This document shows, in pieces, positions 1 to 64,000 of a stretch of 64,000 bases of DNA (the first letter of the stretch is position 1; every line of letters begins with the position of its first letter). A model generated the notes under the pieces. The model saw nothing but the letters and a program-made list of their open reading frames with translations. It was not told where the DNA came from and ran no database searches. Both the position numbers and the translations under genes were made by a program. The DNA is taken from positions 797,059 to 861,058 of the forward strand of contig NW_017265148.1 of assembly GCF_001638985.1 (NCBI RefSeq), read 5' to 3'. The stretch is from Phycomyces blakesleeanus NRRL 1555(-) (taxonomy: Eukaryota > Mucoromycota > Mucoromycetes > Mucorales > Phycomycetaceae).

Positions 1-81
1 GGTGTGAGTAGAGGAGATATGTATTTCGTATGCTTCACTTGCTATTTATTTATGCGAGTCATAATCAAAGCCGTGTTATCC

Positions 82-182
82 GAAATACAATGTTTCGCAT
101 TCACAAATGAGAATATAAGGCCGATTTTTTGAGGTAGTCACAGGTTAAATTCGAAAAAGCCCACCGTTCAAAAATGCGGCCC
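82..182 (+). repeat. Fragment of a long terminal inverted repeat (transposon end)
   Basis: This stretch matches the ~84-bp terminal repeats of the decayed element at 45646-46740. Shared words include TTTCGCATT, GAGGTAGTCACAGGTTAAAT and TTCAAAAA. It has the same orientation as the left end of that element, and no partner end or transposase remains nearby. It is best read as a solo end or a remnant of the same IS630/Tc1-like family. The rest of 1-351 is AT-rich with no gene visible. Confidence 0.65.
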
Positions 183-351
183 ATAATGATGATATTTATA
201 TATTATGTACAGCTACAAATAAAAATATAATGTACACACAGTAAATTATATATAAGTAATCTAACTTTTCTAATTTTCGTTCGCTTTTTTATAACTATCT
301 ATTAATATATATAAGTTCCCTGTGCAAAAGTCACTATTACATTTAAAAGAC

Positions 352-1268
352 GGTGTCAAGAAGGCATTCAATTAGTATCAATTCTGGACCAAGTCCTTTC
401 TCGTTTAAAAAAGACCATAATATTTGTGGGATTTTTCAATGAATAGAAGTTCTCTATATTTTACAACACTCTTTGGGATTTTGGCACAAAAGTAGAAAAG
501 CTAAATTTCCCGTTAACCGCCGTGATAAAGATTTGACAATTCATTTCAACAGCTATCTTAACTTTATCTCAGAAGCATTGAGAGTTCTATGGGTAGGTTT
601 AATTCACTTGTCGAGTAGAGAGCCTGTTTCGAAGACGCTATGTTTCTATTCAAGCCTGGTCGAGTTGCACAGCAAAACCCCTTGTATTATTGAAATTAAC
701 ATTATGCTAAATAAATACAAATCATTAAGATTATTAAACATGAATTCAGCCAATGTGTACCTCTCCAAGCAGTCAGATTACAGTCACAGTCCACATTTTC
801 TACAAAGACTGGAACTCATTGACGTCTATATAGACACACAGACCTTTAAAAACATACATTTTCTTGGTGTAAATAGCTTTTATTCCTGGGACTAGAATAC
901 GTTAAGTTTGATGGATCTGAATTGATGAAAAGCGTAAAGATCTTTATCGAAACGTCGCACTCTCAGTTGGACACTCTTATACTTTGTAGCATCCTATCAT
1001 ACTGTGGCTTGATAAAACATTATAGTACTAAACAGCATATTAATGGTAATCTTAATCAATTGAACTTGAATAACCAAGAACACCCGACGTTATCAAAGAG
1101 GTATCGTATATGCTTCAACAAGACAAACAAAATAGATAGATCTCTTGCATGGGAACTTGGGAGGCGTGACATTGAATGTCCTCAGAAGTTCTGTAAACGT
1201 TTTATGAACAATGACAGCCCTGCTTATAATACTGTGTTCACAAAAACGTGGGTGGCTTTAGTGGGATT
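352..1268 (+). pseudogene. Decayed F-box/leucine-rich-repeat-like gene fragment, copy 1
   Basis: The translated pieces at about 473-895 and 922-1268 resemble the central and C-terminal parts of the intact F-box gene at 20007-21821. They share blocks such as SEALRVLWVGLIHLSSREP (SLRVLWIELLYFSDEEP in the intact gene), LDKCPLLRLL-like text and SQLDTLI. The F-box itself is absent, the frame is interrupted near 895-922, and there is no plausible start, so this is a 5'-truncated pseudogene. A near-identical copy (about 96% by eye) lies at 14220-15140 with the same interrupting stop. The homology is therefore a duplication that followed the loss of function. Confidence 0.75.
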
Positions 1269-2760
1269 TTTTTTTAAAAGAAAATTCTTTAAGAACTTAA
1301 GGGTGTGTTGGTGGATGTATATCTTAAAGTAGAATTTCGGTTTAACGGTGCTTTATTTTCTCTCTATCAATTTCAATTTCATTTTTTTCTATTCCCTTGC
1401 TATTCCAGTTAAGCAAATGGAGCCATATTTCTCTTTAACTTACTTCCTTGTACCATCATTTTGAATGCTTGATCTTGTGGTATCCTGAAGACATAATGGA
1501 TTATTATGAAGCAAAGCAGTCTTTGGAATCGGGCATTGTCTTTGGAGTCTTTGTTATTCAATTCAAATTTGTTGTATGCTATTGTATCGGTAAAGAAGAA
1601 CTCTATGCAAAATATTATGGTGATTTTGGATATTTAGAGGATTTTAGTAAATTAGATAATTTCCTTCATTACGTGGGCGCATAACGATACAGCTATTTTG
1701 GGACACGACCTTTACAACGTTTACAACTTGTATATATATCGCACATAAAAATAATAATGTTATAATAGATTTACTACTTGAATCTAGCTAGAAATTTTAT
1801 TATACAGATATAACACAGTGCTTTATTACTAAACCAAATTAATCTGAATTATACAAAGTACTGTTGATAATTATGGATCAGATTGAATTGCTGGATGCTG
1901 AACCGCCCGCCGCTTTACATAAGTTCAATATATGGTAAAAAAAAGCGGCAATAAAAACAAATGTATTGTTCCAGAGAAGCTCCATTGCCAAATGATTAGC
2001 GGAAAAAAATTACAAGTCATTCATACAAACACTATGCCCTGGCAGCAAATATTTCCATTGGATATTATATGTATGTGTGTATTTATATGTCAGGCATTAT
2101 GTACGCACATATAAACTAAATGTAATTAATCGTCTTTTGACACCAAGTGCGTAAAGCGTATATTTTGTGGTACACATACCACAATTGAGTGAAGTACATA
2201 CTCCACAACCAAACACTAGTTCCTTTTTGCTAATGAACTTAGCAAGTTAACAGCCTCTGGTACTGTTATACACCAGACACACGTACGTTGCACACTTACA
2301 CAATATAAACTAGCCATTAAACAACAGGGATTCTGATTAAAAGAAGCTTTAATATTAATAGGCATAAACAATACAATATTGACTCTATTCAACAAGTAAC
2401 ACTTATAGAATTTATTATTTCTTTTCAATTTATTCGTATATCTCGGTTTGCCACTCATTTTTATCTGAATATTCCCTTGTTTCATATACTAGCTTGGACA
2501 AATATTCTTCCCTTTTACATCTCGCTTATTATTATTATTATTATTATTAATGAAATGCCTATTTTTATAATGTACTTGATGGGCTTAACCCCTTTACAAT
2601 AAATATAAGCTGCTATATTTTAATTACTCAAAAAATAATAATAAGACATTTGATAAGTGGCTATTGGAACAAAGAGTTTATTTTCAAAAGAGTTACTTTT
2701 ACTGACATCAGATTCTAAAAAAACTGAAAATGAAGATTAGACTTTTGTGCATTTAAAAAA
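1269..2760. other. AT-rich stretch without a recognisable gene
   Basis: Only short open frames are present (a 78-codon frame at 1448-1684 on +, an 89-codon frame at 2216-2485 on -). Neither shows a domain I recognise, and neither has flanking splice sites that would extend it. A (TTA)n tract lies near 2526-2550. No transposon ends or RNA gene were seen. Confidence 0.5.
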
Positions 2761-2772
2761 GCTTGTATAAAG

Positions 2773-2962
2773 ATAAAACTTACTTTATGCGAGGGCATTT
2801 GCCCATTTGGTGTATTGTGCCATAGAAAGGTCAACTGTATTGCACGGGATCTTGACGCGCAATACAGACAAGAGCTGCTAGTATACCACGGGACCTTGAC
2901 GTAGACATACTAGCCTAGACTGCCATTAGAGGAAGTGACGCCCCCGTCCTATGGCACAATAC
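2773..2962. ncRNA. Candidate structured RNA or cruciform element, unit 1 of a tandem pair
   Basis: A perfect 14-bp outer stem pairs 2812-2825 with 2949-2962. It encloses two hairpins: 2835-2843 with 2859-2867, and 2877-2884 with 2907-2914. The two hairpin loops resemble each other (ACGGGATCTTGACG and ACGGGACCTTGACG). A 13-nt box, ATAAAACTTACTT at 2773-2785, precedes the outer stem by 39 nt (start to start). Unit 2 at 3094-3284 keeps the same architecture, box and spacing despite many substitutions, and four base pairs change on both sides. The transcribed strand is not clear. I cannot match it to a known RNA family. A DNA-level role (cruciform, transposon end) is the main alternative. Confidence 0.45.
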
Positions 2963-3093
2963 TCGCCATACCTTCCGCCCTAGTAATGACAGCTGTACAT
3001 TACAGAACCTAAGCGTATCATACAGAAAAAATCAGATTCAAAGAAATAAAACAATTAGCATTTGACGGTACATTTCAAAGAGCCTGTACAAAA

Positions 3094-3284
3094 ATAAAAC
3101 TTACTTCAGATGATGGACTTGAATATTTATCGTGTCGTGTCATAGCAAGGTCAACTGTACTTCAAGGAATCTTGACGTGAAATACAGACAAGAGCTGCCA
3201 ATATATTACGGAATCTTGACGTGGGTCTATTAGCCTAGATTGCCTCTTAGAGGTCTTAATGCCTCTTAGCTATGACACAACGCG
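3094..3284. ncRNA. Candidate structured RNA or cruciform element, unit 2 of a tandem pair
   Basis: The outer stem pairs 3131-3146 with 3269-3284 (16 positions, two non-Watson-Crick). The inner hairpins are 3155-3164 with 3178-3187, and 3197-3204 with 3227-3234. Both loops again carry the shared motif GGAATCTTGACGTG. The box ATAAAACTTACTT recurs at 3094-3106, 38 nt before the position matching unit 1's stem. Compared with unit 1, the pairs A2814-T2960, C2820-G2954, G2842-C2860 and G2881-C2910 are replaced by G-C, T-A, T-A and A-T. A T-rich run (TTTCTTTT, 3285-3292) follows on +, and TTTTATTTTT follows on -. Either could be a Pol III-type stop, so the strand stays open. Confidence 0.45.
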
Positions 3285-3292
3285 TTTCTTTT

Positions 3293-4026
3293 ATATACAT
3301 TTAGAACATGAACGTTAGATTTGATTAATTAAACAAATTACAGGCTTTCTTTTATATACATACCATCGTCCAAAGTAAATGTACACCTGAAGGTATCGCA
3401 GGGCCATTACAATTAACACCTCACAATTATATCAGCAAAACATCTGTTGGCTGACGCAAACAAGAATGATGCAAGCAGGAATGATGTAACCAATCACGTG
3501 CTGTTTAAACTCTAAGGTGATGGCTGGTTTAAAGATATCGAAACGATTGAAACAAAAAATTAAATGAAATCAGCCAATAAAATTAATTTTTTGTCTGACA
3601 TTATTGATCAAGGTACGTTTTGTAACGGTTATGTATTTAAAGCTAAAATTGCTAAATTCTTTAAGCAAAAAAAAAGAATAATTTGCTTATATGACGGCTG
3701 TTCTGAAATGAATTTTACTATGGTAATAATGAATTGTGGTGCGAACCAGGTTCACGAAAGGAAATAAAGCCTATTAACAACCCGGTTCATTAACACGCTT
3801 ATACCCAGAACCAGTTACCCGATATATTACGGCCAAGTTTCAATGTGATAGAGGGGGTGTGTACTTGTAGCAATTTTTTATCACACTACTACAAATGAAT
3901 GTCCTTTCTAATACAAGGCAGAATAATAGCTTTAAATAAGTATAGAAAGTACCATATGGATTATATACTTTTATACATACAGCTTGACAATAATATACCG
4001 CAAAGATGGTCATACCTGCTGTAATG

Positions 4027-4069
<43 letters not shown>

Positions 4070-4310
4070 TAGTATATTCAAGCCCCAAGGATTATTACTG
4101 ATGAGTAATATTGCTTTGAATAATCATCATAGACTCTATACATCCCACAAAATCAATCAAAGCTAAAAATTTCTCCAACTCTCCGCATCCAAGCTTATCT
4201 ACCTACCTTCACTTGACGACATAATTACTGAAAGAACATAATTGGCTTAAACAGGCAATTGTTATATAGTTTAAATATTGTTGAATTTACAGCTGAAATG
4301 AAAGAAAAAA
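3293..4310. other. AT-rich stretch with (ATT)n microsatellite, no gene seen
   Basis: A long (ATT)n run occupies about 4029-4070. A 67-codon frame at 3564-3767 has no recognisable features. No splice-consistent gene model was found. Confidence 0.5.
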
Positions 4311-4545
4311 AATTGCTAAATAAAAAGGATCATTTTGGTCAAAATGGGAAATTAAATATAGAAAATCAGCTATATATCTACATCGGTTAAGAAAAGGGTC
4401 TTTAAGTTTGTATATAATCTGATGAGACACATAAAGACCCACTATCTAAAGATTGTCTGACATTGATTACTCAAATATTGATCAAAACGTCAAGACGTTT
4501 CAATTGAAAAGAAACCCCATTAATGTTAACATTTGGGTTATTTTT
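4311..4545 (-). repeat. Diverged inverted copy of the foldback repeat family
   Basis: Reading rightwards from 4311 (AATTGCTAA..GGATCATTTTGG) the sequence parallels the reverse complement of 5217 leftwards (AATTGCTAA..TGATCATTTTGA). It continues with shared words such as AGAAAATCAGCT versus CGAAAATCAGCT, and CAAATATTGATCAAAAC versus CAAATATTGACCAAAAC. Together with 4750-5398 it forms a ~900-bp foldback with long arms. Divergence is substantial, so it is an old copy. Confidence 0.6.
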
Positions 4546-4749
4546 TTCACACGGGCATGTTTCATATCAATATTTATTTAGGGTATACACCTCTAATTTT
4601 TTTATAAGGATTTCGTTACATAGCTAGAATAATATCAAGGCTTAAGAAGACCCAATGCTTGACCTTATACAAATCAATATAGTATCTGTGTGTTACCCTG
4701 GTTATTTATATATATATTACAAAAATATCCACTCAGTAATTTATTTAGC

Positions 4750-5398
4750 CTTGTGGTGTAAATAGATTATTTGCCTTTTTTTTATACTTCCTTAACAAAT
4801 GTAGTCATTCTTAGAGTAGTTGATATCTCCCCGAGTTCGCGCTTGTTTCTGTTCAGACAAGTATTGGCAGGCCCGTATTTACGTTTTACACAATTTTACT
4901 TAATAGGAAAAAAAAGAAATTTTTTCAAACTTTTTTTCAGTTGTCCTGTGAGTAAAAGTGGGCATCGAAAATGGACTTTTTTGGTGTAAATAACCCAATT
5001 TACAGTGGATCAAGATTTTATAGTGAAAATGTGGGATGTTTTGGTCAATATTTGAGCAATCGATGTCAAAAAATATTGCTAAGATGGATCTTGATGTGTC
5101 TAACCAGGTTGCCTATAGTTATAGAGCCTATTAGCTTTATGAATAGTGATTTACAGCTGATTTTCGGTGTAGAATTTGCCAATTTGATCAAAATGATCAT
5201 TTTCATTGTTAGCAATTAAGATTTTTATAATTTATATCTCGACACAACAGCTTTATACAGCTAGGACATAGGTATTAAGACACTGCTAATTAAATAGTAG
5301 CTTTCTCTAAAGAGATATATAAGAGATTTAAGGAAACAATAAGTTGTATCTGATATGTCTTTAAACATTGATAAAAAGGGCAAATCCATTTAATGCAA
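4750..5398 (+). repeat. Interspersed repeat, copy A (inverted partner at 22010-22650)
   Basis: This stretch is nearly identical, in inverted orientation, to 22010-22650. The match includes an 82-codon open frame at 4971-5219, whose 62-residue tail is identical to the frame at 22182-22370 on -. The frame has no recognisable domain, and its conservation may only reflect recent duplication. The 4750-4880 part is less similar because of indels. Identity over 4878-5398 is about 95% by eye. Confidence 0.75.
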
Positions 5399-6900
5399 TA
5401 TTGTTAATTTAAAAATTTCGAGCTATATTATTTTATTGCTCCAGGCCTATATTACGAAATCCTTAACATGCTTAGCTTGAATGATCAAGAGACTCTTCCG
5501 TGAATCCCTTTTTCAGAAAAATAAAAAGAAAAATATTGAATACTCCTTGTAAGCAGTATATATTCCGAGGTACTGTCATTATCATCTATGTTCAAAACAG
5601 CTTTGTAATATCTCTGAGCAGATTAGATATTTTGTTTTATATTTATTTTTTAAAAGAATGATAGCACCGGGTTCTTTGTACCTGTATTACATGGCTCGAT
5701 CTTCTTCAGGATCTAAACCTGACTTGATACAAATGAAGTGTGAAAATGGTGGTAAGATATATGACACCCGTTATATTTCCCTCGCCCCTAAATCTCATTC
5801 GTGAATAACGGAGGTTCCAATCTTGCCAATGAGAATTTACTATAAAGTAGCAAGGGTCAGCTTACTCGACTACGAAAGCGTCCACTGCCAGTCATCAAAA
5901 ACTCTATACATGTTAGCAATAAATAGTCAGTAGAATTTATTACAGTTTAGTTCCTCTATCTCCTATAACATCACTATGTTACGATTGGCTGATACGCTTT
6001 ACACAGCAGTCCGTCCAACAACAAAAAAATTGCCTTGGTTTAATATTAAACTGCAGTACTACAGTTTGGGGTGTTTTATAAGTGGTCTGTCATTTTGTTG
6101 ACAAAAAACGGTCTCATAAGAGCTGTTAATATTTATATGTGTATTGAATATAACAAGGAAGAGGGAAAGCATCCGATAGTCAATATGACTTTTTACTACT
6201 TTGGTACATGTTTTCTCTTTCTATTGGTTATAATTTATATTAACCTGTAATCGTGTAACTGTTATACAACGGAAGGGACAGCCAATAAGAAACAGTCATT
6301 AGATAACAAAAACCAACTTTCTTGTAAAGTAAATCAAAAGAGAATAAATCAAAGTAAAGAAGTAAAGAAGTAAAGAAAGACTTTGGTTTTGATCGGTTGT
6401 AGTAACAACTCTAAAGACAGAGTACAAGCTTCAATAACGGCAATTTTCAGGTTACTCTAAGCTGGTCTGTGCACTTCTTGTTCCAAAGAAGAAAATTTTC
6501 ATTTCATTTCATTTTATTTTATTTCGGGAGTTTAATCAACACAATATAAATAAAATAAAGTAAAATGGAATAGAATAAAATAGAATAAAATAACATATTC
6601 AAGAAGAACGTATTAAACATATAGTGAAGCCCTTTTACAACAGTAAAGTACAGACCTCTTGGTACTTGGACTTGGTGCTGATACGAATCTATAGAAACTT
6701 ATCACAGTGAAGAAGCGTTAAATATACATGAACCGGTTGGTTGTTCTTTTTGTGTGTGTGGTAATCCTCAGAGGACGTGCGGTACCTGTATTAATCATCA
6801 TGTGAAAATATACAGGCTGCCTGGTAGTTGTTTGGGGGGAGACAATTCTTATCTACCCATACCTATGTGTGTCAAGTTGATAAAGGCGTATAAACAAATA
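5399..6900. other. Intergenic, no gene seen; upstream region of the 643-codon ORF
   Basis: AT-rich with small tandem words (AAGTAAAG repeats near 6351-6380; TTTCATTTTATTTTA near 6496-6530). No open frame with recognisable content. It is not covered by the second element copy because that copy is cut at the window edge, so the left border of the 7-14 kb element cannot be placed here. Confidence 0.5.
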
Positions 6901-7029
6901 TATTGATAGCTTGGAGTGTGATGTCAGCGCGACTACCATCAAAAAACAAAAAACATATATATACCTCAGTTATTCCCACCTCCCCTGTTTTTCTTTCCTT
7001 CGCACTTTGTTTATACATCATTTATCTCA

Positions 7030-8961
7030 ATGAATTCCAAAGTATACAACGCTCTCTGCGCAGCCTTCGCGCTCGCCTACCTGCTTGCCCCAGCTCTCCT
7101 GTTCATCCCTGTGATGTTATGGGAGGCTTCTCCTATGCCCTCTGCATTCTGCATGGCCAAATCTGCTAAGAGAAGACGCCCCTCCATGGCGGGAGTGGGT
7201 GCAATCCCATTTGTTGTTGTAAGACCAGACGGCGAAAATCAAGTCGAAGCTCACAAAAATGTGATGCCTCAGACAATCCTTGGCATGCTGTCAAACTGGC
7301 TAGGCTCTTTGTGGTCTACTGGTTCGCAAACAACGGGAGAACCCTCAGGTAGCTTGTTGAGTAAGCGCCACGGAGGTATCCCAGAGCATATGTTCGTCGA
7401 TGATTCCTCTTCGGAGGCGGAAGACGTTGTTTGCGTAGGAAAGTCGAGCGTGTTCTTTGGAGCAGGGCTTCGGGGATATGTCCCTCACCTCCTTCCTTTG
7501 CACAAGTTGGGACGTGGCATCGCTACAATGGTGTTCCCAGTTAACGGCGTGGCTGGTACCTGTGGGGAAACCCATGCAGACCTCGACGGGGGTGTGTCGA
7601 GTGAGCTTGTAGACAAATGCGATGAAGCTGAGGTCAGCGTACGACTCAGATTCATCTGTGACAGATTTTTCTCAGAGGGTTTTGCAAATCCAAGACTCTC
7701 TGCTAGATTTCTTGACGCGATGTTGGAAGAGGAGCTCAACGACTCTGAAAACAAAGCCCATCGCGACTCATTGGCTGAAGTCGCTGAACCAGAGTGCGGC
7801 GTGGTTCCCGTGCCAGTTGACGAGATTCTTGTCTTTGAGCAAGAGTTTATTCAGACCCCATCGGGTTTGGATAATGCTGGCTTCGTGGTTCCAAAGCCAA
7901 AGTTTGGGACAGTGGAAGGCCTCAATGAGGCGTTCGCTCTATCGTCTTGGCAATCGGCTAATGGATTTTTTGGTGAATGTCTCTCCACAGGACTTCCCAC
8001 ACCGATGGAGATTGACGACGACCTGGCTTGGAGTGAAGTCATGGAAGTTGAAATTCCCATGGAGATTGATGATGTTGCTGAGGTGATGGTGCTTGATGCT
8101 AATTGTGGCGAAAAGCTCATGACCCACACCTACAATCCAACGGTTACCGATTTGCAGTACGTCTCCCAGTCTGCAAACATGGATTGTGATACGAACGATC
8201 TCCCAGCCTGCGTACCGCAACAGGCTGCAGACGACAAGATGGAAGACGACACAGAAAAAATAGTGCTATCTGGACCATCCTCTCTGAAGAAGTACGATGC
8301 ACCAAAGCCTAGACAAAAGGTAGGTGCCGACGAGGTCAAAGGTAGCAAAGAGCCTTCAATGGCGGTCTCCCGACCAAAAGAGAAGAGCTCGAAGCTTCCT
8401 CGACCTGCCAGTCAAAAGGCCATTGAGGAAGCAAAGGCCGCAATCGAAGGGCCAGAAAGCAAGGTGGCTTCGGCCTCTTGTGATCTCCCTTCACAGCTGC
8501 CCAAGTCACTTTTTGGCCTTCGCACCGAGCGGGCAAAGCTTGTGTCAAGCCTTGCTTCCAAAGTGCCTGAACCAGTTACAACAGCCAGTTGTGACAAGGG
8601 AAAGGCCCCAAAGAAAAAGGCCAAGACACAGGGGTCAACTGCTACCCCAGCTGCCCAGGTCTCTGTTCCTGTTGCTGCACCCAGCAGCAAAAAGGAGGAG
8701 AGTATCAAGGAATTCAAGTCAGATCTTCCTTCTGCATCTCGCGGCAAGAAAGTGAAGACTTCCGGCGGTGATGAGAAGGCCGATCTAGTTATCGAACCCA
8801 TCGGTAAAGAGATTGGAGAACCTCAGATCCAGCCATTCCCAGCTCGCAATCCTGCGTCAAAGCCGGCAAAGTCTTCGAGCAAGGGAGGAAAAGAGGTTCC
8901 AATGAACCTATTGAAGTATGCGCTCCGATTCAAAGGCGCCCCAACTGTCAACAAGGAGTAA
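7030..8961 (+). CDS. Unknown 643-residue protein of the large repeated element
   Basis: I do not recognise the family. The ATG follows a pyrimidine-rich leader and an ATATATATA box typical of fungal promoters. Residues ~8-32 are hydrophobic (a possible signal anchor), and KRRR follows near residue 48, so a downstream start at the MAKSAKRRR methionine is possible. The middle is acidic, with PMEIDDD-like repeats at about residues 323-350. The last third is Lys/Ser/Ala/Pro-rich and probably disordered. GC content is visibly higher than in the surroundings. No reverse transcriptase, DDE or zinc-knuckle motif is visible. A second copy, with few differences, lies inverted at 62654-64000. The stop codon lies inside a good splice donor (GA|GTAAGA), so the true C-terminus may be spliced. 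A role in element propagation is only inferred. Confidence 0.6.
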   Translation: MNSKVYNALCAAFALAYLLAPALLFIPVMLWEASPMPSAFCMAKSAKRRRPSMAGVGAIPFVVVRPDGENQVEAHKNVMPQTILGMLSNWLGSLWSTGSQTTGEPSGSLLSKRHGGIPEHMFVDDSSSEAEDVVCVGKSSVFFGAGLRGYVPHLLPLHKLGRGIATMVFPVNGVAGTCGETHADLDGGVSSELVDKCDEAEVSVRLRFICDRFFSEGFANPRLSARFLDAMLEEELNDSENKAHRDSLAEVAEPECGVVPVPVDEILVFEQEFIQTPSGLDNAGFVVPKPKFGTVEGLNEAFALSSWQSANGFFGECLSTGLPTPMEIDDDLAWSEVMEVEIPMEIDDVAEVMVLDANCGEKLMTHTYNPTVTDLQYVSQSANMDCDTNDLPACVPQQAADDKMEDDTEKIVLSGPSSLKKYDAPKPRQKVGADEVKGSKEPSMAVSRPKEKSSKLPRPASQKAIEEAKAAIEGPESKVASASCDLPSQLPKSLFGLRTERAKLVSSLASKVPEPVTTASCDKGKAPKKKAKTQGSTATPAAQVSVPVAAPSSKKEESIKEFKSDLPSASRGKKVKTSGGDEKADLVIEPIGKEIGEPQIQPFPARNPASKPAKSSSKGGKEVPMNLLKYALRFKGAPTVNKE

Positions 8962-11940
8962 GATTGTTTGTTAGCGGTGCCCGAGCTCACCTTGACCCAT
9001 TGGGTCTGAGGTGTAGTGAAAGAATCTGCGAAGCTGATGATTCCGAAAACTTGGACAAATTTTTGCTGCCCTGTACGCTTCACCAAGCAGACATCTTGTC
9101 GGTCGGTTGGCCCTGGAGCCAAGCCGACGCGGTCGGAACGAAAGGTTGATCCTGAAGCTTCTGGTAAGCTTTATGGTGATACTGGAATTCCCGGACCTTT
9201 CACAGTACTTTTCCTTGGGACTATCTGCGTGGTGATTCACGTTGGGTCTCTTGGTTAAGCTGTAAGGGTAGCCTCTTTTACGTTCGGTTCCTACAGCTTT
9301 CAAATTCAAAGGACTGGATTATCGTTTCCCTCTGGGATCGACACCATGCTCCGCCTGTTAGCTTGGTTCTGAGTCTTGGCTTGGCATAGACAGTATAAAG
9401 AGAAGGTAGATTGTGGAGGTCTACAAATGAGTGTAACCTGTGGTGGTACTAGACTGGTTTTCAATCCTGTTTGCCTCTGGTATTTGCCGTTTGTATACAT
9501 TCGAGGGTGGTGCTTGCACTGCTGTAGGGTTGGCTTGAACCTTTTGTTCGTAGGGTTCTTGTTGACTTCCTCTCAGGTCTGAGGCCGAGATCTGTGAGTG
9601 GTGGTTTCTGTACGAGTAGGGCTTCCGGAGTCCTTGATTCTGGGTCGTTTTTGGGGCCACGGTGGTCCTGTTGGCTTGTCTGGTCTGGTTGGCTAGATTT
9701 CCGGTATCATTCTGGTATCATTCTGGAGATCGTTGTTGGCTAGGTTTCCGGCTTGTTCTGTACCTGGGTTCTGGGTCTTTGTAGCTTGAGTTTTGTGCTT
9801 AAGCCAGGGAGAATGAATACTGTGGGGCACGGTGTTCATTATGTAGTCATGTCTGGCCGAATGGGTTTTGCTTCCTTGCCGGATTCTTTCTTGGGGTCCT
9901 TGGAAGGCTATCGTCAGTCCCCTCCTTTTTTTTCTGGTGAGTTCTCGAAGACTCACTGGTAGGCTCGGATAAGTCTTTTTGGACTTTGAGTTTGCTGAAA
10001 TATAGATTGTGGAAAATCTATTGCCGGGGGGTAGATAGTCCCAAGAGGTTTTGGGAAAACGAGCCAAGAACATCGGGTTCCTACCAAGATTTGCGAGGTT
10101 TTCCCTCACAGACATGACGGTATATCAGTCATTATGATTGCTACTAGTCCTTGTGTCTGGACTCAAATGATGCGTACAAATGCATGTCCAGACAGTCGCA
10201 GCTATTTTGAGATGGCAAAACCAAAAATTAATCTGCGCAAAAGGATATGCTTTTAAGACTGGTCGATTAGGTATCAGTGACGTTGTCAGTCGAATCAAGA
10301 TAAACTGACCATACAAAAAAATGTCACTGAAGAGATAGCGTGGAATTCGCCGATGATCTCAAGCATCACGCAAAACCTGTGGTCAGAGTCCTAGCCACCC
10401 TCATTTGAGGAGGACTCTGATTAATATGGTCTGGTAAATGAACCAGACCAAGCAGGGTGAGCTAGAAATTATCACCAAAAAAAAAAAAGCAGATTACAGT
10501 TAGCAACTGGAAATGCGTACACTCAAGAAAATAAGACCCGAGTCGAAGGGCATTTACGCACACTTTCAGTTGTGAAGGAGAAGCAAGGTTACATTCGACA
10601 AACCTATCCAAACCAAGTCGAGACAAGTGCTTACAAGCCGTATTCATGGAAACTCATAGAGAGTTCAGTCCAGTACCAAAACAATATTCTCGAAACAAAA
10701 TCAGAAAAGCAAAGCTGAACATGGAAGTCAAAACAAACAGCACAGAGAAACATTAAAAGAATGGAATCAAGTCTTCAAGTCTTCAAGCCTTCAAGTACAA
10801 AAGGTTAAAATCAAGTAGGCTAACCTAGAGTCTCGCCATCTCGCTGGGTTGGCCGAAAAGCACACAAAGAGTCTCGACTAGGATATGGGCACAACAAGAA
10901 TAAATTCATCATCATCATTCAAGACTATTGGCTCAGGACTGCAAAAAGGTATTTGGGATGACCGGGTTTATATTATGGACCGAGAACACCAGCAGGAACA
11001 AGTAGAGGCCGTCAGTAGTAAACAACAGAGCTCAAGGCAGAAGCAATGTGAACCACAAAGCAAGCAATAAGGCAATTTTTCGAGGGTTGTTTTTGTCTCT
11101 GGATTTCTTTGTCAGAGATAATATCAACCATTAGTCCGTTTATCCAGAAGATAAGTACTATTTATACACAATATGTCTCGGTACTAATTATATGATATTT
11201 TTTCATCTTCTCAGGGCCGCCCTGTGACAGGGCTCGCAATACTACAACCCTTTAGAGGATACCAGAGATAGCTTGTGAGCGTTGGACTTTACCAAAAGGT
11301 AAAGCTTCTCGGTACGCTAGTAGTACCTTTTCTCCCCTCAAAATATTGTACATTGCATTGTATGCCTGTATATATTTAGGGTTCTTGGTGTGGTAAGCCA
11401 GGATCTGGTAGCTCCTCTGCCATTCGGTGGTCAAACCCTTTTGCGGTTGACCCCATCGCTGCAAGTTGGCACATTGTTTCTGCTAGAAGCTTGGTTGTTT
11501 ACTGTCGGTGGTCTCGCATACCTCCTACTGGTGATCAAGGTCCATTCCGCCCGGTCATCAAAGAACATTTTGCAGTCCCGAGCCCGTCTCTTCAGATGAT
11601 GTTACCTATTCCAAAACAAGTTCCTTTACTTACAAAACAAATTCTATCAATTAAGGTATGTTATTTTGGTCATTCAAACCTGCCTCATATGTAAATACGT
11701 TTTTCGCTTTCTCACTCATTTTTTTCTTTATCTTTTTAAGCCATATTCAGCCTTATCAACTCCAATAATGCGGCAAATTCCGAAGCCTGAATCCTGTGCA
11801 AGAATGACAGCAGCAAGAACCAAGTCAAGCAAGAGGAATACAAAAAAAAGATACAAAAAAAAGATACAAAAAAGAATACAAAAAAAAAGGAAAAAATATA
11901 TTCACAATTATCTCTCTATCTCAAGTAAAAACTCATAGAC
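8962..11940. other. Middle part of the large element, no confirmed gene
   Basis: GC content falls gradually from 8962 to 10100. Short open frames occur on both strands (for example 140 codons on - at 9693-10115, rich in Asn/Gln/Thr, and 70 codons on - at 11252-11464). None is recognisable. All are shared with copy B, as expected for a recent duplicate. One + frame at about 9012-9149 could join the 643-codon ORF by a ~54-nt intron (donor GTAAGA at 8958, acceptor GTGTAG ending at 9016). Confidence 0.5.
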
Positions 11941-11989
11941 TAGCAGAATCCCTGAAATGGTCAAGCCACGGTTTGCTTATATGTTCAAG

Positions 11990-12218
11990 TCCAATTCCAA
12001 GTCTTGTCTAAGTCCAAGTCCAAGTCCAAGTCCAAGTCCAAATGTCCAAGCACTGTCCAAGCACTGTCCAAGTACTGTTCTAGTACTAGTCCTAGCACAT
12101 AAATATATATAAACAAGTAGAGAAGTACGCAAGTAGAGAAGTATACATACATACATACACACACACACAAACACACGCAATTTCTATTTTTGCTATTTAT
12201 TTCTTACACACACACACA

Positions 12219-12256
<38 letters not shown>

Positions 12257-12360
12257 TACACACACACATACACACACACATACACATAGTCATAGTCATA
12301 GTCATAGTCATACAAACATACATATACACACTTATATACATACATATATACATACAAAAG
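11990..12360. repeat. Microsatellite block in element tail: (AAGTCC)n, (AC)n, (ATAC)n, (CATAGT)n
   Basis: Consecutive tracts of AAGTCC hexamers (about 12008-12042), ATAC (12143-12160), AC (about 12163-12295) and CATAGT (12287-12312) are present. The same block, with changed copy numbers, occurs inverted at about 59300-59620. Open frames here encode only Val/Cys/Tyr or Leu/Gly/Asp repeats and are not genes. Confidence 0.85.
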
Positions 12361-12499
12361 TAGAGGCGCATTTCTATCAAAGTCCAAAATCTGGGCTGTA
12401 CCTCCAAGTCTCAAGGCCAAGTCGATTTCCAAGAAGGGGTCCAATGCAAAATTCCAAAAGCAAGTTCCAAAAGAAAAACCAAAAACCAAAAACCAAATC

Positions 12500-12722
12500 C
12501 GAGGCCTATACTAAGTCCTGTAATAAAACGGGCATATACTAAGTCCTCCACTCCAAAAGGATCAAATCCAAAAACCGAGGCGTAGACCAAACCCTATCAG
12601 AAATGATCAGGCACATATTAAGTCCTCCACTTCAAAAGGATCAAAAGAAATCCGACCCTGAGGCCTATACTAAGTCCTGTCCAAAAATCACACAGGCATA
12701 TACTAAGCCCTCCTCTCTCTAA

Positions 12723-12753
<31 letters not shown>

Positions 12754-13560
12754 CAAAAAAAAAAAACAAAAAAAAAAACAAAAAAAAAAAGCAAAAAAAA
12801 AGCAAAAAAAAAGCAAAAAAAGATGAACAAACCGGAAGAACACTGCATTGGAACCTGGACCTGGATTGAAGCAAAGCTGCGAACTGGAACAAGACTCTGG
12901 ATTAGGACAAGGTATGAAATCCCTTTTTACACATATACATACAAAGCAAATGAAGTCTTTGATCAAAAACAAAAAACAAAAAAAAATGCTCAAAAAAAGA
13001 AGCTCAAAAAAACAGAAAGAGCAAAAAGAGCAATACCAAAACCCCCTTCTCTTATACTTTTCAATATCAAACCCATCCTTTTATTACTATTCCATGAAAT
13101 TGACTGGACAAAAAAAACCAAAAAAAAAAGAATAAAAAAAAAATAAAAAAAAAATCAAAATCAAAAAGTCCAAATTATTCCCTTTATTATGTGTGCTGTG
13201 TTCGGACAAAAAAAATCAAAAAAAAAGTCCAAATTATCTTTTTTATTCTTTTCAATATCAAAATCATCCTCTTATTACTATTCCGTGAAATTGACTGGAC
13301 AAAAAAAAAGAATCAAAAAAAGAATCAAAAAAAGAATCAAAAAAACAAGAAAAAAACAAAACGTCCAAATTATCCCCTTTATTATTTTTCAATACCAAAA
13401 TCCTCCTCCTCCTATCACTCTTAGCTTATATTGACTGGACAAAAAAAAAGAAGAAAAAAAACGGACAAAAAAAAAAGATCAAAAGAAATATCAAATGGAC
13501 CAAGAAAAAAAAACCGACTGGACTTGACTGGAACCGACTGGACTGGACTGAAGTAGCATG
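12500..13560. repeat. A-rich tandem-repeat tail of the large element
   Basis: Two ~110-bp units built on CTATACTAAGTCCTG and CATACTAAGTCCTCC are followed by long poly-A runs broken by GC. After these come units ending in AAATTGACTGGAC plus poly-A (about 13079-13120, 13258-13310, 13380-13445). Copy B carries an additional unit of the GTCC..AACACAGCACACATA type (58300-58415), which accounts for most of the ~105-bp length difference between the arms. Confidence 0.75.
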
Positions 13561-14219
13561 AACTTGACCATCTTATATTATATTATATTTAATTTAACTT
13601 ATATTTCCTTTATACAAACCTTTGAATAATAAAATTCCCCTCATATGTCTTTGATATCATATTTATATTTCTGTCTCTTTTTCTTTGGTGTCCTATATGG
13701 AGTTTACTGTTAGAAAGCCCAAGGAAAGAGGGACTTTGTAAACAATTTAAGCATGGAAAAATGTAAAATCTTAGTGTGGCTCGTTTCTCTTGATAGAACT
13801 CATAGCAGAAAAGGTAACTTTATGTACAATTGATGGCAAACTTCATATAAAAACATGATTAATTTATGTAAGAGTAGCTACCTTACTTGTGGGGAATTTG
13901 GCCAGGGATAATATAGTTATGGGTACTTTAATCGAGCATATTGTACGTATGAATTTTGATGTTATGAAAGAAACCATCTCAACCAAGAGACATTAATGGT
14001 ATTCAATAGTTTTTTACGATATTGGCTAATTATATGGTGCTTAAACTACCACTACATCTAACAGTCAAGCATCCAGACCTGGTAAATATCTCCTAGTAAT
14101 GATTCCGTTGACGCTTCCTGAATCTTTTACTTTGCCCTCAAATATCCAAGTATGGCCAGTATTAAATTAAGAAACCCTCACGGAAAAGACCCAGAACGTA
14201 AAATAACTTGTGATGGATG

Positions 14220-15140
14220 ACGGTTTTGAGAAGGCATTCAATTAGTATCAATTCTGGACCAAGACCTTCCTCGTTTAAAAACGACCATAATATTTGTGGG
14301 ATCTTTCAATGAATCGAAGTTCTCTATATTTTACAACACTCTTTAGGATTTTGGCATAAAAGTAGAAAAAGCTGAATTTCCCCTTAATAGCCGTGATAAA
14401 GATTTGACAATTCATTTCAACAGCTATCTTAACTTTATCTCAGAAGCACTGAGAGTTCTATGGGTAGGTTTGATTCACTTGTCGAGTAGAGAGCCTGTTT
14501 CGAAGACGCTATGTTTCTATTCAAACCTGGTCGAGTTGCACAGCAAAACCCCTTGTATTATTGAAATTAACATTATGCTAAATAAATACAAATTATTAAG
14601 ATTATTAAACATGAATTCAGCCAATGTGTACCTCTCCAAGCAGTCAGATTACAGTCACAGCCCGCATTTTCTACAAAGACTGGAACTCATTGACGTCTAT
14701 ATAGACACACAGACCTTTAAAAACATACATTTTCTTGGTGTAAACAGCTTTTATTCCTGGGACTAGAATACGTTAAGTTTGATGGATCTGAATTGATGAA
14801 AAGCGTAAAGATCTTTATCGAAATGTCGCACTCCCAGTTGGACACTCTTATACTTTGTAGCATCCTATCATACTGTGGCTTGATAAAACATTACAGTACT
14901 AAACAGCATATTAATGGTAATTTTAATCAATTGAACTTGAATAACCAAGAACACCCGACGTTATCAAAGAGGTGTCGTATATGCTTCAACAATACAGACA
15001 AAATAAATAGATCTCTTGCATGTGAACTTGAGAGGCGTGACATTGAATGTCTTCAGAAGCTCTGTAAAGGTTTTATGAACAATGACAGTCATGCTTATAA
15101 TACTGTGTTCACAAAAACGTGGGTGGCTATAGTGGGATTT
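14220..15140 (+). pseudogene. Decayed F-box/leucine-rich-repeat-like gene fragment, copy 2
   Basis: Near-identical duplicate of 352-1268. Open pieces at 14404-14766 and 14793-15140 carry the same block order and the same stop after NSFYSWD. Homology begins at GACGGT near 14220 and ends at GTGGGATTTT near 15140, with unrelated flanks. It lies 130 bp from the right end of the large element copy A. It lacks the F-box region and the start, so it is non-functional as an F-box protein. Confidence 0.75.
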
Positions 15141-16347
15141 TAATTAAACACTGATTTCTCTCTTTCATATGTATCCCACTTTTTACCCCACCCTGTTTTT
15201 GCATTCTGCAAAACACATTTTCCCAACTTCTTCAACCCAATATAAGAATTAAAGACAATAAAATTATTCGAATCTAATAGCTTACCATTCAGTAACAACC
15301 CCCCCTCATGAATTTGGGCTACATCCTATTTCATTATACTGTCTACAAAGATCCTGAGAAATCTTATAAGCAGTTCAAGTCTCTTTCGGTACAAATAATA
15401 ATACTAATATAAAATTATTTCCAAACGTAGCATACTGTAGAAAAATAGTAATATAATTGATTTAAAGGACTTGTAACTTTGACACTTCTAGCATACATTA
15501 AGCTAAGGGTGATATTCAATTACTATTATTTTAATTTTTAATACAAAAAACCATTTTAGAAGAATATTGTACATTCACTGAGAGAAAAAAACATCCTTTT
15601 TTAAATAGTGCATTACTTGTTTCTGGCTCACTAACAAAAGATAATGCTAATGTCGCTGGTGTTGATATAAGAAAGAACTCCTTTCAATATTTGCAAGCCT
15701 CAATGCAGCATCATTATTTACTACTAATATATGTATAAGTTCCCAAAACTTGCTAGATAGAGCAGATAATCCTATCAGGAAAGGAATAATTGCTATAATC
15801 ATTTTTTTTCGCTGGTCATTACTGGTGATTGCGGGTGAGAAAATTGCTCTTTCCCGGGTAGTTCAATGGTCTCGTCCAAATTTTGGGAAAGCTAATTTGA
15901 ATTCGACCTATAAATTCCTTATGGTAATTATTTATAAAGAGTTCTCTTGGAAGTACTGGATGCATATGCTCTAATAGCTTAGATACCAGAAAACCAATAT
16001 TTCATATCATATTGGTCGAAGTTATTGAGATCTTATAACACAATATAGTTCCAGAATATATTGGCGATAATGCTATACTGAGAGGCGTCCACACATAAAA
16101 CTTGCTTACAGTCTGATTACACTTGCATGTCCCTGAATAGCAATATTTACACCTTTTAGATCATTCGAGGAAGTTTTTTTACATTTAGATATATTACAAA
16201 TTTTGGCTTTAAACTGTGGCGTATATCCAAGAAATAAATATTAAAGAAGCCCATCAAACTTACAAGAGCGTAATTTCAAGAAAAATAGAGATCTCAGAGT
16301 CATAATAGAGAAAAGGATTAGATTATTTTTTATTTATTTATTTCTTT
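15141..16347. other. Intergenic, no gene seen
   Basis: AT-rich. The longest frame (15750-15974, 74 codons) has no recognisable features. Nothing else is supported. Confidence 0.5.
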
Positions 16348-16349
16348 TA

Positions 16350-16383
16350 TGGTGCAATCGGAGATAAGTATCAATGTTTTTGG
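16350..16383 (+). repeat. Left terminal inverted repeat of the 2.76-kb transposon
   Basis: Starts TGGTGCAATCGG next to the TA target and ends in GTTTTTGG. Pairs with 19078-19111 with about four mismatches and a one-base length difference in the T run. Confidence 0.9.
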
Positions 16384-16599
16384 ATTTGTTTCAATTTTCT
16401 CCTGTAAAACTCCGCCAGCCAATTATGATTTAATGTCCGACAACCTTTAAAAAAAATCAAAATTCAATGATATTTAGCACTCAAAACGTAAAGACTAAGC
16501 ACAAAAGTAGAATTGATATATTTAATAAAATAATAATTAGAGATAAAGATAATTTATAAGCAAAAATAATAAAAAATAAAGAAAGTACAGATAAAAATT

Positions 16600-18714
16600 C
16601 TATTCTCTTCCTTCATCACGGCGATGAGAAGTATATTTTTTTTTTGTAAATTTTTTTACAACATCATTGGCTTCTTTCACGTTCATCTCTTGGCTGTATG
16701 CCTCAATGTAGCGCCACGAGCGGTTGTAATACCGGCGGATATTTGGAAGCTTACCAGCGTGATCCAAGAAAGTATGGATATTCTTATCCAGGGACTTATA
16801 CGTATAGTCACACTGGAGGCGAGCTTCACGCTTTGCGGCACCCCAATACCTCTCAATCCAATTGCATTCGCAATGGAACTTAGGGTAAAGTTCAAATATA
16901 TGACCAGAGTCTTCGACAGCCTCATGAAGAGCAGTTTTCTGTGACATAAAATCTGGTTGTGAAGCCAGAAAATGATGTGCACAGCACTTGCTATCTTCAG
17001 AGGCGTCTTTACTCTTACAGTCTAGTCGCCATTTCTTAATAGGATTATACGGATCCTTCTCAAGCCACAAACCACGCTCCTCCAGAATATGACGGACGCC
17101 TTTAACATATTTAACCTTATTTTGGACCCATTGTCCACTTTTCTTTGCAAACCATTCGTCCTTCTCGTAGTACATTGATTGTACTTCCTCTACACCATTC
17201 CGGACAAATACTGTATCCCGCAAAGAACAAGGATCGTCGTCTTCAATCTCTTTGTCATTTAGATTCATTTTGCTTGAGATCAAAGCATTTTGACCATACG
17301 CTTTGTGATTTGTGCTTTGGTCAAATGAAAAGACGGCCTTGCACCCTGGGTGAATCAATTCAAAAAGAGGAATAACATTGTTTTTCAATTGCTTCAACAT
17401 ATCCGCACTCGTTCAGTACCCATCTCTGTCGGCCCCAGGGCGGAATACCTCTCGTGACGACCATGCCCCTCTAGCCATTGTTCCGTGGCATACGCACTTG
17501 AACTCACTGATCATGAGAGACATTCCTGGACCTTTCTTACGGATAGGATTTTCATCTTCCATTAGCCACATGGTATCTTTCCCATCGTTTGCGTAGAATG
17601 TCGATTCATCGGGAGTAACAAGAACATGCTCTATTTCATCGGATCTAAGTACTGGCAAAACTACAGTTTCTTCATTTTCAGAAAAAGTTGCCATTTTCTT
17701 CTTGTACACCATCATTCTTTTTGCCCATTTCTGACGGTATGCAATCACATCCTCTCTTTCATGACCGTCGTAATAAATGTCTTTAGAGTTCTTTCTAAAC
17801 ACATAACCCCATTCATGAAGGTACTTCCAGATTGTATTTGTGGAAGTATTTCCAGGTATACCAAGCTTTCTTGGCAAAATCTCTCCATCAATGTACTTCT
17901 TCACTTCGATAAGACTTCGACTTTCTGGTCTCTGGTTTTGAATCCATTTACAGATAGTAGACTTTATATCTTCATCCGAAAATAAAGAATGTCTTCTCAA
18001 ATGCTTTCCTTGTTGATGTAAGGCAATTGAACGGAAATCAACATACTCTTTGGCATACTTTCTTATAGCAGCTGGACGATAAGTGTTTTTGTGAAGCCAT
18101 GTTTCCATCGATGCTTTCTCTGAAGCTTCCATAGTTTTGGCGCCTGATATTCTGTATCGAAGGTAGCATTCAACTGATTTAAGCTTACAGAGTTCAAAAG
18201 CATCAACTGACTGAGAAGAAGGACCTGCGCGAGTATAAGGGAAAATCTCTTTCTTAACATCTTCATGTGCAAGTTTAAGCACAGCAATTTTGTCAATCTG
18301 TATGTTCTCCAATTCACTATCAATAGATTCTTTTAATTCAATTGGAGCCTCTTTTTGAACTTTAATAAAGAAGCCTTTATCTGTAAGACGGTAGCTTCCT
18401 TGCGTATTTGAAGCATCATTATCTGCTTTTCTTTTTCTCCATTCAGTTGTTCGCGAATTTTTCTGATAAGTTCTACGAAGCGACTTATCAGCACCTTCAT
18501 GCCATTTCAGCAGCTGGTTTGTATATGCAGCTGAAGTAACTTCTTCTGACATTCCCTGGAGCTCTCTGTCGTCCAAAACAATATCGTCTTCATGGTCAAA
18601 CTCCAAGTCCACATAATCTTCATTTTCCAATTGTATTTTTTTAATAAAAGCTCCACTACTAGCCGATCTGTTTATTTTCTTTGCCATTGTTGATCTCTTT
18701 TTTGGACGAGGCAT
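16600..18714 (-). pseudogene. DDE transposase interrupted by one in-frame TGA
   Basis: The start is probably the methionine of MPRPKKRS at 18714; the frame is open 20 codons further upstream. The basic N-terminus looks like a nuclear/DNA-binding region. The catalytic core is recognisable: first Asp in TPDESTFY, second Asp in FDQSTNH, Glu in CNWIERYW. The C-terminal block with RSWRYIEAY and SHRR is typical of a fungal IS630/Tc1-related family. Second Asp to Glu spans about 155 residues, far longer than classical Tc1 (34). At 17413-17415 a TGA separates DGY from TSAD in the same frame. Relatives, as I recall them, have Trp there (DGYWT), so a TGG to TGA change is the simplest explanation. Without the stop the protein would be about 700 residues. 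Confidence 0.85.
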
Positions 18715-19077
18715 TTTAGAGTGTTTTAAATATAAGTGTGTTAAGCTTGAGTAGTAACACTTGAGGAAGACCAAAATAATAAAAGGTACGCAATAAAAGT
18801 CAAAGTCACACGCACGTGATTTCCCTTTTTAAGAAATTATATTTAATGTCCGTCAGTGACAGCCATTTAACTTGTTTCAATATCGTAAAAACCGGGTAAA
18901 CTCCGTTGTAAATAGGCCAATACATCCCAACTTTGAAAGTCTAAGACTTTTTATTCAGAGTAGTTAGAGCAATTGTAAACTCTTAATTCTATAGATAATG
19001 ATCATATCTATCGAATTAAGAGTCCAGAATTATATTAACTTAAGTTTTGCAAAAGTTATAAACTTTTAAAAAATACC

Positions 19078-19111
19078 CAAAAACTTAGATAGTTATCTCC
19101 GATCGCACCAT
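19078..19111 (-). repeat. Right terminal inverted repeat of the 2.76-kb transposon
   Basis: Reverse complement begins TGGTGCGATCGG; the TA target follows at 19112-19113. Confidence 0.9.
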
Positions 19112-19113
19112 AA

Positions 19114-20006
19114 TATCTTTAAATATATCAAATTTACTTTTCTGGCCCAGCTAGACATTATAGCCAAAATGCAAAGTATCCGCGATTGGGGGCTTTAGGT
19201 AGTCTTTGGATATTGAACAAGTTTTTTTGCTAGAGTTTTCTCAAGAAAAATTAGAACGAGTTCAAAAAACATCGACATATAACTCCAGTTGTACTATATT
19301 AGCTATATAATAAGAACAATTATACAAAGTTGAACTATACAGAACATTAATAGTCAACACAAACAAAGAAAAACGGCTTACTAAAGCGTGTATGATTGGG
19401 TTTAGATGTCAATAACAGACCATATATCCAGAATAAAGGTTATTGGTTTAGCTTCGAGGGCCTATGGTTTAGTTTATCAATGAATTTGTCTAAATATTTT
19501 TTCTGAAAGTTATACGTATGCTCATCTTCAGAAGCTTATTGCCCCCACCAAGGTAGACAACATAAAGATAGAATTAAGAACAGTGGTTGTGTGGCTGATA
19601 ATTATAAAATATTATTAAGGTTTTTACAGAGGAGTAGTCGACCGGCTTTCATTTCCACTTATAGACATCAGTTTCATCCCTTAAAAGGGCAGAACCTAAA
19701 AGTGAAATACCAACAAGTTACAGATCTTTAACAAACGGTTGCACGCTATTATAAGCAGCAAATAAATATATATATATATATATATATGATCTACCACAAC
19801 TAGGTGAGCGCCCTGAGATTTTTATGGAGGAGTGCTAAGCCAATAGATTGATGTGGAACTTGTAGACAGTAATGTTCAAGGGATATAATGGCTCATTAAA
19901 TTGGTGATTTTCTCTTTCCAATATATATATATATATTTTGGGTGATGCTTATAAGACTTTATATTCTTTTTTCCTCTTCATTTTCCTTTTATCTTTACTT
20001 CTTGTA
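19114..20006. other. Intergenic / promoter side of the F-box gene
   Basis: AT-rich, with (TA)n at about 19767-19788 and 19920-19935. A pyrimidine-rich leader (TTTTTTCCTCTTC) directly precedes the F-box gene start. No other gene seen. Confidence 0.5.
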
Positions 20007-21821
20007 ATGATACCAAAATTTCCATACGAAATTATATCTCTCATCGCTTCCCATCTCGAAAGTTACGATCAATCAACCTGTGCCCTAGTCTGTAAACAGT
20101 TGACAGAGCCATTTCAAAATGCTCACTGGTATCGCTTGGATATGAACAATTACATAATAAAGGGATTTTTTAATAAATCACAGAACAACACGTATTTAAC
20201 CAATGCCCATCGTGTGGTCGAGCTGACAATTGACGGCCTAAACGAACATTGCGAGAAATACTATTTAAAAATGCAGCAACTTTACCCTGATATAAAACGC
20301 CTTGAATACTATGAGTCATCTCAAACCAACCAAATTTTAAAAATGATTAATTGGAACTCTTGGAAAACATTATCACATTTGAAGATATCGTTTCATTTCA
20401 AAATCATTATTGTACCGAGAACCCTTTTTACAAAACTGTCGGTATTATCTTGCCTTACTCATCTTACGCTACATTCAATATTGTCAGTGTGGGCCGTCTA
20501 TAAAAATCAGGCGCCTTTTTCATGGTTGGACATTGAACTACTTCATACTTTCTTACCGCAGCTGGAGGATCTAGACGTTAAGTTTATGCTTACACCAATA
20601 CCAAAGCAAGACATAAATATAATAAGACGCATTACCCCGGCATACACCATAAAAAAGTTTTGCTGTAGCAACCATTATATCAATGCTTACTGGATGTTCT
20701 ACTTTGCGCTCAAGTATCCAAATTTACTCGAGATTGAGCTTGAGATAGATGGCTTAGGTATCTCAGAAAGGCCAATAACTCAAAAAGAAGACTATCAAAA
20801 CGAAATCCAACTATTATCGACGCTTGACCGATTCTTTCCTTGTTTAAAAAAGACACGTGTCCGTGCGGAATCTTTTAATGAGTGGAGATTCTCTATGTTT
20901 TTTGATACTCTTTTGTATTTCAACGTAAATATAGAGACTGCTAAGCTCTCTTATTACGAAAAGTGTACAATTGAGCCGAATAAACCCAAAAGTCTCTTGA
21001 GCGTTACCCCGGAATCACTGAGAGTTTTGTGGATAGAACTTTTGTATTTTTCGGACGAGGAACCGATTACTAAAAGATTCGTTCTATATCTCGGCCTAGT
21101 TGAGTTGCACTTTGAAGTTTATGTTCAGATTGAAATAGACGTTATCCTGGATAAATGCCCATTATTGCGGTTGCTGTATATAAAGTCTGGCAAAGTCTAC
21201 CTCTCTGAACAGTCAAACAACATCACTGGCCCACACCCTTTACGAAGATTGAATCTACAAGGAATCATATCTAATACCCAAGTTTTCGAATATATATCCT
21301 TCCGTTGTAAGAAACTTTCATTCTTGAAGTTAAATTCTGTTGACTTTAAAGAGTTTGCTCTCACGGAAACCAGACGGCTGCTTTTTGACATGTCATTCTC
21401 TCAACTGGACACACTCATAATTTGCAATATCAGATTAAAGTATGACAAAGTCAAGCATTTTATCATTGAACAAGTAAGCAATGTCGATGATGGTTCATTG
21501 GATTTGGATTACCTTGAGGGACCAGCTCAATCAAGCTGGTATTATATACACTTGGACCCAGCAAGAGCAGAAAAAGTACCGTGTACATGGAAACTTGATG
21601 AATCTGATATCAAATATGCTCAGGAATACTGCAAGAACATCAAGAAAGGTAGCTTTTCTGGAATTTCTATCGGAAGCATGGGAGAAGCCTATGGTGGTTA
21701 TGAATCAAAAGACTTTTGGAAGAAAGATCTTCAAAATGGCATCTTCGTTGTTCGAGTCCAATCTGTTAAAGATTATTATCTAGATACAGAGAAAATTGAA
21801 AGCATGATATGTATGCTTTAA
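20007..21821 (+). CDS. F-box protein with leucine-rich-repeat-like body
   Basis: Intronless frame of 604 codons from the ATG at 20007. The frame is open upstream to an ATG at 19938, but those 23 residues derive from the pyrimidine-rich leader, so the downstream start is preferred. Residues 3-45 form an F-box (FPYEIISLIASHLES, then CALVCKQLTEPF). This is the motif that binds Skp1 in SCF ubiquitin ligases. The remainder has irregular Leu-rich repeats (LLRLLYI, LRRLNLQG, LSFLKLNSV) that would receive a substrate. The target is unknown. One broken relative lies at 43656-45496 and two fragments at 352-1268 and 14220-15140, so this belongs to an expanded family. It is the only apparently intact member here and sits between transposon remnants. 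Confidence 0.8.
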   Translation: MIPKFPYEIISLIASHLESYDQSTCALVCKQLTEPFQNAHWYRLDMNNYIIKGFFNKSQNNTYLTNAHRVVELTIDGLNEHCEKYYLKMQQLYPDIKRLEYYESSQTNQILKMINWNSWKTLSHLKISFHFKIIIVPRTLFTKLSVLSCLTHLTLHSILSVWAVYKNQAPFSWLDIELLHTFLPQLEDLDVKFMLTPIPKQDINIIRRITPAYTIKKFCCSNHYINAYWMFYFALKYPNLLEIELEIDGLGISERPITQKEDYQNEIQLLSTLDRFFPCLKKTRVRAESFNEWRFSMFFDTLLYFNVNIETAKLSYYEKCTIEPNKPKSLLSVTPESLRVLWIELLYFSDEEPITKRFVLYLGLVELHFEVYVQIEIDVILDKCPLLRLLYIKSGKVYLSEQSNNITGPHPLRRLNLQGIISNTQVFEYISFRCKKLSFLKLNSVDFKEFALTETRRLLFDMSFSQLDTLIICNIRLKYDKVKHFIIEQVSNVDDGSLDLDYLEGPAQSSWYYIHLDPARAEKVPCTWKLDESDIKYAQEYCKNIKKGSFSGISIGSMGEAYGGYESKDFWKKDLQNGIFVVRVQSVKDYYLDTEKIESMICML

Positions 21822-22009
21822 AGTTTGTAAGATCATTACTGTCCTCCTAAATATACTGAATCAATTGGGTCTGTATGCAAAGAATAAAGCACAGATAATC
21901 CATTCTGATAGCTGATACTTGTAGAGGACAACGAAGGTCTATCTCAACTATTGCCATACAACTTTATTGCCATACATACATACACATATATATATATTAT
22001 ATTAAACTT

Positions 22010-22650
22010 TCATGGATTTGCCCTTTTTATCAATGTTTAAAGACATATCAGATACAAATTATTGTTTTCTTGAATCTCTTGTATGTCTCTTTAGAGAAAG
22101 CTACTATTTAATTAGCAGTGTCTTAATACCTATGTCCTAGCTGTATAAAGCTGTTGTGTCGAGATATAAATTATAAAAATCTTAATTGCTAACAATGAAA
22201 ATGATCATTTTGATCAAATTGGCAAATTCTACACCGAAAATCAGCTGTAAATCACTATTCATAAAGCTAATAGGCTCTATAACTATAGGCAACCTGGTTA
22301 GACACATCAAGATCCATCTTAGCAATATTTTTTGACATCGATTGCTCAAATATTGACCAAAACATCCCACATTTTCACTCTATAAAATCTTGATCCACTG
22401 TAAATTGGGCTATTTACACCAAAAAAGTCCATTTTCGATGCCCACTTTTACTCACAGGACAACTGAAAAAAAGTTTGAAAAAATTTCTTTTTTGTCTATT
22501 AAGTAAAGTTGTGTAGAAATATTTTTTTTAAAAAAAGAAAGAAAGGTGAGCTGATACTTTTTTTTTTCTTTAACAAAAAAAAAAGACTAAATTTGTTAAA
22601 GAAGTGTGTATATTATGTGTATAAAAGGCAAACAATCTATTCACACCAAA
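22010..22650 (-). repeat. Interspersed repeat, copy B (inverted partner of 4750-5398)
   Basis: The reverse complement matches 4750-5398, including the AAATCCATGAAAGTT-side end and the TTGCC/ATAGATT block near 22630-22645. It begins about 190 bp after the F-box gene stop. No transposase and no short terminal repeats are visible, so the mode of spread is unknown. Confidence 0.75.
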
Positions 22651-24929
22651 CGGGAAAAGGTATTCCCAGGAAGATTTCTTTTGTGAATTACTTACTATTG
22701 ATGAATTTTGTTATATTTGTGTAGTAAGAGTGCATATCTTTAACATGTGTGTCTATAGAGGTACATAAGGTACATTTTAAAATCTATTGTATTTATTGTA
22801 CCTTGTTGTATTTTTAACTAGTGCAAATTAAAGAAAAGTATATAAAAGATGTAATTATGATTCGGATTTTAATTTATTTTTTTGCAACCAAGAAAAAAAA
22901 AAGATCCCAACAATTGATACTCAAAAATCTTTACGGCTCGGTTCACAAAATGAGTCATTTTTTTTTATAAAGAATATATATTTATTTATATATAAATATA
23001 TATATTGAATGAAGTATTGGTAATTATAGCCAAGATAATTATTAGGGATTTAGGGTAATGTTGATGAGGTGAATTATGAGGAAGAGGTGCAAACAAAAAA
23101 AAAGGTGCAATTTTCTTTCTTTATTAAGTAATTGACATTAATTTAGTGGATTTAGTACTTCTTTATGTCATTATTGTTCATATAATTTAATTTAATTTAA
23201 TTTTATTTAATTTAATTTAGTTAACCAAACTATTACTGTTATTCTTGCTATTAAACAAATACACAAATACGCAAATACGCAAGTAATTAACACAATTAAG
23301 TATTCTTTCTTTACGATGATCTTGTATATCTTTAGTATTTTTCGGAAACTGAACTGAGTAGAATAATATATACTATTGGATACTGGCCATCGTCATTCTT
23401 TGTGAATCATAGTACAAAGGATGTATTGTTGTTATTGTTTTGTAGATGTATAATGGTGTATTGTAGAATAGAGTAAATATCTGAGATATATATATATATA
23501 GAATGCTTACTGAGACTTTCAACACAAATGGAAGCAAAAGAATGATGTTAAATACTTTTATACACTTTCTTTTATTTCTTTTTTAAGAAAAATCCCACGC
23601 TTCTGGCCAATTAGAGTCCAGAGGTATTCTGACAAAGAACCCAAAATAATAATAATAAATGATACACCTTTGTATCATATATACCAGCAGTTACAACTAT
23701 AGCTACTGTTTGATAGACTGGTTGTTATACATATAATGGTAGGTATAAGTCGACTGATTATTATTAGGATGCATAGACAAACTCTTGACATGTACAAAGC
23801 TTGTTTTGATTTTGCTGTTATTGTGCTATAATTGAATTTAGTCTTGATAGCAATAATCACAGTATAATGTTCGAATAGCATATGCTTATTAATTAATGAC
23901 TCAAATCTCTCTATCAAGACACATATGTACAATATTGCAAGGGTACTCTAGTACTAGTACTGGTTCCTTATTATCATTTGTGTGTGTGTGGGAGGAAGGA
24001 AAGGAGGGTTAGAGATTCGAATAAATGAAAGGGGAGCTGTTGTACAGGGTTAAAATTTTGTGATGGCCAATGCATTTTGTTTTGTTTTGTTTTTTTTTTT
24101 TTTACTTTTATTTAAACCATTTAACTCATCCCATGGGTTTATGTTTTTGATATTTCTATATATAGTTACAAAGATATACTTACTATATATGTAGATGTGT
24201 AGATACATAATACATATATCATGCCACATTCTTTTAAAGATGTATATATCTTTTTGTTGTTGTTGCTGATGTGATAAAGATAAAAATAAATAATTTTTTT
24301 TTGTAATAATTGATTGGCCAATATTTTCTGGGGAAATATTACATATATATATATATATAAATAAAATGTTTTACAAACAAGTAGCACCGCCGTAGCATTT
24401 TGGTTTTGATTTATTTATTTTTAATAAAAATCCCAACAATTATTGCAAAAACAATAAAGCGTATAAAAGATAAAGAAATTTAGATAACAAAAAAAAAATA
24501 TTCCCACCCACTTGTAAGAACAGAATTATCATTATTTAATCAGGGAACCAAAGAAAGAAAAAAGGACATGGAGATAAACAAGAATTGATAAGTTGTATTT
24601 CAACCCAATGAATGCTACACATAATAGCTAAAGGGATTATGTATATAAAATAAAAATAAACATAAAATAAAAAAAGAAACCAAAAATTAAAGTGTGCTTT
24701 CACATGAGGAACGGGTTTTTCAATTGTAAGCAAGATTTTTATTGTTGTTGTTATTATTCTAGTTCACTCTTTGCTCTCTATTTCGTAACAGTCATGTCGC
24801 AGTCATCAATACTCATTTCTATATAATGTGTCTATATAATATATCTATCTATATTCCGGCCAAAACTCAAACGCGTATTATTTTATTTATTTATTTATTA
24901 AATAAAAAAATTCAACAATTTATATAATA

Positions 24930-24962
<33 letters not shown>

Positions 24963-25059
24963 TATTTTTATTTGTTAGTATAAATATTTGTATAAATATT
25001 TATTTTATTTTATTTTATTTTATTTTACCTATAAAAAATCAAGTTTTTATTAGTTTGAA
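22651..25059. other. AT-rich intergenic, no gene seen; aminotransferase promoter at its end
   Basis: Simple repeats dominate: TTTAA words at 23180-23220, (TA)n at about 23490 and 24344, and opposed (TTTA)n / (TAAA)n tracts at 24880-25030 that could pair into a long hairpin just upstream of the aminotransferase start. Open frames are short and Ile/Tyr/Phe-rich, as expected of AT-rich DNA. Confidence 0.5.
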
Positions 25060-26736
<1,677 letters not shown>

Positions 26737-27515
26737 AGCAGTACATATAAAAAGAAAAAGAAAAAGAAATATAAAGTAAATAGAAAAGGTATATAAAACA
26801 CAAAAGAAAGTATATCAAAGTATATCAATACCAACATCATCATCATCATTTAACAATACAAATATCAAAATATTCAATATCCTCTCTTTATTTCTTTCTT
26901 TTACTTTTTTTTTCATATACGTGTCCATCTACTGCTTTTATTACCAACCCCTCTTTTCTTTAGTGTATATTTCGGAAACATAAATACAATTTCTATATAT
27001 AAAATCAACCTATAAAACACACTCCCACACAAGTAAATAGACTGAGTGGCTGAGAGATAGAGATAGAGAGAAATAAATGGTGAGTATAAAATATGCAATC
27101 AATTGAACAAAAATATATATATATATATATTCTTTTGTTGTTATGGAAACAAACAAACAATTAGACCAATCAATTTTTGATTTTTTTTTTTCAATCACCA
27201 AAGAAATAATAATAAGAAATTCTTTATTTTCTATATAAATATATATATTTTTCTTTTTCTTTTTTTTTCCTTTTCTTTTATATCATTAGTATATATTTCC
27301 TTTTTTGTTTTTTCTTGGTATTTAATGATATTTTGTTATAAAACAAAATAGTAGTGAAAAAATAAAGAAGCCAAAAAGACCAAAAAGAAAATTATAGCAA
27401 TATTAATGATAACCATAATATATATATATAATATATATAGAAAGAAGAAAAGAAAAAGAAAAGAAATATATATATATATATATATATATATAGAAAAAAA
27501 ATATATGTATATACT
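26737..27515. other. Convergent intergenic region, AT-rich
   Basis: This is the space between two converging genes and presumably holds both 3' ends. It contains A- and T-rich tracts and (TA)n runs at about 27113-27130, 27418-27440 and 27467-27492. No gene seen. Confidence 0.5.
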
Positions 27516-29301
27516 TTATATTTTCCTGTTGGCAGTGTAGCTGTGCAGAAGCGTGTACCATTTATCAAAGGTGGGCTTACTCACATAGAGCTTGTAATCA
27601 ATCAGCTTCAAAAAAGCCATTTCGGCTGCATTGATTTCGCTGACCGAAAGACCCGAAATCTTGGTCCAGGCGCGGTTGCGGTAGTTCTTGTCATGGAGGT
27701 ACTTTGAGGCCAGCATGAGTGAAGCCATGAACATACGGCGGCCACAGCACATAAGATCCTCGGTACGGTTAATTGATGATTGTTGGGGTGATTTGTTATT
27801 ATGATTATGTACAGTATGATTATTGACATTATTGACATTTGTTGGTTGAGTGAATCGCTTTCTGAGCTTCTCGTGAACGACTTTCTTGACACGAAAGAGA
27901 TAAAACAGGCAGATCTGGAGAGTCGAATAAGTAGCCTTTGAGCGACTAAGCATCTCGCGGATAAAGCCCTTTGTAGGGATCACCTTGACTTTTCTTTGAT
28001 CGACAAGGAACTTTGGTTGCCAAATTGAATCGATAATCTCGGCTGCAGTATCTAGAAAAAATTAAATATATATATATATAAAAATGATAATGATAAATTA
28101 TTGTTGTTGGTTTTTTTTGTGTATAAAATGAAAATAGGTTTGTTAATAGAAATATATACGGAATTTTGAAACATAAAATGAAACAAATAGTAATAGAAAT
28201 AAAGAAAGGTGATACTATATAATATACACACACACAGAGAGAGAGAGAGAGAGAAAGAGATAATACATATATACACACACATATATATATTCATACATTG
28301 CAAGGTCAAGGCAACTCTTTCGCTGTTTCTGTCTCTTTCTCCGTCTTCTTATCCTTCTTATTGCATTGTATGCGTTGTGTGAAAATATACATATAAATAT
28401 GTATATAAGAATAAAAATAATAATAAAGGCTTTTTCTTGTTTGGTCGACAGAAAGACAGAGTGAGAAAAGGGATTCGACGAGTCCTAATTTTCTTGGTCT
28501 GTTTGACGTTGACTTTGCAAAGATTACCTTGATCTACTGAATATTGAAACAACCAAATAGACAGATAGAGAATTGCTTGTTTTTTTTTTTGGAAATAGGG
28601 GGAAGTATAAAATATATATAAAAAGGGGGAAGGTAGTGAAAAACATGATTATGATAATCATTATAGCAACCATTTTTTTACATACATTTTTCTTCTTCTT
28701 TTTGTTTTATATAAAGACATTTGCTTTTGTACATTTTTCTTTTCTTTTTATTTTTGTATGTATTGTGCGCTTTTATTTTATAATATTTTATATTGTGCGT
28801 GTATATATATATATATGTGTGTGTGTGTGTATATAAGGAAGAAACAAAGAAAAGTAAAAGAGAAAGAAAAAGCAACTACTTACCAACAAGTCTTTCGATC
28901 ATTTGGGTACGTTCGGGGCGAGATGCTTCGAGAAATTCACGGTATTTAGGACAGGGTTGCTCTTCAAAAGGCAGGATCGAATATGTACAGGGTTGCTGAC
29001 CGGGTGAATCGGTAGTAACATGAGTAGAGGTAGGAGTAGTAAGGCTAGTAATACCATTACTACTACTACTATTATTATTAATAATTATGGTGGTGTTGGT
29101 GTTGATGTTGGGTGTAGGTAAAGGTTGGTATGTATCAAACGCAGCACTGGTTGGTGTGTCTGGCATGGAGTAAGGTTGAATGCAATGACCAGGATAGGGG
29201 GAGTCCTTGTTGGGATTGGGATTGTAGAGGCAATTGTTTTGAACAGCCAATGTCCCCACTGGCTGTTGGAAACCAGGTAGGCGCATATCTGAGGTAGTCA
29301 T
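27516..29301 (-). CDS. PCL/Pas1-type cyclin (Pho85-family CDK partner), 2 exons
   Basis: Exon 1 is 29301-28884 and exon 2 is 28051-27516, joined in phase across an 832-nt GT-AG intron. That intron is unusually long for this window and full of TA, TC and poly-T repeats. The product has 317 residues. The first ~110 are Pro/Thr/Asn/Ser-rich and likely disordered. The cyclin box runs from TQMIERLVDTAAEIIDSIW to FDKWYTLL, with FIREMLSRSKATYSTLQ, CCGRRMFMASLMLASKYL and AWTKISGLSVSEINAAE. These match the fungal Pcl/Pas1 group that activates Pho85-like kinases. A low-complexity insertion of about 25 residues rich in Asn/His lies inside the box. The specific partner and pathway (phosphate, G1 or polarity) cannot be told. 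Confidence 0.88.
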
Positions 29302-29334
29302 TTCAATGATAGAGCTGTGTGTAAGAGAGAGAGG

Positions 29335-29365
<31 letters not shown>

Positions 29366-32300
29366 GTGTCGCTTGTTGGTTTCTAGATTGGTTTAGGAAT
29401 CGTCAGAAGAGTAGATTGTCGAATGATAAAGAATCGGTTCAGTTGATGGCAAAATTCTGAGGATTCAATAGATGAAGTTGTGTTGTGTTGTGTTTGGTTT
29501 GGTTTGGTTCGGTTTGGTTGTTCTTTTGTTCGTATTTCAAAATAATTAAAAATATATAAAGAAATACTATAATAATAATAATAAGAAGAAGAAAATAAAG
29601 ATCAAAGCAGGCTGAGTTATATATATATATTCTTTTTTTTTGTATTTAAAATTGGTTTGTAGTTGGTTGAAGATTCGATGGAGATTCGTAGCTTGGGTTT
29701 TGGTGGGTGAGAATTATGGGTTACTGAAGGTTGCTGAACATGTCAATGTAGATGCTGTGATTTTTTTTAAAGAAAAACTTTTTTTTCTTTAGTTTCTTTC
29801 TTTAGTGGTAAAGAAAGACGTTCGTTTGGTAGAGAGGTAGAGGTAGTAAAGTGATAGGTGTTTTGTATTGGTTGTGGTAGTTGTAGTTGAAGTGGGTTGT
29901 TGTATACCGATTGAAGGTTTCTGGTGGTTTTTAATAAAGTATATATTTATAATATAAGTGAGGAAAAGTAATAAAAAGGCAAAAGGACTCGTTTGGCTGC
30001 ACTGCGGATTCTATTTTATACCTCCCCATTTTTTTTTTATCCATATATATATAATATGTATATAATTTTTATAATAAAATATTTTGGTGTATATGTGTGT
30101 GTGCCTATCTTACTTGGTGTATTTGGTGTATTTGGTGTATTTGGTGTATTTGGTGTATTTGGTGTATATTTCGATTGGGTGGCTTGCGTACTCTCTTTGT
30201 ATATTATACTTTTATATTAAAGTCGCAGCAAGTTTAGTTCTTCCTCGTGTGAACAGGGTTACACAGGAGTCATTCGATTTAGACATGAGAATATATTTTG
30301 GGAAACTTACTGCGCAACAGCAGCCTCAGTTGGGAAAGTCCCCATTGATGGATCAAATCCAGTATGCAATAATCGTCCTATCTCTATCTCTTTCTCTTTC
30401 TTCTTTCATTATATATATATATACATATTATGCACCATAAAGGCTGTAGTCGTTTTGATCTCTTTAGACAATAATAGGTGTATGTAAAACACCAATATGT
30501 ATTATATGTATAGATAGATAATTGGCCTATTATAATACTTGTATATAAATACATAGTATTTCATGTCAGGAAAAAAGAAACTAAAAGACATGGGATCCTG
30601 TGAACCAGAAAAAAAAAAGAGAGAGAGAGATGTTGCACTGTCGCATGTCCTATTTGTGGTTCTATAGGACAGGACCAAGATGTGTAGTACAAGCCTTGGC
30701 GCTATTTGGATGTATAAAAAGTCAACCTGTGCTCTCTTCACCCTCGGCTTTTTGAATTTGAATTTGCTCTTATTTCCAAATACATACCATGTTAATGTCT
30801 TGAAATTAAATGAATATGATATTATGAAGATCAAGAATCAATTTGAAATCTTTATTAGAAACTATATTAACTGAATATAATACACTTGGTACATATCGTA
30901 TATTTCATCAATACAATGCAATGCAGTCATTTGTTCATTCAAGAACAACAACAGATATTATAATGGCATAAGAAATTTGAAAATGACAGAATCTTCTGGA
31001 TATGGAATCTGCTAGAAATCTGCTCCATTCCTGAGATACATATATATACATTCTACCCGACCTTCTATTCTATAGAACCATAAAGTAACTCGGCACAGCT
31101 CTTGTCAAAAAACGAAATTATATAGACAAAACGGCTGAGGCTGAGTATTAGTTATAACAAAACAAAACAAAACAAGAGAGTTAACCTTTTGGACACAAAG
31201 ATTGACATAGAAAATGAGAAACAGAGAAACAGATAAAATTTATTACAGATTGATTTTACATATTTTATTTTCATTTTTATTTTAATAATTCAATAGATAG
31301 AAAACTCTAGACTTTGCCAGTCACTGCTAGTCACTGCCAGCACTACAACAATGACAATAAAATCAATGAATTTAAAGATTATTTTTATGTCAAAAAATAA
31401 AGACAAAAATTTGTAGTTGGATTAGAAGAGCTATAGATTTAAGATACAAATTAAATACAATACAATGTCATTGAATTGAATTGAATTGAATTGAATTGAA
31501 TTAAAGTGAATTATATTTATTGCTATAATTAAACCCGGGTTTTCTTGTTCATCTAATAAGATACGATTATTGATTGCATCAAACAAGTCCATGTAACACA
31601 TGTATATCAGGTAACCTGTTTATTAGCACTATAATTTACTATCATACAAATAATAATAATAATAGTACAATCTTTTCACTCTTTTTTTTATTTTATTTTA
31701 TTCATATACATAAAATAATCTGCTATTTTCACGTTTGGTAAGAAATGAAAGCCTTTATTGCTATTTTTCTTTATTTACTGTGAGAATACAAGTAAGAGTC
31801 ATATGCATTTGTGTATGTACATATAAAGGAGAAAAGTACCGTAAAGGAAAATGCTGTATTTGGAGATGTGTACCCATTGTAAAACAACTGGTAATTATTT
31901 ACACAACATCAACTGAAATAAACAAATAGAAATATATATATATATATATGTCTCAAAAGGTTGAATCTTAAAGGCAATGGTCTACAATTTCAAGTCTCTA
32001 TCTATATAATGTGGTAGGCTAAAAGAATGAGACCAATAATAATAATAATAATAATAATAATAGATCTTGAGGAACAAGAAGAATCATAAGAAAGAAAGAG
32101 AAAGGTGCCCAATAAGCCGAGGGATAAAATCATTGGATAGGAAAGTATAAATGTAACCAAGGTACAACACAGGACATAAAAGGCAATCGAAATATATATT
32201 TACGTAAATGTAAATAAATAAAAGTAAAAAAAATAATAAGATAGGTTGAGGATGACATATACAATTAACCCATATACTTACCTTACCTTACCTTACCTTA

Positions 32301-32818
32301 TCTTACATAAATATACCCCCAAATTGTTTCCATCACATCTTTTACAGTGATGGGAAGCATTTGGCACACAAAGGTATACACTTGCTAATCATTCGGCCCC
32401 GACACTTTTCCCCCTCCCAAAGATTCTACGGGGACCGACGTTTCTATTTAACCAGGCTATCCCCCCGGTGTTCGTTGTCCGGTGTCTTTCTTTAATCCTT
32501 CAGGGCAATATGCTGCCTCGTACAAGGATAATAATGAAGCATTATATCAACAATAGCCAGTTATGCAAAAGATTACAAGGATGTTTTGCTATTTATTAGC
32601 CCTTCTTATGTGTATCATGTCTTTATCTTTCTTTTACATATTTATATATCACCAGAGCTTGAAAGCATCAATTGGTAAATAATTTCCATGCACTCTTTTT
32701 CTTTCTTAAAACATAACAGAAAATTTTTACGAATATTATGTATCCGTAGGGACCCGATAGAGTTATTTTATGCCGCCAAAAAAGAAAGGCCACAATTTAT
32801 GGTCTGGCACAGTCATTA
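29302..32818. other. Long intergenic stretch upstream of the cyclin gene
   Basis: (AG)n at 29329-29362 lies in the likely cyclin leader. A stop-free patch at about 30222-30362 follows an AG acceptor-like site and reads as ordinary protein (VLPRVNRVTQESFDLDM), but no partner exon was found. A (TTGAA)n run lies at about 31471-31501 and a (CCTTA)n run at about 32281-32300. A GC-richer island at 32395-32520 contains the paired arms GGCCCCG and CGGGGACC. No gene could be supported. Confidence 0.45.
30114..30167. repeat. Minisatellite, six tandem copies of TTGGTGTAT
   Basis: Six perfect 9-mers in tandem. The open frames over it (FGVFGV.. or VYLVYL..) are by-products of the repeat. Confidence 0.95.
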
Positions 32819-33248
32819 GAGAGGGTGTCGAGTTATGATAATTTCAAGATGACTAAAAAATAATTATTTGTAAAACCCAATCAAAAATAAGAATAAAGCT
32901 CAGACACAGTTATGAATATTATAAGTTGAAAACATTGATACTAAGAAATTTAGAGGAAATAGACCTTAATAAACTTGACTTTCCAAGGCCTATTTTATTA
33001 AGTAAGTATGAAGAAGAGGCTACTGGCTATCGTACATTTTGTTTTGAAGTGGGAAAAATAAGCCCAATTTTTACTAGAAATTTAGTGAGCATTTGAAGTA
33101 AAAAATCAGGGATTACCTAACTTTTGGCTTCAAATGCTCACTAAATGGCCTCCACCATGAAATTTGCAAAACAAGTATTGGAATTTAATTCGCCGCGTAA
33201 AATAAAAAATTGCAAACATTTGCAATTCAGGCTCGAAGACACCCTCTC
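32819..33248. mobile_element. 430-bp MITE with TA target duplication
   Basis: GAGAGGGTGTC at 32819-32829 is matched by its exact complement GACACCCTCTC at 33238-33248, and TA flanks both ends (32817-32818 and 33249-33250). No coding capacity. An internal perfect 19-bp inverted repeat (ATTTAGTGAGCATTTGAAG at 33080-33098, complement at 33128-33146) forms a hairpin with a 29-nt loop. Size, TA duplication and lack of a gene fit a Tc1/mariner-type non-autonomous element. Its ends differ from those of the 2.76-kb transposon here, so that element is not its obvious source. Confidence 0.85.
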
Positions 33249-34791
33249 TATTAACAAACCTTTATTCATAAAGTCCATATTTCTCTAGATAAAATCTTCT
33301 GGCTATCAGAGCATATCAAAGAATCTATCTTGTCCCCATAATTAAAATGGAAACAAGCGTCAAATAACAGTGATTCAAAAGGATCCCAAAAATCCTTGTT
33401 TACTGAAGATGCATGGGAGGGGATAAAAGATAGGGTCTAAATCCCGAGAAGAATGGCATCCTTACCCGAACACATCAAAAGAATTTTGATATTTTTCTTT
33501 TTATGATTCATCGAGACTAAACAGAGATGACTGTAGATGACTACCAATTTCATAATAGGGGCATACCAACTCTCTATCACACTACAGAGTCAATATGCCT
33601 TCACTCCCAATGAGACGTGTTTTGAAGTTTATTCTCACATGTAAGTCTTATGAAACAAATAAGTAAACTCTTCTAATAGTACTTGGTAGCATTTATCTCT
33701 TTGGTAAGCCAGAATCTATGTTAAGAACGAGAAGATATCAAAAGACCACTGAATAATACTATATTGTTAAGGTGTGGACACCTATAATTTCCTCCTCCAC
33801 AAATAAGGAAACTACTTGATAAAGGATTGAGAGATCAAGTAGATATGCATGTCCTAGCAGAAATCGGCGATGACACATAGGTCATATCAACAGCAGAATT
33901 TGTCAATGGGTCGCTTGGACCAGAAACATTTGCTAATGACCATAAAACGTTGCTAGAGTCAAAAGTCATTTTTAGATAGCATCATCAACTGCAAATATAC
34001 AAGTCAAAGAAATATTGCACAAAATATTGAAGCCTATATATCCTTTATACGTATAAATTCAATTGAAAATTAGTGTAGTATATATACTGCGTACTTTGTA
34101 CTAATATTATATATATATATATTTGTAGTTTCTGCTAAAAATTAGTGCAGTAATTTGAGAAAGAGAGAAAGTAAATGCTCTTGTTAGCGGAGTTGTTGAG
34201 ATGATGGCAAGTAAAGAAAGGTAAGAATGTGGGAAAGATCATGAACCACCCTATATATATATATATGTATATAATATGCATATATAAGATGTAATTTACT
34301 AGCAAAAGCCCCTTTAATGTCTTGTAGTATCCAATAAATATTGTTTAGAACATGATTAAGGAATTATATTGATAGTGATAGTAATAATGATTGAGTGCAA
34401 TAAAGAGAAAAGAAGAGATAGACAGCCAAAAGACTTATAAAGAACTGTGCTGATTAGATAATTGTATTCTGGGCACAGTATACACACAGGCATGAAATAA
34501 AGAAAAAGAAGAGAAAAAAAACTCCCGCCATGATTGTGATGTGGAGAAATAAGATATTTGATTTGTCAGATTAAAGAGCTTCTTTTTGAATATAGTATAG
34601 TGCATAACTGGGTGACATCTGGTTTGATTCTTAGTTCCAAGTTACTTGGAAGAGTGTGCCATTGGCTCCCCTACTAGGTGTACAACTGTACCTTCCAGAA
34701 TCACTAAAGTAAGTATATATATAAATACAAATATAAATATATACAACAGTAGAAAGATGAGGTCACACAGACAATCTTACTTCTTTACACC
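33249..34791. other. Intergenic; dihydroxyacetone kinase promoter side
   Basis: AT-rich with (TA)n at about 34110 and 34252-34265. No recognisable gene. Confidence 0.5.
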
Positions 34792-37302
34792 ATGTCACAT
34801 ACTTTATATCCAAGTAAGCTTATATCAATAAACCAGATACACATGCATATACAAGTATTAAATAAGAAAGAAGGAAAGAAAAACAAATAGACTGCTTACA
34901 AAATTTATTATTAAGAAAAACACCTCTTGAACGATCCAAATACGGTATTTATTAAAAGAAAGAAAAAAGAATAGATATATAAATATATTTAATAGATAAG
35001 GCACAATAACGATACTTCTTTGAATAATAATAACATCAAGATCAAGATCAATAATATTAATATTAATATTTATAATAATAATAATAAAAATTGAATTATA
35101 AATCTGTGTAAATATATATATATATATATAATAATAATGTACGCTAGTTGGTCACAGAGAGCCTTCAAGGACTATGCTATGCATACCCTCATCTCCGTTT
35201 AGATTCAAAACACAATGGTAATGTATAAATTTAATAAAGGAAGAAAGCAAAAAAAAAAAATGTGAAAGAAAAGTATGTTATTAATGTTAACAATAACAAT
35301 ACTCTCTAGTCATCTACTGTGCAAATGTTGATGAGATTGCAAAGTCTCAGGTTACGATGATTGCAGGCGGTGGTTCTGGTCATGAACCTGCTCACTCGGG
35401 AAGTGTGGGCAGTGGAATGCTTACTGCTGCAGTGTGTGGGAATGTGTTTGCATCACCATCATCAAGCCAGGTTCTGGCTGCAATTGAACGTGTCCAATCT
35501 CCTCATGGCACTCTTGTGATTGTCAAGAACTACACTGGGGATTGTCTCAACTTTGGACTGGCTGTTGAGCGGGCAAAAGCAAAGAGAATCAAGGTCACGA
35601 TGATTATAGTTGACGACGACGTGTCGATTGGCCGCACAAAAGGTTCAAAGGTTGGTCGGCGAGGTTTGGCTGCCACTACACTGGTTATCAAACTGGCTGG
35701 TGCAATGGCTGCTACTGGGTAAATAAATAAATAAATCAAAAGTACAAACACTACAAAGTGTACAATTATATATTTATTTAAATGATAAGACTCTATAGTC
35801 ATCTATAATCTACAGTATAATATCCAACTTATAAAACTACTATTCATAGTGCTCGTTTGGAAGAGGTGTCTCAAATGGGATCGATGTGTATTAAAAATGC
35901 TGCTACCTTGGGTGTCGCTCTGGACCACTGCCATGTTCCAGGAAGTTCTGCAGACAGCCACCTCGCCAGCCTGGGTCCAAATGAGATTGAGCTTGGTATG
36001 GGTATCCACAACGAACCCGGGTTCCTCAAGACACCTCTGACGTCCACAAAAGCTTTGGTAGCCACCATGATGGACATCCTTATCGACCAGGACGATCCCG
36101 AGCGCTCCTACCTGGACCTGCCATTCAACAAAGCCGACCATCAGAGCCACAAGATAGTCCTGTTTGTCAACAACCTGGGCGGAACATCGATGCTTGAATT
36201 CAATGGCGCAGTCAAAGAAGCCGTGGACTACATCCTCACAAAATCTCATCTCAGCCTAGAACGTGTCCTGGCAGCCCCATTTGTGACCAGTCTGAACATG
36301 CCTGGATTTTCACTGACGCTGCTAAAAATAGTGGACCCCAAGATGTTGGAGTTGCTGGATTATCCTGTCAAGGTTGCAGGTTGGCCACTTGCACCAGCCC
36401 ATGAATTTGTGACCACAAAAGAATCATTGTCGTCTGTGCAGCCTAGTCTGACCAATAAACCAGCAACACTTCAAATACCCCAAAGTTAGTATATAGCTTA
36501 TATAGCTTATATAGCTTATATACGTATTTATTATTTTAGATCCTGAGGTTATCAAGGCTGTTATTGAGTCTGCTGCCCATGCTGTGATTGAAGTAGAGCC
36601 AGAGATCACATCACTTGACACAATTCTTGGTGATGGTGATTGTGGACACACTCTCAAAGCAGCCGCGACAGGTAATGGATATATATATATATATATGCGC
36701 ATATGCATTATAGTAACAATAACCAATAATCAATTATGTAGCCATTCTCAAGATTCTTCCTAGTCTGGATCTTAGTTCGGCATCTGACACCATTATTGGC
36801 TTGGCAGACACAATAGAACGTACCGTTGGAGGCACTTCATCTGCAATCTACTGTATCTTTCTCAATGCACTTGCAGCCGGTCTTCAACAATCACCTGTTC
36901 CAAAAGATAATCGTGTATTGTGGGCAACAGGTAAACCAAAACACAGTCATGGATTATTACTTATACTTATGTATATATATATATATATATATAACTTTAG
37001 CTGCCCGCCATGCTCTGTTGATTCTTCAGCAGTACACAATGGCACGAGTTGGAGACCGTACTCTGATGGATGTACTGACACCATTTGTCAATGCACTTGG
37101 GTCCAAGGAAATGTCGGTTGATGATGCAGTCAAGGCGGGATTAAAGGGAGCAGAGTCTACACGTAGACTGACAGCCAAGATGGGAAGAGCCTCCTATCTG
37201 GCCACAGAAGATGTTTTGACATCTGGACTTCCCGATGCTGGTGCATGGGGCTTGGCAGCCATCTTGAAAGGATTGGGGCAAGCCATAGATTCCCAATCAT
37301 GA
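34792..37302 (+). CDS. DAK1: Dihydroxyacetone (glycerone) kinase, 8 exons
   Basis: Exons 34792-34813, 34916-34944, 35148-35217, 35310-35718, 35850-36484, 36540-36671, 36742-36930 and 37001-37302 join in phase into 595 codons. That is close to the size of yeast Dak1. The first two exons are only 22 and 29 nt; they supply MSHTLYPKKHLLNDPNT. The enzyme phosphorylates dihydroxyacetone with ATP, linking glycerol and methanol-type carbon to glycolysis and detoxifying dihydroxyacetone. The DhaK half shows GGGSGHEPAH (about residues 60-69), DDDVSIGRTKG, and GMGIHNEPG with the substrate-binding His near 230. The DhaL half shows LGDGDCGHTL (about 418-427), GGTSSAIYCI and MGRASYL. All seven introns are GT-AG. 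The gene converges with the ERT1-type gene. Confidence 0.95.
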
Positions 37303-37964
37303 AACAACCAACCAACCAAACAAACAAACAAATAATAATAAATCAATAAAATACTTGTAATAATTCAGCTACTTCCTTTTATGCACACACATCTACATTA
37401 CACATATAATTATGTGTAATTCCTGTCTTTCCTTATATGTAATTTAATATGTGAATTGTGAATTGTGAATTGTGCGAAGAGTTATTTTGTTATTTAAAAA
37501 AGCAAAAATAAAGAAAGAAGAATATATAAGAAAAAAGGTTTTTTTTTAAAAAAAAAAATGAGAAGGGTGAAGGGATGGTGTAATACAGAATACAAAAAGA
37601 GGTTGGAGGATTTTGGGTTTTGGAGAGGGGAAGAGCGTGTGCTATGATTGGATTTCAATGGGTAGGAAATTGCCTACTATTATGGTCTACAGATAATAAT
37701 AGAAATAATAAGAGTAAGAACAAAAGGTTATTATAGTTTATCATTTATCATTTATCAACAGTAATGATAATGATAATGATAATGATAACAATTGCTGATT
37801 ATCATCATTATTATTTTAGGTTAATATTGTGTAATTGTTTTTTTAAGAAAAGAAAGAAAAGTCGTTTCAATATTGAAACATTAACTTACGGGTCTATATC
37901 GTATTTTTTAGTTTTTAAAGAAAGAAAGAAGTTAAACAACAATAGTAATTAATAGACAGTTTGC
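37303..37964. other. Convergent intergenic region
   Basis: 3' flanks of the kinase and the ERT1-type gene. Contains (GTGAATT)n near 37451-37474 and (GATAAT)n near 37765-37790. No gene seen. Confidence 0.5.
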
Positions 37965-39780
37965 TTACATGTCATATCGGTCTCTTCGAATCGTGAATGA
38001 AAAACAGCAAGATAAAACGACTGATTTTTTCTTTGTTCGCAAGAGACAGGAAGTCAGGACAGCCTTTTGCCGAGGATCAAATGCAATATTACCATATTTC
38101 TACAATATTAAATCGTGTGTTTATTAACAGGACCTTTGGTTAGTTGAAGTCTATAGTCATCGTTATTACTATTTCTTTACCTCCCAGTAATTAACAATTG
38201 ATTCTTCAGCCATAATTTCATAAATACATAGTTTTCCCTATTTATTTATGAATTAATTAGTTAATTAATATTCACATACATATACACAGTATATCTTATA
38301 ATTGACTTACATCACTTAGTTGATCAACTGGAACATCAATTAGAGAAGCAAATTCCTTGTTTCCCTTGTAAATTTCGCCTGTTCTTCGCCAGAGACAGGC
38401 TGGTACTGCCATTGCACTAAAGACACGATCGTAATCCTATATGTGTGTTTTTTTTTTGAAAGAAAATTGTTAAAAAAAAAAGGGAGAGAGTGTTTCATAT
38501 TTGTTTTTGATCTTGTCAAAAGGATACTATAAATTGTGTTTATATTCATGTTTAAATTCTTACAAGTAATAGTCTTTCAAATGCTTCTTCGACAAGAATA
38601 AGGTCAATATCTGTCAGGGACTGAGCGATTTCTCGAAATGCTGGTCGAAAGGTACCCATTACATTAAGGATTCGTCGACGGGTATTAGAAGACATACTAA
38701 TTTTTTTTTAAAAGAATAGAATAAATCAAATGGTTCATTACTGCTAGTGAATTAAATGTAGAGTGTATCTATATATAATTACTGTTGATCCATGTATCTT
38801 TGAAGACGAGCATATCCATTGACGTAGTTGTATGGTTTAAGAAAGCCTGCTTCATACTTTGCATTGATTATTTGGTTGAGACGGTCTTCGATATTTCCGT
38901 CAGTAGGATCGGCAGCGATCAGAAAGAAATTTTCTCGCATACTTTCGCGCCTCTCTCTGGACACGGACTCATTGACACTGAATATAATACGATTTATATG
39001 ATTTATATAGTTAATTCAATCAGGTTAAAAAAAAAAAGATTATAAAAAATGTATGGTTCATGTTTTCCTTTGGTTTGCTTTCTTTTCTTTACATACTTTT
39101 CTTCAAAAGGAGAGTCGCTGTTGGGATTGAATTCAAGAAGACTTTTTGATTTCGTTAAAGGAGTATCTGTTATTGTAATTATTATTTTGTATATATAAAG
39201 AAGTGTGTACAAAATTTTATTTTTATTATTTTAGTAAATCTTGTTTTCTTTCTTTTTCTTTTTACCCCACCTTTCCTATTTTGTTTTCCCACGCCATTCA
39301 AATGGTGCACAAGCCACTATATATAAATCTAAATGTGTGTATTTCTATATATCCATATATATATTTCTCTCTCTCTCTTGTAAAAAATAAAATAAAAATA
39401 AGAGTATAATTTATAATTTATAGCTATTTTATACTTGCCCCAGATAACTAGTTTGTCGTCTGCTGAAACTGGTGAGATAATATCTAGAGTAGCAGACGCA
39501 CGCTTCTTGGCACTTGGACGGGGAGTGTCATAACATTTGTGACCAATATTACGTTTGGTGCATCGTTGGCAAGGTCGACCTACCAAATAATAACAGTAAT
39601 AATTTCCAAAAAAAAAACAACAACAAAAACAAAACAAGAAAAAAGTACAGAAAGTAAACATTTTTATTTCTTGTTTTTATTTCTTGTTTTTATTTATTAC
39701 CATCGTCGCAAGTCATATGTGATCTTCTACAGAATACACATGCTGTTTTTAGAATAAAGAAGTTTGTATATGGCATTGAT

Positions 39781-39817
<37 letters not shown>

Positions 39818-40005
39818 TAGCAAGTCATTTAGTGTGTGCGTATGTGTATGTGTATATGAATATGAATATATATATATATATATGCATATTAATGGGTGGA
39901 TCCACATATTAACAAAAATCTATCATTAATCTTAAATATTTCTGTACCAAGAGAAACTTTTTTGCGCTTTTTGGTGCGGTCTTTTTCAGGTGGCGATGTA
40001 GACAT
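37965..40005 (-). CDS. ERT1: Zn2Cys6 gluconeogenesis regulator, ERT1/RDS2/AcuK type, 9 exons
   Basis: Exons on - are 40005-39948, 39742-39701, 39579-39439, 39166-39097, 38977-38783, 38696-38564, 38436-38311, 38237-38181 and 38099-37965. They join in phase into 318 codons. Cysteines at about 21, 24, 31, 37, 40 and 49 form the zinc cluster (ACVFCRRSHMTCDDGRPCQRC, KRNIGHKC). Then come the family blocks KPYNYVNGYARLQRYMDQ, FRPAFREIAQSLTD and, in the PAS-like region, LILVEEAFERLL, CLWRRTGEIYKGNKEFASL and GKLCIYEIMAEES. In ascomycetes these factors activate gluconeogenic genes such as PEP carboxykinase. The intron after exon 3 has a GC donor (G|GCAAGT). At 318 residues it is shorter than most relatives because the N-terminal and linker regions are brief. 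Target genes cannot be read here. Confidence 0.93.
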
Positions 40006-43000
40006 CTTTTTTTTTTGGAGCAAGAAAATGAAATAAAGAAGTGTAAGTAGAAGAGGAGAAGTGAAGAAAGAAATATAAAGAGAAGAAGAAGAAGAAAAAG
40101 GAGGGCACAGTTTGAGATTCCCCGCATTAGAAGCAATGGACCGGAGTTTGATCTATGGATCTTTCTCTTTTCCGGACAAGTGAAAGCAAAAAGAAAGGTG
40201 TGACAGACCACAAACCAAAGAGAATGGACCATCCCCTCACTCTCCAAAAAAGGAAAACTTGAAACTCTTGACGCCTCTTTCTTTCCTGTTAATATTTTTA
40301 TTTTTAAGGTAAATCAACCCAACCTAAATTGAACTGAACAGACTGATGATGTAGCCATGGGAACGCACATTTGATCGTGAATTTAAACGCATCTTTCCTT
40401 GTGATAATAACCCTTTTCCCTTGATAAAAGAATATGCATATATATATGCTATTATCATCATACGCTCAAGATGCGTTTAGTCTTTATTTGGTATATATTA
40501 GCAAGCAAAAAAAAACCAGGAGAAAACAGAAGAGATCGTCAAGGCTCGGAGAAAGCAAAAGTAAATAAATAAATAAATAAATAAAGCAAAAATAAAGTAT
40601 CACCAAATAAAGAAATCCTAGACTGGAAGAGAATGACAAAAATGGTCTTTAAAGTTGACTGATTGGTTGCAACATGGTTACGCGCGCGCAAATATACTTT
40701 TCTTTTTATTACTATTTATTTATTTAAATAAATAAATAAATAAAAAAGGAGAAGAAGAGGCAAAATACAGTGCATACGGTCCCAAAACTGCGGATCTTAA
40801 AACAAAATGCAATCACCGGAGATCTAAAATCTAAATACATTTGGTTGAATATTTATAAATAAAAAGCAGACCTTAATTGTCAAAAGGGTATTTCTGTTTC
40901 TACATATATTATGTATATATATATATATATATAGGAAATTTGTTCCAATTGAGCCAGGTTTAATATTGGATATGGAAGTATCTGGAGATTCGAATGGTGG
41001 TTGTAAATGAAGAGAAGAAAACGAAATAAAATAATAATAATAAAAATTGTTAGCTGACAAAGTGCACAGATCAATAGAGGTACAAATTGCACTAGAAGGC
41101 AACTTTGGAAATAATCCCAAAAAAAAAGAAAACCAAGATAAATTGGAATACAAACAGATATGGATTAGGCTCTAGAACTACAAATTTTATATGGATAGAT
41201 CTATTCACAACACACCTACACATTCCACCTGTCGCACTTAATGACTCTAATGCACCAGCACCGAGTCATATTCTATTTTAAATACTTTTTTTTTAATAGA
41301 AGAAGTTGTTCATATAAGACATTAGAGTATCTTGGATCAAATTGACAGGTTGCTTATTAGTATATCTTTCTAGTCAATGCATATTCATATCCAATCACTC
41401 CATTTAATGAAATCATACCGATAAATTACTCTTTTTTAATATAATTCTCCTTTAAATATATTAGCAAATAACAATCGAAACGTATGACATACTACAAAAA
41501 ACAAAGTTATACTTAACTCAGATAAGGGTCCTCTTGCAAACCCTTTAAAGTAATACTTCCTTGTACTGAACAGTATTCAGCTCAAGTTCATCAAACGATT
41601 GAAATTAATCATTGACGTGGAAAAAGAAGAAGGAGGAGGTTTCAAATCTACTTTACACAATATTCCAAATACAGTTTCTTTTTTTTTAAAAAAATAAATA
41701 AAAAAAATCCGGAGCCGAAGATCAAAATCTGGAACCTAAGATCAATCTTTGGCCTAGCAATAAACTCTCTCTCTCTTTCTCTTATATATATATATATATA
41801 TATAAATGTATAGTGCTTGTTTAACTGCCCCATCTTCTGCACTCGTATATGTTCCTTTTACTGCTTTATACAGTCAGCATATTATTCACATTGAATATTC
41901 AATTATATCAAAGCCTCTTTGTAGACGAGAATAATTCTCTACAAGTGTATTATTAAGCAGGAAAATAAATACATAAATAAATAAAGTTTCTATTATTATT
42001 ATTTCTCTTTTTGTTCAAGATTTCCTGTATGGCTTAAAATAAACAGCATTTATCTCTTGTACAAAGTATATTAATGAACCATCAGTACTCTGTGAAGTTT
42101 CATTACCAGAATCCATCTTTCTCTTTGTACTACCAGATATATATATATCTTTGGGTGTGTCTTTTGTTGAGATCTCTTGATATCAATCACTCTACAGATA
42201 CTCGAATTTACACTTCTTTAATTCAAATGTCATATGTTCTCTATCTTGAATTTATTAAGTGTTGTATGAACAGCGGAGTCAAAGAAGCCATGAGCAGGAG
42301 ATTGACCAGGTGTGTTGATTGTATGTTACAGTCACACACCACCACACTCAGACCATCTGGACTGAAGAATGTATAGTAGTAATAGTAGTACTTTCTTCTT
42401 CTTTATCTATGATTCTTATTTATTTTAACTTATATTATAGCCTTTAGATTCTTGGCTCTTTGAGAAACAGGTTTAATTGGCTAAAATCTTCATTTTGGAC
42501 CTTGTAACACTTGGTGCAGTAGATGACCGGACGGACCCGAAATTTAAATCATTCTTTCCTTCCTTCCTTCTCCATAAACCTATCATGCTGTATTAATGAG
42601 AATAGAAAGAAAGAATATATATATATATTGGTTCTAGTAAATATTAGCAATAAAAAGCCAAAAATCTAAAAATGGGATGTATTTAAAAGAACAGAATTAC
42701 AGGTCACTAGGAAGAAGAAGGAAAGACATTGATTGCGGGAATATTTCTTCAAATCTAGACATTTCAAAAAATATCTTTGAGAACTGATTAATATATATAT
42801 ATATATATATAAATGTATATCAGTGTGTGTAAAGTTATTTTAAATATTTGAGAGAAATATGAAAGGGAAGTAAGATGAGGTGGGGTGTGAAGGTATGAAG
42901 GTCTGGCTCTTTTTTTACCAACATTCTAACAAGTCTAATGGTGACTATAAAAAAGCTACCAAGAAAACCAGCTTTTTCATAGTATGTACGCTTCTTCTTC

Positions 43001-43655
43001 TTCTTTTTTTTCTTTTTTTTTTTAGAAAAACACCGATGCCATTAAACTGCCACAATCAAAAGTAAGTCCCAGCCAAAAATGTGTCACTTTCGTCAATATA
43101 GACACTTCTTTTCAAAGGATTTTTCTTTTAGCTACTAAAGTCATGTTCTTCCTGTCTATGTCGGGCCTGTAAGATGTTATCAATTATTATCATGGCCTTT
43201 GAGGCTGAATTTACGATATGGTTTAATGAGGTAGCAAAAAAAAGACATGTAAATTGAGCCTATATTCAAAAAAAGAATGATATAAGCGAAACCAAAGCTT
43301 TGGTTGACCAGTCCTTGCAAGCGTCTTTAAAATTACAAGCGACAATATACCTTTGTGACCATGCTGGAAAGGCCTCCCAAAAATACAATCATCTTTTGAA
43401 CCATTCGTGAACCAGACCAGGATAATTAAATCGATTAAAATTAGTTTTCCTACAAATATATATATAATATTCACATAATGAATGGTAATTTTTTCTACCT
43501 CACGTTATGAGAGAGAAAAAAAAACACAAGCATTTTTCAAAACTACTCTCTGAATCGCCCCGTCTTTTTTTAGTGGTGTCATCTCAATTTTACTTGGTGA
43601 TTTACTTTTTATTTTATTTTATTTTTGTGGCTCGTTTTCCATCGTGTCAGTATCA
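40006..43655. other. Long intergenic stretch, no gene seen
   Basis: Promoter side of the ERT1-type gene, then AT-rich DNA with (TAAA)n at about 40562-40585 and 40727-40744, (CG)n near 40681-40690, and (TA)n runs at 40914-40934, 41783-41804 and 42791-42812. Several frames of up to about 110 codons are translated microsatellites. No domain was recognised. Confidence 0.5.
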
Positions 43656-45496
43656 CTATGTCTTTAGTAAGATGCTATCGAAAATAAAGTATTTGACAGA
43701 TTTGACTCGAATAATAATAACACCATACTGAAGATCCTTTTGCCAATCGCTTCTTGGTATCAGCCCTGTAGCCGAAGGTTGCGGTAAGTTCTCCTGCTCT
43801 TGGTCGTGGGCTTGATCGCGTGCTTGGTTTTCCGGAAAGTTTTCGTAATATCTCTGAGCAAAGTCGATGTCCTGACTCCCAAGTTCCCATATGGCAGCTT
43901 TTTGTTTTCCACTGGAGTTATCCAAACATACGTGATACCACTTTAACTGGGTCAATTGTGGCTGGTTGCTCTGCTCCGGCAGATTGATATCGGTATCGGG
44001 ATTGGTATTGGTATTGGTATTGGAAGTGGAATTGGTATTGGTATTCTCGGTTTGCGCAATGGCAAATAATTTAAAGGTTTTTTGTTTGGAGAAATGTATT
44101 TGGGCAAGCTCGAATGTGTTCAATTGTGAGAACAGCATGTCCATGTGTAGCTGTCCAGTTTTGAGCCAATCACCTTCAATTAAATTAATTTTGCATAATT
44201 TCAGGTCCAAAAGTTGTTGACATCGGAAGGATAGGTATTTAAAAATTTCTGGGTGGATAGATGTAGATTGGGCATTCAATCTTCGCAATGGATGTATACT
44301 GAGGCTTTGGTTTTGGCTGTGCTTTGCATAATTTGAGAGACTTAACGCTTCACCCTGGCTCAAATCTAATATCCGTAATTTTGGACATTTATCCAGGATA
44401 ATGTTTATTCTGGGTCGAGACCGGAGGGTAATGCGTAATTTAACCAGTGATGGATATAAATTAAAATCGTTCGTACGTAGTTTATTGTCATCGGCATACG
44501 CAATATCTAGTTTCATAGTCTGTACTGAGTCTGCCACAGGTTGCAAGCATCTGTTTGAATGAACCAGCCAGTCTGGACCGAACGAGTTTGTACCGTAGTT
44601 AAGAAACTCTAGCTTTACACCGAAATGTTTAAGAGACGAGGTGAATAAAGAAAATGGCCAACCGTTCCAGGATTCTGTAAATATATGTGCTGACTTCAAA
44701 CAAGGAAAGAATTGGTCAAGGCATGATAGTATTTGGAGGTCATCTTTGTAGTATTTTGGCTCGTAATCTTCCTCAATAGATTCTGGAGATCTATAACCAT
44801 CTTTGAATCTGATGGTTTGTAGATTTGGGTACTTGCAAGCAAAGTAAAACATCCAGGGTGTAGAAAGGGAATCGTTGTCAAAGCACACCTCTTTGATGGT
44901 CTTTGCCGGAGCAATTTCTTTTACTGACTCTAATACTCCAGTCGTGGTAAGTAGTCGTGAAGCAGCTCCATGTCTTCCCACTCTAAATGCAACCCTTTAA
45001 TATCATCATCGTGCGAAGAAGTTGTCTTGAATATAAAATGAACCAGGGAAGTCAATGGTGATAGAGTAAACAAGATATCTCGAACTAGTTCTGTCCAAGT
45101 ATAGTCATAATCGATTTTCAGGCGTCTCAATGACTTCCAGGGAGACCAATCGGTAGTATTCAAAATTGGCTCGTAATCAGTGGCTTCAATGTATTCAACG
45201 TGGTTTATGTTCTGGTAAATTTGCTGTAGTGTTGGGAAAAGCTTCATTTCTTTCTCTGTTAGGTAGTAAGTAGTTAATCCCCGCGTGCGATGTAAGTTCC
45301 TTAGATGGACGTTGTTACGGTTGGATTTTTTGCAAAGGGACTTTAATGCTTTACTGTTGATAAATGGGTAATGCCAATACGCATCTAGAAATGGTTCTGT
45401 CCATTGTTTACAAACTACTGCACACGTCAACTGAGTGTCCCTTTCGATGTATTTTGCAATGTACGATAAAACATCGTATGGTAATCTTTTTGACAT
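43656..45496 (-). pseudogene. F-box gene broken by an internal deletion/frameshift
   Basis: The start is probably the methionine of MSKRLPYDVLSYIAKYI at 45496, matching the F-box start of the gene at 20007. The frame then stops after LHDYLPRLEY near 44930. Homology resumes in another frame with ESVKEIAPAKTIKEV and MFYFACKYPNLQ, and runs to the C-terminus (SDWQKDLQYGVIIIRVKSVK). Compared with the intact gene, about 15-16 codons are missing at the junction, so a deletion of a length not divisible by three explains the break. No splice sites restore the frame. The Asn/Thr repeat near the C-terminus comes from a GGTATT microsatellite at about 43990-44050. Apart from the one break both halves are clean, so the damage looks recent or could be an assembly error. 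Confidence 0.75.
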
Positions 45497-45645
45497 TTTA
45501 ATAGGTAATGATGACAAGCTAGACTCATGACTTTCAAGCCAGGTTGCTGTATCTTTCTTCTTTATATTTAAAAAGCTTGGAAGAAAATGGGTCACATGAC
45601 CTACATTCGTAGTTTCAATCTTTCAAATCATTAAAAAGAAAGGGA

Positions 45646-46740
45646 GATACAGGGTTTTGCATACAAAAATGAGAAACTCGAATCAATCTTTTGAAGTAGA
45701 CACAGGTTTAATTTGAAAAAAAAGTCTACATTTCAATTATTTAAAAAATAATAATACTGTTATCAGCCTAACATTCATACTTTTCTTTACAGATTTGCTT
45801 ACTACAAAGCATAATACGTTTTACAGCTTCATCAGCAGAGAGACCAGGGTTTCTTTTAGCCAAACTATTTAACTTTGAAAAACATTCCTCTAGGGGGTTC
45901 AAGAATGAGTGATATAAGGGAAGGATATGACACCTGTGCCTCGTGTGGCTGTGTAAGTAATATCTTAAAAGTTTAGCTGTATGTGTGTCATTATTGTCCA
46001 TAATAAATTAATGGGAAACGACATTGTCTCTATCTAAGCTCGCTGCGGCTTTCTTGACAAACTGAAGGAATAGTTGTGCGTCTGTATCACCTGCAGCCAT
46101 TTTCGCCCAACGTCTTTGACACTTTGATATAATATGACTAGCATAAGTGAAAGATTCAATGCTTGTTTGGGGGGTTTTTTTTATCACCCTCTCCCACTAA
46201 TCAAACCGGTATTGTATCCAGCTGCATCAACGAAATAAAGCATGTTTTGTAAGATATGCAATGTTACTGGAGTAGGCTAACAAATTTTAATATACTTTGG
46301 ATCAAATCTGCCGTGTTTTTCTTTTTCTTTGACAGGCTTTGTTTTTTTAGTGTGAATTCAACTTTTGCATATATATATGTGGGCGTTTTTTTTAATATGT
46401 CGAGATAAAGAGGTTTGCACTCTTAAGAGCAAGAAGCTGCTCTAACAACTCGTCTTTGACGATCCCAATCGTTGCCTTGTATTCTCCATATAAAGCATCT
46501 TGGATAAAATCATATTCTTCTCTGAGCTTTATATATACATAATTCAATAAGTAGTTATAACCATAAGATAACTTATATGGCATTTACGGTGTGTACATAA
46601 AACATAAACATCATCGTTATGTCGTTGTTTCGGAATCACGGACCATATTTTTTGAATGGTCGACTTCTTTGAATTTAACCTGTGACTACCTCAAATAATT
46701 GATCTCATATTCTTATTTGTTAATGCGAAACTCTGTATCT
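45646..46740 (-). mobile_element. Decayed ~1.1-kb IS630/Tc1-like element with ~84-bp inverted ends
   Basis: 45646-45729 matches the reverse complement of 46657-46740 at roughly 75% identity (GATACAG.GTTT.GCAT at the tips, TCACAGGTTAAATT inside). Between them lie transposase remnants on -. A third related end occurs at 82-182 in this window. A target duplication could not be fixed with confidence. Confidence 0.7.
45768..46583 (-). pseudogene. Transposase remnants (DDE, IS630/Tc1 type)
   Basis: 45768-46001 carries MDNNDTHTAKLL and PLYHSFLNPLEECFSKL. These correspond to the second Asp (DNxxxH) and the NPxE Glu of the superfamily, about 34 residues apart as in Tc1. Further upstream, LYFVDAAGYNTGLISGRG resembles the first catalytic segment. 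The frame between is broken by stops, including one just before MDNND. The 63-codon frame at 46392-46583 may be the N-terminal part. Clearly inactive. Confidence 0.7.
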
Positions 46741-48230
46741 GCGCATAATTTACATTTCTGTCTCTATATTAGCGGTACAGATGGAATTTTTTTTTTTAAA
46801 AAAAAAAATCTAATCTAGCCAATCATTTTCCGTTTCATCTGTCTACAACTACTTTTTTTTTAAAAAAAAAAACCCCCCCCTAAAAGGTCAAAAAATATTG
46901 CGTAGTTTAAAAAGGCTAGATAATTTGTTAAAGTTATTTTACCAGTGTAATGGCATACATGAGATGAAGAAGGCTCGTAGAGAGTCAACACACTATTGAC
47001 TCCTTTAAATAAATTTACTGTCTGTTTTTTAAGAGCTAAATACTGGCACATGTATGATTTCAGGCATATGGCGTTAAGTAAAGGTAGACAAACTAGAAGT
47101 AAGATAAAATAATTTCATCCTGCAAAGATCCATCATTAGTCATTGTTGACAGAATGTTGAACGTGGCGGTACGCTACAGCTGCTTGTGCTTCGTGCCTTT
47201 TAGTACCTGGTAAGTCGCAAGTTTAATAAGGGTGCTGGACTTTGATACACCCACGCCCTGAGTCTTTTCAGCATGACAATGAGGTCGCTCACATCATTCT
47301 TAACGAACTGAAAGAGATCTGCATGAGCAAGGCTGGGCTTTAACAACGGGATAGATGAAAGCGCCTTGAAATTAAAGAAGGAAATAAGATCAACAAGCCT
47401 TTTTTATTGTTTTTGCTAAAACTGACCAAGAGATGTTGCCCACTATTCTCTACTGTCAGTATTTTACCATTATTATCAGTACTATTGTGCACATGGGTTT
47501 GGAATTCAAAAAACTTGGAGGAAACATCCAGGTTATCGAGGCACAGACGATCATCTTGATCTGGTTCAATGGATACCGGCAAGAATCTAACAAAAAAAGA
47601 TGATTATCAAGTGCAACAGACTTCTGTCGACTTACTCTGAATTCGCTTTGGTACCATTGGGAATAGTGTCTTACGGATTTGAAAGCTCAGGAACCGCTAA
47701 TCCTAGCTAGACGACATTTTGATTGTACCAATCGTATCTGGACCATAAAGATCCATTCTTATTATAATAGTCAATACAAGCCAGGGTGCAGGATACTCGT
47801 TATTATAAAATTAAAATCAAATATATATAGAGACGGTTGTTGTTTTGTATAGATGAAGTTGAAGAAGAGAAAGATCAGATTGACAAAGTTGAAAGTGAGG
47901 CCTTTTTTTTTTCTATTTGTATATAAAATAAAATAAAAATTGAAGTCCAATCAGATGAATCGATCAATGAGCGTAGAATAAAATGCTTATAGGAGTTTTT
48001 GGATGCACAGAATCCTCGGCTCAAGTCACAGACCCGCTTGCCAAACCTCAGACCTCATCATACACAATACACGATTATTTTGCACGTCCACCAACCTACC
48101 ACTATTACCACCACTATTACTTCTAATAACAACAACCCAAGCAAGCTTATTTGTTTTTTTTAAAAAAATATATTTAATATTAAATATTACTACTACGTAT
48201 ATACTGTTTATTCTTTCTTAAATTCTTATC
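46741..48230. other. Intergenic, no gene supported
   Basis: Includes paired T/A runs at about 46780-46810 and 46852-46875. An 80-codon frame on - at 47340-47582 (MPVSIEPDQDDRLCLDNLD..) reads like protein but has no recognisable family or splice partners. 47150-47350 is less AT-rich and could be a gene remnant. Confidence 0.4.
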
Positions 48231-48941
48231 ATGGAAATAACATCGGGACCCCTCTTCACTACATCGACTGGGCTCATTGACAGTGTCGACAGTACGTTTC
48301 CAAATTATAATTACTAACAAGCACAAGTGACAAAAATAATTACACATGTACATATATACAAAACTCTTAATTTTATTTTTATTTTTTGTTTTCTTTAATA
48401 ATATTACATATACGTAAATTATAGAGAAACTCATGGTTGTCTTGAGAGATGGACGTAAATTGATCGGTACACTTCGGTCATTCGACCAGTTTGGTACATT
48501 AATTTTATTTTTCTTTCTTGAAAGGTTGTTCTGCTTTAAATTTGTACTTACATTTAATCTTTTAGCTAATCTTGTCTTGCAAGACACGATTGAGAGGATC
48601 TATGTTGGAAACTGCTTTGGCGATATACCTAGAGGCATTTTTATTATTCGAGGTGAAAATGTTGTACTTCTTGGTGAACTTGTAAGTCTATTATATATAT
48701 ATATATATATATTATACTTGGTAAATAGCATGTGCTTATTAAACAAAATAAAATGCAATAAATAAATATAAAGGATACTGAGAAAGAAGAGTGCGCCAAC
48801 CTCCGGGAAGTTCCTGTCGAAGAAATTCTTGTTGCACAAAGAGAAGAGATGGAAGCAAAACAAAGACTTGACAAGGTTCGAAGCAAAGCCTTGCACAACC
48901 ATGGATTCTGCGTAGATAATGCCCAGAATGATCTCTATTAA
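48231..48941 (+). CDS. LSM1: LSm1, Sm-like subunit of the cytoplasmic LSm1-7 ring, 4 exons
   Basis: Exons 48231-48291, 48425-48493, 48566-48681 and 48774-48941 join in phase into 137 codons. LSm1-7 binds oligoadenylated mRNA 3' ends and promotes decapping in P-bodies. The Sm1 motif reads [27 protein letters not shown], split across exons 2 and 3, and is followed by [16 protein letters not shown]. Sm2 is [16 protein letters not shown]. The C-terminal helix has [20 protein letters not shown], as in other LSm1 proteins. Length is normal for the family. All introns are GT-AG. The gene converges with the small gene at 49460. Confidence 0.95.
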
Positions 48942-49459
48942 ACCTATTGAGAAGAAGAAGAAGGACAAAAAGTCAAAGTAAGATTAAACGAACAAACGAA
49001 CGAACGAACGAACGAACAAAAAAAAAATCAAGTCAAAGACCCCACCAAACCCTACCATCAATCACCAACCACCAACCATCAACCATCAACCATCAACCAT
49101 CTTAATCCCTAAAAAATCAAGTTTTATCCCTGTATAATGCTTATATATACATCTCTCTCTCTCTCTTACTTTTACTCTTTTGATTATATATATAATTATA
49201 AAAAGAAGATCACACCACACAACACAACACTACACCGTACCACACCAAACCACATCACACGCGTATACAACTTTTTTTTAAAGAAGCATTGCTTCTGGTT
49301 TTTTCTTTCTTTAAAATAAAATAAAATAAAGAAAAAATAACAACCATATTATGTTTATATAAACTGTGTATGTGTTGTCTAGATGATATATGGATTTGTG
49401 AGGGGCGTGTTTTGATTATACGCAGAGAAAAGAAAAGTGAAGAATAAATCAAGGAAGTC
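48942..49459. other. Convergent intergenic region with short tandem words
   Basis: (AACG)n near 48988-49015, (CAACCAT)n near 49066-49100, (TC)n near 49152-49164 and CACAC words near 49212-49260. No gene seen. Confidence 0.5.
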
Positions 49460-49687
49460 TTATGATTTTGGAAGTGTATGGCGAGAGAATTTGCGACTAA
49501 GTTGATCCAATAAACCACCCATAGCAGCCAAGGGTAATATGAATATCCCACAGCACATGTAGTTTGTGCTGGATGATTCGGCTGGAGAAGTGAATGGATC
49601 TTGGGTTGGATTCTCTTCATCGACCTGAGCAGGTGCAGATACTGAACCGTAATTACGTGTAGTTGGCATTGAATCAGGAGTTGACAT
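49460..49687 (-). CDS. Small 75-residue protein with C-terminal hydrophobic segment, unknown
   Basis: Single-exon frame. I do not recognise it. Residues 1-40 are polar (Ser/Thr/Pro/Glu-rich). Residues ~42-60 are hydrophobic (YMCCGIFILPLAAMGGLL), led by a Cys pair that could be lipidated. The tail is basic (SRKFSRHTLPKS). This layout suggests a membrane-anchored or tail-anchored small protein. It is plausible as a gene because composition differs from the AT-rich flanks and it sits head-to-head with the methyltransferase gene (558 bp apart). Confidence 0.5.
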   Translation of the reverse strand: MSTPDSMPTTRNYGSVSAPAQVDEENPTQDPFTSPAESSSTNYMCCGIFILPLAAMGGLLDQLSRKFSRHTLPKS

Positions 49688-50197
49688 TTCGTATGTTGTG
49701 TTGGAATTAATAGTTATATAAAGAAAGAGAAAAAGAGAGAAAGAGGAAGAGGAAGAAAAAGAGAGAGGGTCAAGGAGAAGAAATAGAATTCAAGTGCACA
49801 CACAGACACACATGCAATCCATTCTATACGCGCGCGCGCACACCTACACGCACACAGCTTAAATTGCTTTATTTTATTTTATTTTATTTTATTTTAGTTT
49901 GGTAGCCTCAATAAACTTTGCAATAATCACACCCACAAAAATTATAATACTACATAAAAAAGTCTGTAGCTCGAAATACCTTATAACTCCAGGTACAGAC
50001 CGCCATTGATTGGTTCCCAGTAAATCGAACGTGTGTCTTATAACCAATCACACCAAATCTTTTTACCTTGAACAGAAAAAAAAAAGGAACAATCTATTGC
50101 TATAGTAACCAATCCTTTCTTTTTGTTTTGTTTTGTTTGCTCCTTATTATATATCCCTTATCTCTTATTAATTATTGTTTTTCTTTCTTACCATCTC

Positions 50198-50233
<36 letters not shown>

Positions 50234-50244
50234 TATTATTTATC
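49688..50244. promoter_or_regulatory. Shared upstream region of two divergent genes
   Basis: Intergenic sequence between the small gene (-) and the methyltransferase gene (+). Contains GA-rich DNA (49725-49770), (CG)n at 49830-49839, (TTTTA)n at 49870-49897 and (CATA)n at 50199-50226 next to the methyltransferase start. It presumably holds both promoters; no specific factor site is claimed. Confidence 0.45.
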
Positions 50245-51380
50245 ATGGATCCTATGCAGATCCTAGACACTATTCAAAACCATGTTAGCCAGGCATGGGC
50301 TTATCGTAAACAAGGTCGAGACTCAGACATGGAAACTCAAATCGATTCAATGCTCAGTCTTCTGGAAGATCTGATAGATCGATCTTACGATCGGTTTGCG
50401 ACATTAGACGATGAAGAAGAAATTCGACCTGTCAAGTCACAAGATATACAAAAAGCGAGGCAATTAACACAAACGATCCTTGTTCGGATTGTGTCGGGTG
50501 AAATGTCAATTGCCGATGAGCAGATCGACAGAGCAGCCAAGGCCATGGCTCATTTGTCAGGGCGAGGTGCAGCAGGAGCAATGGTTGGTACCTGGTATAT
50601 ACCTTATCTTGACAGCAATGGTGTCCGAGAGTCTGTTTCTCTCAAGATTCATGAACCAAGTTTTATTGGAAATGACATTGGATTCAAGACGTGGGGTGCT
50701 GCCCCTTTAATGGCAAAGTAAGACTTTAATTCTATTTTTTTCCGCTTTAATTTTGTGTACCTATATATATATATAATTGTTCGTGTGATCTATCTAATCC
50801 GTTTCAAAATTAATTATAATTATATTATATGTGTGTATATGTATATATATATATATATATATATGTACAAAGACGTCTTGTTCAGGAACGATTTTTGCCA
50901 AATCTTGAAAACCAGACAGTTATTGAGCTGGGCACTGGGACTGGAATGGTCGGTCTAATCTGTGCAAAGTTGGGAGCTGCCTCAACAGACCTGACTGATT
51001 ATCACCCGAGTGTGTTGGAAAATGTAGCTATTAATGTGAAACTCAACGAGGTTCAGGCCAATGTATCTAAGCTGGACTTTATCGAACTTGCAACTAATCC
51101 GGACTCCGTCTGGAGGAACAGAAAATTTGATGTGGTGATTGCAAGTGATCTACTGTATGAAATGGAGCATGCCGAATATCTTCCGGTCGCAATAGAGCTG
51201 CTGATGACCGATGTCTTTTACTTTATGATCCCGCTGCGTGCCACTCACACTAAAGAGGTCGCACTGTTTGAGAGAAGGATGGAGGAGATCGGGCTCTACT
51301 TGGACCAGACCTCGGATCAAGAGGTGGAAGAGGATGAAGGTTGGGTGCGTTATCGGTTCTATTCCTATATTCGCGCATAA
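50245..51380 (+). CDS. METTL21-type protein lysine methyltransferase, 2 exons
   Basis: Exons 50245-50717 and 50873-51380 join in phase into 326 codons. The catalytic half has SAM-binding motif I (VIELGTGTGMVG, about residues 174-185), a downstream acidic loop (LTDYHPSVLENVAINVKLN) and the post-I motif FDVVIASDLLYE. These match the Methyltransf_16 family (METTL21/EFM/Rrg1 group), which methylates lysines of elongation factors and chaperones. The first ~100 residues form a helical, acidic extension (MDPMQILDTIQNHVSQAW...). Which substrate it acts on cannot be told. The intron is GT-AG and rich in TA repeats. Confidence 0.88.
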
Positions 51381-51554
51381 TAGACACTATATTTATTTAT
51401 TTACTTATATAAATAATATAATACATAGATAAATAGAGATATTAGACATCCTTTAGATTATAGAAACACTGTACTCGACGTCATTTATTAAATTAATAAC
51501 AAACAAGATCTTTTTACTCTCTGTCTCTGTCTCTTTCTTTCTTTCTCTCTTCCA

Positions 51555-52089
51555 ATGTACACTAAACTTAATTCTCTCGCGGTCAATCGTTCTCATGCCT
51601 TGGATGGTACTAGTCTGGGGTCTCATCTAAAGACTACTAGAGAGACTTGTGCTGAAAGTTACAATAGTAGCTCAGAACCTCAAACATCTTATCAAACTCA
51701 TGACAACCCAAAGTAACTCCTATAGACAACATTCTTGTTGTTCAAACCAAAGGGCTAGAAAACGTTTCATTTGACTTACTTGAATATATTTCCATAGCGA
51801 CCATTTGTATGAAAAGAGGAAGCGGAGAAGGGAATCCCATAATGCAGTCGAGCGACGAAGAAGAGATGTAATAAACGATCAAATCTATCGATTGTCAACC
51901 CTTTTGCCGGACAAGGAATCAAACAAGACTAACAAGGGGGCTGTCCTGAGACGATCGGTAGACTATATTCATTTAATGCAAGATACTCTCCGACAGTATC
52001 AGCAAAGAATTCATGAAATGGAGCGTATCTTGGAAATCTATCAGCGCACAGAGACATCTTATCGTCCATTCTCACACGCTCCTTTGTGA
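51555..52089 (+). CDS. bHLH transcription factor, 2 exons
   Basis: Exons 51555-51712 and 51798-52089 join in phase into 149 codons. The first ~55 residues are Ser/Thr-rich. The basic region KRRRESHNAVERRRRDVIND has the His-Glu-Arg arrangement (H..E..RR) of E-box (CACGTG-type) binders such as USF/MITF/Cbf1. It is followed by helix 1 (IYRLSTLLPD), loop (KESNKTNKGA) and helix 2 (VLRRSVDYIHLMQDTL). A short coiled coil (RQYQQRIHEMERILEIYQR) then suggests a leucine-zipper-like dimer extension. It starts only 174 bp after the methyltransferase stop on the same strand. Targets unknown. Confidence 0.9.
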
Positions 52090-52348
52090 CGCATATTACA
52101 CGTATATAAATAATAATAATATATTATTATTCACCATAGAAAAGGGAAAAAAATCCAATATCATTTTTATTTTATTTTTCATTATTTTAATATCTCTTTT
52201 TCTCTTTTATCTCTTTCTTCTTTTTCTCTTTTATTTCTCACATACTCTTACTTACACATATACATCTTTTGATTCTTCTTTATCATTTTATCTGATACAT
52301 ACATACATACATATATATATATACATATAAAATAATATATTATCCTTT

Positions 52349-54206
52349 ATGCGGTTGTTTACTGTGGTTTCCATAACAACTGGTCTGATTGTGCTTACCC
52401 AAGCATTACCTGCACAGGTGGCCTTTCAAGACCTGACCGGCTCGAATCCCAACCCCCTCCTTGTTTCATCTCTCTCGCGTCAGTTGCAGCAAAATCTAAC
52501 CATCGAAGGTCTCCTGCGCCATTCCCACAAGCTTCAAAAGATTGCTGACAAGAACCACCACACTAGAGTATTTGGTTCTGGTGGGCATAATGACACATTG
52601 AGCTATATTGCTTCATCCGTACTGGAGCAAGGTTACCACACCTGGTTAGAACGTAAGTTGAAAAAATATATATATACCCAGCTCTACAGATCTTTGTTTT
52701 TCTTTCTTTAAAAAAAAACATAATAAATAAACAAACAAACAAAACCCAGACTAAAATATTTGTATGTATATTTTAGCCATGGTACTGAATTTTACTCAGA
52801 CTCTACATCAATCGGCCTCAGTCATCTTCCCTCCTACACCTGAACCTATTTTGAATGTGCGTCTGATGACCTTCACAACAAGCACCCCTGTGAGCGGTGC
52901 AACCGGCTCACTTGTGCGCATCGGGGGCCTGGCGTGCGATGAGATTGACCAGGATCTGGGGGGTAAGATTGCACTTGTGCAGCGTGGCGAGTGTACATTT
53001 GGAGCAAAGGCATACTGGGCCGGACAGGCAGGTGCTTCTGCTCTGTTGATCTACAACACCGAGCCAGGATCCCTCTCAGGTACGCTGGGACAAGATTACG
53101 AATCCGGTGCTCCCACGGGTGGTATTTCACGCGAAGATGGCGAGCGCCTGATCCGTCTGCTCGACGAGCCCTGGCACCCCGATGTTGTACTCACCGTCCG
53201 ACTGGTCGAGAAGCGTGAGGCACGGCTGACCTACAATGTGATTGCTGAAACCAAAGGCGGTGACAAGTCCAATATCATCGTGATAGGAGCCCATTCGGAT
53301 AGTGTGGCTGCCGGTCCAGGCATCAATGACAATGGAAGTGGTACAGCAGCCTTGCTCGAATTAGCATACCTTTTCCGCAACGAGAAACCTGTCAATGCTG
53401 TCAGATTCTGCTGGTGGACTGCCGAAGAATACGGTCTGCTGGGTGCAAAGCATCACGTAGACAATCTAACCAAAGAGGAACAAAAGGACATTGCTCTCTA
53501 TCTCAACTTTGATATGATCGGTAGCCCCAACTACTACAATGGCATTTACGATGGTAAGAATTCTTTTGAGCTTCTACTATAAAACCCCTATCCTCTCTCT
53601 CTCTCTTTTATTCTTTTTTTCTTGTTCTGATCTGTGTGATACTGTTATTGATTAGGTGATGGTTCCGACAGTCCCATGGCTGGTCCACCTGGTTCTGCTG
53701 CAATTGAGAAACTATTCCAGGACTTTTTTGAAAGCAAAGATGAAGCGCACGATCCCTCCGAGTTTGATGGCCGAAGTGACTATGGGCCTTTTGTGGCAAG
53801 TATTTACTTTTTTGTAACAAATATACACACAGACACAGACACACAAAATCAGAATGACTCATACACAAGTTTTTATTTTATTTAGGCTGCTGGTATTCCT
53901 TCTGGTGGTCTATTTACAGGTGCAGAAGTACCCAAGACAGAAGAGCAAGCAAAGAAGTATGGAGGTGAGGCTGGTGTAGCATACGATTCGTGTTATCATG
54001 AATCATGCGATGACATCAACAACCTCAACCATCACGCCTTTTTGCTCCACGCCCGAGGACTTGCTCACGCCCTGGCAGTTTATTCTCAGTCAACTGAATC
54101 GATTGATAAGGAAAGACAAGCTCCTTTGGCTCAGAATTCGGTTGATTCCTTTGATCTTGAAAAGATTTGGCCTTCCAACACAAAAAAAGGAACTTTAGCC
54201 ATGTAA
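52349..54206 (+). CDS. M28 aminopeptidase with PA domain (aminopeptidase Y type), 4 exons
   Basis: Exons 52349-52652, 52777-53553, 53656-53795 and 53886-54206 join in phase into 513 codons. An N-terminal signal peptide (MRLFTVVSITTGLIVLTQA) routes it to the secretory or vacuolar system. A protease-associated insert (about 130-240: KIALVQRGECTFGAKAYWAGQAGASALLIYN) precedes the zinc peptidase domain. Metal and catalytic residues are visible in GAHSDSV (His near 273), GINDNGSG, WWTAEEYG, NFDMIG and CYHESCDD. The family removes N-terminal residues from peptides in the vacuole or outside the cell. The intron after exon 3 has a GC donor (GTG|GCAAGT); a GT donor at that site would break the reading frame. 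Length is close to yeast Ape3. Confidence 0.94.
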
Positions 54207-54717
54207 ATAATATCAAGCGGATAAACAATAATGGATAATAATAACCGTAATAATACAAAGAAGAGGGAGACTATATTGAGCTTTGCTTACAATAAGGACG
54301 AGAAAGGTTTTATGAAGTGGGGAAAGAGAGAAGTAAAGAGAAGGGGTCGTGCAAAAGCATATTCAGTGGTTATATTATAATCCGTTTTTGTGACTGATTT
54401 AATGTAAATGAAATGTTGTTCAAAAAATAAAATCTTGTGCAGAAATTACATTTCTTGAGGAAGTATTAGATTGTTTTTTCTTTCTTCATTCTTAAAATCT
54501 TCATCTCTCTGGTCTCGGTTTCTAAATAGTGTCTATGTATTCAGTTTTTTTTTCTGTGTGTGTACCATAAACTCGAAACAGCTTACTATTGGACGAATAA
54601 AGGATGAATACAAACCTGAGTATAGATGACATTCGGCTTAAAGAAGAGGTCATCTAATATGTAATAGACATCGAATGAATGCTGTATTATCAAAACCAGC
54701 ACTAATATTTTAATACA
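54207..54717. other. 3' flank of aminopeptidase gene, no gene seen
   Basis: AT-rich; no recognisable feature. Confidence 0.5.
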
Positions 54718-54985
54718 TCAGAAAGTATGGTGTTGCACATCCCTGCAAAGAAAGAGAGAGAGAGATAATTAATTTAGGCTTATAATACAATATTGTATCT
54801 TGCCTACAAGATTTACACCATAGTGACATTACATCTTTTATATCTTAAATTTTTCAGAATCAATTGGAACACTTGACTGCATACCAGGTTTTGATGCATT
54901 TCTTTTCGAAGCAGATACCGACACCTTCAAAGGGTTTCGTTACATTAGATTCAGTATCTCTATAATGATGTGTTTGTGGAAACAT
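54718..54985 (-). CDS. Possible 41-residue spliced gene, unknown
   Basis: An ATG at 54985 opens a frame to 54885 (101 nt), where a consensus GTATGC donor occurs. A TTTGCAG acceptor precedes 54742, and the remaining 25 nt end in TGA at 54718. The joined frame, MFPQTHHYRD..VQHHTF, is in phase and has ordinary amino-acid composition with two Cys in ICFEKKC. I recognise no family. It may be a small gene, the remnant of one, or chance. Confidence 0.3.
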
Positions 54986-55475
54986 AGTTAAATGGTATTC
55001 ATAAGATAAAGTCAAAGCAAACAGAATAAATAAATAAATTATATAGTAGGAACTAACTATATTTCATCTAAGCTTAGTACCTTTTCTAACGATTTAAATA
55101 ATAGAACTTTAGAGTAAAAATATCAGGAATATAAACTTCCTTAATTAAAACTGTATAAACACCAAATCTAATATTAAATACCCAAAATAATTTGTTGAAA
55201 AATAAAAAATAAAACTCGGTGGTTAGCTAAGCCTTGTAACTTTAATCGTTATACTCACTTTGGTTTTCTTTCATCTACGAAGCTTTCCAAAGCTCTGTAT
55301 ACTATATTCTTTGTTTAAGATATCATTTTAAATAAACACAATATTGGGATAATTAATGGAAAAGAGAAAGAAAGAAAGTAATGGGGAATTAAAGAATTTC
55401 AGTTGTATCCTTTTAGACTGAAGTATTGTATACAAGAATATATGTATGTATATAAAGATATGTAAAGATGTCTTC
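54986..55475. other. Intergenic, no gene seen
   Basis: AT-rich; 3' flank of the TRAPP gene at its right end. Confidence 0.5.
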
Positions 55476-55972
55476 TTATTCGAATACAGCCAGACTACGG
55501 ATAAAGCGATCAACTGCCGTTCTGAACAATTCGTTTGAAATAGTTCCAGGAGCATTAGGAAGAGGCTGGTTATTTACTACAGGAACGCTACCAGTCTGGG
55601 TTGTATTGAGTGAAATAGTGCTATCTTCACTAGCTTCTCTATTGGATCCCAAGGCTTGCTGATGCTGTTGCTGCTGAAGCTGTGTAAATCCCTGGGTCAC
55701 TTCCCAACGAGTATCGTCAAACCGCATAAGTCCATTCTTGACAACAAACTCAACATACAATTGTACATATATCTGCTTCAACACTGCCCGAAGAGATTCT
55801 GTGTTTGGATCCGAGTTCATCACAAACTTCAGTCCAGTAGGTGTCTCGTAATAATGCAAGCGATACGTCGAGGTTTTGTAAGAAATAAATCCATCCTGAC
55901 TAAATGAAAATAAACACAGGCACACACGCACACATACATACATACATGTCGCTAAATAACTCACACCTTTTT

Positions 55973-56013
<41 letters not shown>

Positions 56014-56423
56014 CTATAGTTGTATTTATACAACATTTACCTGGTTGACAGCTTACGGACAAAGTTGCGTAGAGATAGAACCACACCATATACAAGCTTG
56101 GCTTCTTCTTCAATCGAAATCATACTTCCAGCTGCTAGTCCACTCTGTTGGGTCCCACGCTGGGTACCTGCTGTGTGAGAAGGAATGCGCTCTTCGCTAC
56201 GGATGATTGATGAGGAGTTTGGGGTACTACTGTGGTCCGCACTGGAAGATCCTGGACTGGACATTGAGAAACGCGAGGTTGCCAGACCGAGACGGCTAGA
56301 GCCTGTCTGACTCTGTCCATTCACACTTCCATTATTAACGACTGACTTGGGTTGATGAGCCCATTTCTGAAAATAGATGCATTGACAATGGCGATCAAAG
56401 ATGTAAAGATTATAAATTGTCAT
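55476..56423 (-). CDS. BET5: TRAPP complex subunit Bet5/TRAPPC1, 2 exons
   Basis: Exons 56423-56041 and 55899-55476 join in phase into 268 codons. TRAPP is the Rab1/Ypt1 exchange factor that tethers ER-to-Golgi vesicles; Bet5 is one of its longin-fold core subunits. The N-terminus MTIYNLYIFDRHCQCIYFQKW, the central EEEAKLVYGVVLSLRNFVRKLS and exon 2's YKTSTYRLHYYETPTGLKFV are diagnostic. It is much longer than usual (~145-160 residues). A Ser/Asn/Gly-rich insertion of about 70 residues (after KWAHQPKS) lies between the first strand pair and the helix. A Gln-rich segment (QLQQQQHQQ) and a Ser/Thr-rich segment lie before the C-terminal helix. The intron carries a (TTG)n repeat. Confidence 0.92.
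55974..56012. repeat. (TTG)n microsatellite in the BET5 intron
   Basis: About 12-13 TTG triplets in tandem (CAA on the transcribed strand), close to the 5' splice site of the only intron. Confidence 0.9.
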
Positions 56424-57420
56424 TGGTGTGTAAATTTATAAATGAACAAAAGATATATAGATATAAATATAGATATATCTCTGTATGTGCCTTTCTTTTC
56501 ACACTTTGCCTGTCTCTTCCCATTTCATTAAGCACCCATTCGCGCAACTACAAAAAAAAAACGGTGGAACCAAACTGACGTCACAGGAGACTCTGCAAAA
56601 AGGTACACTTTTTTCTTTTCTTACAAGATCAAAAGAACAATTGGTTGATAAAGATATTAAAAGTAAAGCCTTGGTATAAGGATTGACTGAATATCCCTAT
56701 AAAGAGATATGCTCAATATTATGCAGCAACATACCAAGTGCACATATTTGTCTTTGATCATAATATACACGGGCAGATATATCTGGCATTTCATACTTGT
56801 GGTCAAAAGGCCTATCAAGATAATTGCAAAGGTTTTATTACAGTGTTTCTACTTGAGATTGAGACGGTGTTACTTTTTCTTTTTTTTTTGGAATAGGGAT
56901 GTCATGGCGGCAAGAAACATGTTCTATATTGTGCATGAAATTTGGAGTGGCAATAGTAGGCCAGAAATGTTCAGTCCTCGACCAAGAACAACAACAACAA
57001 CACAAAGCGCCACAATGAATGTGGTTGTTCCTCACTCCGGTGGGCGAACTTAAAGATGCTTACAGGTAAAGAACATTCTAGTCATTTTTACCTTGTCTCA
57101 ACTAAATTCCCTCTCTATACCAAATTTTCTTTTGTGTCTCAATTCTCTTTTTTTTTGTTTGTCCAAAAATTAAGTTTCATTCGTCCAAAAAAAAACTAAC
57201 ACTGTAATATTCCAGACTTCGAGATTTAATAAAAACTTAATTCACAGTTGTTGTTTGCAGTACGAAATTCTGGTGGTTGAATTGTTCAAGAAAGCTTATA
57301 TTTAAACATATTTATTGGCTACAATATAAGTGATAAAGATTGTCTAATTCAAGACAATGTAGTGCAAGGCAGAATAAATATTAACTTGTCCAAAAATCCT
57401 TTCCATATTCATAATAGGGA
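56424..57420. other. Upstream flank of BET5, no gene seen
   Basis: A frame at about 56896-57053 (MAARNMFYIVHEIWSG..) is interspersed with T runs and has no recognisable family. The end of the inverted large element begins at 57421. Confidence 0.45.
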
Positions 57421-58820
57421 GTATTTACCAGTTCTGGATGCTTGACTGTTAGATGTAGTGGTAGTTTAAGCACCATATAATTAGCCAATATCGTAAAAAA
57501 CTATTGAATACCATTAATGTCTCTTGGTTGAGATGGTTTCTTTCATAACATCAAAATTCATACGTACAATATGCTCGATTAAAGTACCCATAACTATATT
57601 ATCCCTGGTCAAATTCCCCACAAGTAAGGTAGCTACTCTTACATAAATTAATCATGTTTTTATATGAAGTTTGCCATCAATTGTACATAAAGTTACCTTT
57701 TCTGCTATGAGTTCTATCAAGAGAAACGAGCCACACTAAGATTTTACATTTTTCCATGCTTAAATTGTTTACAAAGTCCCTCTTTCCTTGGGCTTTCTAA
57801 CAGTAAACTCCATATAGGACACCAAAGAAAAAGAGACAGAAATATAAATATGATATCAAAGACATATGAGGGGAATTTTATTATTCAAAGGTTTGTATAA
57901 AGGAAATATAAGTTAAATTAAATATAATATAATATAAGATGGTCAAGTTCATGCTACTTCAGTCCAGTCCAGTCGGTTCCAGTCAAGTCCAGTCGGTTTT
58001 TTTTTTTGGTCCATTTGATATTTCTTTTGATCTTTTTTTTTTTGTCCGTTTTTTTTCTTCTTCTTTTTGTCCAGTCAATATAATCTAAGAGTGATAGGAG
58101 GAGGAGGATTTTGGTATTGAAAAATAATAAAGGGGATAATTTGGACTTTTTGTTTTTTTCTTGTTTTTTTGATTCTTTTTTTGATTTTTTTTTTTGTCCA
58201 GTCAATTTCACGGAATAGTAATAAGAGGATGATTTTGATATTGAAAAGAATAAAAAAGATAATTTGGACTTTTTTTTTTTTTTTTTTTTTTGCTTTTTTT
58301 TTTGTCCAAACACAGCACACATAATAAAGGGGGATAATTTGGACTTTTTGATTTTTTTTTTTGATTTTTTTTTTAATTTTTTTTGTCCGAACACAGCACA
58401 CATAGTAAAGGGGATAATTTGGACTTTTTGATTTTGATTTTGATTTTTGATTTTGATTTTTTTTTTTGATTTTTTTTTTACTTCTTTTTTTTTGTCCAGT
58501 CAATTTCATGGAATAGTAATAAAAGGATGGGTTTTGATATTGAAAAGTATAAGAGAAGGGGGTTTTGGTATTGCTCTTTTTGCTCTTTCTGTTTTTTTGA
58601 GCTTCTTTTTTTGAGCATTTTTTTTTGTTTTTTGTTTTTGATCAAAGACTTCATTTGCTTTGTATGTATATGTGTAAAAAGGGATTTCATACCTTGTCCT
58701 AATCCAGAGTCTTGTTCCAGTTCGCAGCTTTGCTTCAATCCAGGTCCAGGTTCCAATGCAGAGTTCTTCCGGTTTGTTCATCTTTTTTCTTGTTTTTTTT
58801 TTTTGCTTTTTTTTTTGTTT

Positions 58821-58851
<31 letters not shown>

Positions 58852-58869
58852 TGCTCTTTTTTTTGCTTT

Positions 58870-58910
<41 letters not shown>

Positions 58911-61900
58911 TTTTTTTTGAGAGAGAGAGGAGGGCTTAGTATATGCCTGTGTAATTTTTGGACAGGACTTAGTATAGGCCTCAGGGTCGGATTTCTTTTG
59001 ATCCTTTTGGAGTGGAGGACTTAATATGTGCCTGATCATTTCTGATAGGGTTTGGTCTACGCCTCGGTTTTTGGATTTGATCCTTTTGGAGTGGAGGACT
59101 TAGTATATGCCCGTTTTATTGCAGGACTTAGTATAGGCCTCGGATTTGGTTTTTGGTTTTTGGTTTTTCTTTTGGAACTTGCTTTTGGAATTTTGCATTG
59201 GACCCCTTCTTGGAAATCGACTTGGCCTTGAGACTTGGAGGTACAGCCCAGATTTTGGACTTTGATAGAAATGCGCCTCTACTTTTGTATGTATATATGT
59301 ATGTATATAAGTGTGTATATGTATGTTTGTATGCCTATGACTATGACTATGTGTATGTGTGTGTGTATGTGTGTGTGTATTTGTGTGTGTGTGTGTGTGT
59401 ATGTGTGTGTGTGTGTGTGTAAGAAATAAATAGCAAAAATAGAAATTGCGTGTGTTTGTGTGTGTGTGTATATATGTATGTATACTTCTCTACTTGTGTA
59501 CTTCTCTACTTGTTTATATATATTTATGTGCTAGGACTAGTACTAGAACAGTACTTGGACAGTGCTTGGACAGTGCTTGGACATTTGGACTTGGACTTGG
59601 ACTTGGACAAGACTTGGAATTGGACTTGAACATATAAGCAAACCGTGGCTTGACCATTTCAGGGATTCTGCTAGTCTATGAGTTTTTACTTGAGATAGAG
59701 AGATAATTGTGAATATATTTTTTTCTTTTTTTTTGTATTCTTTTTTGTATCTTTTTTTTGTATCTTTTTTTTTTTGTATTCCTCTTGCTTGACTTGGTTC
59801 TTGCTGCTGTCATTCTTGCACAGGATTCAGGCTTCGGAATTGGCCGCATTATTGGAGTTGATAAGGTTGAATATGGCTTAAAAAGATAAAGAAAAAAATG
59901 AGTGAGAAAGCGAAAAACGTATTTACATATGAGGCAGGTTTGAATGACCAAAATAACATACCTTAATTGATAGAATTTGTTTTGTAAGTAAAGGAACTTG
60001 TCTTGGAATAGGTAACATCATCTGAAGAGACGGGCTCGGGACTGCAAAATGTTCTTTGATGACCGGGCGGAATGGACCTTGATCACCAGTAGGAGGTATG
60101 CGAGACCACCGACAGTAAACAACCAAGCTTCTAGCAGAAACAATGTGCCAACTTGCAGCGATGGGGTCAACCGCAAAAGGGTTTGACCACCGAATGGCAG
60201 AGGAGCTACCAGATCCTGGCTTACCACACCAAGAACCCTAAATATATACAGGCATACAATGCAATGTACAATATTTTGAGGGGAGAAAAGGTACTACTAG
60301 CGTACCGAGCAGCTTTACCTTTTGGTAAAGTCCAACGCTCACAAGCTATCTCTGGTATCCTCTAAAGGGTTGTAGTATTGCGAGCCCTGTCACAGGGCGG
60401 CCCTGAGAAGATGAAAAAATATCATATAATTAGTACCGAGACATATTGTGTATAAATAGTACTTATCTTCTGGATAAACGGACTAATGGTTGATATTATC
60501 TCTGACAAAGAAATCCAGAGACAAAAACAACCCTCGAAAAATTGCCTTATTGCTTGCTTTGTGGTTCACATTGCTTCTGCCTTGAGCTCTGTTGTTTACT
60601 ACTGACGGCCTCTACTTGTTCCTGCTGGTGTTCTCGGTCCATAATATAAACCCGGTCATCCCAAATACCTTTTTGCAGTCCTGAGCCAATAGTCTTGAAT
60701 GATGATGATGAATTTATTCTTGTTGTGCCCATATCCTAGTCGAGACTCTTTGTGTGCTTTTCGGCCAACCCAGCGAGATGGCGAGACTCTAGGTTAGCCT
60801 ACTTGATTTTAACCTTTTGTACTTGAAGGCTTGAAGACTTGAAGACTTGATTCCATTCTTTTAATGTTTCTCTGTGCTGTTTGTTTTGACTTCCATGTTC
60901 AGCTTTGCTTTTCTGATTTTGTTTCGAGAATATTGTTTTGGTACTGGACTGAACTCTCTATGAGTTTCCATGAATACGGCTTGTAAGCACTTGTCTCGAC
61001 TTGGTTTGGATAGGTTTGTCGAATGTAACCTTGATTCTCCTTCACAACTGAAAGTGTGCGTAAATGCCCTTCGACTCGGGTCTTATTTTCTTGAGTGTAC
61101 GCATTTCCAGTTGCTAACTGTAATCTGCTTTTTTTTTTGGTGATAATTTCTAGCTCACCCTGCTTGGTCTGGTTCATTTACCAGACCATATTAATCAGAG
61201 TCCTCCTCAAATGAGGGTGGCTAGGACTCTGACCACAGGTTTTGCGTGATGCTTGAGATCATCGGCGAATTCCACGCTATCTCTTCAGTGACATTTTTTT
61301 GTATGGTCAGTTTATCTTGATTCGACTGACAACGTCACTGATACCTAATCGACCAGTCTTAAAAGCATATCCTTTTGCGCAGATTAATTTTTGGTTTTGC
61401 CATCTCAAAATAGCTGCGACTGTCTGGACATGCATTTGTACGCATCATTTGAGTCCAGACACAAGGACTAGTAGCAATCATAATGACTGATATACCGTCA
61501 TGTCTGTAAGGGAAAACCTCGCAAATCTTGGTAGGAACCCGATGTTCTTGGCTCGTTTTCCCAAAACCTCTTGGGACTATCTACCCCCCGGCAATAGATT
61601 TTCCACAATCTATATTTCAGCAAACTCAAAGTCCAAAAAGACTTATCCGAGCCTACCAGTGAGTCTTCGAGAACTCACCAGAAAAAAAAGGAGGGGACTG
61701 ACGATAGCCTTCCAAGGACCCCAAGAAAGAATCCGGCAAGGAAGCAAAACCCATTCGGCCAGACATGACTACATAATGAACACCGTGCCCCACAGTATTC
61801 ATTCTCCCTGGCTTAAGCACAAAACTCAAGCTGCAAAGACCCAGAACCCAGGTACAGAACAAGCCGGCAACCTAGCCAACAACGATCCCCAGAATGATAC

Positions 61901-64000
61901 CAGAATGATACCGGAAATCTAGCCAACCAGACCAGACAAGCCAACAGGACCACCGTGGCCCCAAAAACGACCCAGAATCAAGGACTCCGGAAGCCCTACT
62001 CGTACAGAAACCACCACTCACAGATCTCGGCCTCAGACCTGAGAGGAAGTCAACAAGAACCCTACGAACAAAAGGTTCAAGCCAACCCTACAGCAGTGCA
62101 AGCACCACCCTCGAATGTATACAAACGGCAAATACCAGAGGCAAACAGGATTGAAAACCAGTCTAGTACCACCACAGGTTACACTCATTTGTAGACCTCC
62201 ACAATCTACCTTCTCTTTATACTGTCTATGCCAAGCCAAGACTCAGAACCAAGCTAACAGGCGGAGCATGGTGTCGATCCCAGAGGGAAACGATAATCCA
62301 GTCCTTTGAATTTGAAAGCTGTAGGAACCGAACGTAAAAGAGGCTACCCTTACAGCTTAACCAAGAGACCCAACGTGAATCACCACGCAGATAGTCCCAA
62401 GGAAAAGTACTGTGAAAGGTCCGGGAATTCCAGTATCACCATAAAGCTTACCAGAAGCTTCAGGATCAACCTTTCGTTCCGACCGCGTCGGCTTGGCTCC
62501 AGGGCCAACCGACCGACAAGATGTCCGCTTGGTGAAGTGTACAGGGCAGCAAAAATTTGTCCAAGTTTTCGGAATCATCAGCTTCGCAGATTCTTTCACT
62601 ACACCTCAGACCCAATGGGTCAAGGTGAGCTCGGGCACCGCTAACAAACAATCTTACTCCTTGTTGACAGTTGGATCGCCTTTGAATCGGAGCGCATACT
62701 TCAATAGGCTCTTTGGATCCTCTTTTCCTCCCTTGCTCGAAGACTTTGCCGGCTTTGACGCAGGATTGCGAGCTGGGAATGGCTGGATCTGAGGTTCTCC
62801 AATCTCTTTACCGATGGGTTCGATAACTAGATTGGCCTTCTCATCACCGCCGGAAGTCTTCACTTTCTTGCCGCGAGATGCAGAAGGAAGATCTGACTTG
62901 AATTCCTTGATACTCTCCTCCTTTTTGCTGCTGGGTGCAGCAACAGGAACAGAGACCTGGGCAGCTGGGGTAGCAGTTGACCCCTGTGTCTTGGCCTTTT
63001 TCTTTGGGGCCTTTCCCTTGTCACAACTGGCTGTTGTAACTGGTTCAGGCACTTTGGAAGCAAGGCTTGACACAAGCTTTGCCCGCTCGGTGCGAAGGCC
63101 AAAAAGTGACTTGGGCAGCTGTGAAGGGAGATCACAAGAGGCCGAAGCCACCTTGCTTTCTGGCCCTTCGATTGCGGCCTTTGCTTCCTCAATGGCCTTT
63201 TGACTGGCAGGTCGAGGAAGCTTCGAGCTCTTCTCTTTTGGTCGGGGGACCGCCATTGAAGGCTCTTTGCTACCTTTGACCTCGTCGGCACCTACCTTTT
63301 GTCTCGGCTTTGGTGCATCGTACTTCTTCAGAGAGGATGGTCCAGATAGCACTATTTTTTCTGTGTCGTCTTCCATCTTGTCGTCTGCAGCCTGTTGCGG
63401 TACGCAGGCTGGGAGATCGTTCGTATCACAATCCATGTTTGCAGACTGGGAGACGTACTGCAAATCGGTAACCGTTGGATTGTAGGTGTGGGCCATGAGC
63501 TTTTCGCCACAATTAGCATCAAGCACCATCACCTCAGCAACATCATCAATCTCCATGGGAATTTCAACTTCCATGACTTCACTCCAAGCCAGGTCGTCGT
63601 CAATTTCCATCGGTGTGGGAAGTCCTGTGGAGAGACATTCACCAAAAAATCCATTGGCCGATTGCCAAGACGATAGAGCGAACGCCTCATTGAGGCCTTC
63701 CACTGTCCCAAACTTTGGCTTTGGAACCACGAAGCCAGCATTATCCAAACCCGATGGGGTCTGAATAAACTCTTGCTCAAAGACAAGAATCTCGTCAACT
63801 GGCACGTGAACCACGCCGCACTCTGGTTCAGCGACTTCAGCCAATGAGTCGCGATGGGCTTTGTTTTCAGAGTCGTTGAGCTCCTCTTCCAACATCGCGT
63901 CAAGAAATCTAGCAGAGAGTCTTGGATTTGCAAAACCCTCTGAGAAAAATCTGTCACAGATGAATCTGAGTCGTACGCTGACCTCAGCTTCATCGCATTT
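57421..64000 (-). repeat. Right arm of the ~6.5-kb inverted repeat (large mobile-element copy B)
   Basis: The reverse complement of 7615-14089. It starts at GTATTTACCAG (57421) and runs off the window end. It contains the A/T-rich tandem tail (57955-59240 as T-rich strand), the microsatellite block (59290-59620), the middle part, and most of the unknown ORF. Scattered substitutions (on the order of 1% in the non-repetitive part by eye), plus one extra tail unit, distinguish it from copy A. Confidence 0.85.
62654..64000 (-). CDS. Unknown protein of the large element, copy B, 5' end cut by window
   Basis: Open from the window edge (corresponding to about residue 196 of the 643-residue copy) to the stop at 62654, in the same frame as the copy at 7030-8961. 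The acidic PMEIDDD repeats and the Lys/Ser-rich C-terminal third are kept. Amino-acid differences are few (P to H, T to A, S to P, D to N) except for a cluster of four changes in the last ~20 residues (EVPMN versus EDPKS; GAP versus GDP). Two intact copies of this length suggest the ORF is or was recently under selection, or that the duplication is very recent. Function not recognised. Confidence 0.6.
   Translation of the reverse strand, partial: KCDEAEVSVRLRFICDRFFSEGFANPRLSARFLDAMLEEELNDSENKAHRDSLAEVAEPECGVVHVPVDEILVFEQEFIQTPSGLDNAGFVVPKPKFGTVEGLNEAFALSSWQSANGFFGECLSTGLPTPMEIDDDLAWSEVMEVEIPMEIDDVAEVMVLDANCGEKLMAHTYNPTVTDLQYVSQSANMDCDTNDLPACVPQQAADDKMEDDTEKIVLSGPSSLKKYDAPKPRQKVGADEVKGSKEPSMAVPRPKEKSSKLPRPASQKAIEEAKAAIEGPESKVASASCDLPSQLPKSLFGLRTERAKLVSSLASKVPEPVTTASCDKGKAPKKKAKTQGSTATPAAQVSVPVAAPSSKKEESIKEFKSDLPSASRGKKVKTSGGDEKANLVIEPIGKEIGEPQIQPFPARNPASKPAKSSSKGGKEDPKSLLKYALRFKGDPTVNKE

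Follow-up and report, generated by a model that had tools for sequence, protein, structure and literature searches.

Tandem hairpin domains in Phycomyces blakesleeanus belong to a dispersed family of probable spliced RNA genes

The window analyzed here, a stretch of 64,000 nucleotides from Phycomyces blakesleeanus NRRL 1555(-) (contig NW_017265148.1, positions 797,059 to 861,058), contains about 44 kb of what appear by eye to be ordinary genes, lying between two inverted copies of a repeat of about 5.9 kb (7615-13488 and 58149-64000, 96% identical), the right copy of which reaches the window end. Near the left end of the window is a tandem pair of units that sequence comparison and folding identify as diverged copies of one fold, in which an outer stem surrounds two hairpins. 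Over 120 nt (2805-2924 against 3125-3244) the two can be aligned gap-free, at 79% identity and a spacing of 320, and the box ATAAAACTTACTT occurs twice, at 2773-2785 and 3094-3106. A first-pass annotation of this DNA had described an outer stem enclosing two hairpins in each unit, and both alignment and folding bear out that description. The structural elements, assigned to the strand argued for below, are as follows.

2812..2962, minus strand: unit 1 fold, outer stem 2812-2825 paired with 2949-2962
2835-2867 (hairpin 1) and 2877-2914 (hairpin 2), minus strand: unit 1 hairpins, from folding and covariation
3132..3283, minus strand: unit 2 fold, outer stem 3132-3146 paired with 3269-3283
3155-3187 and 3197-3234, minus strand: unit 2 hairpins, placed via the 320-nt offset from unit 1

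All 33 tested pairs of unit 1 are perfectly paired in the window, and the outer stem of unit 2 includes one C.A and one T.G. Folding of unit 1 gave a z score of -4.39 on the plus strand and -4.59 on the minus strand (2773-2985, MFE -81.6). Unit 2 folded with its flanks was hardly better than shuffled sequence on the plus strand (z -1.25, with 21 of 200 shuffles equally stable) and reached z -2.38 on the minus strand (2 of 200); trimmed to the fold, it gave -3.0 and -3.8, respectively (60 shuffles). Unit 2 is also found by model R1 at 3097-3286 on the minus strand with 206.7 bits, a score for a sequence that was itself within the R1 training set. The loops had been said to share (A)CGGRAYCTTGACG, which is true of three of the four window loops, but hairpin 1 of unit 2 has AAGGAATCTTGACG instead.

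The pair of units is not confined to this locus. A search of the same genome (a 53.5-Mb assembly) found a family of 17 loci, comprising 15 pairs and two single-unit relics, on C14 and C9; three further queries added none, and such counts are lower bounds. The copies are 80-100% identical to that of the window over the 561-nt pair region, and the lowest identity among the copies compared with one another, 72%, is that of L014 and L013 (on C48). In nine copies examined by BLAST, coverage from the other copies is zero or nearly so outside the core. In one of the 15 pairs, L009, unit 2 has lost 44 nt, and both single-unit relics (L016 and L017) show the same loop-to-loop deletion between repeated TCTTGACG stretches, of the kind that slippage between short direct repeats would produce. 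In three copies (L006, L007 and L008) unit 1 and unit 2 seem, by eye, to have exchanged sequence. Some copies look decayed, and not every copy need be active. Unit 1 of L013, for example, lacks the donor described below and folds poorly (z -0.9 on the minus strand).

This many diverged copies allowed the fold to be examined by covariation. Two alignments (A2 and A3) were built from 29 units, 15 of unit 1 and 14 of unit 2; unit 2 of L009 and the two single units lack hairpin halves and were therefore left out. Four stem pairs had been reported to change on both sides between the two units, and all four double changes are indeed in the window sequence. In the family, the pair 2814-2960 is A-T in 15 of 15 copies of unit 1, and in unit 2 is G-C in 9, A.C in 4 and T.C in 1; the pair 2820-2954 is C.A in 10, C-G in 2, T-A in 2 and G.G in 1 of the unit 1 sequences, and T-A in 12 and C.A in 2 of the unit 2 sequences. 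At 2842-2860, unit 1 has G-C in 10, A.C in 4 and T.C in 1, and unit 2 has T-A in all 14. At 2881-2910, unit 1 has G-C in 14 and C.C in 1, and unit 2 has A-T in 9 and G-C in 5.

Read on the minus strand, 93.8% of cells hold standard pairs (40 pairs, 1120 cells) and the covariation score is 0.280; neither value was reached by any of 500 column shuffles, and the same holds for the count of cells altered on both sides. Fifteen of the 40 pairs have changed on both sides, which 4 of the 500 shuffles matched. Of the five measures compared with shuffles, only the count of further pair types failed to stand out (241 of 500 shuffles reached the observed value on the minus strand). The plus strand gave 85.8% standard pairs and a covariation score of 0.160, both above all 500 shuffles. 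Sliding the partners by 1-3 columns lowered minus-strand pairing to 21-50%.

Since shuffles take no account of how the units are related, neutral evolution was also simulated along the unit tree, starting from perfectly paired helices and applying about 135 parsimony changes at a transition fraction of 0.8 (1000 runs). Simulated pairing averaged 79.7% (sd 3.5) and in no run was as high as observed. The units have 58 cells with changes on both sides where the simulations averaged 21 (sd 11; observed value reached in 2 of 1000 runs), and 15 such pairs where they averaged 8.2 (sd 2.7; 12 of 1000). At a transition fraction of 0.7 the observed percentage paired, both-side cells and both-side pairs were reached in 0, 2 and 4 runs of 1000, and at 0.9 in 0, 5 and 22; the tree that underlies all of these figures is an assumption broken by the apparent unit exchange in L006, L007 and L008. 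All told, the fold looks real. The first-pass annotation had seen here the signature of a conserved RNA fold, and covariation above both shuffles and a neutral tree in 29 units upholds that reading, though most likely on the other strand and with a different anatomy. The DNA cruciform or hairpin-templated repair that it offered as an alternative is not needed, and would leave the one-sided wobbles, exon lengths, splice sites and poly(A) signal unexplained.

The RNA strand is most likely the minus strand, the reverse complement of the strand described earlier. Viewed on the plus strand, the 33 helix pairs include 101 A.C cells (which are G.U on the minus strand), 27 G.U and 25 other mismatches. 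Parsimony losses favor the minus strand by 38 to 19 (p=0.016 at 1:1), and since substitutions in the flanks predict an A.C share of 0.395, the observed losses have p=5.7e-5 on that expectation; near-identical copies among the 29 units and unit exchange mean that these events are not all independent. The minus strand has the lower MFE in all 29 units and the lower z score in 25 of them. That said, unit 1 taken alone shows no strand asymmetry in single-site transitions on the copy tree (15 against 18), and 31 of 1000 simulation runs yield an excess of GU over AC at least as large as that observed (16 and 34 runs when the transition fraction is 0.7 and 0.9). Given these weaker results, the strand call rests on the whole set of units together with the gene signals, and only the minus strand gives a sensible reading of the splice sites and poly(A) signal.

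The clearest of these signals is the 13-nt box. Both boxes read as splice donors and not as elements of the fold: the minus-strand sequence is AAGTAAGTTTTAT, and the box is, judged by that sequence, a 5' splice site of the form AA/GTAAGT. The two U1 genes of the genome start with ATACTTACC, complementary to these donors. A control intron of 87 nt from a protein gene in the window (aminotransferase-like by eye) carries the same signals (GTAAGTTTT..ACTAAT..GCAG), and the next (second) intron of that gene was missed by the same pattern. The gene model predicted for the minus strand consists of the following features.

3495..3500, minus strand: promoter-like CACGTG, intact in 16 of 17 copies
3350..3358, minus strand: upstream TATA-like box TATATAAAA, exact in 7 of 17 copies and present as a variant in 10
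3289..3297, minus strand: downstream TATA-like box TATATAAAA, exact in 14 of 17 copies
3105..3320, minus strand: predicted exon 1, holding unit 2; its 5' end is a guess
3009..3104, minus strand: predicted intron 1, with GTAAGT at 3104-3099, CTAAT at 3058-3054 and AG at 3010-3009
2784..3008, minus strand: predicted exon 2, which contains unit 1; of the 15 paired copies, 13 have 225 nt and 2 have 224
2715..2783, minus strand: predicted intron 2, with GTAAGT at 2783-2778, CTAAT at 2740-2736 and TTTTTTAG at 2722-2715
2675..2714, minus strand: predicted short last exon, with a poly(A) signal at 2703-2698 (AGTAAA in the window)

These features are retained across the family to a considerable extent. 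The donor of intron 1 is exact in 15 of 17 copies, and in the 15 paired copies its CTAAT stands in the same column in 12 and its AG is present in all; the intron is 93-98 nt long in 14 of them and 123 nt in the other. Intron 2, of 67-73 nt, has an exact donor in 13 of the 15 paired copies, CTAAT in 14 of 17, and a pyrimidine tract with AG in 17 of 17. The acceptor positions of the two introns are not homologous. Between 3105 and 3299, exon 1 of 14 paired copies measures 193-195 nt; the fifteenth copy is L009, with its 44-nt deletion. The predicted poly(A) signal lies at +11 from the last acceptor and reads AATAAA in 14 of 17 copies, AGTAAA in the window copy and one other, and GATAAA in 1.

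Pairwise gap fractions, taken over 8 of the 15 paired copies with L009 set aside, are 0.004 for exon 1 and 0.000 for exon 2, against 0.133 and 0.052 for introns 1 and 2, and they are 0.015 for 3300-3349, 0.054 for the promoter stretch and 0.046 downstream. Apart from its signal the last exon shows little conservation (0.69 identity, with a gap fraction of 0.195). The units themselves are highly conserved; to the left of 2750 conservation fades, and no abrupt drop marks the predicted 3' end. At the other end, the downstream TATA-like box adjoins unit 2, so a start 30 nt downstream of it would cut the outer stem; the upstream box, though less conserved, fits better. A CCAAT-type ATTGG beside the CACGTG (3490-3494) was dropped from the model, being found in the window copy only.

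The predicted RNA is apparently non-coding. In 15 copies spliced in silico the longest ORF, found in one copy, has 55 aa, and in the other copies none exceeds 30 aa (among ORFs of at least 20 aa, top four per copy), for which reason a protein-coding gene on either strand was rejected. Short ORFs do recur, one of 24 aa in 8 of 15 spliced copies (not that of the window) and ones of 22-25 aa in 11 of 15, and a small peptide may be possible. A shared downstream gene on the minus strand was considered and set aside, since a long ORF (PPR-like by eye) is present there in one copy, but no neighbor common to the 10 copies listed is apparent by eye.

The pattern of change within the domain is, to judge by site-by-site comparison, that of a structured RNA, whose stems would drift by compensation as loops and junctions stay. 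Parsimony changes per site amount to 0.40 in the donor, 0.56 and 0.78 in the junction strands J2 and J3, 1.00 and 1.11 in the loops, 1.29 in the 5' junction region, 1.69 in the stems and 2.56 in the linker to the donor, the fastest part of the unit. Of the 58 hairpin loops, 52 have an unaltered TCAAG; 26 of 29 units keep TTGAC in J3 and 28 of 29 keep TCTTG in J2, and the distance from domain to donor is nearly constant, the donor lying about 27 nt downstream of the outer stem. Partial complementarity of J2 and J3 to the loops hints at contacts of GUCAA with UUGAC and of CAAGA with UCUUG. An RNAalifold consensus of the plus alignment preferred such loop-junction pairing, but since there is little variation in these columns, and no clear compensation among the few differences, it is kept as a lead only.

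We think it probable that these loci form a family of minus-strand RNA genes whose spliced, polyadenylated and apparently non-coding product acts through its fold as a scaffold or decoy. RNA polymerase II would start near 3320, with the CACGTG and TATA-like motifs upstream, and would transcribe exon 1 with unit 2, an intron of about 96 nt, exon 2 with unit 1, an intron of about 69 nt and a last exon of about 40 nt. The spliced RNA, of about 0.5 kb, would then carry two copies of one domain, which may have arisen by duplication of an exon-intron module. Each domain is predicted to form a three-way junction, the outer stem closing a junction with two hairpins, and every hairpin would be capped by a UCAAGRUYC-like nonanucleotide loop. 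The four near-identical loops could bind one kind of partner, making the RNA a multivalent scaffold or decoy, and they might be locked by pairing to the conserved junction strands (GUCAA/UUGAC and CAAGA/UCUUG).

The main competitor of this reading, somewhat less probable than an even chance would make it, is that the loci are copies of a non-autonomous transposable element, the core of which would be a promoter and leader RNA conserved by recent copying or by the element's own machinery. Dispersal over 17 loci would be natural for such an element, as would the apparent lack by eye of a common neighboring ORF around the 10 copies listed. Six copies, that of the window included, moreover sit inside one larger repeated segment that also holds an ORF for which every named relative comes from Phycomyces. 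Against this, homology ends vary from copy to copy, so that neither TIR nor TSD could be defined, and a search for ends common to the copies compared, as LTR, SINE or Helitron termini would be, found none among the matches listed; a (TTA)n tract near 2527-2549 was likewise rejected as a retroposon tail, because only some copies begin there and others extend past it. The shared part of the C14 relic, longer in other copies, runs from about 2698 to about 3500, close to the limits of the predicted gene; its homology stops just past CACGTG, and that of the C9 relic about 100 nt further against some copies. Also to be weighed against this reading are L014 and L015, which over the pair are only 80-81% identical to the window yet have retained the exon lengths, the donors and acceptors and most of the pairing; the most diverged copy, L013, has kept its exon lengths, though one donor is lost.

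The remaining readings keep the fold and give it another role. An unlikely one is a tandem regulatory aptamer of riboswitch kind in the leader of a lost or unrecognized gene, each domain controlling the donor some 27 nt downstream. Tandem riboswitch aptamers are known, and fungal TPP riboswitches control splicing; here too there are two copies of one fold, each at a near-fixed distance from a splice donor, a spacing held while the linker changes faster than any other part, and domain and donor appear to have been duplicated as one module. The Phycomyces units differ, however, in having no recognized aptamer, Rfam match at gathering score or long ORF, an AATAAA stands 11 nt past the last acceptor in most copies, and no neighboring ORF common to the 10 copies listed is apparent by eye. 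The perfect pairing of unit 1 in the window might suggest instead a hairpin RNA feeding Dicer, whether miRNA-like or an hpRNA source, but this is quite improbable: miRNA precursors are expected to have arms more conserved than loops, and in this family loops and junctions are better conserved than stems, and the unit 2 copies have many wobbles and mismatches. Hardest of all to credit is a plus-strand RNA or DNA cruciform, for instance a U1-like RNA. On that strand the box, ACTTACTT, resembles the 5' end of U1, the fold can also form and covariation also exceeds the shuffles; yet the broken pairs are then mostly A.C, and the splicing and polyadenylation signals lose their sense. Nor do strand and fold fit U1 itself (RF00003), which has no match in the window, and two genuine U1 genes, both over the Rfam cut-off, lie elsewhere, on C20 and C4.

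The earlier remark that no known family fits agrees with our searches, as the window contains no Rfam 15 match at gathering score. Four matches with E values up to 10 at the locus are all far below gathering, none at gathering score was found in 7 of the 19 copy loci of the genome-search listing, and exact-pattern scans of viral and prokaryotic contigs gave no matches. Titles and the openings of abstracts yielded nothing on such an RNA in Phycomyces.

For a family of spliced, polyadenylated RNAs acting through their fold, the nearest likeness is with the roX RNAs of Drosophila, spliced and polyadenylated non-coding RNAs whose function resides in tandem stem-loops with a repeated motif. The predicted Phycomyces RNA similarly presents a repeated loop motif on tandem stem-loops, with no sequence relation claimed; it differs in having three-way-junction domains and 17 loci, it belongs to another kingdom, and its function is conjectural. 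A second model for how it might work is meiRNA of fission yeast, a decoy for Mmi1 that carries a linear, unstructured repeat of the binding motif. Both would set many copies of a binding motif on one RNA, but the motif of meiRNA is linear and that of the Phycomyces RNA is a loop on a conserved fold. By its predicted features, then, the RNA would be a new family of a known general kind, unusual in its build of a duplicated structured exon with its donor. It is doubtful that it amounts to a new class of fungal RNA, in which splicing joins duplicated, tertiary-folded exons into a four-loop platform, with loop-junction pairing and the donor inside the module. To our knowledge, the structured non-coding RNAs of early-diverging fungi seem to have received little study. 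If the transcript exists, a single genome holds enough diverged paralogues to support its fold by covariation, and the predictions of exons, strand and poly(A) site are precise. The case also illustrates how two hairpins spotted by inspection of the sequence may lead to a gene model for the opposite strand.

Several other repeats surround the locus. Within the repeated segment adjoining the predicted RNA gene is an ORF of 643 aa (7030-8958) that belongs to a repeated family; nine of the ten relatives listed are from Phycomyces blakesleeanus, one of these being named 'secreted neurofilament-like protein'. The repeated segment is flanked by direct copies of a broken gene fragment (349-1270 and 14219-15141, 96% identical), which has no Pfam match in its two frames and by eye resembles an F-box-like gene at 19908-21818. 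Another sequence of 0.9 kb, at 4311-5228, has inverted ends (4311-4491 and 5035-5217, 72% identical) and parts that are multicopy in the genome, and is MITE-like. Finally, in two copies (L005 and L016) the segment equivalent to 2412-2645 of the window, which adjoins the 3' end of the predicted RNA gene, is inverted, near TTATTA/TAATAA inverted repeats.
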